Below, piece by piece: positions 1 through 64,000 of a stretch of DNA of 64,000 nt (position 1 is the first letter of the stretch; the number at the start of each line of letters is the position of its first letter). Below the pieces are notes generated by a model. That model searched no databases and had not been told where the DNA came from. It was given only the letters and a program-made list of their open reading frames with translations. The stretch is from Diphasiastrum complanatum (lineage: Eukaryota; Streptophyta; Lycopodiopsida; Lycopodiales; Lycopodiaceae). Location: NCBI GenBank assembly GCA_029204225.1, contig CM055092.1, positions 38,759,800 through 38,823,799 on the forward strand, given 5' to 3'. The position numbers and the translations under genes are program-made.

Positions 1-628
1 TGTAAGACTTCCCTTTCAGCAATTTTTTGTTATGGGAGCTAGTTGCTCATCACCATCTTTCTTTTGTGGCCATAAAACAATGTTGGAAAGTTTAATTCTT
101 CACTGCAAGTATCTTGATACAATTCTATTGGATTTTGGCTCTCACATGGAGCGATTGCTTTGTAACAATTTTCATAATCATTTTTTGGGCAGTTGTAAAA
201 TTGTGGATAATGCCTAGTTGTCCTTCAAATGAGAGATCTCTTAATTGTGAGAATGCAATCCTTGGTGATACTAAGCGTTCTTCTAAGTCATTGAGTTTAT
301 TTACTTTGGTCAATGCCTTATTGGTGGAATACTTCATTGGTGATGCATATTCAGGCAACATTTTTTTTGATATTGTAGCTTTGCAAGATTTGCATATGTT
401 TTGTACATGGCTGTCGGTTATTTGTTTTTTGTCAAATGATTTATTTTTTCTAAGTAATTGATTAATCTCTCTATCAAAACAAACGCATCTTGTTTTAAAA
501 GAATCGTTGATTCTTTCTTTGTACTTTGCAATTTTTTTGAAATTTCCTCCATGTTTTTGTATGAAATCTTCAACAAATATTTCTTGCTCACTGAAATTGC
601 TCAATGGATTCATTATAGTGTGTTTCAC
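1..628 (-). pseudogene. Helitron protein N-terminal region (DUF6570-like), left copy
   Basis: Open from about 628 to 125 (167 codons). Key features in order: a basic stretch with REINQLLRKNK, the motif ICKSCKA (C-x2-C), a hydrophilic segment, then LEERLVSPRIAFSQLRDL. The pattern 'C-x-x-C ... LeeRLvspRiaF' is typical of the region upstream of the helicase-like domain in Helitron proteins. After the stop near 125 the reading continues in another frame with a FPTLFYGHKR-like segment, again Helitron-like. The protein is truncated by the window edge. The right copy at 44,876-45,427 differs by scattered substitutions. Non-functional. Confidence 0.7.
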
Positions 629-823
629 TTCGTTTAATAGTTGATGATATTCATTTGTTTTTATGTACTTTCTCGAGTACTAAATAATGTTGTTGTTTGA
701 TAGTTGCGAGTCTTGATGGACTTGCTTAAATTTGTTAACAACTGACATTTCTTACAAGTAGTGAAATTGATTTACTAGAGAGTGTAGATTTTGTTTCATT
801 GTTTCTGTCCATTTGTATTGCTT

Positions 824-911
824 TCATTTTTTGTTGTTTGATGAGATACGCGGTTCTATGGTTGTTCTCATTTTTTGTTGTTTGATGAGATACACGGTTC
901 TATGGTTGTTC
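824..911. repeat. 44-bp tandem duplication inside the Helitron remnant
   Basis: Two adjacent 44-bp units differ at one or two bases (for example GATACGCGG versus GATACACGG). The right arm carries the same dimer near 44,645-44,735. The tandem duplication therefore happened before the arms were duplicated. Confidence 0.85.
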
Positions 912-939
912 TTGATTCTTTTCAAGAATATACTTTTGC

Positions 940-1400
940 TTTGTTGTCAATATTTGCTTGTGTAATGATGATTTTTTTGCTCCAATTGGATTGATGCATG
1001 TCACAATTTCTTGAATTGCTGTTGCTGAATCGGTGTCACAGTGATATACTACTAACGTATAATTCATGCATTTGCAAAACCAAAACAAACGAAAGCTCAC
1101 ATTGTATTGGCAATTGATTGTCGTTGTTGGTAATAAGTTTTATGTATGTTTCGAATGATGTGATTTGCTCATATTGGATTTTAAAAATTGGATTGTTTTT
1201 GTACTGTTCTTTCCAAATTGTAGTATCACAATCATTTTCTCTTAAACTTAACAAAATGCATTGCACAACATTTGTTCGAATGTTGTTTGATGGAATATGA
1301 TAGAAATGAAAAGACGTTGAAAATGTTATGATTGACTTCATAAACAAAAAAAAATTCAGGATCTCTATAGTCTCTTGGTCCATAGCCATTTGTGCAAATA
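940..1400 (-). pseudogene. Possible OTU-like module upstream of the Helitron region, left copy
   Basis: Minus-strand reading from an ATG near 1,389 gives about 117 codons, with more related sequence in a second frame down to about 940. Visible pattern: a SNNIRTNVVQCIL helix, a long hydrophilic stretch, FETYIKLI, then CELSFVLVLQMHEL and YHCD. This spacing (LR..vv..il / F..Yi..i / El..la / vy) resembles OTU-type cysteine protease domains, which some plant and animal Helitrons carry. I do not see the catalytic D-G-x-C segment, so the call is tentative. The alternative is simply an unassigned part of the Helitron ORF. Confidence 0.32.
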
Positions 1401-1420
1401 TTGCTGGTCATTGTGGTTGT

Positions 1421-1610
1421 AAAAGAAGATAAGATACTATGCTTCTCAAGTTAAGAAGAAAATAACTGAAACTTGACAATTGAATTGACTATAATGATAA
1501 ACTTGTTTAATTCGATATTTGCTTTAATCTACTAGGACTAATTGACATTGTCCATTTTACTTGGCACAATGTTCACGATCAGTATTCACAATATTCATGA
1601 TCATTATTCA
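1421..1610. other. Spacer between Helitron remnant and inserted block
   Basis: Non-coding. It contains imperfect repeats of ATTCACAATATTCATGATC-type words. Collinear with about 43,950-44,110 of the right arm. Homology to the right arm breaks at about 1,600 and resumes at about 5,130. Confidence 0.6.
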
Positions 1611-2489
1611 CAACATTCACGATGAAAATCTTAAAATCTATGTTTCTCAGTTTCTCAGAATCTCAGTTAATCTCAGTTTCTTAAGATCTCAGTTTCTCAG
1701 TTTCTTAGAATCTCAGTTTCCCAATTTCTCAATATTCTTAATTACAACGATTACAAATCATCAAAAAAGTAATCTTCAGGACGCATCTCTGAAAATTCAT
1801 CATCCAATATGGAAGATATTTCCTGCAAACAAAAAAACAATTGCAAAATTATAATTAGATAGAGATCAGTTCTTATTGGTGAAAACTTATTGATGAATTA
1901 TATATGTCACAAAACACAAAATCAATCGCTGTGAAGAGTCAAGCACAGCTTGCATTCATAACTACACATTTATCGACCAGTTAAAAGCTTTATCTATATT
2001 AATATGTGCATGCTCATGTGCACACACATGTAGCATAACATTGACAAAAATGTCAATTCAATGCCAGTTGTTTCATGAGTTGGCAAAAAATCAGCGCTTC
2101 AAAGAAGTCGTACAACAATAAACCAATTAATATAGATATCATCAATTGAGTTTGTCAAAAGAATAAAAAATAGAAATAGGGTGTATCTAAATTAAGATAG
2201 CAGATGGATTTGTAGGCTGATAAGAATTCAATGCTTTGAACTATTAAGAAAATGATATAAAAAACGTCACATCAGAATATAGTAGTTGTTTTTTGATAAT
2301 TGCATGGAGAAAGCAAGCTATTAACAAGATGCCTCTCGCGGGATCTCATGGTTACAAATATCACTACATTCATTTGCGCAATAAACAACATTAATAACAC
2401 TTCACCACAAATACTATTTTTGCGTGACATTTATTGATCCTTGAGAGATCCACAAGATTGAATTTTGCTTCGTCTGATGCCTTGCAATT

Positions 2490-3409
2490 TCCAAAACCAT
2501 TGCCAAAAGGACTCATTTATGAAGTTGAGATATGCACTTGGTGTTGTAGATAGATTTATTCCAGATTTGCCAAACTAGATTTTGAGGAGGAATGTTGAAA
2601 TTGTCAAATTCTAGCTTTTGATCTATGATTATTTGTACATAACTTGATACCGCACGTGTGGAGCCTGTTCCCACCTGTGGATGATAGTATTTAATGCATT
2701 TATTTTTAGTTAGATAGAAAAAAGTCTTGTTTGACACTAGAGAAATGCTAGTCAAGTAGGATATTGCCATTTGGCACCATTTTACTAGTTGATCAAGCAT
2801 TCTCATGTGAATAGTGGCTGGTTCCCATGTGTGAGAGGTTGTTCCGACGTGTGTACATATATGGAAAATGTCAATAGCCTATCGTGGGAGTTGATTTTGT
2901 AAGTTCCTAAAAGTTACAAAAATTACTTCAAATCAAGTAAAATCATGGTGAGGCAATGGCATCAAGTTAGGAATCAAAGAGGTGAGTGCTTATCTAGTAG
3001 TGATTGGTGGATCTGAAGTGATGTGGCATTTTCCACAACATGCTGAATCAACATATCAAGTTGAAATGTACTTGATCTATATATAGATCATTATTGTGAA
3101 TATTAAATTTGATGAGAGATCTTGATTTTGTGACAAATCCATGTTATTTTCACTATTTGTGTTGTCCATAGGTAATTTACTTCACTCTCTCTCGACTTTC
3201 TGTACAGTGATAGGTTTTGACATGTGTGAGGCTGCTCATCCATTACTTTGATCAATTCCCATCATGATCTTACTAGTTAGGTGCATAAAGTTGATCTAAA
3301 TCAAGATCTAAACATTAGATTTGTGGATGATCAATCTAACTGGCATGAAACACCTCTTGTGGATCGATTGTATATCCATTCTTGGTCCTAAATTCAGAAT
3401 TTTTCAACA
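2490..3409 (+). mobile_element. Ty1/copia 3' end: RNase H tail, polypurine tract and LTR (family A)
   Basis: The last RNase H codons (PLPKDSFMKLRYALGVV-like, 2,497-2,575) run into the polypurine tract TTGAGGAGGAA and then an LTR of 817 bp at 2,593-3,409. The LTR begins TGTTGAAATT and ends TTTTTCAACA, matching inverted ends as expected for copia LTRs. The rest of the element is missing. Other family-A LTRs in this window are at 19,027-19,842, 28,076-28,911, 54,176-54,769 (minus, truncated), 55,845-56,680 and 60,514-61,075 (truncated). Confidence 0.85.
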
Positions 3410-4218
3410 ACGCCCAAATGTGAGAGCACCTTAGAATTGCCATCTTATTCTATAGATGCAATTTGTGCATATGGAGGAAAAATTGCATGTCATTTCACAC
3501 CCGACATTGCACAACCTTCCTCAATCCTTCCACCCTAGTCAATTGGCCCGAAGGCGAGAAGGAGAGACTTTTGCACCTAATTGCCTGCCATTTGGGGCAA
3601 AGTAATGGTACGGGATGAGAAGACTTGAAATTGTAAGCTGAGCTTGGTGGGTCCTCCCATGAAGCCCATTTTAATAAGAGTATGAGACATGTATTGCACC
3701 TGCTCATGAAATCAAAGATTGTACTCGTGGGTCACAATCACCTTTCCGGGCTTCTCACGATCCATCCCCTTCGCATTTGCTACAACCATTGCTACCACAG
3801 GCTTCTCCTCCTTCACATGAGCCTGGAGGAAGAATTGTTCCGTGTGCAAAACAGCTGCTGCTGGAACAGATCAGGACAACGTGTGCTACATGATCAGTGC
3901 TGCAGATTGAAGAAGTTAACTGGTGCAGGCGCGGCGGGGACAATTTTGGATGACCAGTAGTTCACAGGTCATGAAAGCTTCAAGATACACGTGAAAGTTA
4001 CGGAAAGACTCACAATATACAAACCTGTTGTTGGGGACAACGGTTGGGTTTTTTTTGCCTCATGGGAACTTGGAATGGGTGATTGAGAATCAGAAGCCAA
4101 TGGCAATATTGGCCCATCAGCAGCAGATTTGGGTCGTGCGTGAACCGCGTGCAATTTGCCGTGTGTCAGGGGCATTAGGCTTGTAGAAGAGTGACCATAG
4201 GCACATATGGGCTTAGCT

Positions 4219-4227
4219 CTATAAAAG
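4219..4227 (+). promoter_or_regulatory. Candidate TATA box
   Basis: CTATAAAAG, conserved exactly with copy 2 (about 21,922-21,930), followed about 30 bp downstream by a conserved ACTACTCTTGTAAG stretch that could be a start region. It may belong to a captured promoter or an LTR. Inference from sequence and conservation only. Confidence 0.35.
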
Positions 4228-4539
4228 ATGCTTGCAATAGACTACTCTTGTAAGACTATCAGTTGAAGGGTCTCAAGAGCCGGGAGAGGTGCAGAACGGC
4301 CTTTGCTCAGAGCACAGCACACTTCTCAATTACATTTGTCATCGACCATCTTCTAAGTTGTCACCGCATTGCGAGTTTATTTTGCCTTTTTTAAAGCCGT
4401 TTAGCTGACGACACCTGAATAGTATTGAGAAGAATTCAGTGATAATAAGATATCTGGTGTCTTGAGATATTTACAACATTAGCTCTTTTGTGTCTCAACT
4501 TTCAAGTTTCACTCTGTGACGCAAACAGAGGTGCTGCTT

Positions 4540-4890
4540 CTCTCTCTCTCAGCTATTGCAAATACATTCAATTTTTCAGCTGGCATCAGAAGATGATATA
4601 TCTCTTAGAGCATCATCTTAGCTCTCTATGTTAGAAAGCATCAATAATATTCCTAAATCAGCGCTTTTACGTACCGTGCTAATGAAATGAGACAAGTTAT
4701 ACAGCAACTCTAAGACGGGAAAGCCATCCAAAATTCGAAGGCTGTCTTGAATTCCTTGATGATATGTATATGGTTTCGACAATAGCATAACATGTTATTT
4801 TCTCTCGTGCAAAAACTAGAATGAAGTTGCAGAAAAGCATTACTGAATCGATGGAACTGAAAGAAGATATAGCTTATTATCATGGGCACA
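4540..4890 (+). pseudogene. Unidentified coding-like fragment, copy 1
   Basis: Reading from about 4,575 gives a protein-like stretch containing ISLRASS, then a stop, then LESINNIPKSALLRTVLMK and, after another stop, SKTGKPSKIR. A frame change gives LEFLDDMYMV. A possible second exon begins after CAAAAACTAG at about 4,850 (KLQKSITESMEL). Copy 2 (22,210-22,580) has TGG where this copy has TAG, so this copy is the more decayed. I do not recognise the protein. It could be a host gene fragment carried inside a mobile element. Confidence 0.35.
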
Positions 4891-5208
4891 ACAAGGTATA
4901 ACGGATTTAAGTGAATTATCAGATACATGATTTCCAAATCGATGCTTGTATGAGTGTTAATGGTTGATAGCTCAAGTACATGGATTGGTTTGCTTGTTTG
5001 TAGACCAGATTAAACTGTAATATATTCAAAACTTTGTAATCGCGGCGAATTTTGCAGACTTAGGGTATGTCACAGGCGGTGCTTGAAGCACCGAGTTATA
5101 AGCCTAGCCACGCTCACCACTTTGCGATTTGTACTGCTATCTATTCTTGCAGCCAATGTATCTTTGTGTATAAGAGCATAACATTAGAGCGTAGTCGCGC
5201 ATGCTATC

Positions 5209-6879
5209 ATGCCCTATCAATATAATCTTTGGCATATGAATTCACTACAGGACAGTGCAGGACAAGATATAAGTGATGCTGGAATGACAATTATGAACTC
5301 CTTCACGATTCCAGAATTTATTCCACCCTACCCCGTGAGAGTCCACTCTATGGAGGCGGAATTTTTTGCAAAACAATTCGCGAATGGCTTCTCTATCATT
5401 CTGTGGACAAGGTCTTCGACCCTGACAAGTTTACAAAACTACTGCATAGTCCAGAATTTGCAGCTCGAATGTTTCCAGACACTTCAGCAGAGAGGTTGGA
5501 ATTGTTCTCTAAGTTCTTGATAGTTAGGTATGTGGTTTACGAGATAATGCTTCTTGGTTTCCAAGGGGAGGCTCGAACCTGAGACCAAAGAAACTTTGGA
5601 TGTCAAGCTAACCAACTAAGACAACCCGGTTGGTTTTGACGAGATAATGGACGACACTGAAATTGAAAGACCTTGGGAGACGACAGTTTCTCTTGCACTG
5701 GAAATTCACAAAGTAATAACATCAACTTTTCCTGAAATTCAATCAGTAACGGAGATTTTAGATACTTTTTCAACTGATTGGCGTGAAACTATTGAAAATC
5801 TCTTCCCTGACGAGCCATACAACGTCAAAGATAGCCATCCTAATCCCTGCGAAAGTAAGCCCAACGACTTGTTTTCTATCTAGTGTTCTTTAGGAGAATT
5901 TCCGAGAAGATGCACATGTAAGCAGGCACATATATCTGCCATCCTTGGTTGCGTTAAGTTGACTGATCGTGTTGATTTTTCTGATTCTGACAGTTGACGC
6001 TGGGAAACTATCCCCAATAGGCTCCTGTTTTCGTGACTTTTGGAGTGCAGCCGTAGCATCGATGCACCGCGAGTCTTGCCTTCGACTAGCCCGGTTCTAT
6101 CAAAAGTTCCTGATAGCCAGTCTCATTCAGATCCAAAACAGAGAAAACGGCGTCATTCCGTCCCGAAATGAATATGTCCTGATTCGGAGAGATTTGTTCA
6201 TCAATTTTGTCTTTTCATTTCAGTAGGAACCATGGCATTCTATAATCCGAGGATCGGTGCTGTCAGCCTATTTCCTAAACTTGTCAAACTTCTAAATCAA
6301 ACAGTATCTTCTAGGTTCTGAAAAGGCTATTTCTTAGCTTGATGTGTTGTCTTATCTATCATGATTAACCTTAATGCTTGGCTTCAGATATTCGTAGACT
6401 TTAACGATGGCGTACTTATACCGGAAGAAATCTTCAGCAGTCCTCAAATGCAAACAATGATGAATATATTCCGTGACATACTATCATGGCACAACGATCT
6501 TTGGTCTTTCAAAAAGGTAAAACTTAAAAAATAATCATCACGCTTGATTCCTGCACCCACTGATTGACAATTACTCGGTGTTGAAATTTGAATGAGCTGC
6601 CATGTGCGTATGCAGGAATGCCTGGTCAAAGGAGATGTTCACAACCTTGTGTTTCTGCTCAGCCATTATCTTCCGTTTTCATACCAAAGAGCTGCGCAGG
6701 TTGTAACCGAAATGTTGCGTGCTCAATGCAGCGAGTTGGAGGCTGTGGCAGAGGAGCTGCTCAAGGCGACGACTGCAGTGGAGGAACATCGACATACAGT
6801 TTGTAGATACATCGAAGCAAGCAGGCGCTGCATTGGAGCAACTCATGCATGGCACAACAGGAGTCTGCTCTTCAAGTGA
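5209..6879 (+). pseudogene. Microbial-type terpene synthase-like gene (MTPSL), copy 1, broken
   Basis: Four exons fit the sequence: 5,209-5,854 (GT donor 5,855), 5,994-about 6,193, 6,388-6,516 and 6,616-6,879, all with GT/AG borders where intact. Exon 1 ends its helix with YVVDEIMDD-like sequence, the Asp-rich metal-binding region (DExxDD rather than DDxxD). Exon 2 has EYVLIRRD. Exons 3 and 4 join to NDLWSFKKE, a perfect NSE/DTE motif. Exon 4 ends with RYIEASRRCIGATHAWHNRS, typical of the C-terminal helix. Without lesions the product would be about 385 residues, normal for microbial-type class I synthases, which ionise prenyl diphosphates to sesqui- or monoterpenes. Lesions: a frameshift at about 5,361-5,366, a 100-bp insertion in exon 1, and loss of the end of exon 2 with its donor. 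The intact ATG context and the collinear copy 2 (42,266-43,848) support the start. Product unknown; not functional as written. Confidence 0.82.
5539..5649 (-). mobile_element. tRNA-derived SINE-like insertion with 11-bp target-site duplication
   Basis: An 89-bp insertion (5,550-5,638) is flanked by direct copies of ACGAGATAATG (5,539-5,549 and 5,639-5,649). MTPSL copy 2 has the empty site with one ACGAGATAATG. Read on the minus strand the insert has a TTAGTTGGTTAGCTTG segment resembling a pol III A box and GGTTCGAGCCT resembling a B box (consensus GGTTCGANNCC), as in a tRNA-derived SINE head. No clear A-tail or 3' body is visible, so it is a short or truncated SINE, or a retroposed tRNA-like RNA. 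Confidence 0.78.
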
Positions 6880-6898
6880 ACATCAATTTCAGCATCAT

Positions 6899-6904
6899 AA
6901 TAAA
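6899..6904 (+). terminator. Candidate polyadenylation signal of MTPSL copy 1
   Basis: AATAAA begins 20 bases after the stop codon at 6,877-6,879. The same motif is present in the inverted copy. A canonical plant near-upstream element, but such hexamers are common in AT-rich DNA. Confidence 0.4.
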
Positions 6905-6949
6905 AATAAGTATGATTTACGATCCAGACTAAGGTCACTGGACAACTAA

Positions 6950-7640
6950 TTGTTAGTTGCTATATTTCACTCATCCAAGTAACAATGTTACAGTAGAGCA
7001 TTGTTTAGTAGATATTGGTATTGCAGCTTCATATAATGTGCTCGTGTACTTTACATGTACGCAACAAGGTGATATGTATCACAGAGGGAGACCCTGCATT
7101 GCAAGATTGCAAGGAGTATCTGTTATTTAGGAAGAAATTTTGAAATGAAAAGGTAAAATTGATGAGCAAATAAAAGAAACAACAATGTGGTTTTATACCA
7201 CAAACGCATTGCCATGTGATAATAATATAAATCCTAAAATTTTATGATTTAGATAAGGCATTTTAGATATTGGTGTGAGAAATTTTGAAATGAAAAGACA
7301 AAATTGATGAACAAATAAAAGTTAAGAAAAAACTATATTGCTTAAAAGAAGACATGTCTTGTTTGAGGTTTGTATGGATTTTTTATATTGGCTTGTGAGA
7401 GGCTCTTTGAGGTTTAGTGGCTTGTAATATGGTTCTATTAACTCAACATTTGGCCTGTTAAGAAGTTTTGACACACTAAGAGATTGTATTCAGCTCAAGA
7501 TTTAACATTTTGCACTAAGAGATTGTAATAAACTCAAGATTTAAAACTTTTCACTTAAAAAACTTAAAATATTGCCTCTGAAGGGCCTCCTTCATAATAA
7601 TACATAATAATACGATGACTTTTGAGAGGTTCTATAAATC
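6950..7640. other. AT-rich spacer
   Basis: No coding feature seen. The first 95 bases are shared with the right arm up to about 7,045. From there to about 8,238 the right arm is deleted. Contains an internally repeated phrase (GAAATTTTGAAATGAAAAG-like at about 7,130 and 7,280). Confidence 0.5.
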
Positions 7641-7863
7641 CCCCCATTGTTCAGTTCTTCAGGGTACCGAACCATTCTTTGTTGTCGATCATGTGCCTAG
7701 TGGCTCTCGAGTCAATTGACCAAGCTTGATCTTCCTGATTCGATGACAATGTTGATGTAAAGATGCTAGAGTCTTCGACTTCACCTTCGTCAACAAAATA
7801 GCTAGCTTGCTTTAGTTTTTCATTGCCCGACTTCGCCAAGAATTTCTGGCTTTCATTCTTCAA
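7640..7863 (-). pseudogene. Copia protease fragment
   Basis: 70 codons ending WSIDSRATRHMIDN-EWFGTL, the aspartic protease active-site region of copia polyproteins. The usual DSGA(T/S)xHM has become DSRATRHM. It stands alone, with no adjoining gag or integrase on this strand. A plus-strand relative is at about 60,090-60,185 next to the equivalent LTR end, so it travels with the neighbouring block. Confidence 0.65.
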
Positions 7864-7879
7864 ATGGCCGATAGATTGT

Positions 7880-9262
7880 TAAGCAAGCATCCAACCAACC
7901 TTGTGGATGTTTCTAATATCCATTTATGGTCCTAAAGTACAATACTTTTACATGGTATCAAAGCCAAGTACAAGGGCTTAAATCATTGATAAAGATAAAC
8001 CCATTTTTAGCAAGTTGTGGTGCTAAGAACTAGTATTGAGATAGCGAGCTAGAATCTAAATTTTTGGTGGGGGGATTTGAGAAAAGAATTGGTATGGATC
8101 CAAATATGTACTATCCACATGTGTGGGCACCTCTGAACCTACATTGAATGCACAATATTCCATTTATCAATAATAATCCATTTTGTGAGTTCTTGATGAG
8201 ATTTTTGGTGCTAATCCTAGCAAAAACTACCAAGACTGAGTGCCATTAATTAGATTTGACTTTGGTTCATGAGATTTAATTAATCAAGGATGAAATCAAG
8301 TCCTTTAAAAGTTATTTACAGGTCTTGAAAGTACATCAAGTAGTGTGAAGGAGATTGAGTCATTTCTTTGTCCAAAAGTAGCCAAGATTGGCTGTATTTG
8401 ATTGTACGTAGATTGCAACTCATCTATTCATTTCAACTTTGTGAGGGAGTGCTAGAAATCTAATTTGAGTGAATAACTACAAGAGATACCTTTGGGAGTT
8501 TCTAGAATCAATCAAATCAATTTCTTATTTGTAGAAATCACTAGTAAGATGGTATCTATTGGAGCTTATCTTTGAGAAGCTAGTGAGAGATTGAACTCTA
8601 GAAATTATGCCATTTGAAAGATTAGGATGGAGTCACTAATGGTGCTCCAATACCTTTATAAATTGTTGATTCGAGTGAAGATGAACCTCTTGGTGCACAA
8701 GAGTTAGTTAGATACAAGAAAAGATCTTCATAGTGTGAAGATGAATGTAAGTAACGATCTTTTGAGATAAGTATCATCTAGTGATAAAGGGCTTGGGATT
8801 CTTTGAAATCAATCTATGAATCAAGCAACACTTATAGAGTCCTCATGCTTAGAAACCAAATCTTGCAAAGCATGAGAAGAAGTGAGGAGAGTGCACAAGA
8901 CTATGTTCTTAGAATCAAGTCTCTTAATAGGGAGTTAGCTTCCATTGGAGAGAAGATTCATGATGGAGAGCTTTTTCAAATAACCCTATGGTCTAGGGGA
9001 TGATTTCACAAATTTGGTCCAAAGTTTTGCAATCCAAGACATCTTGCCAACTACAGAAAAACTTCATAGTGTATTAGTGGCTGAAGAGTGTAGGATGCTC
9101 CACGCCAAAGCAAGATTGAACTCATCCTCTTTGTGGGATGGTGATGAGAAAGCCAATTTCTCATTCAAGGAAAAGATAAGACCAATGACAAGAGGAAACA
9201 TCCAAAGGATGCCAAACAAGAGGATGAAACATCAAGCTCAAAGGGCAAGAAAGACAAATTAA
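7880..9262 (+). mobile_element. Copia 5' fragment: LTR end, primer binding site, leader and gag
   Basis: The last about 72 bp of a family-A-like LTR (ends TTTTACA at 7,952) are followed at once by the primer binding site TGGTATCAAAGCC (7,953-7,965), matching initiator Met-tRNA as in most plant copia elements. A long leader follows, then gag from about 8,787. Three further copies of this leader/gag block occur: 22,590-23,780 (plus), 41,072-42,065 (minus) and 58,690-60,000 (minus). Nothing downstream of gag is kept. Confidence 0.75.
8787..9262 (+). pseudogene. Copia gag fragment, copy 1
   Basis: Reading WDSLKSIYESSNTYRVLMLR, then a helical stretch (ESAQDYVLRIKSLNRELASIG), the usual copia gag (UBN2/Retrotran_gag_2-like) pattern. 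A frameshift at about 8,996-9,010 separates the two halves. The second half (FAIQDILPTTEKLHSVLVAEE) matches the helix before the nucleocapsid. Ends in a Lys/Arg-rich stretch without an in-frame zinc knuckle. The 41,072-41,530 copy lacks the frameshift and reads through both halves. Confidence 0.75.
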
Positions 9263-9399
9263 AGTTCAATGGCTTTTCCTATGGCAAGAAATGGCATTTT
9301 GCATCATAATGTCTCAAGAAGAAGAAGGCACAAGAGAACAAGCAAAGCAACATTGCACATCAATAGGAGGAGGATGAAGAAGAATCATCCTTGTCATAG

Positions 9400-10941
9400 T
9401 CCTTCGTCTTTGATTTCGAGATTGGCTTGTCAATAACAGCACTAGACAATTTAGTCTTCGGTAGTTCATCGTCCCCTTCCTCGAATGTGACCACCTTCTC
9501 TACATCAACTGACTAAAGTTCAGTGTTGATAATTTCTTTCGCTTCTGCTGAGATGTCTTTTGCAAATAATTTTGCAGCATTGCAGACATAGTCGGGGCTT
9601 TAGTTGTAGATTTATTCATTGAATTGCTTGAAGATTTCTTCTTCGAAGAGTTTTTGCACTTCGTTGAAGATTTCTATTCAGGTTTCGAGGAGCCTTTGTT
9701 TCTTGTTGTGACTTTGAATATCTTCTCTATGTCACTTGGCCAGGACTGGTCTTCTGTCTTTGCCAATTTTCCTTCAATTATATCAATCCTCTGCACAACA
9801 GCATCAGTTGAAGCTTTTGTTTTCGAGTCTGCAGCAGCTGGTGTTGCTACATACTGATATTTAGGTTGTGGCTTCTACGACTGAGGGCAGTCAGGATACT
9901 TGTGGCCAAGATCCCTATCGGCTTTCGTGCTTGAGGACAGTGAGGTGAAAAATGTCCTGGCTCTCCACAGTTGTAACAGTTGCCCCACACTGGTTTAGTC
10001 TCGGTTTGTCACTTCATCGCTGGTCCAACAAATTCAGGAGGATTGTGTCTTCTTGGTGCGAACTTTGGTCCATCCTACTGGGCTGATGCTACAGTACCCT
10101 GAACATAATTAGTAGTCGCATCATTCTGAAAAAATAAAGTACCTCTTGCACTTTCAAATTATTAAACTTTTCATCAAGATCAGCCAGATTACTCTTCCAA
10201 AGCTTTTCGACTTTAGAAGTTGACGACTTATCCTTGATGGTTTTCGTGTCATCCTTTCGTTTGGATCATTGTTTATTTCTTTTATCTCCTTTATCAGCTT
10301 CTGATTCTGATGAATCATTGCTTTCGGAGTCTGAGCTTGAAGGACTGGTACTTGAGTCATAATTTGAATCATCTTTGCTATCACTACTTACGAGATCTTT
10401 TAGTTGAGCGTCGCTTTTGTGCTAGTTTTGAGGTCTCAAAGTTTTCAACACTAGTTATTACTACTGCTAAGGAAGTCACGTCCCCTTGTCTGCAATATCA
10501 ATCAATCTTTGGTGGTAAGCCAACCAAAACCCATTCGATCTGCATATCAACGGAATATACACCAATTAGTTTTCCTATGAGATTCTTAACCTTTCGTGTA
10601 TATTTTCGAAGGGATTCTTTAGTCTTCTTCTGAACATTGTTCAGACGTCCGATAATTCTAGATTTATAACCGATTTCTCTGAACTAGTTTAAAAACGCAT
10701 CTTTTAGTGGTAATCAGGTTCCTACATGGCCTGGTTCAACTTGACTGTACCATATGCGTGCCTTCTTTCTCAGCAGACCAAGAAAGATTTGCAGTTTGTC
10801 TACGTCAGTTCCTTCGTTATTTGCATTAGCAATTGACTCAAATTGCGAGACATAGCTATCCGCATCATCTGAAGTAGTCCCTTTATAATAATTGAACTTA
10901 ATTTTTGACATAGAAGTGAACTGTGCAGCAGGACCCTCCAT
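9400..10941 (-). pseudogene. Ty3/gypsy gag, copy 1
   Basis: Starts at an ATG at 10,941 (about 75 codons to a stop): KIKFNYYKGTTSDDADSYVS, LGLLRKKARIWYSQ, the Retrotrans_gag pattern of gypsy elements. Further down, in broken frames, are two zinc knuckles (CYNCGEPGHFS-like at about 9,940-9,985, then one with GHKYPDCPQ) and a Ser/Lys-rich tail with EEGDDE. It lies tail-to-tail with the copia gag to its left. PBS and LTR follow upstream (11,117-12,127). Confidence 0.72.
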
Positions 10942-11116
10942 ACCGAAGCTAATTAGAAATTTAAGTAACTGGGCAGTGATCTCGTCGAGATTTCGACTCG
11001 CACTCTCACTTTGTCTTCATAAAAGCTTACGGTATCGTTCTAATCGGGATTCTCTATCTGACATACACTAGAAATGGAGATGGATGTGTCAATTTTCTTA
11101 TAACTTTCCTAAGCTA

Positions 11117-12127
11117 TCCCCGACAACGGTGCCAAAAATTGGTATATGTCGTACTATACCAATAAGATAAATATAGATTTTGTAGTAAATAATGTCGAAC
11201 CCATAGAAGACATCGTTAGAAAGTTATGTATTTGGTACAATTTATGATTTATTTCAAGTGGCGTGGCTTCGGGCGTTATTCTGGTTGTCAACAGACATTA
11301 GAAAGTAACCAGTATTACTTGTGTTGGGGTGTGTAGTGTTAATAATTCCAGAACATCAGTCTTGCCTCTATCAAATAGAATGAAATGCATTCTACAAGTG
11401 AGATGTTATCAGAAGTACTACACTCCTGTTGATTAAGATGTCAACAGAGTGTCGAAAAATGTTCGATGTATTCGTGGTTGTGCAGACAATTAATTAATCG
11501 CATTCGCGGACTACTCATCTCTACACAGAAGTCCTCAACAACTTAAGTCCAAGGTTATGGTTAAAGAGCACGAATAGTTTTAGAGCATGTTACAAACTTA
11601 TGTCAGTTACAAGCAAGAACACAGATCAGAGACTCAATTCTTCAGACAAGGACTGTCATCTCAAATGTATACATACAGTTTTATTCAACGATCGTGCTAG
11701 ACTGTACCAAATGTAGACGTTATTCGAGTGCCAAAAAGAAAGTATTCACGATAGATGAATAAGATGATTTCAAGACAGTTCCTTAGAGCATATTTATGGA
11801 TACACAACAAACGACTGTAATGCGCTAGAGAGTCTATCTGATCAGAGAGTAATTCATGTAAGGCATTAGAGATTGCTAGTAGACTCAGGATCACTCACAC
11901 TCAACAGTGCGGAGAACAGAGATAAGGGAGAATAACCCTCAACACTCTATTCACTTCTTCAACCTCTTACAAATACATAAACTCTTCTCTCTCAATGGTC
12001 GATATTGAAGCGCGTGATTAATGTATGTTCTATGGGACGAAAAAACACACCTCTAAAACAACAGGTGCGTCGCTCCCGCGAAAAGGTCTAGTTAACAATT
12101 AGGTTGAATGTATGTTCAATTATACCA
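11117..12127 (-). mobile_element. Ty3/gypsy 5' LTR and primer binding site
   Basis: On the minus strand TGGCACCGTTGTCGGGGA (11,134-11,117) is the Asp-tRNA-type PBS common in plant gypsy elements of the Tat/Athila kind. Five bases away is the putative LTR end ..TATACCA (11,140). Going upstream, TGGTATA at 12,127-12,121 would be the LTR start, giving matched ends TGGTATA/TATACCA and about 988 bp. The start is inferred only from these ends; no second LTR remains to confirm it. Confidence 0.55.
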
Positions 12128-12429
12128 TAAGAGGTATATTTAACTAAGTGTTAAAATTACTCTAGTTTAACATGTCGATTATATTTAGTCGTTTCGCCTA
12201 AATGACCTAGTAAAGGCTATCCAAGACAATGTTTTCTCTTTTAAAGGTCTTGCCCTTAAATACAAGGCAAGTACTTAGGAGATATATCATTCAAAAAATG
12301 ACTTAGGCCTCTTCATGATTTATATTTATCTAGCTCATATCTTCATTTTCGAGTATATCATGCCATATTTAGGATGATATTCAATATTTAACAATTTCAT
12401 GGCATCACACTCATCATAAGTGAGCCTTC

Positions 12430-14165
12430 TTGTCTCTGATCTTTCTCTTGTCGATCTTCTTGGTGTAGGTGCTTGAAGTTGCTCCTCCTCAAGCATCGGC
12501 CTCACCACTTCTTAACAACATCAAGATTGATGATTCTAGATCCTACATGAGACTCCTTGATATTTGTTTCATCCAAGTTAAAATTGTGATCTTCATGAAA
12601 GATCACATCTCTACTTACAACATTCTTATCAATAGAGGGAAGATATACTTTATATGATTTCTTTAAAGATGCATATCCAACAAAAATTCCTCTAACAACA
12701 CTAGGATCATCCTTCTTCCTAGTCTCTAAAGGTACATGCACATAACATAAACAGCCAAAGATCCTAAGATGATCTAGGTGAGGCTTTTTTTAATAAAACA
12801 TCTCAAATGTTGTTCTTTCTTCTATTGCAAGATTAGAAAGTCTATTACAAAGATAATTTGCACATGTAATTGCTTCTCCCCAAAATTCTTTAGGTAGAGA
12901 TGCTTCTAGCCTAATGGCTTTTGCACATTCACACAAAGTTCTATTTTTTCTCTCAGCAACTCCATTCTGTTGAGTATAAGAACAATAAAATTCTCTTTGT
13001 ATTCTCTCTTTCTCACAAAAGTATTTAAACTTGTTAGAGATATATTCACCTCCACTATCACTTCTCAAAGCTTTCAACTTGAAAGTAAACTACTTTTCCA
13101 CATAAGCTTTGAAAGTAAGAAAAACATCATAAACCATGGCTTTAGAAGATAGCATATAGATCCAAGAATATCTTGTATAATCATCTACAAAAGAAACAAA
13201 GCAATTTGCCCCTCCTTTGCTTTTGGTTGAAGAGAAATGAACATCAGAGTGCACGAGTTCAAATGGATGTTGTGTTTTGATGCTTGATCTTGGAAAAGGT
13301 CTTCTATGTGATTTTGCCAAAACACAAGCTTTACAAGGTTGAAGCTCCTTTGACAGTGTCTTTGGTAGTCCAACAACTTTTCCTTCCTTGACCATAGATT
13401 GCATGGCTTTGAAATTGGGATGTCCCAATCTCTTATGCCACAGATCCTCCTGATGAACCTTAGTCTCATAAGCAATATCTGAAATGTTAGCACTCTCCCT
13501 AGAATCTAGTTTGTACAACTTTCCAATTCTAGATCCTCTAGCAATAACTTCATTTTTTCTTGAGATTATACATTTGTCAACATTTAAATTGACATCCAAT
13601 CCACTATCAAACAACTGTCCTACACTAATGAGATTCTTGGTTAGTCTAGGTACATAAAGTACATCATGCAAACAAAAAGATTTTGATGATGATGCATGCA
13701 GTGGAATACTACCTATTCCTTCAATTCCACACTCTACATCATTAGCAGTATAGATTGATCTTTTTGCATCTAGATATGGCTTGAGACTTGTGAAAGAGTT
13801 TTTAGAACTAGACATATGGGAGCTAGCCCCACTATCTATCCACCAGATTTCTTCATTCTTGAAAGGAAAAGATGAAACACTAGACATCATTAAAGAATCC
13901 TCTCTTTCACTCTCAACACCCTCACACTCTTCCTCATTAGTAAGGTTAGCTTGCTTGGATTGGTTCTTCTTCTTGAAACAGTTTGATGCATAGTGGCCTT
14001 TCTTGCCACAAAAGAAACACTTGATCTTTGATAGCTTCTTCTTGCCACTAGATGCAACTTGTGAGGTTTGATCCTCATTGCTTCTTTGGCTTTGTCCTTC
14101 TTGAAGTGTTGTTGACCTTTGCCCTTGCCTCTTGACTTGTCCTTTGTGAAGATTGCTTTGTCATC
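12430..14165 (-). pseudogene. Copia nucleocapsid-protease-integrase fragment
   Basis: In order on the minus strand: CCHC knuckle CFFCGKKGHYASNC (about 14,020), a Glu/Ser-rich linker, protease WWIDSGASSHM (13,840), VPRLTKNLISVGQL, the pre-integrase domain LWHKRLGHPN with C-x2-C, and the integrase core with DVHFSS, FVSFVDDYTRYSW, SDSGGEY and QNGVAERKNRTL. So the D-D-E residues are visible. One stop near 13,088 and one frameshift near 12,760 break it. Reading ends near 12,430 in a basic segment just before reverse transcriptase, which is absent. Relatively well preserved, but both ends are truncated. Confidence 0.85.
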
Positions 14166-14582
14166 TCAAATTGTACAAATCATCATGCATGTGTCCAATT
14201 CACTATGTGCATGCCTTGCATGTTAATATGGAAACACGATGACATTTGTTTTGGGACTTTGACCTGAAAAAGAGTAATCTTTTTTGGTGGTTTTTAATGG
14301 TCCTAGTTTTAGGCCAAAATCATGGATTTTTTTAATAAATCTCTAAATTTTGTTTTTAAAAAAAGCCAAAAAATGCATATTTCAAATAAAGAACTACAAG
14401 TTTTTTGTTCCAAACTTCATAAAACCATCATAATTACAAAAGAGATAATAATTCAAGAGAACAAATGATTTTTGAAACTCAAAATCCGATTGAAATACAA
14501 AATAACTTAAATTATTAAGTTTTTTTGTACATTTTCTAAGGATTTTTCACTAATGCCTCTCAATTTAGAACTAGATATATTC
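14166..14582. other. AT-rich non-coding spacer
   Basis: Sequence between the copia junction (about 14,165) and the stop codon of the DUF7869-type gene. Poly(A)/poly(T) runs, no ORF of note, no terminal inverted repeat found. It may include the 3' UTR of the neighbouring gene. Confidence 0.45.
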
Positions 14583-17500
14583 TCAACACTCGTTTTCAGC
14601 TGATGAAGTGGAAGACCCGTCTTCTTCATCAGAGTCAACTGGCATGTCTTCCTCAGAATCCACGTCTAATGTTGACAAAAAACCTTGTAAATCAGCTTTT
14701 CTCTATTGATGACGAGTGGAGGATGATGGTTTTTCAAGTAATCCAAGTCGTTCTTTCGTAGATGATTGGTCATTGTTAATTCAAAATTAAATGCCAAAAC
14801 ATCTACATCCTGTAGATTCAAATCGTCAACTCTTGGTTGATTTTTTGGCAATCTCTTTCTCTTGCCCTTTGGATCTACTTGCAACATTTCGAGTTTGTAC
14901 CTTCCCAAAAAAGCATTTGTTGAAGTGGTGCGCAACCAATGGACACGTAGTACTTTTGTTTGATTGCTATTTTAAATAAAACCAAGTACTTTGGCAATCC
15001 AAAATGGATGTCCTTCATTGTTTTCTGAAGCTAGAAGTGCAACAAGGCTTCCAATTTGGATTTCATTCAAATCACCGCACCATTTCATTTTTGTAGCTTT
15101 TACACTTTGCCTATTCTTCCTTGAGCCCACATTAATTTCACGTTCCTTATCTTGCACAAGTTGCATAAAATCATTATCTCGAGGAAGATCTGAAGGTTCG
15201 AAAGTCGTAGTTGATGTTCCTAATTTATGAGGCCAATGAAATTCGTCAGTTGTTGATGTATGTTCAAGCATTAGAGGAGTTTTGATTTCCAAAAAGACCC
15301 TTTAAGAATTCGTACAAGATGCTTTTTTTATTATCAAAATATTATAACACTAATACTTTTGACTTGCCATAACGTTTTAATCGTAGCTCATAAGTATATC
15401 ATCTAACATTCATTGGAAAGCCCTTGTTGAGCGCTTTTCAATGCACCAAACTTCGCTAAATTCGGACTTACCACTAAAATGTTATGCCATTTTTAGTATA
15501 GAATCAAAAAGTTACGTTACGTAGAATTCAAATTTGAGTGTTTTGATTGGTTCATAAGTCCATCCACCAATGTTGATCAAACTCATCAAAAAAATGATAA
15601 GCTGCTTGAATACTTTATTCCAAAAAATTTAACGAGGCAAATGGATCTATCTGATGATGTTCTCTTTGCGCCTTTTGTTCTTCTAACAAGGACTTCAAGG
15701 GAGACAACACAGCAATCTTGATTTGAGTCGATGGAATGTTAAGCAAAAATCGAACTCCTTCAAGAGGTAGCCACGAAACTGAATTTGAAAATAGTTTGCC
15801 CCATAATAATACTATGTCTGATTCGTTACATTTGATTTTAAACTGGTGCTGAAAGCTAATAACATTAATATTAGCTACGCATCGCTCTGTTTCATTGGAC
15901 GCCTTAACATAATCACGAAAATCATATGTGTGTCTGATTAATGACACATTTGGCTTTGGCACATACAATTCCTCAACAATGCTTTGAAGCACTGATAATG
16001 AAAATGCTTTCTTGCGTCTCAACCTCTTAGAAAAGCAACTAAACATTTGATCAATTTGATTGTGGGTATGTCCTACCAACAAAAATCCTATTTTTACTTT
16101 TTTGAAAAAAACATTTCTCCACAAACATAGACAAGTATGCCAAAACAGTTTGATTTTTATTTTCCCTAGTAGTGTTGTCAAGCTGCAAATAAAGTATTTC
16201 TGGAAGATTTTCACCAAATTCGCAAATTATCTTATGTACAATGGTGATCGTCAAATTTGGATCATTTCGAACATTGGGATCATTAAAAAAGACCTTGGAC
16301 TCCAAAGTGCCATTAAACACAAGTGCTCCAACGAGATGAACCTGAATAAAATCTGCCTCGTTCAAATTTTTGGGCACTCTGACAAAATGAGACAACATTG
16401 TTTTCTTCTGATCCATGCCACCAATAACAAGTCCCAGATATTTTTGTGGACATTCCAAACATTTCTTTCGATGCTTGGCCAACTTTTGTCTTTCAACCAT
16501 TTCTTGATCTATATGCAATTGAAGAGCTTTTCTAGCATCCACTGAAAATACAATGATTCACTTATTTACTATAATAAAGATTATACCATAATGGTGTTCA
16601 AAAACACTGCAACATAAGTATTCTCAAAACAGAAAGTATTAAAATGAATTACAAATGTGATTAATATTTACCTGTATCGTCATTGGTGTTTGCAAGCTGT
16701 TTTGCAGACTTTAATAACTCGCAAGTGGAGCATATTGTCATTCATGATTTTTTGGAAATCTTTACCAGTCCAAAATCTCTTTTCCAAATTCTAAGAAAAT
16801 ATGAGTAACTCAAATAGGGAACATTTTTTGTTTTTGCAAACTCTTTGTACATAAAAAATATTTCTAATTTTGTAAATTTATATGACAAGTGGAAATATAA
16901 GAAATTAGGCAATTTCTCTCCGTGCACATCTATGAGATGCTTTAGCCAAGCAGTTGTATTTAAAACATCTGGAGAAACAGTTCAACCCTGTAAGGATCCC
17001 TGTAATGTTGGGTCTTTTTGAAGTCGTGAAGGGATTCGTTGAAGCCGTGAGTTTTCGATTGCGTGAACTGCTTTGTAAGTTTTGCGACAAACCTCCAAAG
17101 CATTTAAAAAATACGAAAATGATTTTTTGTCCGGCCTCACTGTTGTACACAAATAGTAATTTCTCTTATCCTTACTTCGTAAAAAGAAGTTTGATCTTAA
17201 TTCTTCGATTTCTCTGATACTCAGCTTTGCAAACAATAGGATGAGCAGCAAATAATATTCCATACGTTTCGAATCTCAGATTTTGTAATCAATTGTTTTT
17301 GACAATTCGTTAAATGAGGTGAGGATCTCAAGTCTCTCTTGTATTTTTCTTTTTGTTTGGAGTTTGATCTATAAATTGAACCTATGGCACTAGTAGGTGC
17401 TTGAACTGGTTGAGAAGGTGTTGGAATTTCATGACTGGGAATTTTGGCTCCAAGCCCAGGATGTTCTGGACCCTCAGAAGGCTCTAAATTTTCAATGAAT

Positions 17501-17966
17501 ATAACCCTTTTAGATTTAACATGATGAACATCACTTTGAGAAGGTCTCCTACGAACATGAGAAAAGCTTGAACGTCGCGGATCAACAGACTTACGTGGAT
17601 CTGTTGATTTACTATAATCAGTACTGAGTGAATTGAAGTTTTTGACTCATCACTCAATGATTCAACTTATTCAAAAGAACAATATTCTAGTTGTGCCGAG
17701 CCTGTATCTGAAGAGGGGGACGAGGTCGAATGATTTGATACAACCTGAGTTACAGACATCATTTCTTGAAAAGTACTTGCTTGAGGAATAACAGATGATG
17801 AACGGGTAAATGATGACGATGTCACATCGTTTACCAAAATATGTTCAAATTCAGGAGTGGCTTTATCAAAAAAGCTTTCATTGGGAATGTCAGATGAAGA
17901 TGTTGCACTTGTTGCAACATATTGAGTTACAACTACTGGAATAGAAGAGGTAGAACTACTTGACAT
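14583..17966 (-). pseudogene. Transposase-like gene, DUF7869-type family, lightly damaged
   Basis: Minus strand. A Ser-rich start (17,966) is followed by an ATG-less open stretch 17,645-17,230 with Arg/Ser-rich and Pro-rich segments. Next come RNYYLCTTVRPDKKSFSYFL (about 17,170), FLRIWKRDFGLVKI, a Cys pair (CSTCELL), and a clean intron (GT at 16,671-16,670, AG at 16,543-16,542). The RNase H-like core is 16,541-15,615: YLGLVIGGMDQKK, LQLDNTTRENKN and VGHTHNQIDQMFSCFSKRL. The C-terminal part has IGSLVALLASEN, HPFWIAKVL (about 15,000) and an acidic tail ending at 14,583. D..., DN-x2-xEN and GHTH-x2-D are the conserved acidic/His motifs. Lesions: one extra T near 16,105, frameshifts near 17,230 and 14,695, and stops near 16,735 and 15,615. 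Length, about 850 residues, suits a complete protein. I assign the family from memory as DUF7869; activity as a transposase is inference. Confidence 0.65.
15355..15500 (-). repeat. About 140-bp dispersed repeat
   Basis: Recognisable, inverted, as the unit occurring twice in tandem at 46,555-46,880 (words such as AAAATGACATAACTTTTTAG and TTATGGCAAG). Here it falls between the two coding stretches of the DUF7869-type gene, within a likely intron, so it may be part of an unrelated insertion. Confidence 0.6.
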
Positions 17967-17996
17967 CGTAACCTCAAGAAAAAATTAACTACGTAC

Positions 17997-18100
17997 TTAT
18001 GCTAAGCATAGAACCGTTCAAATAGTTAACACCACACTAAATGTGTTCCTCAAACATAACTGCAACCTATGCTGGTCATAGAACAAATAAAAACCTATGC
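17997..18100. other. Palindromic motif CTATGCTAAGCATAG, cluster 1
   Basis: Just upstream of the DUF7869-type start are TTATGCTAAGCATAG (about 17,998), CTATGCTGGTCATAG (about 18,067) and a half-site CTATGCGAAC (about 18,095). Each is followed by AAC. Similar sites occur inside the methyltransferase pseudogene (37,474-37,630). Confidence 0.5.
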
Positions 18101-19026
18101 GAACTTCTTAGTTTTTCAGAATTTCAGTTTCTCAGTGTCTTAGAATCTCAGTTTCCCAATTTCTCAATATTCTTAATACAACGATTACAAATCATCAAAA
18201 AAGTAATCTTCAGGACGCATCTCTGAAAATTCATCATCCAATATGGAAGATATTTCCTGCAAACAAAAAAACAATTGCAAAATTATAATTAGATAGAGAT
18301 CAGTTCTTATTGGTGAAAACTTATTGATGAATTATATCTGTCACAAAACACAACATCAATCGCTGTGAAGGGTCAAGCACAACTTGCATTCATAACTACA
18401 CATTTACCAACCAGTTAAAAGATCTATCTATCTTAATATGTGCATGCTCATGTGCACACACATGTATTATAACATTGACAAAAATGTCAATTCAAAGCCA
18501 GTTGTTTCATGAGTTGGCAAAAAATCAGCGCTTCAAAGAAGTCGTACAACAATAAATCAATTAATATAGATATCATCAAATTAGTTTGTCAAAAGAATAA
18601 AAAATAGAAATAGGGTGTATCTAAATTAAGATAGTAGATGGATTTGTAGGCTGATAAGAATTCAATGCTTTGAACTATTAAGAAAATGATATAAAAAACG
18701 TCACATCAGAATATAGTACTTGTTTTTCTGATAATTGCATGGAGAAAGCAAGCCATTAACAAGATGCCTCTCGCGGGATCTCATGGTTACAAATATCACT
18801 ACATTCATTTGCACAATAAACAACATTAATACCACTTCACAACAAGTACTATTTTTGCGAGACATTTATTGATCCTTGAGAGATCCACAAGATTGAATTT
18901 TGCTTCGTCTGATGCCTTGCAATTTCCAAAACCATTGCCAAAGGACTCGTTTATGAAGTTGAGATATGCACTTGGTGTTGTAGATAGATTTATTCTAGAT
19001 TTTCCAAACTAGATTTTGAGGAGGAA

Positions 19027-19842
19027 TGTTGAAATTGTCAAATTCTAGCTTTTGATCTATGATTATTTGTACATAACTTGATACCGCACGTGTGGAGCCT
19101 GTTCCCACCTATGGATGATAGTATTAAATGCATTTATTTTTAGTTAGATAGAAAAAGTCTTGGTTGACACTAGTGAAATGCTAGTGAAGTAGGATATTGC
19201 CATTTGGCACCATTTTACTAGTTGATCAAGCATTCTCATGTGAATAGTAGTTGGTTCCCATGTGTGAGAGGTTGTTCCCATGTGTGTACATATCTGGAAA
19301 ATGTCAATAGCCTATCGTGGGAGTTGATTTTGTAAGTTCCTAAAAGTTACAAAAATTACTTCAAATCAAGTAAAATCATGGTGAGGCAATGGCATCAAGT
19401 TAGGAATAAAAAAGTTGAGTGCTTATCTAGTAGTGATTGGTGGATCTGAAGTGATGTGGCATATTCCACAACATGCTGAATTTACATATCAAGTTCAAAT
19501 GTACTTCATCTATATATAGATCATTATTGTGAATATTAAATTTGATGAGAGATCTTGATTTTGTGACAAATTCATGTTATTTTCACTAGTTGTGTTGTCC
19601 ATAGGTAATTTACTTCACTCTTTGTCCACTTTTTGTACAGTGATAGGCTTTGACATGTGTGAGGCTCCTCATCCATTACTTTGATCAATTCCCATCACGA
19701 TCTTACTAGTTAAGTGCATAAAATTGATCTAAATCAAGATCTAAACATTAGATTTGTGGATGATCTATCTAACTGGCATGAAACACCTCTTGTGGATCGA
19801 TTGTATATCCATTCTTGGTCCTAAATTCAAAATTTTTCAACA
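19027..19842 (+). mobile_element. Copia family-A LTR, copy 2
   Basis: 816 bp, TGTTGAAATT ... TTTTCAACA, preceded by the RNase H tail and a GAGGAGGAA polypurine tract. Downstream flank is the same as at 3,410 and 28,912, so the LTR was copied as part of a larger block rather than by separate insertion. Confidence 0.85.
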
Positions 19843-20259
19843 ACGCCCAAATGTGAGAGCACCTTAGAATTGCCATCTTCTTCTATAGATGCAATTTGTG
19901 CATATGGAGGAAAAATTGCATGTCATTTCAGACCTTGTTTTTTATTTTTTTCAAAGAATTTTAGAATTTTCTATAGTCATAAAAGCCCTTGATTTCCATC
20001 TTTAACAAAATCTTACTAAACTATGTAAATTTGGATTGGGTAGATACAAATCACCAGTAACTATCCAAAGATCAATATTTCATCTATTTTCTAACCTCCA
20101 AGAGTTCATGTCATGTCTATACCCATGCAGCCATGGTTGTAAGATATTATAGACCTTAGTTTACATGCATATGATACTTGGTTGCCATTATCATCAAGAA
20201 TCAACACAAATCATATGGAAAATTCTAAAGCAATCCAATGACTAGATGTTTATTTTATG

Positions 20260-20451
20260 AAAAGTGAAGAGTGAAGTACACATGTTTGATGTTTGAAAAG
20301 TGAAATAGAAATGTTTGACCTTTGAAAAGTAAAATAATCATGTTTGGTGTTTCAGAAAAGTGAAGAGTGAAGTACACATGTTTGATGTTTGAAAAGTGAA
20401 ATAGAAATGTTTGATGTTTGAAAATTAAAATAATCATGTTTGGTGTTTTGG
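20260..20451. repeat. 96-bp tandem duplication of TGTTTGATGTTTGAAAAG-rich sequence
   Basis: Two 96-bp units (starts 20,260 and 20,356), each built from about 30-bp sub-repeats. The equivalent loci at 29,340-29,430 and 53,650-53,750 carry a single unit, so the duplication is private to this copy. Confidence 0.8.
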
Positions 20452-20933
20452 AAAAGTGAAGGTGAAATAGATGTGTTTGAAGCCTACAATTGAAGAAATT
20501 TAATGATACCTTTAGCTTTATGTCATTCCTATAGTCCCGTTTGAGTTAAAAGTCAACAAAGTACTCTTAGTTCTATTTTTGCCCTACAAAGTAATCATGT
20601 ACTCCAATAGAAATGGGGCTACATTCAACTCTTAACTCTTGAGCACCCTATGTGGTAACCCAAGGTAAAGGTGTCACATAGGACTGATTAGCAAAAAAAC
20701 TATTATGATTAGCAAACTTGTTTAGGAAAGAAAAGGACCCTCTCTGAATCCGAAAAGTGCCCTAACGTGACTAGTTAGACTCCTATTTATGTTTTTCTGA
20801 GGCCCAAAATTAGGTCTTCTAGAACCTTCTATCTCAAGCCACTTGTCCTTTCATGATGAATTCTAGAAGTGGCTTACTCTCCAAGTTATTGAACAATTCT
20901 AGCTATTCCCCTCTTTCTCACACTTATAATTGT

Positions 20934-20953
20934 GTGTGTGTGCGGGCGCGAGC

Positions 20954-21023
<70 letters not shown>

Positions 21024-21024
21024 A
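20934..21024. repeat. (GT)n(GA)n microsatellite, copy 2
   Basis: A short (TG)n run, a GC-rich interruption GCGGGCGCGAGCGCG, then (AG)n of about 70 bp with one C. Embedded in the repeat block. Open frames of repeated Arg-Glu or Ser-Leu are artefacts of this tract. Confidence 0.95.
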
Positions 21025-21049
21025 TGTACAATCGAAAGAGGGGCTGAAT

Positions 21050-21180
21050 TTTTAGTGGGGGGGAAGGCCCTACCTGAGGGCCTTCATTGATGGGAGGGCC
21101 CTTGCCCGAGGGCGGGAGCCCGAGGGCTTCGGGCCTTCCTTTATGTAATGTGAAGGCTTTTTTTTTTTTTTTTTTTTTTC
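21050..21180. other. GC-rich hairpin island and T22 run
   Basis: GAAGGCCCT (21,063-21,071) and AGGGCCTTC (21,077-21,085) form a perfect 9-bp stem with a 5-base loop. Further GGGCCC/GCCCGAGGGC words follow, then about 22 T. Absent from the other copies of this block, so it was inserted or arose here only. Confidence 0.6.
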
Positions 21181-21921
21181 GTTTTTTGGCCATACGGTTA
21201 ATGCCACAAGAAAATACTTTACACCCGACATTGCACAACCTTCATCAATCCTTCCACCCTAGTCAACTGGCCCGAAGGCGAGAAGAAGAGACTTTTGCAC
21301 CTAATTGCCTGCCATTTGGGGCAAAGTAATGGTACGGGATGAGAAGACTTGAAATTGTAAGCTAAGCTTGGTGGGTCCTCCCATGAAGCCCATTCTAATA
21401 AGAGTATGAAACATGTGTTGCACCTGCTCATGAAATCAAAGTTTGGACTCGTGGGTCACAATCACCTTTCCGGGCTTCTCACGATCCATCCCCTTCGCAT
21501 TTGCTACCACAGGCTTCTCCTCCTTCACATGAGCCTGGAGGAAGAATTGTTCCGTGTGCAAAACAGCTGCTGCTGGAACAGATCAGGACAACGTGTGCTA
21601 CGTGATCAGTGCTGCAGATTGAAGAAGTTAACTGGTGGAGGCGCGGCGGGGACAATTTTGGATGACCAGTAGTTCACAGGTCATGAAAGCTTCAAGATAC
21701 ACTTGAAAGTTACGAAAAGACTCACAATATACAAACCTGTTGTTGGGTTGGGTTTTTTTTGCCTCATGGGAACTTGGAATGGGTGATTGAGAATCAGAAG
21801 CCAATGGCAATATTGGCCCATCAGCAGCAGATTTGGGTCGTGCGTGAACCGCGTGCAATTTGCCGTGTGTCAGGGGCATTAGGCTTGTAGAAGAGTGACC
21901 ATAGGCACATACGGGCTTAGC

Positions 21922-21930
21922 TCTATAAAA
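21922..21930 (+). promoter_or_regulatory. Candidate TATA box, copy 2
   Basis: TCTATAAAA, matching the site at 4,219-4,227 with conserved flanks. Same caveats as there. Confidence 0.33.
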
Positions 21931-22209
21931 GATGCTTGCAATAGACTACTCTTGTAAGACTATCAGCTGAAGTGTCTCAAGAGCCGGGAGAGGTGCAGAA
22001 CGGGCTTTGCTCAGAGCACAGCACACTTCTCAATTACATTTGTCGTCGACCATCTTCTAAGTTGTCACCGCATTGCGAATTTATTTTGCCTTTTTTAAAT
22101 GCGAGCTACTTTTATTTGAGCCGTTTAGCTGCCGACACCTGAATAGTATTGAGAAGAATTCTCTGATAATAAGATATCTGGTGTCTTGAGATATTTACAA
22201 CATTAGCTC

Positions 22210-22580
22210 GTTTGTGTCTGAACTTTCAAGTTTCACTCTGTGGCGCAAACAGAGGTGCTGCTTCTCTCTCTCTGAGCTATTGCAAATACATTCAATTTTT
22301 CAGCTGGCATCAGAAAATGATATATCTCTTAGAGCATCATCTTGGCTCTCTATGTTTGAAAGCATCAATAATATTACTAAATCAGCGCTTCTACGTACCG
22401 TGCTAATGAAATGAGACAAGTTATACAGCAACTCTAAGACGGGAAAGCCATCTAAAATTCGATGGCTGTCTTGAATTCCTTGATGATATGTATATTGTTT
22501 CGACAATAGCATAACATGTTATTTTCTCTCGTGCAGAAACCAGAATGAAGTTGCAGAAAAGCATTACTGAATCGATGGAA
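22210..22580 (+). pseudogene. Unidentified coding-like fragment, copy 2
   Basis: 66-codon open frame (22,214-22,414) containing ISLRASSWLSMFESINNI and SALLRTVLMK, then a stop and SKTGKPSKIR. The Trp codon here is a stop in copy 1. Protein not recognised. The fragment is cut at 22,590 by the junction with the copia leader. Confidence 0.38.
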
Positions 22581-23322
22581 CTTGAAGAAGAGCTAAATTT
22601 TGGTGGGGTGATTTGAGAAAAAAATTGGTATGGATCCAAATATGTACTATCCACATGTGTGGGCACCTCTGAACCTACATTGAATGCACAATATTCCGTT
22701 GATCAATAATAATCCATTTTGTGAGTTCTTGATGAGATTTTTGGTGCTAATCCTAGCAAAAACTACCAAGATTGAGTGCCATTAATTAGATTTGACTTTG
22801 GTTCATGAGATTTAATTAATCAAGGATGAAATCAAGTCCGTTAAAAGCTATTTACAGGTCTTGAAAGTACATCAAGTAGTGTGAAGGAGATTGAGTCATT
22901 TTTTTGTCCAAAATTAGCCAAGATTGGCTTGATTTGATTGTACGTAGATTGCAACTCATCTATTCATTTCAACTTTGTGAGGGAGTGCTATAAATATAAT
23001 TTGAGTGATTAACTACAAGAGATACCTTTGGGAGTTTCTAGAATCAATCAAATTAATTTCTTATTTGTAGAAATCACTAGTAAGATGGTATCTATTGGAG
23101 CTTATCTTTGAGAAGCTAGTGAGAGATTGAACTCTAGAAATTATGCCATTTGAAAGATTAGGATGGAGTCACTAATGGTGCTCCAATACCTTTATAAATT
23201 GTTGATTCGAGTGAAGATGAACCTCTTGGTGCACAAGAGTTAGTTAGATACAAGAAAAGATCTTCATAGTGTGAAGATGAATGTAAGTAACGATCTTTTG
23301 AGATAAGTATCATCTAGTGATA

Positions 23323-23780
23323 AAGGGCTTGGGATTCTTTGAAATCAATCTATGAATCAAGCAACACTTATAGAGTCCTCATGCTTAGAAACCAAATCTT
23401 GCAAAGCATGAGAAGAAGTGAGGAGAGTGCACAAGACTATGTTCTTAGAATCAAGTCTCTTAATAGGGAGTTAGCTTCCATTGGAGAGAAGATTCATGAT
23501 GGAGAGCTTTTTCAAATAACCCTATGGTCTAGGGGATGATTTCACAAATTTGGTCCAAAGTTTTGCAATCCAAGATATCTTGCCAACTACAGAAAAACTT
23601 CATAGTGTATTAGTGGCTGAAGAGTGTAGGATGCTCCACGCTAAAGCAAGATTGAACTCATCGTCTTCGCGGGATGGTGATGAGAAAGCCAATTTCTCAT
23701 TCAAGGAAAAAATAAGACCAATGGCAAGAGGAAACATCCAAAGGAGGCCAAACAAGAGGATGAAACATCAAGCTCAAAGG
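23323..23780 (+). pseudogene. Copia gag fragment, copy 2
   Basis: Nearly identical to the 8,787-9,240 copy, including the same frameshift, and ends at the junction with gypsy gag. The shared frameshift shows the block was copied after that mutation, while the 41,072-41,530 copy keeps the undamaged state. Confidence 0.75.
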
Positions 23781-25105
23781 CCAATTTTCCTTCAATTATA
23801 TCAATCCTCTGCACAACAGCATCAGTCGAAGCTTTTGCTTTCGAGCCTGCAGCAGCTGGTGTTGCTACATACTGATATTTAGGTTGCGGCTTCTGCGACT
23901 GAGGGCAGTCAGGATACTTGTGGCCAAGATCCCTACAGTTCGATCATGATGGTACATAACCAATCGGCTTTCGTGGTTGAGGACAGTGATGTGAAAAATG
24001 TCCTGTCTCTCCACAGTTGTAACAGTTGTCCGACACTGGTTTAGTTGCGGTTTGTGACTTCATCGTTGGTCCAACAAATTCAGGAGGATTGTGTCTTCTT
24101 GGTGTGAACTTTGGTCCATCCTACTGGGCTGATGCTACAGTACCTTGAACATAATCAATAGTCACATCATTCTGAAAAATAAAGTACCTCTTGGGCAAGA
24201 TCTTCGATATATTTTGCATTCACAATGGTGCAATCTTCCTTAGTATGTCCAGAAGTTCCACAATCATACACCACATTCTTGAATTGGAAGAGGAAGCTTT
24301 TGGTGTTTTGTTTGCAACCTCAGAGATTTGCACTTTCAAATTATTAAACTTTTTATTAAGATCAGCCATATTACTCTTCCAAAGCTTTTCGACTTTAGAA
24401 GTTGACGACTTATCCTCGATGGTTTTCGTGTCATCCTTTCGTTTGGATCATTGTTTATTTCTTTTATCTCCTTTATCAGCTTTTGATTCTGATGAATCAT
24501 TGCTTCGGAGTCTGAACTTGAAGAACTAGTACTTGAGTCAGAATCACTACTTACGAGATCTTTTAGTTGAGCATCACTTTCGTGCTAGTTTTGAGGTCTC
24601 AAAGTTTTCAGCACTAGTTATTACCGCTGCTAAGGAAGTCATGTCCCCTATGTCTGCAATATCAATCAATCTTTGGTGGTAAGCCAGCCAAAACCCATTC
24701 GATCTGCATATCAATGGGATATACACCGGTTAGTTTTCCTATAAGATTCTTAACCTTTCGTGTATATTTTCAAAGGGATTCTTTAGTCTTCTTCTGAACA
24801 TTGTTCAGACGTCCGATAATTCTAGATTTATAACCGATTTCTCTGAACTGGTTCAAAAACGCATCTTTTAGTAGTAATCAGGTTCCTACATGGCCTGGTT
24901 CAACTTGACTGTACCATATGTGTGCCTGCTTTCTCAGCAGACCAGGAAAGATTCGCAGTTTGTCTACGTCAGTTCTTTCGTTATTTGCATTAGCAATTGA
25001 CTCAAATTGTGAGACATAGCTATCTGCATCATCTGAAGTAGTCCCTTTATAATAATTGAACTTAATTTTTGACATAGAAGTGAACCGTGCAGCAGGACGC
25101 TCCAT
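23780..25105 (-). pseudogene. Ty3/gypsy gag, copy 2
   Basis: ATG at 25,105, then KIKFNYYKGTTSDDADSYVS and LGLLRKQAHIWYSQ. The zinc-knuckle region is at about 23,990-24,030, with a second at about 23,900-23,925. Several stops. It includes 24,191-24,330, a stretch missing in copy 1. Confidence 0.7.
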
Positions 25106-25292
25106 ACCGAAGCTAATTAGAAATTGAAGTAACTAGGCAGTGATCTCGTCGATATTTCGACTTGCACTCTCACTTTGTCTTCGTAAAAATTCCTCTCTAA
25201 GCTTACAGTGTCGTTCTAATCTGGATTCTCTATCTGACATACACTAGAAATGGAGATGAATGTGTCAGTTTTTTTATAACTTTCTTAAGCTA

Positions 25293-25766
25293 TCCCCGAC
25301 AACGGTGCCAAAAATTGGTATATGTCGTACTATACCAATAAGGTTAATATAGATTTTGTAGTAAATAATGTCAAACCCAGAGAGGACATCGTTAGAAAGT
25401 TATGTGCTTGGTACAATTTATGATTTATTTTGAGTGATGTGGCTTCGGGCGTTATTCTGGTTGTCAACAAACATTAGAAAGTAACCAATATTACTTGTGT
25501 TGGGGTGTGTAGTGTTAATAATTCTAGAACATCAGTCTTGCCTCTATCAAATCGAATGAAATGCGTTCTACAAGTGTGATGTTATCAGAAGTACCACACT
25601 CCTGTTGATTAAGGTGTCAACAAAGAGTCGAGAAAAATGTTCGATGTATTCATGGTTGTGTAGACAATTAATTAATCGCATTCGCGATTTGTTCATCTCT
25701 ACACAGAAGTCCTCAACAACTTATGTCCAAGGTTATGGTTAAAGAGCACGAATAGTTTTAGAGCAG
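25293..25766 (-). mobile_element. Ty3/gypsy PBS and truncated LTR, copy 2
   Basis: PBS TGGCACCGTTGTCGGGGA on the minus strand (25,310-25,293). LTR end TATACCA at about 25,316-25,322, homologous to 11,140 onward, cut after about 450 bp where it meets a copia gag. Confidence 0.6.
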
Positions 25767-25767
25767 T

Positions 25768-26100
25768 GTAATGCTATCTTCGATGGAGGAGGATATGACA
25801 GCTACTGCTTTATCATTCTTTTCCTTCCATTCACGAAGTTCTTTCCCAACATTAGTTGGCATCTCTTCGGTCCCATCCACCTAGGGCCAGAGTGCTTCTC
25901 CTCTCAAGACAAGTGATTTCTTCACTTTTCAGGCCAAGTAATTTGACCCATCTAATTGAAGGATTGTACAGATTTTTGACTGAATGCTACTTATGGATGC
26001 CATTGTAGTCTTACAATGTTCTAGGTTCCTCAAATGTTATTTATTTGCTCTCAAAAACCTTATGTGCTCTGACTTGTCAGATTTATTTGTTCTGATACCA
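25768..26100 (-). pseudogene. Copia gag N-terminus with primer binding site (family D)
   Basis: PBS TGGTATCAGAAC on the minus strand (26,100-26,089). ATG at 26,003 followed by ILQLDGSNYLA, a stop where Trp is expected, LRGEALWP, and WKEKNDKAVAVISSSIEDS, the classic start of copia gag (Retrotran_gag_3/DUF4219-like). Cut at 25,768 by the gypsy LTR. A different copia family from A, B and C here. Confidence 0.75.
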
Positions 26101-26101
26101 C

Positions 26102-27590
26102 TGTTGGAATCTAAATTTCAGATAAAGAGTAGAGACTTTTAATGAGAGAAACACATTCTCTATATGTCTATGGTTGACCAATCAGCAATATGCTTGTTGT
26201 GATCTCGCTATTTGGAATGTCCTGCTTTCACAGATTCTTAATGTACCTGGATAGATTAAAACTCTTAATTGTAGCTACTGCTACGAGATTAAGATCTTTC
26301 TTGTTCTAAGGTGCAGTGCTCAGTTCCTGATCTTTTGTTAATTTAATTATGATGAGCCTTTGTGCGGAATAACAAATAAAACATATAACAACTAATCTTA
26401 TGTGTCATAGACAAGAAATAAGAAAAAAATCTGTTTAATCACAATGATTCCTAGAGTGTTGTTTGGCATTATGCACAACAATTTATCACAAGAGAAACTC
26501 TGTCTCTTACGGAGGGAATAGATGAGAAGTGCTTACTAGCAAATACTTCTATCTATTTCACTCTATGTCTAGCCTTAGAGGTGTGATTGATTCATCTCGT
26601 CTCACTTACTAGTGAACAACTTTTCATCCTCACATTCAGCATCCAATGACTCGGACTTGTCTGTTTGTGATCAATCATTTACTTGTCATCTTTTTGCTCC
26701 TGTCCATCCTCTATATGTATATGAACAGAGGAATGAGGTGGTCTTCAATGTAAGTGAATGATCATAAGAACTGAAAAACCTGCCATGTCATGGGATTTAG
26801 TTTGTTGTCAGCTTCGTCCGTGGTGTCAGTTTGTTGCCTTGGTACTTAGTTGATTGTGGGTCGTAAAGTGTGCCGACTCCAGGGTCGTGCTTTTACAACT
26901 GTAGCTGAGATCATTGTGGTTGGCCTTTGGTCATCGTTTGTGGACCCTAGGAGTTGACTTACGGTTCCCTACTATTGCCTACATCTATTTGTTGGAAGTT
27001 GCGGTCTACAATTTATTGCGATCTACGGTCTATGAGACTTTGTTGTCCTCGCTCATATATGTCACGATGCGGTTGCATTTGCGATAAATTGTGATTTGCG
27101 GTGCGTAAGCTAACGATGCTTTGCAAGTGGAAACCTTAAGTTTCTTTAACTTTATCTAAATAATAGACATGGTCTATTACTTTCTCCAACTCGTGGGTGA
27201 TATCAATGACTAAAATAATCTTTTAGGACAACACCATTGCCATAGAGTCAAAAAATAAAGTCAATAATCATAGAATTGTCAGACATAAAACTTAAAATAA
27301 ATGAAAGCCTACATTGAAGCTTAAAATAAACTACCAAGTCAACACATTTTTGAGCTATTCATTGACACACAATAGTCTTGCACAACACTCTTTGAACCTT
27401 CAGTAACAAGTAATGAGGTTGTCATGCAAAGTAAAAAGGTTAATATCATGTAACTATGTCACTAGAACTTAGGAAGTCAGATTGATTGAAGAGCCATTCC
27501 ATGAAAAATTTGAGCAAACAAAAAAGATTGGCAGGAGCCTGGAGGTGCAAAACAGTCCTTTGCACTTAAAACAAAGACAGATTGTGAAAT
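26102..27590 (-). other. Probable copia family-D LTR followed by unassigned sequence
   Basis: The minus-strand LTR ends TTCCAACA next to the PBS (26,102). The matching TGTTGGAA start is not visible, so the LTR length is unknown. No coding feature seen from 26,110 to 27,590. 26,840-27,120 has TTGCGGTCTACGGTC-like repeated words. Confidence 0.45.
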
Positions 27591-28075
27591 AGGAATGGGA
27601 AATCACCCCCTATCTTGTATTTTTAATTATCCCACACTTTGATTCCATTTTTGAAGTCAAATATCGTAAGTCAACTTTTGCTTTGATCAGTCAAATCCCT
27701 AAAACACCATATACAATGACATTCGACTATAATGACTATTGCCTAAGGTCCCTTGACTTGTGGTTAGAGCTTCTTAATTAAGATCTTAACATACTTCTCC
27801 ACTAATGAACATTTTTTGAGACTTTCAAATATCTCCTAAATAAAATATTATTCTGAGTGACCTATCCATTGAATAAAGTACTCAAAGATAATATGATTTT
27901 ACATTCATTTTTTTCGCTTATCTAATATTTTTTTCCCACATTTTAAAAGTATTATCCTCTAATGATTCATTTGCCGTGCACTGTTGCCAAATGACTCATT
28001 TATGAAGTTGAGATATGCACTTGGTGTTGTAGATATATTTATTCTAGATTTGCCAAGCTAGATTTTGAGGAGGAA

Positions 28076-28911
28076 TGTTGAAATTGTCAAATTCTAGCTT
28101 TTGATCTATGATTATTTCACATACATTGATACCACACGTGTGGAGACTATTCCCACATGTGGATGATAGTATTGAATGCATTTATTTTTAGTTAGATAGA
28201 AAAAGCTTGATTGACACTAGTGAAACGCTAGTCAAGTAGGATATTGCCATTTAGCACCATTTTACTAGTTGATCAAGCATTCCCATGTGAATAGTGGATG
28301 GTTCCCATGTGTGAGAGGTTGTTCCCACGTGTGTACATATCTGGAAAATGTAAATAGCTTATCATGGGAGTTGATTTTGTAAGTTCCTAAAAGTTACAAA
28401 AATTACTTCAAATCAAGGAAAATCATGGTGAGGCAATGGCATCAAGTTAGGAATCAAAGAGGTGGGTGCTTATCTAGTAGTGATTGGTGGAGCTGAAGTG
28501 ATGTGGCATTTCCCACAACATGCTGAATCAACATATCAAGTTGAAATGTACTTGATCTATAAATAGATCATTATTGTGAATATTAAATTTGATAAGAGAT
28601 CTTGATTTTGTGGCAAATCCATGTTATTTTCACTATTTGTGTTGTGATCTTTTGCATTGAATGATATCCATAGGTAATTTACTTCACAATCTATCCACTT
28701 TTTGTACAGAGATAGGCTTTGACATGTGTGCGGCTACTCATCCATTAGTTTGATCAATTTACATCATGTTGTTACTAGTTAAGTGCATAAAATTGATCTA
28801 GATCAAGATCTAAACATTGGATTTGTGGATGATCAATCTAACTAGCATCCAACACCTCTTGTAAATCGATTGTAGATCCATTCTTGGTCCTAAATTCAGA
28901 AGTTTTCAACA
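28076..28911 (+). mobile_element. Copia family-A LTR, copy 3
   Basis: 836 bp. TGTTGAAATT start after GATTTTGAGGAGGAA; ends TTTTCAACA. Carries a small insertion (TTTGCATTGAATGATATCC region, about 28,645) relative to copies 1 and 2, shared with the 54-56 kb copies, so copies 3-5 form a subgroup. Confidence 0.85.
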
Positions 28912-29937
28912 ATGACCAAATGTGAGAGCACCATAGAATTGCCATCTTCTTCTATAGATGCAATTTGTGCATATGGAGGAAAAATTGCATGTCATTTTAG
29001 ACCTTGTTTTTTTATTTTTTCGAAAGAATTTTAAAATTTTCTATAGTCATAAAAGCCCTTGATTTCCATCTTTTACAAAATCTTACTAAACTATGGAAAT
29101 TTGGATTGGGTGGATACAAATCACCAGTAACTATCCAAAGATCAATATTTCATCTATTTTCTAACCTCCAAGAGTTCATGTCATGTCTATACCCATGCAG
29201 CCATGGTTGTAAGATATTATAGATCTTAGTTTACATGCATATGATACTTGGTTGCCATTCTCATCAAGAATTTGAGGGTTGACTATCAACACAAATCATA
29301 TGGAAAATTCTAAAGCAATCCAATGGCTAGATGTTTATTTTATGAAAAGTGAAGAGTGAAGTACACGTGTTTGATGTTTGAAAAGTGAAATAGAAATGTT
29401 TGATGTTTGAAAAGTAAAATAATGGTATTTTAGAAAAGTGAAGGTGACATAGATGTGTTTGAAGCCTACAATTGAAATAATATACATTTGAAATATAAAA
29501 TTTAAAATTTAATGATACCTTTAGCTTTATGTCATTCCTATAGTCCCATTTGAGTTAAAAGTCAACAAAGTACTCTTAGTTCTAGTTTTTCCCTAAAAGT
29601 AATCATGTACTCCAATAGAAATGGGACTACATTCAACTCTTAACTCTTGATCACCCTATGTGGTAACCCAAGGTAAAGGTGTCACATAGGACTTATTAGC
29701 AAAAAAACTATTATGATTAGCAAACTTGTTTAGGAAAGTAAAGGGCCCTCTCTGAATCCAAAAAGTGCCCTAACGTGACTAGTTAGACTCCTTTTTTTCT
29801 TTTTTCAAGATGCCCAGAATTAGGTCTTCTACAACCTTCTATATCAAGCCACTTGTCCTTTCATGATGAATTCTAGAAGTGGCTTACTCTCCAAGTTACC
29901 GAACAATTCTAGTTATTTCCCTCTTTCTCACACTTAT

Positions 29938-30073
<136 letters not shown>

Positions 30074-30936
30074 AAGAATGTACAATGGAAAGAGGGGCCA
30101 AATTTTTGGGATTTAATAAAAACCCACAAACTTGGCTAAAAAATATTGTAATATGCGTTATAATTTTTTGTGTGGGTGCTGCAGAAGGACATTTGGAGGC
30201 ATTGCTTTACAAAATTGCAGAGTTTTGCAATAGGCTAATGAGAATGTCATCGATTTCAGTGATTTGTATGAAAAGCATGGGAATATGAGTGGCAAAGAAA
30301 AAAAATATTCAAGACGAGAGAGAAAAAAGGCAAGAAATATTATTGGCACAAGGGGATGGGATGTACACTACATCATACTTAGGTACAATGGTTGAAGGAC
30401 AATAATGAGGACACAATTGATGATGGTGGGTAGCGTCTACCAAGTAGTTGAAACAATGCCATCCATCACATTTATAGTGTACCTTACTACAATCAGAACT
30501 AAAACAACCGCAATCTTAACTTCAATAGGCACCTAAGACAATGATAAATTGATGAGTTTTTTTTGCTAATTGAAGACTACAGATCTATTGTGATTCTCAT
30601 CAATCCTCTTGTTATGTTCAATTTAATGTTTAAAGTTTAAATTTCATAGTGTATGTGCCTTGTACCATGTGATGGATATTCTTTCAAGAAGGGTGTAGTG
30701 AATATGTAAACCTTAGATTTTGCACGCCACCATTGCTAGTTCATCTCAAGCTTCAAGATAGGCACTAAATAAATTAGAAGATGCCTATTGCATACAATTG
30801 CAAATTTCAAGTTATGTTTTTTGTGAGGGGCAGGCGGATAATAACTGAGACAACCTTCAACTAGAACACTTCTATTGCAAATTACTTAATCATTGACACT
30901 TAATGCAAGTGCTAGCTTATGTTTTGTATTTTGGAG

Positions 30937-31724
30937 TGTGAGAAATTGGCAAAAATCTAGCTTGGTATTTTTTATGATAGAAGTTTGTAAGTAAATCTCA
31001 CATGTGTGGAGGATGTTCCCACGTGTGGAGAATTGTAAAGTAAATCAAAATATTTGATATAGGGGTCTCATATATTTTCATAGTCAAGCATTTAGGTGTA
31101 GAATGTTGATAGGATCAAATTTGGCATAGATGGCAAATTATCCATTTCCACTTGTAATGCCACTATTGAGCCAAAAAAGAGTAGGAGGCCAAACTCATGC
31201 CAATTAGAGTGTAGATAAGTGTAATGCTTTTGTTTGATGAAGTTTAAGAGGTCGAATAGGATTTAGTAGTGAAACCATGAGTGGTCCAATTTAGAGGTGC
31301 ATGGATCAATGGTCCAATAGGATTAAGAGGTGGCAAAGTGTGGTCCAATCATAGTTAAGCATAGTGGTATGGATCTACTAGTATCATTGTACTCCTCATT
31401 TGGATCTAATTGATTTTGAGATTGAGTGGATTTTGAGTGTAAGTGATTTTCTAGCTTTCTCTCTCTACCCTAGAGCTATTGATGATTTTATCTCTCTACC
31501 TGAGAAGAGCAGCTTGTTTTTACATAGATTACTTTTGGAACACTTCCCATATGTGTGAGTGAGAGTTGTAAGTGATTGAATGCATGTAATAGTTTGTTTT
31601 TGCCATAGGATCTAAGATTGATCTTGAATCTCAATCTAGTCTTGATCTTGGTGCATCTACACACCTTGGGAGATCACAAGTACATGACAATCCACACGTA
31701 TGAAATCAACATGGTATCAAAGCC
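30937..31724 (+). mobile_element. Copia family-B 5' LTR and primer binding site
   Basis: 775-bp LTR, some 45 bp shorter than the family-B LTRs at 47,143-47,965 and 51,402-52,219, followed directly by the Met-tRNA PBS. Confidence 0.8.
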
Positions 31725-31954
31725 TACCTAAGGTTACCATGCATTTTGATCCATTTAAGTGAAAACTATTCATCAATCTTGAGCTAGAAATTGTCAAGAT
31801 CCATTTTTCTAGCTATCTTTTTCAATTTTGGATCAAAAGAGATCAATAGGGCATTGATTGGTTCTGACCTGGTATTGTACGGATTCAGGTGCTCAAACAT
31901 GTGTGAAGAACTTCGAATTTCAGTTTGGGAGTTCTCTTTCATGTTGCGGCAAAA

Positions 31955-34900
31955 GTAGGCAAAGTTACAAAGTTACAAAGTTACAAAGTTACAAAGTAGG
32001 CAAAAGTAGGCAAAGACAAAGCCAAGGACAGAGAGAAAGATGGTGAAGAGGATGACTCAACTCATCCTTCTACTTCCAAGACCAAGAAGAAGAAGGTAAA
32101 GTGTTTCTTTTGTGGCAAGAAGGGGCACTATGCTTCTAATTGCTTCAAAAAAAAAAAATCAACTCAAACAAGCAAATCTCTCTAATGAAAAAGAAGAAGA
32201 TTTTATTGCAAGTGATGGAAAAGGATCACTCATGGTGTCAAGCTTTTCTTCAACACCCTTCAAGAAAAATGGAGCATGGTACATCGATAGTGGACCTCTT
32301 CACATATGTGTTGTTCAAAGGACTCTTTTGACTCTATTGTACCTTATAGAGGACTTAAAAGATCTATTTATACTGCAAATGATCATGAATGCTCTATTGA
32401 ATGAATTGGCAACATTCCATTAAAACTTGCTTCTTCTAAAATTCTATCACTTTCCAATGTTCTTTTTGTTCCTAAGCTTACAAAGAACTTGATAAGTGTT
32501 GGAAAGTTTCTTGATTGTGGTTGTGATGTATTCAAATACTTGCTTTATCAAGAAAGATCATGAGATCCTAGCTAATGGATTTAGATATGATGGAATCCTC
32601 AAGTTAAATTTTTATGAGAATGCAAACTTTTGTGAAATTGCTCTTATGTCTAAGGAGGAGTTATGGCATAGAAGGTTGGGGCATCCTAATTGTAAGTCTA
32701 TGCTTTCTATGATCAAGAATGATAAGGCTATTGGCCTTCCAAGATCACTTTCCAAGGATATCAAGCCTTGTGAGGCTTGTGCTATTGCAAAATCACATAG
32801 AAAGCCATATCAAAAGTCTTCTATTAAGACTTCTCATCCTTTGGAATTAATTAACTCGGATGTTCATTTTTCTTCCTCAAAAAGTATTGGTGGTGCAACT
32901 TGTTTTGTTACCTTCATTGATGATTTTACAGGATATACTTGGTTGTACCTACTTTCTTCAAAAGCTATGGTATTTTATCACTTCCTAGTCTTCAAAGCTT
33001 ATGTTGAGAAATAGTTTTCTTTCAAAGTTAAAGCTTTAAGACGTGATGGAGGAGGTGAATACATCTCCAACAAGTTCTATGATTATTGTGAGGTTGAAGG
33101 GATTAAAAGAGAGTTTTCTTGTGCTTATTCTCCATCTCAAAATGGAGTTGCTGAAAGAAAAAATTGATCTCTAAGTGAATGTGCTAAAGCAATCCGAGCT
33201 GAAGCTTCTTTGCCTATTGAATATTGGGGAGAAGCAATTAATTGTGCAATAGATTACCTCACGATGCACTTGCAGGAAGATCACCATATGAAGTCTTGTT
33301 TAAGAAGAAATATAAGGTTGATCACCTTAGAGTTTTGGGATGTGCTTGCTTTGTTCATGTACCCTTGGAAACAAGGAAAAGAAATGATCCAAATTCAGTC
33401 AAAGGGATCATGGTTGGACAAAAAGGCTTGCAAAATTTATGTTCCCTGTACCTCAGTTACAATTGAGAGTAGGGATGTTATTTTCCATGAGAATAAAAAA
33501 TACATCTTTGATGAGGCCGAGATCAAAGATTCTCAAAAGGATTCTCCTATCATCACCCTTGAAGATTATCTGGGCCGAGAATTGAGGAGGAGTCACCCCG
33601 AATTTTTTCACCAAGGAGATCACAAAGAGAAAGATCCGAGCCTAAGAGGCTTACATATGGAGATAAAGGCAAGCGGGTGGAACTCAACTCCACTAATTAT
33701 GCTTATTTTGTTTCACATGAGGAGCCAAAGGATATATAAGATGCACTCAACTCAAGAGAATGGTTTCTTGCCATGAAGGACGAATATGATGCATAGATTG
33801 CCAATAAGTCATGGGAGCTTGTGGATCTTCGGTTTTTTGAGTCAAATATAATCAAGATGGCACGATCGACAAGTACAAGGCAGGACTTTGTTTTGCTCAA
33901 GTTTATGGACTTGATTATCAGGAGACTTTTTCTCCAGTTGCAAAGATGATATCAACTAGAATCATTATTTCTATTGCTTGTTTTTTCAAATGACAAGTTT
34001 TTCAACTAGATGTCTCAAATGCATTTTTTAATGGATATATAGAAGAGGATATTTATATGGATCAACCTCTTGGGTCCATCCAAGACAAGACCAAAATTTT
34101 TTTTCTTCAAAAGTCTCTATGGACTAAAGCAAGCTCCAAGATCGTGGTATTCTCGACTTAACACTTTTTTTGATTCACTAGGATTTGATCTTAGTAACTA
34201 TGATCCTTCCTTGTATGTCAAGTTTTATGATGGAGATATTGTCATTCTTCTCATTTATGTTGATGATATTATCCTAACAGGAAGTCGTATCAAGTTAGTT
34301 GAAGAAACCAAAATAATTGCACTTGGAAAAGAATTCAAGATGCAAGATCTTGGAAAATTACATTAAATATTAGGATTAGAGATTGACTTCCACAATGATA
34401 TAGCTTTTATTTGTCAATCCAAGTATGCTCTTTCAATGTTAAAATATGCTACATCGTAAGAGTATTGATACTCCTATGGAGCAAATTGTAAAAGACCGTA
34501 ACAAAGGTGATGAAAGACCCTTCGTGGACATCACTCTTTTTAGGAGTCTTATAGGCTCCTTAATCTGGCTCACTATAACTAGGCCTGATGTAAGTTTTAG
34601 TGTCCATAAGCTGAGCCAAGCTATCCAAAATCCTACTATTCATCATTGGAAAATGGCCAAAAGGGTTTAGGTATATATCTTCAACCTATGATTTTGGTTT
34701 GTTATATAAAAGTGAAGATCTTTCCATAGTTGGCTATTCTAACTCGGATTTTGCAAGTGATAAAGTAGATCGAAAATCTACAAGTGCATATGTCGTATAT
34801 CTTGGAGGAAATTTGATATCTTGGTTTTCCAAAAAGCAAGATACCATATCACTCTCATCTTGTGAAGCTGAACATAAGACACCTACTACTACAACAAAAG

Positions 34901-35175
34901 AAGTGCTTTGGATCAAGAGGTTGCTAGTGGAGCTAAAGATAATCTACCTATGATCATGTGTGACAATATTTCAGCACAAGCCCTTGCCAACAATCCAATA
35001 TTTCATGCAAGGAGCAAACACATCAAGGTTGCACATCACTTCATGAGAGAGGAGCTCATTGGAGGGGAAATATACTTGGAGCACATCGACACATCATCTT
35101 GCATTGCAGATTTGCTCACCAAACCTTTGAGCAAAAATTCCTTCATCAAGCATAGAGAGCCAATCTTGGAATAAT
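31955..35175 (+). pseudogene. Copia pol (nucleocapsid to RNase H), decayed
   Basis: In order: four tandem AAAGTTAC units (31,965-31,998); nucleocapsid CFFCGKKGHYASNC (32,102-32,145); protease WYIDSGP (DSGA lost) at 32,280; LWHRRLGHPN and C-x2-C pre-integrase (32,660-32,800); integrase with SDVHFSS, FIDDFTGYTW, RRDGGGEYIS, QNGVAERKN (to 33,165). Reverse transcriptase follows with LDVSNAFFNGYIEEDIYM, KSLYGLKQAPRSWY and LLIYVDDIILTG (34,248-34,283, catalytic DD present). RNase H has SCEAEHKT, then DNISAQALANNP, ARSKHIKVAHHF and ADLLTKPLS (35,110). Many stops and frameshifts (for example 33,014, 33,165, 33,795, 34,365). The most complete copia pol in the window, and not functional. Confidence 0.88.
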
Positions 35176-35220
35176 ACCAAAATCCAGGTTCAAGTCAACA
35201 TAGATTATTTTTAGGAGGAG

Positions 35221-36267
35221 TGTTGAAAATAAAAAATCATCTATCTTAACTTTAGGCTTGTCACAAAGTTTTTTCTATGTGAGTTTGTTGTTTCATATTG
35301 TAAATGCCAAATTTGGCCTAGAAGAAACTCGAGCTACATGGGTTCTTCAAGTCTAGTTGGTAGTATACAACTTGCATATAGAATGTAGACTTAGAAATGT
35401 CAATAATATGCTTGTAGAAACTCGTGGCATATCACATGCAATGGTTGTAAGTGATCCAAACATGATGACCAAAAAAAAGAGAAATGACTTGAAGACCTAT
35501 TTTTTTAAAATTATTAATTTTTTTTAAAAAGTATCCAAATTCAAAATGCTTCAAAATATATTGTAATGGTAAAAAAATGTTGTATTTTGCAAGGAAATAA
35601 TTTAAGCTACAAAAATTTGGTCAATAGATTTTTTATAAATAACTTAAATTAGCTTATACTAAATAATAATACTATTTAAAATAAAATCATTAGATACACA
35701 ACCACTAAAATACCTAAAAACTATTTTTTGCTTACTAAAAACAAAAGTTATAGTTTGTTTATTCTAGAATTTTAAAAGTTTTCTAAATTACAATTCTTGT
35801 ATTGAAAAAGATATTTTTAAAATTATGTTAAAAACCTAAATCAATATTTTTTAAAATTTTAAATTTTTGAAAATCTTTACTTACACTCACGTAAGTTTAT
35901 TGAATATCTAAACATTAAATAATTACAGATAAAATTACTTTGCAATAATCGAGATTAAACTATTTGTGATAATACCCTGAAAAAATATAATTTTTTTTGT
36001 CATTTCTTATAATTTTTGACAGTATTATTTTTACAAAAAATATTATAAAAATACATCTAAAATTAAAATACTGTAAACTTGAAAAATCATTACAATTTTA
36101 ATTTTTTGGTAATAATTATCAATGTTAGAATTTCTAAAATATTTTAAGTTTTAAATTTAAATCGTTAAAAAATAAATTTAAAAATATTAAATCAATAAGA
36201 AAGAATTCAAAACACAATACATCAAAAAATATAAACACAATTATTTTTTAAAACAAAAGAGAATTAT
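35221..36267. other. Very AT-rich non-coding stretch
   Basis: After a TGTTGAAAAT start (perhaps the first bases of a family-C 3' LTR) the sequence becomes extremely A/T-rich from about 35,500, with long A and T runs. No ORF seen. It borders the 3' end of the methyltransferase pseudogene. Confidence 0.6.
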
Positions 36268-38796
36268 TTATTTCCAAAAATCATTGATGTCATTTACATG
36301 TTTTTCTTTTGTTTTTTCTTGAGTAGCCAGTGTACTATCAAGTGACACCTCTTCTACAATTTCCTCGACTACAATTACTACATTGTAATCTTGAACCAAG
36401 ACATCAACAAATTCTCTTGTGTCGCCTACTTTTTCGCTAGAAGAAGGCTGAGGTTCTTTGGAAAAGAGAATTATTGTATCCTCGCTGTCCAAACTCTTTC
36501 CCACCTCAGATAATTCATCTGGCAAAATTGAAAGAGATTTCATTCTCATTTTTATAAAATCAACTAAATTAGTATCTAAATCTACTGCAGCAACATGTCT
36601 GCCTTTCTGAACAGCACATGCGCTCGTAGTGCCGCTACCGCTAAATAAATCTAAAACCCAATCAGCTTTAAATGATTAATTAATTGTTGTGGCTTTTGGT
36701 AGGGACAAGCCACGGAACCCGTCATTGGATTTTTTAATTTCTTTGTCACAATTGGATACTGGAACAAGTTTCCAAAACTTGTCAGTCCAGAAGTGTTATA
36801 ATACAGCATCGAGCATTTGTCATCCAAAGAATAATAACCGATGGTTACGTATTCTATTTCATTGCAAAGTTGAGCTCCTCCCAAGTTCCTGACATTGGGC
36901 TTGTACCTAACATGGAACATTACATGTAAAATCAGTTTAAAATTTTAATTTTAAAATAAAAAATTTAAAATAAAATTATGAATTAAATTACGAATTGATA
37001 ATTCAGGAACTTAAAAACTTACCACACAGCTTTCTCAATTCTCGCATTACAGAAAGTTAGTAGAGCTTTATGTACTGATGCTGACCGCCAAGAAGAATGA
37101 AAAATAACAACTCTCCAAATTGGAGAAGTTGTGACTTCAAGAAAGCCCTACATAAAACTATGGGTTTTATTAAATTTGAAAGGAGTATCATCATTTAATG
37201 ATTCTTTCATCTAAATTCCATATAGTATACCGATGATGCACTGTATAAGGCCTTTTTCTTAAAATTTTTGAAATTTCTCTGCAATCGCCCTCCTCAACAA
37301 AGTAAAAACATCGTTGATCATCGACACTTTTGGGAAGGTAGGTCTCTAATGGATCGTTGTCCGCAACAATCTCTCCTTGTCTCTTTTTTCTGATTTTGCC
37401 TTCAGAATATGTCTCTTGAATTGGTCTGGAAGGACTTTGTTTTTTTTGGTCTTCGGGAGACTGAAAAAAAAAAACTATGCTTAGCATGGGAGACAAAAAA
37501 TATTAAATAGAATAGGAGACTTAACTTATCCAAAAAAAAAAATTAAATAAAGAAAAAACTATGTTTAGCATAGGAGACATAGAATATAGAAAAGAAACAA
37601 TTAATAAGCACCTATGCTAAGCATGAGTGAAATAAATACCATGTCTCTAAACAATATAAAAAATGGAATCAAGACTTGATTTTGGCTGTTCAGAGAATAA
37701 AGCCTTTCGCACTCATCGAAATCTTAATAGTTTAACCCTATCACAAGGGCTTCTTGAACTTTCATAAATACTTTGTGCTTGCATTTAAAAAATATAATTG
37801 TTAAAAATCCAACCAAATTATGAAAATCATTTTATTAAAAAAGGTAACATGAAAATAAATATTTGAATTATGATTGTTACCTCTAAAATTCTTTTTCCAT
37901 TTCTGCCAGGGAAAGTTGACCATTGGCAACTCTTGAAAGAACACTTATCATTAGTTTTGAAGAGCTAATCTCTTGCATATTCTTCCACTCTGATATTCCC
38001 ATTTCAGTAGGGATTGGCTTCAGAATTTGAGTGCTCACAACTTTTTTTTTAGACTTTGAGGCATCCTGAGCAAGTTGGCTTTTTATTTGAAAAGTTTTTC
38101 ACTTATCAAAAAAATTTTCAACAAGGGTCCACATCCGAAATAAAAAAAAAATTAATTGATAAAGAATCTAATCAATATCAAAATTGAGCTCAAAATTTTA
38201 GTCTGATAAAAACAATTTAAAAAGATTATAACATATATTACGACCAGAGCATTCCATGACGAGCATAACCAACAAATTACCTGGCCACTGTGAAAAACAA
38301 GTTGAAAAAAATCATCGTATTTAGTAAGGTTCTGAGTAAGATTTTTCGAATAAAAAGACAAGCCTGTCTCTTGAGCACATAGTGTTTTCAGCTAGTTGAT
38401 TCACATCTCCTGCTTTGGAGACTCTCATGTATTCTTTGTGAAAAAAATGAATTCTTTGTATCACGATCATCTTCATCCAGTAGTCCTGATCAATATTGTG
38501 GTCCCAAGCGAATAATTTTGCTTCTTCCACTGTCAGGCCAACAAATGCAATGGCACTCACAGTTCGAAATCTTGGGATATGCGGATAATCTTGAGATAAT
38601 TGTTTTCGAGATTGTAAACTGTGTATTCCCCCAAGAACAGAAAATGATATGAATCTAATAAAAAAAAATCAAAATTTGCAACATCGTTGCATTCGTTGGG
38701 ATCAACCAAAACAACAAAGGGAGTAACTATGGCCTGTGTATAATGATCTTTAGATTTTATTTTTAAATTATGTGTATGTGTTTCATTAGGCTCTGT
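36268..38796 (-). pseudogene. ParB-like domain plus DNA methylase N-4/N-6-type methyltransferase, spliced, decayed
   Basis: Minus strand. N-terminal part (about 38,740-38,400): FVVLVDPNE, then in a second frame FSVLGGIHSLQSRKQL and AFVGLTVEEAKLFAWDHN, the GG-x-HS ... L ... v.f.Glt.eEA..la..hN pattern of ParB-like (ParB/Srx) folds. The middle part (38,100-37,880) has MGISEWKNMQEIS. Then comes an exon 37,463-37,190 after a T-rich CAG acceptor. Next is TTSPIWRVVIFHSSWRSA (about 37,130, a possible motif IV with TSPP changed to TSPI). A donor GTAAGT (about 37,022) and an acceptor TTAG (about 36,909) bound a 110-bp intron. After that come KPNVRNLGGAQLCNEIEYV, then NPMTGSVACPYQKPQQLINH and, one base out of frame, WVLDLFSGSGTTSACA (36,662-36,615), a textbook motif I (FxGxGTT) followed by GRHVAAVDLD. 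Motif IV before motif I fits the permuted (beta-type) amino-methyltransferases. Frameshifts and stops make it inactive. Domain names are recalled family patterns; whether it methylated adenine or cytosine cannot be told. Confidence 0.66.
37474..37630. other. Palindromic motif CTATGCTAAGCATAG, cluster 2
   Basis: Three near-copies in an intron of the methyltransferase pseudogene: CTATGCTTAGCATGG (37,474), CTATGTTTAGCATAG (about 37,560) and CTATGCTAAGCATGA (about 37,612), the first two followed by AGAC. See cluster 1 at 17,997. Confidence 0.5.
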
Positions 38797-39150
38797 TGAT
38801 GGCTTTGGTGTTGGATCTGTTCTGGACATAACAGGCTGTGACAATAGCTTCTGCCCAGAACTTCGTAGGTAGGTGTGCTTGATGTAGCATGGATCTGGCT
38901 GAGTTGAAAAGAATTTGATTCTTTATTCAATCTCGTTCTGTTGAGGTGAATACGAAATAGTGAACTATCTTTTGATGCCATGTTCATCAAGGAGTGCCTT
39001 CACTTTCCTAGATGTTTGTGTCTCGGCCATGGCCTTGAATCTCTTGAAGCATTCAAAGGCTTCAGATTTGTGCTTAATGAACATGACTGTAGACCACCTA
39101 GAATAATCATCTATGAAAGTGATAAAATAGACTGCATCTCCTAAGGATGG
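38797..39150 (-). pseudogene. Copia integrase fragment (family E)
   Basis: Reading from 39,150: DAVYFITFIDDYSRWSTVMF, KSEAFECFKRFKAMAE, KALLDEHGIKR, then in a shifted frame NQILFNSARSML, LPTKFWAEAIVTA and YVQNRS near 38,810. A typical copia integrase C-terminal core with a stop at about 38,920. It abuts the methyltransferase pseudogene on one side and the DUF7869-type fragment on the other, evidently an insertion or recombination scar. Confidence 0.75.
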
Positions 39151-39169
39151 ATAGATCAAGAAACAGTTG

Positions 39170-39887
39170 AAAGACAAAAGTTGGCCAAGCATCGAAAGAA
39201 TTGTTGGGAATGTCCACAAAAATATCTGGGACTTGTTATTGATGGCATGGATCAGAAGAAAACAATGTTGTCTCATTTTGTCAGAGTGCTCAAAAATTTG
39301 AACGAGGCAGATTTTATTCAGGGTCAGCTCGTTGGAGCACTTGTGTTTAATGGCACTTTGGAGTCCAAGGTTTTTTTTAATCATCCCAATGTTCGAAATG
39401 ATCCAAACTTGATGATCACCATTGTATATAAGATAATTTGTGAATTCAGTGAAAATCTTCCAGAAATACTTTATTTGTAGCTTGACAACACTATTAGGGA
39501 AAATAAAAATCAAACTGTTTTGGCATACTTGTCTATGCTAGTGGAAAAATGTTTTTTCAAAAAAGTAAAAATAGGATTTTTGTTGGTAGGACATACCCAT
39601 GATCAAATTGATCAAATGTTTTTTTGCTTTTCTAAGAGGTTGAGATGCAAGAAAGCATTTTTATTATTAGTGCTTCACAGCATTGTTGAGGAATCGTATG
39701 TGCCAAAGCCAAACGTGTCATTAATCAGACACACATATGATTTTCGTGATTATGTTAAGGCATCCAATGAAACAGAGCGATGCGTAGCTAATATTAATGA
39801 TATTAGCTTTCAGCATCAGTTTAAAATCAAATGTAATGAATCAGACATAATATTATTAAACTATTTTCAAATTCAGTTTCGTGGCTA
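39170..39887 (+). pseudogene. DUF7869-type transposase-like gene, truncated right-arm copy
   Basis: Inverted copy of about 16,490-15,775. Reads KHRKNCWECPQKYLGLVIDG, a stop where the left copy has Gln (LYL-stop-LDN), then ENKNQTVLAYL and, without the left copy's frameshift, VGHTHDQIDQMF. Cut at about 39,887 in front of a gypsy LTR piece and at 39,170 by copia integrase. The two copies repair each other's lesions, so both descend from an intact gene. Confidence 0.72.
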
Positions 39888-40140
39888 CCTCTCTGTGTTA
39901 TTCTCCCTTATCTCTGTTCTCCGCACTATTGAGTGTGAGTGATCATGAGTCTACTAGCAATCTCTAATGCCTTACATGAATTATTCTCTGATCAGATAGA
40001 CTCTCTAGCGCATTACAGTCGTTTGTTGTGTATCCGTAAATATGCTCTAGGGAACTGTCTTGAAATCATCTTATTCGTCTGTCGCGAATACTTTCTTTTT
40101 GGCACTCGAATAACGTCTACATTTGGTACAGTCTAGCACG
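39888..40140 (+). mobile_element. Ty3/gypsy LTR fragment
   Basis: Inverted match to about 11,920-11,690, the middle of the gypsy LTR. Joined directly to gag sequence at about 40,165, so the LTR end, PBS and start of gag are deleted here. Confidence 0.7.
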
Positions 40141-40164
40141 ATCATCGTGAATGTAAAGTATATC

Positions 40165-40940
40165 GAAGATCTTGCCCAAGAGGTACTTAATTTTTTCAGA
40201 ATGATGCGAGTACTAATTATGTTCAGGGTACTGTAGCATCAGCCCAGTAGGATGGACCAAAGTTCACACCAAGAAGACACAATCCTCCTGAATTTGTTGG
40301 ACCAACGATGAAGTCACAAACTGCAACTAAACCAGTGTGGGACAACTGTTACAACTGTGGAGAGCCAAGACATTTTTCACCTGACTGTCCTCAACCACAA
40401 AAGCCGATTGGTTATGTACCATTATGATCGAACTGTAGGGATCTAGGCCACAAGTATCCTGACTGCCCTCAGTCATAGAAGCCGCAACCTAAATATCAGT
40501 ATGTAGCAACACCAGCTGCTGCAGACTTGAAAGCAAAAGCTTCAACTGATGCTGTTGTGCAGAGGATTGATATAATTGAAGGAAAATTGGCAAAGACAGA
40601 AGACCAGTCCCGGCCAAGTGACATAGAGAAGATATTCAAAGTCACAACAAGAAACAAAGGCTCCTCGAAACCTAAACATAAATCTTCAACGAAGTGCAAA
40701 AACTCTTCGAAGAAGAAATCTTCGAGCAATTCAATGAATAAATCTACAACTAAAGATGATCTTAAAGATGACCCCGACTATGACTACAATGCTGCAAAAT
40801 TAGTTGCAAAAGACATCTCAGCAGAAGCGAAAGAAATTATCAACTCTGAACTTCAGTCAATTGATGTAGAGAAAGTGGTCACGTTCGAGGAAGGGGACGA
40901 TGAAGGGGCCAATCTTGAAATCAAAGACAAAGGACTATGA
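40165..40940 (+). pseudogene. Ty3/gypsy gag C-terminal part, right-arm copy
   Basis: Zinc knuckle CYNCGEP-HFSPDCPQP (about 40,345-40,400, a changed Gly) then a stop, GHKYPDCPQ, and an open 137-codon stretch (40,527-40,940) with VQRIDIIEGKLAKTEDQ, a Ser/Lys-rich region and EEGDDE. Better preserved than the left-arm copy. Confidence 0.75.
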
Positions 40941-41071
40941 CAAGGATGATTCTTCTTCATCCGTCTCCTATTGATGTGCAATGTTGCTTTGCTTGTTCTC
41001 TTGTGCCTTCTTCTTCTTGAGACATTATGATGCAAAATGCCATTTCTTGCCATAGGAAAAGCAATTGAACT

Positions 41072-42065
41072 TTAATTTGTCTTTCTTGCCCTTTGAGCTT
41101 GATGTTTCATCCTCTTATTTGGCCTCCTTTGGATGTTTCCTCTTGCCATTGGTCTTATTTTTTCCTTGAATGAGAAATTGGCTTTCTCATCACCATCCCA
41201 CAAAGACGATGAGTTCAATCTTGCTTTGGCGTGGAGCATCCTACACTCTTCAGCCACTAATACACTATGAAGTTTTTCTGTAGTTGGCAAGATGTCTTGG
41301 ATTGCAAAACTTTGGACCAAATTTGTGAAATCATTCCTAGACCATAGGGTTATTTGAAAAAGCTCTCCATCATGAATCTTCTCTCCAATGGAAGCTAACT
41401 CCCTATTAAGAGACTCGATTCTAAGAACATAGTCTTGTGCACTCTCCTCACTTCGTCTCATGCTTTGCAAGATTTGGTTTCTAAGCATGAGGACTCTATA
41501 AGTGTTGCTTGATTCATAGATTGATTTCAAAGAATCCCAAGCCCATTATCACTTGATGATACTTATCTCAAAAGATCATTACTTACATTCATCTTCACAC
41601 TATGAAGATCTTTTCTTGTATTAACTAGCTCTTGTGCACCAAGAGGTTCATCTTCACTCGAATCAAGAATTAATAAAGGTATTGGAGCACCATTAATGAC
41701 TCCATCCTAATCTTTCAAATGGCATAATTTCTAGAGTTCAATCCCTCACTAGCTTCTCGAAGATAAGCTCTAATAGATACCATCTTACTAGTGATTTCTA
41801 CAAATAAGAAATTGATTTGATTGATTCTAGAATCTCCCAAAGGTGCCTCTTGTAGTTATTCACTCAAATTAGATTTCTAGCACTCCCTCACAAAGTTGAA
41901 ATGAATAGATAAGTTGCAATCTACGTACAATCAAATCAAGCCAATCTTGGCTACTTTTGAACAAAAAAATGACTCAATCTCCTTCACACTACTTGATGTA
42001 CTTTCAAGACCTATAAATAACTTTTAAAGGACTTGATTTCATCCTTGATTAATTAAATCTCATGA
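41072..42065 (-). pseudogene. Copia gag and leader, right-arm copy
   Basis: 152 codons open from 41,530 to 41,072, covering both halves of gag without the frameshift seen at 8,996 and 23,530. Leader sequence continues to about 42,065, where it joins the MTPSL 3' flank (the PBS and LTR are deleted). Reads WSRNDFTNLVQSFA where the others have WSRG-stop. Confidence 0.8.
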
Positions 42066-42265
42066 ACCAAAGTCAAATCTAATTAATGGCACTCAGTAAA
42101 CGAGCACATTATATGAAGCTGCAATACCAATATCTACTAAACAATGCTCTACTGTAACATTGTTACTTGGATGAGTGAAATATAGCAACTAACAATTAGT
42201 TGTCCAGTGACCTTAGTCTGGATCGTAAATCATACTTATTTTTATTATGATGCTGAAATTGATGT

Positions 42266-43848
42266 TCACTTGAAGAGCAGACTCCTGTTGTGCCATGCAT
42301 GAGTTGCTCCAATGCAGCGCCTGCTCGCTTCGATGTATCTACAAACTGTATGTCGATGTTCCTCCACTGCAGTCGTCGCCTTGAGCAGCTCCTCTGCCAC
42401 AGCCTCCAACTCGCTGCATTGAGCACGCAACATTTCGGTTACAACCTGCGCAGCTCTTTGGTATGAAAACGGAAGATAATGGCTGAGCAGAAACACAAGG
42501 TTGTGAACATCTCCTTTGACCAGGCATTCCTGCATACGCACATGGCAGCTCATTCAAATTTCAACACCGAGTAATTGTCAATCAGTGGGTACAGGAATCA
42601 AGCGTGATGATTATTTTTTAAGCTTTACCTTTTTGAAAGACCAAAGATCGTTGTGCCATGATAGTATGTCACGGAATATATTCATCATTGTTTGCATTTG
42701 AGGACTGCTGAAGATTTCTTCCGGTATAAGTACGCCATCGTTAAATTCTACGAATATCTGAAGCCCAGCATTAAGGTTAATCATGATAGATAAGACAACA
42801 CATCAAGCTAAGAAATAGCCTTTTCAGAACCTAGAAGATACTGTTTGATTGAGAAGTTTGAAATTTTAGGAAATAGGCTGACTGCACCGATCCTCGGATT
42901 ATAGAATCTCATGGTTACTACTGAGTATCTTGCGTAAATTCATGAAACATATACGTAAAATCCAATGAATAGTCAGCAATGGCTTACGTACCAGACAGCA
43001 TGCGCTTGCTCCAGCGTCTCTCCGAATCAGGACATATTCATTTCTCTGTTTTGGATCTGAATGAGACTGGCTATCAGGAACTTTTGATAGAACCGGGCTA
43101 GTCGAAGGCAAGAGTCGCGGTGCATTGATGCTACGGCTGCAACCCAAAAGTCACGAAAACAGGAGCCTATTGGGGGTAGTTTCCCAGCGTCAACTGTCAG
43201 AATCAGAAAAATCAACACGATCAGTCAACTTAACGCAACCAAGGATGGCAGATATATGTGCCTGCATACATGTGCATCTTCTCGGAAATTCTCCTAAAGA
43301 ACACTAGATAGAAAACAAGTCGTTGGGCTTACTTTCGCAGGGATTAGGATGGCTATCTTTGACGTTGTATGGCTCGTCAGGGAAGAGATTTTCAATAGTT
43401 TCACGCCAATCAGTTGAAAAAGTATCTAAAATCTCCGTTACTGATTGAATTTTAGGAAAAGTTGAAGAGAAACGGTCGTCTCCCAAGGTCTTTCAAGTTT
43501 AGTGTCGTCCATTATCTCGTCAACCACATACGTAACTATCAAGAACTTAGAGAACAATTCCAACCTCTCTGCTGAAGTGTCTGGAAACATTCGAGCTGCA
43601 AATTCTGGACTATGCAGTAGTTTTGTAAACTTGTCAGGGTCGAAGACCTTGTCCACAGAATGATAGAGAAGCCATTCGCGAATTGTTTTGCAAGTTTCCG
43701 CCTCCATAGAGTGGACTCTCACGGGGTAGGGTGGAATAAATTCTGGAATCGTGAAGGAGTTCATAATTGTCATTCCAGCATCACTTATATCTTGTCCTGC
43801 ACTGTCCTGTAGTGAATTCGTATGCCAAAGATTATATTGATAGGGCAT
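42266..43848 (-). pseudogene. Microbial-type terpene synthase-like gene (MTPSL), copy 2, broken
   Basis: Exons on the minus strand: 43,848-43,333, 43,192-42,992, 42,757-42,629 and 42,529-42,266, all with GT/AG borders. Exon 1 is free of the SINE and of copy 1's frameshift and reads TYVVDEIMDDTKLERPWETT. Exon 2 keeps RRDAGASACCL and the donor GTACGTAAG. Exons 3-4 give IFVEFNDGVL, NDLWSFKKE and the conserved C-terminus. Lesions: a 28-bp deletion in exon 1 (near 43,466) and about 21 bp lost in exon 2 (near 43,041, removing the equivalent of NGVIPSR). Both shift the frame. An open upstream extension to 44,001 has no similarity to synthases, so the conserved ATG at 43,848 is preferred. Catalyses, in intact relatives, metal-dependent cyclisation of prenyl diphosphates. 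Confidence 0.82.
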
Positions 43849-43913
43849 GATAGCATGCGCGACTATGCTCTTATACACAAAGATACATTGGCTGCAAGAA
43901 TAGATAGCAGTAC

Positions 43914-44145
43914 TACAACCACAATGACCAGCAATATAGTGATCGTGAATATTGTGAATACTGATCGTCAACATTGTGCAAAGTAAAATGGACAATGTCA
44001 ATTAGTCCTTGTAAATCAAAGCAAATATCGAATTAAACAAGATTATCATTATAGTCAATTCAACTGTCAAGTTTCTATTATTTTCTTCTTAACTTGAGAA
44101 GCATAGTATCTAAGCTTCTTTTACAACCACAATGACCAGCAATAT
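43914..44145. repeat. 24-bp direct repeat flanking 184 bp
   Basis: Identical 24-bp sequences (containing ACAACCACAATGACC) at 43,914-43,937 and 44,122-44,145. The left arm retains one near 1,396-1,419. It marks the join between Helitron-related sequence and the MTPSL 5' flank. Confidence 0.75.
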
Positions 44146-44149
44146 TTGC

Positions 44150-45830
44150 ACAAATGGCTATGGACCAAGAGACTATAGAGATCCTGAATTTTTTTTTGTT
44201 TATGAAGTCAATCATAACATTTTCAACGTCTTTTCATTTCTATTGAATCATCATATTCCATCAAACAACATTTGAACAAATGTTGTGCAACGCATTTTGT
44301 TAAGTTTAAGAGAAAATAATTGTGATACTACAATTTGGAAAGAACTGTACAAAAACATTTCAATTTTTAAAATCCAATATGAGCAAATCACATCATTCGA
44401 AACATACATAAAACTTATTACCAACAACGACAATCAATTGCCAATACAATGTGAGCTTTTGTTTGTTTTGGTTTTGCAAATGCATGAATTATAAGTTAGT
44501 AGTATATCACTGTGACACTGATTCAGCAACAACAATTCAAGAAATTGTGACATGCATCAATCCAATTGGAGCAACAAAAATCATCATTACACAAGCAAAT
44601 ATTGACAACAAAGCAAAAGTATATTCTTGAAAAGAATCAAGAACAACCATAGAACCGTGTATCTCATCAAACAACAAAAAATGAGAACAACCATAGAACC
44701 GCCTATCTCATCAAACAACAAAAAATGAAAGCGATACAAATGGACAGAAACAATGAAACAAAATCTACACTCTCTAGTAAATCAATTTCGCTACTTGTAA
44801 CAAATGCCAATTGTTAACAAATTTAAGCAAGTCCATCAAGACTCACAACTATCAAACAACAACATTATTTAGTACTTGAGAAAGTACATAAAAACAAATG
44901 AATATCATCAACTATTAAACGAAGTGAAACACACTATAATGAATCCACTGAGCAATTTTAGTGAGCAAAAAATGTTTGTTGAAGATTTCATACAAAAACG
45001 TGGAGGAAATTTTAAAAAAATTGCAAAGTACACAGAAAGAATTGACGATTCTCCTAAAACAAGATGCGTTTGTTTTGATAGAGAGATCAATCAATTACTT
45101 AGAAAAAATAAATTATTTGACAAAAAACGAATAACCGACATCCATGTACAAAAAATATGCAAATCTTGCAAAGCTACAATATCAAAAGAAATGTTGCCTG
45201 AATATGCATCACCAATGAAGTATTCCACCAATAAGGCATTGACCAAAGTAAATAAACTCAATGACTTAGAAGAACGCTTAGTATCACCAAGGATTGCATT
45301 CTCACAATTAAGAGATATCTCATTTGAAGGACAACTAGCCATTATCCACAATTTCACAACTGCCCAAAAAGTGATTATGAAAATTATTACAAAGCAATCG
45401 CTTCATGCGAGGGCCAAAATCCAATAGAATTGTATCAAGATACTTGTAGTGAAGAACTAGACTTTCCAACATTGTTTTATGGCCACAAAAGAAAGATGGT
45501 GATGAGCAACTAGCTCCCATAACAAAAAATTGTTGAATGGGAAGTCTTACATTACAAACACAAATTTTTCCAACACATATCCAGCATCTTCTACAAAGCA
45601 ATCAAAATATTGATACATCAAACACTATCATCGATATTGATAGGCTTGCAAAAACGTGCAGTGAAATACCATCCCACATTGAGTGCAGTAATTGTTTCTC
45701 AAGACACAAACATAGAATAAATATTGCATTCAAAAATAGGATATCAAGACTTTTCAGACATTCGAACGTCTCCATATTACAAACAACACCTTAAACCGAA
45801 CGTGTTTGCAATGATGCGTCAACTCGGCTA
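44150..45830 (+). mobile_element. Helitron remnant, right copy, reaching the helicase-like domain
   Basis: Plus-strand inverted copy of the window's first 1.4 kb plus about 200 bp more. Order: OTU-like stretch (44,160-44,520), 44-bp tandem dimer (about 44,645-44,735), DUF6570-like region (44,876-45,427), then a frame-broken stretch to DIRTSPYYKQHLKPN and NVFAMMRQLG (45,757-45,827), the conserved start of the Helitron helicase-like (Rep) domain. A stop follows and similarity ends. This continuation is the main evidence that the block is a Helitron. Confidence 0.75.
44876..45427 (+). pseudogene. Helitron protein N-terminal region (DUF6570-like), right copy
   Basis: 183 codons open. Motifs as in the left copy: REINQLLRKNK, ICKSCKATISKEMLPEYASP, LEERLVSPRIAFSQLRD. 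Ends at a TAG that is shared with the left copy, so the lesion predates the arm duplication. Confidence 0.72.
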
Positions 45831-46529
45831 AAATGTGTGTTAAAAACTTACAACAAACTACTATCCAAATTTTAAAACTACAAAATAATTTATCACAACA
45901 ATATAAAAAACACTTTAAAATAATCCTAAAATTTTAGGATTCATGTTATTATGACATGGCAAGACCTTTGTGGTACAGTACCACATCGTTTTTGTTTTCT
46001 TACATAATAGATTGTCGGTGACTATTCTCTCCATTTTTCTGTCTCATTAAAAAGTAAAATAGTCTTCTTTTTCTTTTATTTGTGCTGATTTTGCCTATGT
46101 GTTAGGCGTCAGGTCTACACTTGCCACATGGCAGCGTCAGATTGTTTTAATTTTTTTAGTTTTGATTCTGCCTGCGCTTGCCACGTAGCAAGTCGGATTG
46201 GTCTTAAAAAGGTCCAACAATCCATTACACAACAATTCGGAAGGGAATGGGCTAGGCATAATGGCTTGTGCCCGGCCCATTCCCTTCCGGAGGGGCCGAG
46301 TCTAAAAATTTTTGGAAAGCTGAACCGGGCATTATGGCCTGTGCCCGACCAGCCCATTCCATAGTACAATATGTGCATTTAAACATCCATCATTACTCAA
46401 TAACAAGCTATGCACCTTGTGGAAGGTTGTTATTGGTTGTCCACCCACATATGGCAAAAAGCATGGAGTGGTGGTACAAAAAAAGAATCCATTTTTCATT
46501 CTACCTTTTGGTAGTACATTTCACATTTT
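45831..46529. other. Non-coding region with a strong palindrome
   Basis: No gene seen. CGGAAGGGAATGGGC (46,238-46,252) and GCCCATTCCCTTCCG (46,275-46,289) form a perfect 15-bp stem with a 22-base loop. A second copy of the loop phrase GGGCATTATGGCCTGTGCCC (46,328-46,347) resembles GGCATAATGGCTTGTGCCCG (46,255-46,274). Possibly a MITE or a foldback remnant. Confidence 0.55.
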
Positions 46530-46890
46530 GGGGATTTTATTACTCATAAATTGTATTAAGTCCACATTAAAAATGACATAACTTTTTAGTGGTAAGTCCA
46601 ATTTTAGCGGAGTTTAGTGCATTAGAAAGCGCTTGAGGAGCGTTTTCAATTATACATTAGATGACATACTTCCGAGCTACGGTTAAAAAGTTATGGCAAG
46701 TAAAATCTATGGGGATTTTATTAATCATAATTTTTTGAGTCCACATTAAAAATGACAGAACTTTTTATTGGTAAGCCCAATTTTAACGGAGTTTGGTGCG
46801 TTAGGAAGCGCTTGACAAGTTCTTTCCAATGATATGTTACATGAAATACTTTTGACGTATAGTTGCAAAGTTATGACAAAAGCGCTTTCA
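46530..46890. repeat. Tandem dimer of an about 180-bp unit
   Basis: Two units starting GGGGATTTTATTA at 46,530 and 46,711. Each contains CCACATTAAAAATGACA and a region resembling 15,355-15,500 inverted. Units have diverged noticeably, so the dimer is old. Confidence 0.75.
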
Positions 46891-47142
46891 AATGTATTAG
46901 TTAAAAATAGTGTATAATAATACAAAAGTGCATTTCTACACAAAAAAGGTAGTGTCCTTGAAAGTCCATGTTGTACCACCAAACCATGCTTTTACCCATA
47001 TGCACATTCCTTCAAAATTTCATGCGTTGTAAGTTGTGTGAAAACCTTTTATTGGATATCCACGTTAGAATTGTGCTAACAAGGGTTACAAAAAGTTATT
47101 GTTCTAAATTTACATGAACATTTTGCCTTTGGAGGTGCCTCT
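46891..47142. other. Spacer, nothing recognised
   Basis: AT-rich sequence between the 180-bp dimer and the copia LTR. No ORF or repeat noted. Confidence 0.4.
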
Positions 47143-47965
47143 TGTTGATTTCACACGTGTGGATTGTCCACAACATGTACTTGTGATCTCCTAAGGTGTG
47201 TAGATACACCAAGATCAAGACTAGATTGAGATTCAAGATCAATCTTAGATCCTATGGCAAAAACACACTACTACATGCATTCAATCACTTCCAACTCTCA
47301 CTCACACATGTGCGAAGTGTTGCAAAAGTAATCTAAGTAAAAACAAGCTCCTCTCCTCGGGTAGAGAGAGAAAATCATCAATAGCTTTCGGGTAGAGAGA
47401 GAAAGCTAGAAAATCACTTACACTCAAAATCCACTCAATCTCAAAATCAATTAGATCCAAATGAGGAGTACAATAATACTAGTAGATCCATGAGCTACCA
47501 CTATGCTTAACTATGATTGGACCACACGTTGCCACCTCTTAATCCTATTGGACCGTTGATCCATGCACCTGTAAATTCTATTGGACCATTTTCAAGCAAA
47601 CCTCAAATTCTATTGGACCACTCATGGTTCCACCTCTAAATCCTATTGGACCTCTTAAACTTCATCAAACAAAAGCATTACACTTGTCTACATTCTAATT
47701 GACATGAGTTTGGCCTCCTACTCTTTTTTGGCTCAATAGTGGCATTACAAGTGGAAATGGATAATTTGTCATCTATGCCAAATTTGACCCTATCAACATC
47801 CTACACCTAAATGCTTGACTATGAAATTCTATGAGAACCCTATATCAAACATTTTGATTTACTTTACAATTATCCACACGTGGGAACATCCTCCACACAT
47901 GTGAGATTCACTTACAAACTTCTATCATAAAAAATACCAAGCTAGATTTTTGCCAATTTCTCACA
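47143..47965 (-). mobile_element. Copia family-B 3' LTR
   Basis: 823 bp, minus strand TGTGAGAAATT ... AAATCAACA, preceded by the polypurine tract. Confidence 0.85.
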
Positions 47966-48088
47966 CTCCTCAAAAAATAGCTTGGAGAGGTACTAGATCA
48001 CTTGAGAAGTTTGTAAATATTTTTGAGTGCATCCTTTGGTATGCATAAGAAGTGAAGATCAGCCAAGGCATCCATCATAGCAGCACCC

Positions 48089-49450
48089 TCACCATATCCA
48101 TGATAAGATCTCTTTGGTAGAGATGTCTTGCCAATGCCTTTGAAGAGTGCTCCACCAATATGCCACTATGATCATGGGCTTCCTCCATGCTTGATGAGGA
48201 TCTTTGCTTTGAAAGTTCCACTTGCATGATGGATGCACCATAAATAGAGAAATTTGAGGCTTCCAAGCCTCATAAGGATCATGGAGATCAAGATCATAAG
48301 ATGTGAAACAATGATGATTATCAAGATTATGCTTTCTAGCTTGACTAGTCCACATACAATGAACTATATCCATGATGGATCTAATCTTGATATCAAAGAC
48401 TACCTTGATCTTTTTTAGGCTAGTTACTCTCTCAAGGATGTAAGTGTCCACTTTGGATGCTTCACTTAATCTCAAGAGGAGTTTACTATTTGCCTCAAAA
48501 CATGTGAAAACATGGTTTTCAAAAAAGTGAGTACCAAGCTCAACCTTGTTCTTACTAGAACCAAGAGCATACTTTTGACAATACAATATCTTGCTTTCAA
48601 AAAGTATTGGAAACATATATAAGTCAATAATGACGAGAGACGTGTCCATACCATAAGCATCATACAAACCTAGTATGGCTTTTCTTGAACTTTGAGATCC
48701 AAAAAATTCAATGAAGCAAGATAGCATTTCAAGCAAAGGAAGAGAGGCATATATGAATGTGTTGTAGTAGAAACAACATGAAAGATGCCCCTCTTTGCCA
48801 TGTAAGGTGAGCCATAAAGACTCGGCCATACATCTTGAATATCTTCTTGAAATCATATGAAGAAGAAACACCTCCTCACACCTTGGCCCCATCATAACTT
48901 GAATAACTTCAAAAAAGATAACTTGTGATGCTTCTTGAGAAACCTTGATCCCGGCCACTTCCAAGATTGAATCTTCATGCAACATAACATCTCTATTCCC
49001 AATCACTTTTGAAATAGAGAGTGTAAAGACACTAAAGGCCTCCTTGATGGATGAGTATCCAATCATGATCCATGAGCTTGGATCATCCTTCCTCCTTGTT
49101 TCCAAGGGAATATGTGCAAAGCAAGCACTACCAAGTTCACTAAGGTGATCAACCTTAGGCTTCATCTTGAAGAAAACTTCGTATGGTGCTATTCCTTCAA
49201 GAGCTCCAATACTCCTCAAAGCTTTGATCTTCAATGAGAATTTCTTCTCAACATATGCTTTGAATAATAAGGAATAATCATACACCATAATACTTGAAGA
49301 GAGAAGATATGTGCATCTCGTGTGATCATCCTCCGTTGAAATATTGGACATATAAGAAACATCAGGAGAGTTTGCACTCTCACTTGGATCCAATTTGTAG
49401 ACTTCAAATCTTTTTCCATATGCAAGGATCTCACCATCCTTCTTGATCAC
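48089..49450 (-). CDS. 453-codon ORF: catalytically deleted integrase joined to unrecognised tail
   Basis: Continues from the gag-protease frame after a one-base deletion near 49,513. Residues 1-40 are the protease-integrase spacer (KKDGEILAYG, LDPSESANS). The zinc-binding pre-integrase domain is gone; the reading jumps to DDHTRCTYLLSSSIMVYDY, FKAYVEKKFSLKIKALRS, then jumps again, losing the second catalytic Asp and Glu, to IAPYEVFFKMKPKVDHL, ACFAHIPLETRRKDDP and GNRDVMLHED. From about residue 190 no known domain is recognised; no reverse transcriptase motif is seen. The last bases before the polypurine tract resemble a degenerate RNase H tail (MDALADLHF, outside this frame). Three in-frame deletions and 453 stop-free codons are unusual for a dead element. 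Confidence 0.55.
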   Translation of the reverse strand: MIKKDGEILAYGKRFEVYKLDPSESANSPDVSYMSNISTEDDHTRCTYLLSSSIMVYDYSLLFKAYVEKKFSLKIKALRSIGALEGIAPYEVFFKMKPKVDHLSELGSACFAHIPLETRRKDDPSSWIMIGYSSIKEAFSVFTLSISKVIGNRDVMLHEDSILEVAGIKVSQEASQVIFFEVIQVMMGPRCEEVFLLHMISRRYSRCMAESLWLTLHGKEGHLSCCFYYNTFIYASLPLLEMLSCFIEFFGSQSSRKAILGLYDAYGMDTSLVIIDLYMFPILFESKILYCQKYALGSSKNKVELGTHFFENHVFTCFEANSKLLLRLSEASKVDTYILERVTSLKKIKVVFDIKIRSIMDIVHCMWTSQARKHNLDNHHCFTSYDLDLHDPYEAWKPQISLFMVHPSCKWNFQSKDPHQAWRKPMIIVAYWWSTLQRHWQDISTKEILSWIW

Positions 49451-49506
49451 ACAATTGTCAATATTAAAATTGACATCAAAGCCACTATCAAGAAGTTGGC
49501 CAACAC

Positions 49507-50463
49507 TTAAGATGTTCTTTGAAGCTTTGGGACAAAAAGAACATTGTTGAGAAAGAGATCTTTAGAAGATGCAAGCTTCCAGGGAATAATCCCTACTCCT
49601 TCAATATTGCACTCATGCTTACTTGCAATGTATATGGTCTTCTTGACTCCATCGTAAGGCATAATAGATGAAAAAAAGTGCTTGGATCCACACATATGTG
49701 AAGATGCTCCACTATCAATATACCATGAGTCATCCTTGTTGAAGGTGGAAGAGGAGAAGCTTGATGCCATAAGAGAGCTTTCTCCATCACTTGCAATATA
49801 GTCTTCTTTCTCATTGGTGATGCTGGCTTGATTGAGTTGATTCTTCTTCTTGAAGCAATTCGTGGCATAATGGCCTTTCTTGCCACAATAAAAGCACTTG
49901 ATATTTGAAGTAGAAGAATGAGAGGTATCCTCCTCCTCCTCTCCATCTTGGTCTTTAGCTTTGTCATTAGAGAAGTGATGGTGTTGCTTCTTACTCCCCT
50001 CTTTGTGCTTGGGAGATAGAACTTTGCCACCATCATGATTGAGTGATAGCTTGTCCATCCTCAAGAGTTTGTGCTCTTGTCTTGATTCTTCAGAAATAAG
50101 CACACTTTGAAGGGCCTCCAAACTTGGTAGCTCCTCCTTAACGGCATAGGATTGGACAAGGTTGTCATATTCATCTCTCAAGCCATTGAGAATGACTTGG
50201 ACTAGCTCACTTTGATTGATTGAGTCACCAATACATGCAAGCTCCCTATGAATATCCTTGACTCTCAAAACATAATTAGATGCACTCTCATCACTCTTTT
50301 GACTACTTTGGAAGATTTGATTTCTAAGAGTGAGGAGCCTAGAGGTGTTCTTAGCCTCATAGATGGACTTGAGACAATCCCAAGATTCCTTGGATGTAGA
50401 ACAATCACCAATCTCCCTCAATATCTCATTAGAGACATTCATCTTAATGTAATGGAGAGCCAT
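49507..50463 (-). CDS. Copia Gag-protease
   Basis: 318 codons from ATG at 50,463. Residues 1-150: gag helices (WDCLKSIYEAKNTSRLLTL, YVLRVKDIHRELACIG, LVQVILNGLRDEYDNLVQS). A charged stretch with GEEEEDTSHSS follows, then the CCHC knuckle CFYCGKKGHYATNC (about 190-203). A linker leads to protease WYIDSGASSHM (about 247-257) with the catalytic D-S-G intact, and the frame ends at NVLFVPKLQRTS by a frameshift. Gag would form the virus-like particle and the protease would cleave it. The best preserved ORF in the window; start chosen as the first ATG of the open frame, some upstream gag is probably lost or lies in another frame. Confidence 0.82.
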   Translation of the reverse strand: MALHYIKMNVSNEILREIGDCSTSKESWDCLKSIYEAKNTSRLLTLRNQIFQSSQKSDESASNYVLRVKDIHRELACIGDSINQSELVQVILNGLRDEYDNLVQSYAVKEELPSLEALQSVLISEESRQEHKLLRMDKLSLNHDGGKVLSPKHKEGSKKQHHHFSNDKAKDQDGEEEEDTSHSSTSNIKCFYCGKKGHYATNCFKKKNQLNQASITNEKEDYIASDGESSLMASSFSSSTFNKDDSWYIDSGASSHMCGSKHFFSSIMPYDGVKKTIYIASKHECNIEGVGIIPWKLASSKDLFLNNVLFVPKLQRTS

Positions 50464-51401
50464 CCTAGCTCTCTTCTTGTATTTTTGTACTTCTCAAAGG
50501 ACTTGAGGCTCCTCCTCAATCCCAAGTACAATGTCCATCACATCTTGGAGTATCAAGATGGACTCCATCCTCAACTTCCATATTGAATAATTGGAAGTAG
50601 ACAATCTCTCACTTGGTTGCAACAAGTATGAACTCATTCAAGTCATGTAAAGTGGAGATAAATAAAAGTGATGAACAAAAATGTTGTTTTTCTCTCCTAT
50701 AGGATCCAATAATGGTGTGCTACCATCTCCTATGCAATATCTTGCAACAAACTGTGAGATAATTCTCACTAGCCATCTCAATCTCTCCAAAACTAGATCT
50801 ACTTCACATCAAATGATGGAGTGTGGGCAAAGTTAGGATCAAACACTCTTAGCACGCGTGAAATACACTAAGAAACCAAATTTGACTCAAATACTATGAT
50901 ATTGCATGAAACAAAATGGCTAAGATCTCAAAACAGTGCCTATATCACATACAGATGAGATTGGTAAGCATTCAACTGTGATTTTGGATCAAACAAGCAA
51001 TCTCTTGACCAAACCAAATGTGTCCACCCAAAACTAGGTGCCCTACCTAACCCTCTTAAAAAGCTTATAACTTTTAGTTGGCACAACCAAATGGAATGAA
51101 ACTAATTACATAAAAAACTAGACAAAAATAGCCTCAAAACAAGCTATCTAGCAAGATTTTTGGTTCAAGCATGAAAGAGAACTCCCAGACTGAAATTTGA
51201 AGTTCCTCACACATGTCTGAGCACCTGAACCCGTACAATACCAGGTCAGAACCAATCAATGCCCTATTGATCTCTTTTGATCCAAAATTGAAAAGGATAG
51301 CTAGGAAAATGGATCTTGACAAGTTCTAGCTCAAGATTGATGAATAGTTTTCACTTAAATGGATCAAAATGCATGGTAGCCTTAGGTAGGCTCTAATACC
51401 A
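50464..51401 (-). other. Copia family-B leader and PBS
   Basis: Between the PBS (51,401-51,389) and gag. 51,170-51,380 corresponds to 31,725-31,950 of the chimeric element in inverted orientation. No ORF of note; some 5' gag-like codons may lie near 50,470-50,600. Confidence 0.6.
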
Positions 51402-52219
51402 TGTTGATTTCATACGTGTGGATTGTCCACAACATGTACTTGTGATCTCCGAAGGTGTGTAGATGCACCAAGATCAAGACTAGATTGAGATTCAAGATCA
51501 ATCTTAGATCCTATGGCAAAAACACACTACTACATGCATTCAATCACTTACAACTCTCACTCACACATATGGGAAGTGTTCCACAAGTAATCTAAGTAAA
51601 AACAAGCTGCTCTTCTCACGTAGAGAGAGAAAATCATCAATAGCTCTCGGGTAGAGAGAGAAAGCTAGAAAATCACTTACACTCAAAATCCACTCAATCT
51701 CAAAATCAATTAGATCCAAATGAGGAGTACAATGATACTAGTAGATCCATACCACTGTGCTTAACTATGATTGGACCACACTTTGCCACCTCTTAATGCT
51801 ATTGGACCATTGATCCATGCACCTGTAAATTCTATTGGACCATTTTCAAGCAAACCTCAAATTCTATTGGGCCACTCATGGTTCCACCTCTAAATCCTAT
51901 TGGACCTCTTAAACTTCATCAAACAAAAGGATTACACTTGTCTACACTCTAATTGGCATGAGTTTGGCCTCCTACTCTTTTTTGGCTCAATAGTGGCATT
52001 ACAAGTGGAAATGGATAATTTGCCATCTATGCCAAATTTGACCCTATCAACATCCTACACCTAAATGCTTGACTATGAAATTATATGAGACCCCTATATC
52101 AAACATTTTGATTTACTTTACAATTCTCCACACGTGGGAACATCCTCCACACATGTGAGATTCACTTACAAACTTCTATCATAAAAAATACCAAGCCAGA
52201 TTTTTGCCAATTTCTCACA
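51402..52219 (-). mobile_element. Copia family-B 5' LTR
   Basis: 818 bp, followed on the minus strand directly by the PBS. Confidence 0.85.
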
Positions 52220-53063
52220 CTCCAAAATACAAAACATAAGCTAGCACTTGCATTAAGTGTCAATGATTAAGTACATTTGCAATAGAAGTATTCTAGTTGA
52301 AGGTTGTCTCAGTTATTACCCGCCTGCCCCTCACAAAAAACATAATTTTAAAGTCACAATTTTATGCAATAGGCATCTTCTAATTTATTTAGTGCCTATC
52401 TTGAAGCTTGAGATGAACTAGCAATGGTGGTTTGCAAAATCTAAGGTTTACATGTTCACTACACCCTTCTCGAAAGAATATCCATCACATGGTACAAGGC
52501 ACATACACTATGAAATTTAAACTTTAAACATTAAATTGAACATAACAAGAGGATTGATGAGAATCACAATAGATCTGTAGTCTTCAATTAGCAAAAAAAA
52601 CTCATCAATTTATCATTGTCTTAGGTGCCTATTGAAGTTAAGATTGCGGTTGTTTTAGATCTTATTGTAGTAAGGTACACTATAAATGCGATGGATGGCA
52701 TTGTTTCAACTACTTGGTAGACGCTACCCACCATCATCAATTGTATCCTCAACCATTGTACCTAAGTATGATGTAGTGTACATCCCATCCCCTTGTGCCA
52801 ATAATATTTCTTCCCTTTTTTCTCTCTCGTCTTGAATATTTTTTTTCTTTGCCACTCATATTTCCATGCTTTTCATACAAATCACTAAAATCGATGACAT
52901 TCTCATTAGCCTATTGCAAAATTCTGCAATTTTGTAAAGCAATGCCTCCAAATGTCCTTCTGCAGCACCCACACAAAAAATTATAACGCATATTACAATA
53001 TTTTTTAGCCAAGTTTGTCAGTTTTTATTAAATCCCAAAAATTTGGCCCCTCTTTCCATTGTA

Positions 53064-53121
<58 letters not shown>

Positions 53122-54769
53122 CACACACACACACACACAATTATAAGTGTGAGAAAGAGGGGAATAACTAGAATTGTTCGGTAACTTGGAGAGTAAGCCA
53201 CTTCTAGAATTCATCATGAAAGGACAAGTGGCTTGAGATAGAAGGTTGTAGAAGACCTAATTTTGGGCATCTTGAAAAAAGAAAAAAAGGAGTCTAACTA
53301 GTCCCGTTAGGGCACTTTTTGGATTCAGAGAGGGCCCTTTACTTTCCTAAACAAGTTTGCTAATCATAATAGTTTTTTTGCTAATAAGTCCTATGTGACA
53401 CCTTTACCTTGGGTTACCAAATAGGGTGATCAAGAGTTAAGAGTTGAATGTAGTCCCATTTCTATTGGAGTACATGATTACTTTTAGGGCAAAACTAGAA
53501 CTAAGAGTACTTTGCTGACTTTTAACATAAATGGGACTATAGGAATGACATAAAGCTAAAGGTATCATTAGATTTTATATTTTATATTTCAAATGTATAT
53601 TATTTCGATTGTAGGCTTCAAACACATCTATGTCACATTCACTTTTCCAAAATACCAAACATGTTTATTTTACTTTTCAAACATCAAACATTTCTATTTC
53701 ACTTTTCAAACATCAAACATGTGTACTTCACTCTTCACTTTTCATAAAATAAACATCTAGCCATTGGATTGCTTTAGAATTTTCCATATGATTTGTGTTG
53801 ATAGTCAACCCTCAAATTCTTGATGAGAATGGCAACCAAGTATCATATGCATGTAAACTAAGATCTATAATATCTTACAACCATGGTTGCATGGGTATAG
53901 ACATGACATGAACCCTTGGAGGTTAGAAAATAGATGAAATATTGATCTTTGGATAGTTACTAGTGATTTGTATCCACCCAATCCAAATTTACATAGTTTA
54001 GTAAGATTTTGTAAAAGATGGAAATCAAGGGCTTTTATGACTATAGAAAATTTTAAAATTCTTTGGAAAAAATAAAAAAACAAGGTCCAAAATGACATGC
54101 AATTTTTCCTCCATATGCACAAATTGCATCTATAGAAGAAGATGGCAATTCTATGGTGCTCTCACATTTGGTCATTGTTGAAAAATTCTGAATTTAGGAC
54201 CAAGAATGGATCTACAATCGATTTACAAGAGGTGTTGGATGCTAGTTAGATTGATCATCCACAAATCCAATGTTTAGATCTTGATCTAGATCAATTTTAT
54301 GCACTTAACTAGTAACAACGTGATGTAAATTGATCAAACTAATGGATGAGTAGCCTCACACATGTCAAAACCTATCTCTGTACAAAAAGTGGATAGATTG
54401 TGAAGTAAATTACCTATGGATATCATTCAATGCAGAAGATCACAACACAAATAGTGAAAATAACATGGATTTGCCACAAAATCAAGATTTGCCATCAAAT
54501 TTAATATTCACAATAATGATCTATTTATAGATCAAGTACATTTCAACTTGATATGTTGATTCAGCATGTTGTGGAAAATGCCACATCACTTCAAATCCAC
54601 CAATCACTACTAGATAAGCACCCACCTCTTTGATTCCTAACTTGATGCCATTGCCTCACCATGATTTTCCTTGATTTGAATTAATTTTTGTAACTTTTAG
54701 GAACTTACAAAATCAACTCCCATGATAAGCTATTTACATTTTCCAGATATGTACACACGTAGGAACAAC
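52220..54769 (-). repeat. Inverted copy of the LTR/microsatellite block
   Basis: Inverted match to about 30,936-28,330. Contains the (TC)n(CA)n tract and a truncated family-A LTR (54,176-54,769, minus). Ends at 54,769 exactly where a direct copy of 27,590 onward begins. Confidence 0.8.
53066..53139. repeat. (TC)n(CA)n microsatellite (inverted copy)
   Basis: About 26 TC units then about 10 CA units, the shortest GA tract of the four paralogous loci. Confidence 0.95.
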
Positions 54770-55559
54770 TAGGAATGGAAAATCACCCCCTATCTTGTAT
54801 TTTTAATTATCCCACACATTGATTCCATTTTTGAAGTCAAATATCGTAAGTCTACTTTTGCTTTGATTAGTCGAATCCCTAAAACACCATATACAATGAC
54901 ATTCGACTATAATGACTATTGCCTAAGGTCCCTTGACTTGTGGTTAGAGCTTCTTCATTAAGATCTTAACATACTTCTCCACTTATGAACATTTTTTGAG
55001 ACTTTCAAATATCTCCTAAATAATATATTCTTCTGAGTGACCTATCCATTGAATAAAGTACTCAAAGATGATATGATTTTACATTCATTTTTTTTGCTTA
55101 TCTAATATTTTTTTCCTACATCTTAAAAGTATTATGCTCTAATGATTAATTTGCCATGCACCTTTTCCAATTGTGCTTTATACAAATTGAGGGTAGAGAT
55201 TGGATACATTAGGTTATTGTGACATTCATGGTCCACGGGTAGTCATCAACCATGAACGACATCATGCCAAGTATGACCACATCATGCCAAGTCTGTATAA
55301 AGTTTGTGTCATACTAGGCATGTTTGGAAGATATAAAATTTACATCAGAATCTCAGTAACTGACTAAAACATCTTTTAAGTACAAGGCTTACACATTTTG
55401 GGTTGGAGTATTTTTCCATGACTAAACGTCTACTGTCTTATAGTTTCTAGATCGATTATTGTTATCCAAGTATATAATGATTGGACATGTCACATGTTCT
55501 TTAACCTGAAAAAAATACTCCATGTACTACTATCCTTTTTTGGATAAAAGAATTTCCAA

Positions 55560-56680
55560 GGCCAAGGAGATTCCATGCATTTATTGTGATGATCAAGCCT
55601 CACAACAACTTGCAACCAATCCTATCTTCCATGATTGAACTAAGCATATCGAGATTGCACATCATATTGTAAGTGAGAAGGTGCAAACCAAGGAGATCAA
55701 GCTTCTTCATGTATCATCATTCAAATGTGTTGCTGATATTTTGATTGAACTGTTGCCAAATGACTCATATAAGAAGTTGAGATATGCACTTGGTGTTGTA
55801 GATATATTTATTCTAGATTTGCCAAGCTAGATTTTGAGGAGGAATGTTAAAATTGTCAAATTCTAGCTTTTGATCTATGATTATTTGTACATAACTTGAT
55901 ACCACACGTGTGGAGACTATTCCTGCATGTGGATGATAGTATTAAATGCATTTATTTTTAGTTAGATAGAAAAAGCTTGATTGACACTAGTGAAACGCTA
56001 GTCAAGTAGGATATTACCATTTGGCACCATTTTACTAGTTGATCAAGCATTCCCATGTGAATAGTGGCTAGTTCCCATGTGTGAGAGGTTGTTCCCACGT
56101 GTGTACATATCTGGAAAATGTCAATAGCTTATTATGGGAGTTGATTTTGTAAGTTCCTAAAAGTTACAAAAATTACTTCAAATCAAGGAAAATCATGGTG
56201 AGGCAATGGCATCAAGTTAGGAATCAAAGAGGTGGGTGCTTATCTAGTAGTGATTGGTGGATCTGAAGTGATGTGGCATTTCCCACAACATGCTGAATCA
56301 ACATATCAAGTTGAAAGGTACTTGATCTATAAATAGATCATTATTGTGAATATTAAATTTGATGAGAGATCTTGATTTTGTGGCAAATCCATGTTATTTT
56401 CACTATTTGTGTTGTGATCTTCTGCATTGAATGATATCCATAGGTAATTTACTTCACTCTCTGTCCACTTTTTGTATAGAGATAGGCTTTGACATGTGTG
56501 AGGCTACTCATCCATTAATTTGATCAATTTACATCATGTTGTTACTAGTTAAGTGCATAAAATTGATCTAGATCAAGATCTAAACATTAGATTTGTGGAT
56601 GATCAATCTAACTAGCATCCAACACCTCTTGTAAATCGATTGTAGATCCATTCTTGGTCCTAAATTCAGAATTTTTCAAC
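55560..56680 (+). mobile_element. Copia RNase H end and family-A LTR, copy 5
   Basis: RNase H tail reads IYCDDQASQQLATNP, TKHIEIAHHIV, KEIKLLHVSSFKCVADI (55,590-55,745), with a stop replacing the Arg of ARTKHI. The polypurine tract and LTR 55,845-56,680 follow (start TGTTAAAATT, final A of CAACA lost at the deletion point). Confidence 0.82.
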
Positions 56681-56853
56681 TGCCCTAACATGACTAGTTA
56701 GACTCCTTTTTTTCTTTTTTCAAGATGCCCAAAATTAGGTCTTCTACAACCTTCTATCTCAAGCCACTTGTTCTTTCATGATGAATTCTAGAAGTGGCTT
56801 ACTCTCCAAGTTACCGAACAATTGTAGCTATTCCCCTCTTTCTCACACTTATA

Positions 56854-57056
<203 letters not shown>

Positions 57057-57509
57057 AAGAATGTACAATGGAAAGAGGGGCCAAATTTTTGGGATTTAAT
57101 AAAAACCCACAAACTTGGTTAAAAAATATTGTAATATGCGTTATAGTTTTTTGTGTGGGTGCTGCAGAAGGACATTTGGAAGCATTGCTTTACAAAATTG
57201 TAGAATTTTGCAATAGGCTAATGAGAATGTCATCGATTTCAGTGATTTGTATGAAAAGCATGGAAATATGAGTGGCAAAGAAAAAAAATATTCAAGACGA
57301 GAGACAAAAAAGGCAAGAAATATTATTGGCAGAAGGGGATGGGATGTACATCATACTTAGGTACAATGGTTGAAGGACAATAATGAGAACACAATTGATA
57401 ATGGTGGGTAGCATCTACCAAGTAGTTGAAACAATGCCATCCATCACATTTATAGTGTACCTTACTACAATCAGATCTAAAACAACTGCAATCTTAACTT
57501 CAATAGGCA

Positions 57510-58551
57510 GATGATTCAAATTCTGACTCAAGTACCAGTTCTTCAAGCTCAGACTCTGAAAGCAATGATTCATTAGAATCAGAAGCTGATAAAGGAGATA
57601 AAAGAAATAAACAATGATCCAAACGAAAGGATGACATGAAAACCATCGAGGATAAGTTGTCAACTTCTAAAGTCGAAAAGCTTTGGAAGAGTAATATGGC
57701 TGATCTTAATAAAAAGTTTAATAATTTGAAAGTGCAAGAGGTACTTTATTTTTTCAGAATTATGCGACTACTAATTATGTTCAGGGTACTGTAGCATCAG
57801 CCCAGTAGGATGGACCATAGTTCGCACCAAGAAGACACAATCCTCCTGAATTTGTTGGACCAACGATGAAGTGACAAACCGCGACTAAACCAGTGTGGGG
57901 CAACTGTTACAACTGTGGAGAGCCAGGACATTTTTCACCTGATTGTCCTCAACCACGAAAGCCGATTGGTTATGTACCATTATGATCGAACTGTAGGGAT
58001 CTTGGCCACAAGTATCATGACTGCCCTCAGTCGCAGAAGCCGCAACCTAAATATCAGTATGTAGCAACACCAGCTGCTGCAGACTCGAAAGAAAAAGCTT
58101 CGACTGATGCTGTTGTGCAGAGGATTGATATAATTGAAGGAAAATTGGCAAAGCCAGAAGACCAGTCCTGGCCAAGTGACATAGAGAACATATTCAAAGT
58201 CACAACAAGAAGCAAAGGATCCTCGAAACCTGAACAGAAATCTTCAACGAAGTGCAAAAACTATTCGAAGAAGAAATCTTCGAGCAATTCAATGAATAAA
58301 TCTACAACTAAAGCCCTGACTATGACTGCAATGCTACAAAATTATTTGCAGAAGACATCTCAGCGGAAGTGAAAGAAATTATCAACACTGAACTTCAGTC
58401 AGTTGATGTAGAGAAGGTGGTCACATTCGAGGAAGGGGACGATGAACTACCAAAGACTAAATTGTCTAGTGCTGTTATTGACAAGCCAATCTCGAAATCA
58501 ACGGAGAAGGACTATGACAAAGATGATTCTTCTTCATCCTCCTCCTATTGA
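57510..58551 (+). pseudogene. Ty3/gypsy gag C-terminal part, copy 4
   Basis: Inverted match to about 10,400-9,440. A Ser/Asp-rich stretch, knuckle CYNCGEPGHFSPDC (about 57,910-57,955), a stop, then VQRIDIIEGKLAKPEDQ and a Ser/Lys-rich tail to EEGDDELPKTKL (58,430). Abuts the copia gag tail at about 58,560. Confidence 0.72.
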
Positions 58552-58689
58552 TGTGCAATTTTGCTTTGCTTGTTCTCTTGTGCCTTCTTCTTCTTGAGAC
58601 ATTATGATGCAAAATGCCATTTCTTGCCATAGGAAAAGCAATTGAACTTTAATTTGTCTTTCTTGCCCTTTGAGCTTGATGTTTCATCC

Positions 58690-59998
58690 TCTTGTTTGGC
58701 CTTCTTTGGATGTTTCCTCTTGCCATTGGTCTTATTTTTTCCTTGAATGAGAAATTGGCTTTCTCATCACCATCCCGCAAAAGACGATGAGTTCAATCTT
58801 GCTTTGGCGTGGAGCATCCTACACTCTTCAGCCACTAATACACTATGAAGTTTTTCTGTACTTGGCAAGATATCATGGATATATCATGGATTGCAAAACT
58901 TTGGACCAAATTTGTGAAATCATCCCCTAGACCATAGGGTTATTTGAAAAAGCTCTCCATCATGAATCTTCTCTCCAATGGAAGCTAACTCCCTATTAAG
59001 AGACTTGATTCTAAGAACATAGTCTTGTGCACTCTCCTCACTTCTTCTCATGCTTTGCAAGATTTGGTTTCTAAGCATGAGGACTCTATAAATGTTGCTT
59101 GATTCATAGATTGATTTCAAAGAATCCCAAGCCCTTTATCACTAGATGATACTTATCTCAAAAGATCATTACTTACATTCATCTTCATACTATGAAGATC
59201 TTTTCTTGTATCTAACTAACTCTTGTGCACCAAGAGGTTCATCTTCACTCGAATCAAGAATTCATAAAGGTATTGGAGCACCATTAGTGACTCCATCCTA
59301 ATCTTTCAAATGGAAAAATTTCTAGAGTTCAATCTCTCACTAGCTTCTCAAAGATAAGCTCCAATAGATACCATCTTACTAGTGATTTCTACAAATAAGA
59401 AATTGATTTGATTGATTCTAGAAACTCCCAAAGGTATCTCTTGTAGTTATTCACTCAAATTAGATTTCTAGCACTCTCTCACAAAGTTGAAATGAATAGA
59501 TGAGTTGCAATCTACGTACAATCAAATCAAGCCAATCTTGGCTACTTTTGAACAAAAAAATGACTCAATCTCCTTCACACTACTTGATGTACTTTCAAGA
59601 CCTGTAAATAACTTGATGTACTTTCAAGACCTGTAAATAACTTTTAAAGGACTTGATTTCATCCCTGATTAATTAAATCTCATGAACCAAAGTCAAATCT
59701 AATTAATGGCACTCAATCTTGGTAGTTTTTGCTAGGATTAGCACCAAAAATCTCATCAAGAACTCACAAAATGGATTATTATTGATCAACGGAATATTGT
59801 GCATTCAATGTAGGTTCAGAGGTGCCCACACATGTGGATAGTACATATTTGGATCCATACCAAATTTTTTCTCAAATCCCCCCACCAAAATTTAGATTCT
59901 AGCTCGCTATCTCAATACTAGTTTTTAGCACCACAACTTGCTAAAAATGGGTTTATCTTTATCAATGATTTAAGCCCTTGTACTTGGCTTTGATACCA
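58690..59998 (-). mobile_element. Copia gag, leader and PBS, copy 4
   Basis: Inverted match to 7,953-9,240. Gag 59,136-58,690 with the same frameshift as copies 1 and 2. Leader has a private 35-bp tandem duplication (about 59,584-59,640). PBS TGGTATCAAAGCC at 59,998-59,986; an LTR end of about 70 bp follows to 60,070. Confidence 0.78.
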
Positions 59999-60069
59999 TG
60001 TAAAAGTATTGTACTTTAGGACCATAAATGGATATTAGAAACATCCACAAGGTTGGTTGGATGCTTGCT

Positions 60070-60200
60070 TAACAATCTATCGGCCATTTGAAGAATGAAT
60101 GCCATAAATTCTTGGCGAAGTTGGGCAATGAAAAACCAAAGCAAGCTAGCTATTTTGTTGACGAAGGTGAAGTCGAAGACCTGGAATTTCGAAAAAGTAA
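60070..60200 (+). pseudogene. Copia protease-upstream fragment
   Basis: Reads HKFLAKLGNEKPKQASYFVDEGEVED, the segment just before the protease; the counterpart of 7,863-7,740 on the opposite strand. Joined near 60,185 to other copia sequence. Confidence 0.5.
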
Positions 60201-60221
60201 GCTTGCAGAAGAGCTTTTGAA

Positions 60222-61075
60222 TTTCCAAGGCCGAGGAGATTCCATGCATTTATTGTGATGATCAAGAATCACAACAACTTGCAACCAATCCTATCTTCCA
60301 TGCTCGAACTAAGCATATCGAGATTGCACACCATATTGTAAGGGAAAAGGTGCAAGCTAAGGAGATCAAGCTTCTTCATGTATCATCATTCGAATGTGTT
60401 GCTGATATTTTGATTGAACCATTGCCAAAGGACTCATTTATGAAGTTGAGATATGCACTTGGTGTTGTACATAGATTTATTCTAGATTTGCCAAACTAGA
60501 TTATGAGGAGGAATGTCGAAATTGTCAAATTCTAGCTTTTGATCTATGATTATTTGTACATAACTTGATACCACACGTGTGGAGCCTGTTCCCACCTGTG
60601 GATGATAGTATTAAATGCATTTATTTTTAGTTAGATAGAAAAAGTCTTGACTAATACTAGTGAAATGCTAGTCAAGTAGGATATTGCCATTTGGCACAAT
60701 TTTACTAATTGATCAAGCATTCTCATGTGAATAGTGGCTGGTTCCCATGTGTGAGAGGTTGTTCCCATGTGTGTACATATCTGGAAAATATCAATATCTT
60801 ATCATGGGAGTTTATTTTGTAAGTTCCTATAAGTTACAAAAATTTCTTCAAATCAAGGAAAATCATGGTGGGGCAATGGCATCAAGTTAGGAATCAAAGA
60901 GGTGAGTGCTTATCTAGTAGTGATTGGTGGATCTGAAGTGATGTGGCATTTCCCACAACATGCTAAATCAACATATCAAGTTCAAATGTACTTGATCTAT
61001 ATAGAGATCATTATTGTGAATATTAAATTTGATGAGGAGATCTTGATTTTGTGACAAATCCATGTTATTTAAGTT
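60222..61075 (+). mobile_element. Copia RNase H end and truncated family-A LTR, copy 6
   Basis: RNase H: IYCDDQESQQLATNP, ARTKHIEIAHHIVRE, KEIKLLHVSSFECVADI and PLPKDSFMKLRYALGVV (to about 60,475), the best preserved tail of the family. LTR begins TGTCGAAATT at 60,514 and is cut at about 61,075. Confidence 0.82.
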
Positions 61076-64000
61076 GAAATTCTGTTAGGATCTAGTGCAA
61101 TATGCAGCTCACATCACACAATCAGCATATGGTAAAAACAAAAGTTAATAGATTACAAAGAAAAACTGCACAGAGTATTCACAAACTGCAACGAAAAGGC
61201 AAGTGTCCTAAAATTGGCCTACCACCTGTCAAACTAAGGTCGGGCCCAATATGGCCAAATTCGACCGACAAACTTGGGACATGCCCCCAAGTATAGGAAG
61301 TACTGTAAATAACTCTGTACAAGCTAATTCTTCCTATGTGTGGCTACCCGGCTAACCCAAGTAGCCGTCGAAGGGATTAGTGCCCGATCAATATATCCTA
61401 ATGAATTATGTCCCAATCACATGAGCGACATGGCTCAAACTGAGGAAATCTCACTGCCACCATGAGACTTACATCCTCCATCTAGGTAGGCTGACATCCT
61501 ATTAGAAACTTACAAGCACAGACCTGTAAAGCAACAATAAATGAGCAACTGAGACTCAACCTGAGGAAATCTTAGTGCCACCATAAGATTGCACCCTCAC
61601 CAGATAGACAGCTAGTAAACAATGACAAGTCAATGAGCATAAAATGACTACTTTGTTCCTGACGTAGCAAATTCACAACCACATACGACCCCAACTCAGA
61701 TCTAGACTGCCATGACAAGGCAACATGCAAGCCCACACACACTCATGCAAACCAACACGAATGATAAAGCGTCAAATACATGACCAAGGCCTGCCCATAA
61801 GTTGTATCTTGTCGTACCAACACCTGTGCCACCTGTAGATCCACTGCTACATCACTGGTCACCAAATCAGGTCCTCAACCATGGCCTGCACCTGTACCAA
61901 GATGCTCTCACGTCCAAGCATATCCAACTATCCAATAAGTCCTGAAAGCTAATCCCCATCCATTCCCCATGCTCCAAGCACAAGAGTCTACCAAGGACTC
62001 AATGAATGGATGTACGCAAAATTCACCATAGGCTATACCTGAGTTGCTCGCCCATCTCCCATAGATACTGATGTTGATCTGCCTCTCCTACATCCCATGT
62101 AGGCTCAACTTCCCATGCTTGATGTTGCTAACTCTGATTTGACGAGTGTATAGGCCTCCCACCAAGGAGCCTATCTCACCAACACATCCATTATAGCACC
62201 CAAGCCAAAGCGAATGCAAACTAGATCCACTATCGTGATGAATAACTCACCCATGATCCATAGCATGTCAGGTAGGATAGCTCCAGAATCCTGTACCCTG
62301 TACCATCTGATCACCAAGTATCCATTAACCATTGATGGCTCTCCAAGAATCTGTCCACCTGTAGTGCAACTAGACTCCAACTAGATCTAACCAAAAACTG
62401 CATCCTGCTTACCAAATAATGATGGATAAAGACAACATGTAATGCCAACCTGGAGATTACTATGTATATAACCATGCAGCTGACCTGATCACTCGCCAAA
62501 GTATCAGCTGTTATTCTTTGAGCAACCATCTCCATCCATGTCGGCTCACAACCATGGGCATGTTGGATCCACATGACCCCGTAATGCTCTCCATGCCCTC
62601 AGGATATGTACCACCACAGGTACACTCCATGCCACCTAACTCCAAGTAGGCTTGACCCATTCCTAGGTCACCACATGATGCTCCAGCTGAAGATCATCAT
62701 TCATACATCAAATGACATATCATACCTGAGCAACTGTAGCATATCTCTGAGTGCCACCCCAATGGACTCGTCATCCACATACTATGCTCACCTGATGTCT
62801 CTGATTCTGGTCACCATCCTGGTAGACAATCCAAACTCCAAAGCATCACCTGCTCCACAAGGCTCCTAGCATCTGCTCGCTCTCCCTGGCTATGTGCCAC
62901 CCGACACCATGCCAACGCAAGCATATCCCTGAGTCGCCGCACACGGGATCAGGTTTATGGTTTTGAGTGACTCCCTCTAGGCTTATCCCTGATCTCACCA
63001 CCTGAGAATCTACACCATAGAAATTCCAACAACTGTGCCAAGCCTAGACTCCTGCAAATACAGCCAAATGCATGAAAGCTTTAAGTAGCTTATCCACGCC
63101 CGTGATGGTAGATGCCTCCCCATCGATGCCAATGTCCAAAACTGGCCCCTTGCTGTAATGTCATCTTGTACTCCCAAATGAACACACCATGAAGTCCTCG
63201 CCATCAGTGTCCCCTGTAGTAGATTGCTAGCAAAACACTCACCATAGTATTTTCCCTTCGATCACACTCTATGCGATCTCCATCAGCTCTCCAGCCTAGA
63301 GCTTGCTCTCAAAGCTTCCCGCTTTGCCCATTTGCATTTGCAGCTTCCTGATTCTATCATGAATCCCACTTCTAAGTCCTGTCCATGCCAATGACTCAAG
63401 TCCAATATGAAATAACTGCCCCCTGATGATCATCCCATGTCTTTTTTGCAGTGCTTTCCCTACCAGGTATCCCAATGCCATCCCTGATCACAAAGATCTG
63501 AGCATCTACCCTGTAGTGCCCACCTGTATTCCCCCAAGCTAGCTCCTAGCTGCTCCTGTGAATGGTTGCAAACCACTCCCTGAGAATACACTGAGATGTG
63601 AACTCCAAAGCCACCATCAAGTCCTTCACATGACTGTGCATGCCAGTATCCCTCCAAGTGAATCTGTGAGATCTTCCATGGCCCAAACCAAATGATCTTC
63701 ACCTTGCCATCACTGGAATCTGCAACTTTGATGCAATATTGATATGGCAAATTGACTTGACTTATCCAAACTGGCAATTGAAGTGTATCTCCGAGATGAC
63801 AAACCTAATACACTACTCCACAGCTACAATGACTTGATCAAAATTGACTTACTGACTACAAAACCGCAAAATCATCACACTCACCACTCGCCAAGAGCAT
63901 CCAAAGTGTGATTATCAACGCGTTCTTCATCCTCTGCATGTCCCACACATAGTTCATCCAATGCAAGTCCGCTATCTTGCCCAATGGCTTCCAATTGGCA
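61076..64000. other. Unassigned GC-richer region
   Basis: Base composition changes abruptly: fewer A/T runs and many CCATG, CACCTG and CTCC words. No similarity to the rest of the window, no ORF longer than about 105 codons and no protein motif recognised on either strand. An imperfect direct repeat (TGAGGAAATCTCACTGCCAC, 61,440; TGAGGAAATCTTAGTGCCAC, 61,562) lies near its start. Could be the interior of another large element or old host sequence continuing past the window. Confidence 0.5.

Follow-up and report, generated by a model that had tools for sequence, protein, structure and literature searches.

The gene remnant described here is best explained, taken as a whole and with good confidence, as a dead and rearranged accessory gene of a high-copy DNA transposon with terminal inverted repeats in the genome of a land plant. 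It lies within a stretch of 64,000 nucleotides (the window, meaning the whole stretch of DNA that was analysed) from a genome of 1.74 Gb. The fragments on the minus strand between 36268 and 38794 belong to a single spliced gene, in which a ParB-like region is located upstream and a permuted DNA methylase of the N6/N4 type comes last (Table 1). The termini of the element, its target duplications, its copy number, the layout of its two genes, the homology of the methylase and the purifying selection on the methylase frame are established by the observations below.

The last exon of the window gene (36268-36675) matched the Pfam family PF01555 with an E-value of 8e-8 and 32.9 bits, and the methylase of a full-length copy of the element, L032, with an E-value of 1.5e-13 and 51.6 bits; both scores are above the curated cut-off of 26.7, in agreement with the N6_N4_Mtase assignment of the original prediction. 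The same exon of the window was matched by PHROG DNA methyltransferases, with E-values down to 2.6e-8. The motifs on which the prediction had been built were present where it put them, with WVLDLFSGSGTT...GRHVAAVDLD in 36268-36675 and VLGGIHS...GLTVEEAKLFAWDHN in 38321-38668 of the minus strand. Exons with good GT/AG borders had also been proposed, and an intron of 116 nt (37022..36907) indeed links EKAVW to YKPNV; GT...AG borders recur at this site in 8 of 11 other printed copies and are lacking in L024, L037 and L038 (L035, in which the start of the second exon was not located, was left out of the comparison). The window copy is dead, because it carries frameshifts and stops, has lost the internal segment IDIFSHP that other copies retain, and has a decayed catalytic motif (GILYGI*); it is also rearranged. 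The Pfam match and these lesions uphold the first reading of a bacterial-type, permuted methylase pseudogene in plant DNA. The unit first delimited, 36268-38796, was correct as an observation, but the true unit is larger, extending from the element terminus at 35459 to 38794, with more pieces elsewhere.

Two other readings of the methylase region were rejected. TTSPIW was considered as methylase motif IV and was ruled out, as it lies downstream of the DPPY-aligned region in copy L032. An alternative frame with FILLGGQHQY near 37040-37160 was ruled out as well, the other frame being the one conserved across copies. The window is otherwise rich in large duplications, and a terpene-synthase-like ORF had no Pfam match and was dropped as an argument on the plant group.

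Table 1. Pieces of the transposon and of its genes in the window (positions count from the first nucleotide of the window).
Feature	Position	Strand	Evidence or remark
Element's left portion, oppositely oriented, starting with the left terminus AACACGATGACATTTG...	14233..18104	+	Matched pieces 14233-15276, 15556-17311 and 18026-18104
Fragments of the DUF7869 gene in the left portion, at 1092-2870 inside the element	15615..16557	-	ORFs; 94% DNA identity to the Pfam-matched fragment 39151-39892
Candidate target-site duplication adjoining the right terminus, TCCA on the plus strand and TGGA in element orientation	35455..35458	.	Same as TGGA preceding the left terminus (14233)
Right terminus of the transposon, reading AACATGATGACCAAAAAA on the plus strand; right end of the minus-oriented element	35459..35476	-	Boundary common to several copies
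Last exon of the methylase, with AdoMet-binding motif (WVLDLFSGSGTT, GRHVAAVDLD) and acidic C-tail up to the stop	36268..36675	-	PF01555; PHROG DNA methyltransferases
Middle part of the methylase (YKPNVRNLGGAQLCNEIEYVTIGYYS...), with a frameshift at its end, lacking the IDIFSHP segment	36676..36906	-	Comparison with other copies
GT-AG intron of 116 nt	36907..37022	-	GT...AG at the matching site in other copies
Exon with the methylase motif IV region and EVTTSPIWRVVIFHSSW	37023..37460	-	Motif IV is GILYGI* in the window
Linker exon (IKSQLAQDASKSKKK...) between the ParB-like part and the methylase	37883..38098	-	Likewise between both parts in other copies
ParB-like region (TPFVVLVDP...VLGGIHSLQSRKQL...AFVGLTVEEAKLFAWDHN), with a frameshift near 38660	38321..38794	-	Element homology stops at 38794
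Ty1-copia-like integrase fragment wedged within the element remnant	38795..39152	-	rve E 0.0033, 18.1 bits, under the curated cut-off of 32.6
DUF7869 (putative transposase) fragment of the divergent gene, with one in-frame TAG	39153..39892	+	PF25273 E 1.2e-32

We profiled the occurrence of the gene across the genome. The search with PF01555 gave 1605 first-look candidates and that with the ParB-like exon (L030 version) gave 1974, and in both searches all 150 candidates that were scored matched, those of the ParB-like exon with E-values below 1e-62. By eye, no fewer than 22 of the 150 ParB-like matches listed could be paired with a listed methylase match lying some 1-2 kb downstream on that strand, a few of these pairs being on small contigs that possibly repeat a chromosome. 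Twenty copies, each a 10-kb stretch selected by its methylase match, were fetched. The ParB-like part was detected in 11 of them, always upstream of the methylase and on the same strand, and a DUF7869 gene in 7, each time on the opposite strand and in no case on the same one; where either was not detected, it is absent, diverged or located outside the 10-kb stretch. A genome-wide search for DUF7869 gave 2953 candidates, again with 150 of 150 scored ones matching, and it was found in 0 of 14 prokaryote control genomes. A chance resemblance is ruled out, since many loci of the genome carry the ParB-like, middle and methylase parts again, in one order and on one strand. Introns had been cited as an argument against contamination, correctly so: a spliced gene in hundreds of copies rules out both contamination and a lone transfer. 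The Aux/IAA family is typical of land plants, and 38 of 70 scored candidates in this genome matched it; the genome was therefore taken to be that of a land plant.

The copies share the ends of a transposon. Its termini are 11-bp inverted repeats (AACAyGATGAC), beyond which no terminal match was found; when the two 150-bp ends were aligned locally, the highest-scoring stretch lay elsewhere. The left boundary (AACACGATGACATTTG...) is common to the oriented copies, and the right boundary (...TTTTTTGGTCATCATGTT) is common to the window copy, L025, L032, L033, L034 and L035 and, with one mismatch, L031. Genome-wide, the left-end 42-mer occurs 578 times with at most 3 mismatches and the right-end 18-mer occurs 211 times exactly, and the reversed control of each gave 0. 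At least 15 of 100 listed right ends lie, by eye, 0.9-1.25 kb beyond a listed methylase match of like orientation, and of 100 listed left ends, at least 8 have DUF7869 at a distance of 1.30-1.79 kb into the element. Target duplications of 4 bp were exact in five of nine copies examined (GTAG, GAGC, TAGC, TTTA and TAAT) and had one mismatch in three, and the ninth copy was without a recognisable right end; the copies with TTTA and TAAT have diverged right ends, which were located by fuzzy matching. Transposons of the Sola1 superfamily likewise make target duplications of 4 bp, an agreement in the length of the duplication.

Two divergent genes are present in the element, DUF7869 running leftwards and the ParB-methylase gene rightwards. 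The rightward protein is arranged as an N-terminal region, a basic linker, the ParB-like part, a second linker and the permuted methylase. The full copy L032 measures 8496 bp (8.5 kb), with its own reading frames interrupted, and its termini and target duplication bracket both genes together. The original prediction had the gene carried by a mobile element, and the shared inverted ends, the 4-bp duplications and the many copies bracketing the methylase gene confirm it.

To describe the selection on the element genes, dN/dS of the methylase exon was compared among the 20 copies that had sufficient codons (the window copy and 19 fetched ones; L036 was too short and was left out). In general the ratios were low, with 186 of the 187 usable pairs (of 190) below 1 and a median of 0.198. 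The median was 0.139 for the deep pairs (dS above 0.35, n=97) and 0.415 for the shallow pairs (n=90). The shifted-frame controls had medians of 0.721 and 0.947, and of 0.842 (54 pairs) and 0.905 (24 pairs) when confined to deep pairs. Because the deep pairs are at 0.139 in the true frame against 0.842 and 0.905 in the shifted ones, the methylase protein was under purifying selection while the element evolved, and selection seems to have preserved it as the element spread. The ratio of about 0.4 in shallow pairs indicates that copies decay after landing, and the whole pattern looks like that of a protein needed by the transposon, with constraint along the jumping lineages and decay afterwards. 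For the ParB-like exon (9 copies), all 35 pairs were below 1 with a median of 0.390; the value was 0.165 for seven deep pairs, in the true frame only, and the five of these that were printed all include the diverged copy L036.

The ParB-like label is a putative one. The N-terminal boxes of ParB are, in order, PI-V, G(x)HRxxA and L-eEa--lA--N, and by eye and in the hhalign alignment (whose score is not significant) the boxes of the element protein are in the right order and register. The profile tests of the label were, in contrast, all negative. Scans of Pfam, PHROGs and NCBIfam gave no ParB family and chance-level matches only, and PF02195, which was found in 11 of 14 control genomes, had 0 candidates anywhere in this genome at E<=10. 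Of 100 column shuffles, 19 reached or exceeded the hhalign score against 9 ParB domains; the family alignment is so uniform (Neff 1.5) that such a test has little sensitivity. One chance-level match (0.22) came from the PDB profile search with the ParB-like part; there was no match among phages at E<=10, and the best E-value among plasmids was 1. A single-sequence AlphaFold model of the window piece had a pLDDT of 46. The suggested homology to ParB rests on the motif order and on the published architecture of a transposon in the brown alga Ectocarpus. Given that every profile test was negative, the N-terminal region may not have a ParB fold and could be an element-specific DNA-binding or chromatin-binding domain; we hold this to be rather unlikely, as the boxes keep their order and register and the Ectocarpus counterpart was described as ParB-like in the accessible part of its report (PMC12477816).

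The methylase profile matched 10 solved chains, led by RsrI (6.7e-8), CcrM (2.9e-7), MboIIA (1.6e-6) and DpnA (about 2e-5); RsrI is counted among the named adenine enzymes. In the element protein motif IV, for which the family pattern is (D/N/S)PP(Y/W), precedes the AdoMet motif, which is the permuted order. Among the 13 fetched copies in which it is readable, motif IV is most commonly D-I-P-Y (six copies: L019, L020, L022, L024, L025 and L033), and the other seven have DITY (2), YIPY (2), NIPY (1) or NILY (2, including L032); SPPY was found in none of these 13 copies or the window. Since the named adenine enzymes score best and motif IV is D-x-P-Y where it is best kept, the methylase is favoured, rather than proven, to be an adenine enzyme, and would less likely act on N4 of cytosine. 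N4-methylcytosine as its product, by analogy with bdelloid N4CMT and the Marchantia DN4MT proteins, would be compatible with a Pfam family that spans both chemistries and with the N4 enzyme PvuII appearing among the 10 matches; PvuII is the weakest of them (0.0038), behind the named adenine enzymes, and the best-kept motif IV is D-x-P-Y instead of the SPPY of N4CMT (the motif being a guide and not proof), so this chemistry appears unlikely. We likewise give little credence to another role for the domain, such as a DNA-binding or AdoMet-sensing module devoid of methylation activity. Such a role could be argued from motif IV being D-I-P-Y instead of the canonical DPPY, and that in 6 of 13 readable copies only, but in L020 and L024 its D, P and Y line up with DPPY in enzymes from bacteria and phages, diverged copies show little variation in the AdoMet motif, and purifying selection acts on the frame.

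Distant relatives of the element methylase were detected by tblastn in a huge phage (25.6% identity, E 3e-4) and on plasmids (24-27% identity in ten listed enzymes, E 5e-10 at best). The best listed phage and plasmid methylases have 24-32% identity over 75-97% of the query. Pattern-seeded scans of IMG/VR and GTDB contigs confirmed no prokaryotic or viral relative at a tblastn threshold of 1e-3.

The leftward gene was recognised in L032 with an E-value of 1.9e-21 for one piece of DUF7869. Its protein contains the motifs VIDGMDQ, LQLDN-RENKNQ and GHTHDQIDQ, a pattern that would fit an RNase-H-type transposase, and from its position and this pattern the protein is taken as the putative transposase. 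The single-sequence AlphaFold model of its fold had a pLDDT of 42. In a small sample of 13 pairs the median dN/dS of DUF7869 was 0.669, against 0.697 and 1.016 in the shifted frames, and three deep pairs gave 0.151. A literature search by name, with subscription papers mostly outside its reach, found no published paper on DUF7869.

In terms of the L032 copy, the window contains element positions 1-2946 at 14233-18104 (+, in three pieces), 1301-2043 at 39892-39153 (-) and 5135-8496 at 38794-35459 (-). The piece preceding the DUF7869 fragment matched PF25273 with an E-value of 2.2e-5, below the cut-off, and the copia-like fragment at 38795-39152 is absent from the L032 and L025 copies of the element. 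TGGA flanks both the left terminus (14233) and the right terminus (35459) of the window copy, and another copy, at C1:34493488-34499936, has the same left flank as the window and a right flank that differs by one base; the window therefore probably represents one insertion that was afterwards duplicated and, as we infer, torn apart by inversion. That the ParB-methylase gene is instead a host or horizontally acquired family located beside DUF7869 transposons and amplified by segmental duplication, as might be argued from the large duplications that fill the window and from near-identical copy pairs over several kb (L026 and L027, 98.3% over 7 kb), is very improbable and largely refuted by the shared element ends, given that copies of the methylase gene from different chromosomes, with unlike flanking sequences, are enclosed by terminal repeats and 4-bp duplications, which in L032 enclose DUF7869 as well.

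For an accessory gene carried by the transposon, the following mechanism can be suggested. The DUF7869 protein would cut and paste the element, the ParB-like part would bind or clamp the element's own DNA, and the methylase would add a methyl group to adenine of that DNA, or less likely to N4 of cytosine. The mark might help the element by blocking host silencing factors, or might let the transposase recognise DNA as its own or as newly replicated, with old strands told from new. Dam methylation distinguishes old from new strands for some bacterial transposons. It is conceivable, and proposed here only tentatively, that a land-plant transposon of a perhaps unnamed superfamily (DUF7869 transposase, AACAyGATGAC ends, 4-bp duplication) codes for a targeted adenine methylase of its own, which would be loaded onto element DNA through a ParB-like clamp and write a 6mA self-mark that hinders silencing or licenses transposition. 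If this is true, plants would have a bacterial-type self-mark made by a transposon. Land plants, like algae, harbour mobile DNA that may place a chemical mark on itself, and the dN/dS values indicate that the methylase gene mattered to the element. Functional 6mA or 4mC in plants is disputed; a selected transposon methylase offers a defined enzyme with a defined likely substrate, the element itself, together with a direct base-modification test of that question.

The original prediction regarded the gene as part of a little-described system, but a DNA transposon with a ParB-like and N4/N6 methylase gene is already published: in the accessible part of the report, Sola1-1_Ec32 of Ectocarpus has such a gene opposite its Sola1 transposase, and similar proteins are cited from green and red algae, with Petroll et al. 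2025 among the sources (PMC12477816). The Sola-1 row of a table there reads 1 / 1989 / 2 / 0.17%, figures that are not comparable with the copy numbers given here. Both elements are DNA transposons whose accessory gene joins a ParB-like part to an N4/N6 methylase and runs opposite to the transposase gene, whereas Sola1-1_Ec32 as described there belongs to a brown alga and is 21.5 kb long, and the element here belongs to a land plant, is 8.5 kb long and has introns in the gene. Since the arrangement is the same, the kind is already known; the additions made here are a host among the land plants, a measure of selection, the termini with their duplications, and the D-I-P-Y motif. No land-plant case of a ParB-plus-methylase transposon was found in a literature search that mostly could not reach subscription papers.

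Other known systems, in the accessible parts of their reports, share single traits with the element. Phage fusions of a ParB-CTPase with an N6_N4 methylase (PMC12704722) likewise join a ParB-like domain to this methylase type, but are prokaryotic or phage genes. Fungal DNA transposons with TET/JBP (PMC12730594) and retrotransposons with DNMT or Dam (PMC5890265) are mobile with a DNA-modifying enzyme aboard, the enzyme being a dioxygenase in the former and C5-cytosine or Dam-type in the latter, and the element class is another one in both. Bdelloid N4CMT and Marchantia DN4MT are bacterial-type amino-methylases in eukaryotes, as here, but are described as host enzymes (PMC8885841). N4CMT has an SPPY motif and a chromodomain (PMC8885841), in contrast to the D-I-P-Y or decayed forms of the element methylase; the gene, first set beside the N4CMT type, differs from it in that the commonest motif IV is D-I-P-Y (6 of 13) and not SPPY, and the best-scoring named structures are adenine enzymes. 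The closest likeness is with ParB-plus-methylase transposons, which, as far as the accessible sources go, were reported from brown, green and red algae and are now extended to a land plant.

Duplications of 1-1.8 kb, some direct and others inverted, crowd the window and hint at a segment that has been rearranged repeatedly; three of the pairs have identities of 95.7-97.5%. It also carries three stretches of Ty1-copia origin, with matches to Pol_BBD, gag_pre-integrs and Retrotran_gag_2. At E ≤ 0.01, Pfam searches returned no match for a duplicated 184-aa ORF, nor for a minus-strand ORF despite its by-eye likeness to a terpene synthase.

Features of the window (window positions)
Feature	Position	Strand	Basis
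Ty1-copia gag/pol fragments	13093-14160, 32496-33011, 49510-50493		Pfam
184-aa ORF, copy 1	128-679	-	reading frame open
184-aa ORF, copy 2	44873-45424	+	reading frame open
Terpene-synthase-like ORF	43441-44001	-	by-eye likeness to microbial type (FLIVTYVVDEIMDD)
Duplicated pair	1-1607 vs 45551-43936
Duplicated pair	8309-9917 vs 59614-57994
Duplicated pair	28318-30013 vs 54769-53067

In L032, a full copy of the element, an imperfect palindrome of ~400 bp (79% self-complementary; element ~3523-3935, or 4780-5192 of the fetched stretch) lies between the two divergent genes, and is possibly a regulatory or binding region. Elsewhere in the source genome (G000), four methylase matches, all on the minus strand and spaced ~4.5 kb apart (G000:C22:12333634-12347569), apparently form a tandem array of element pieces.

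The genome-wide profile search yielded 2953 DUF7869 candidates. Judged by the part of the profile that they cover (~1-180 or ~4-191), the matches form two or more groups and probably represent several transposon families, some perhaps without the methylase.
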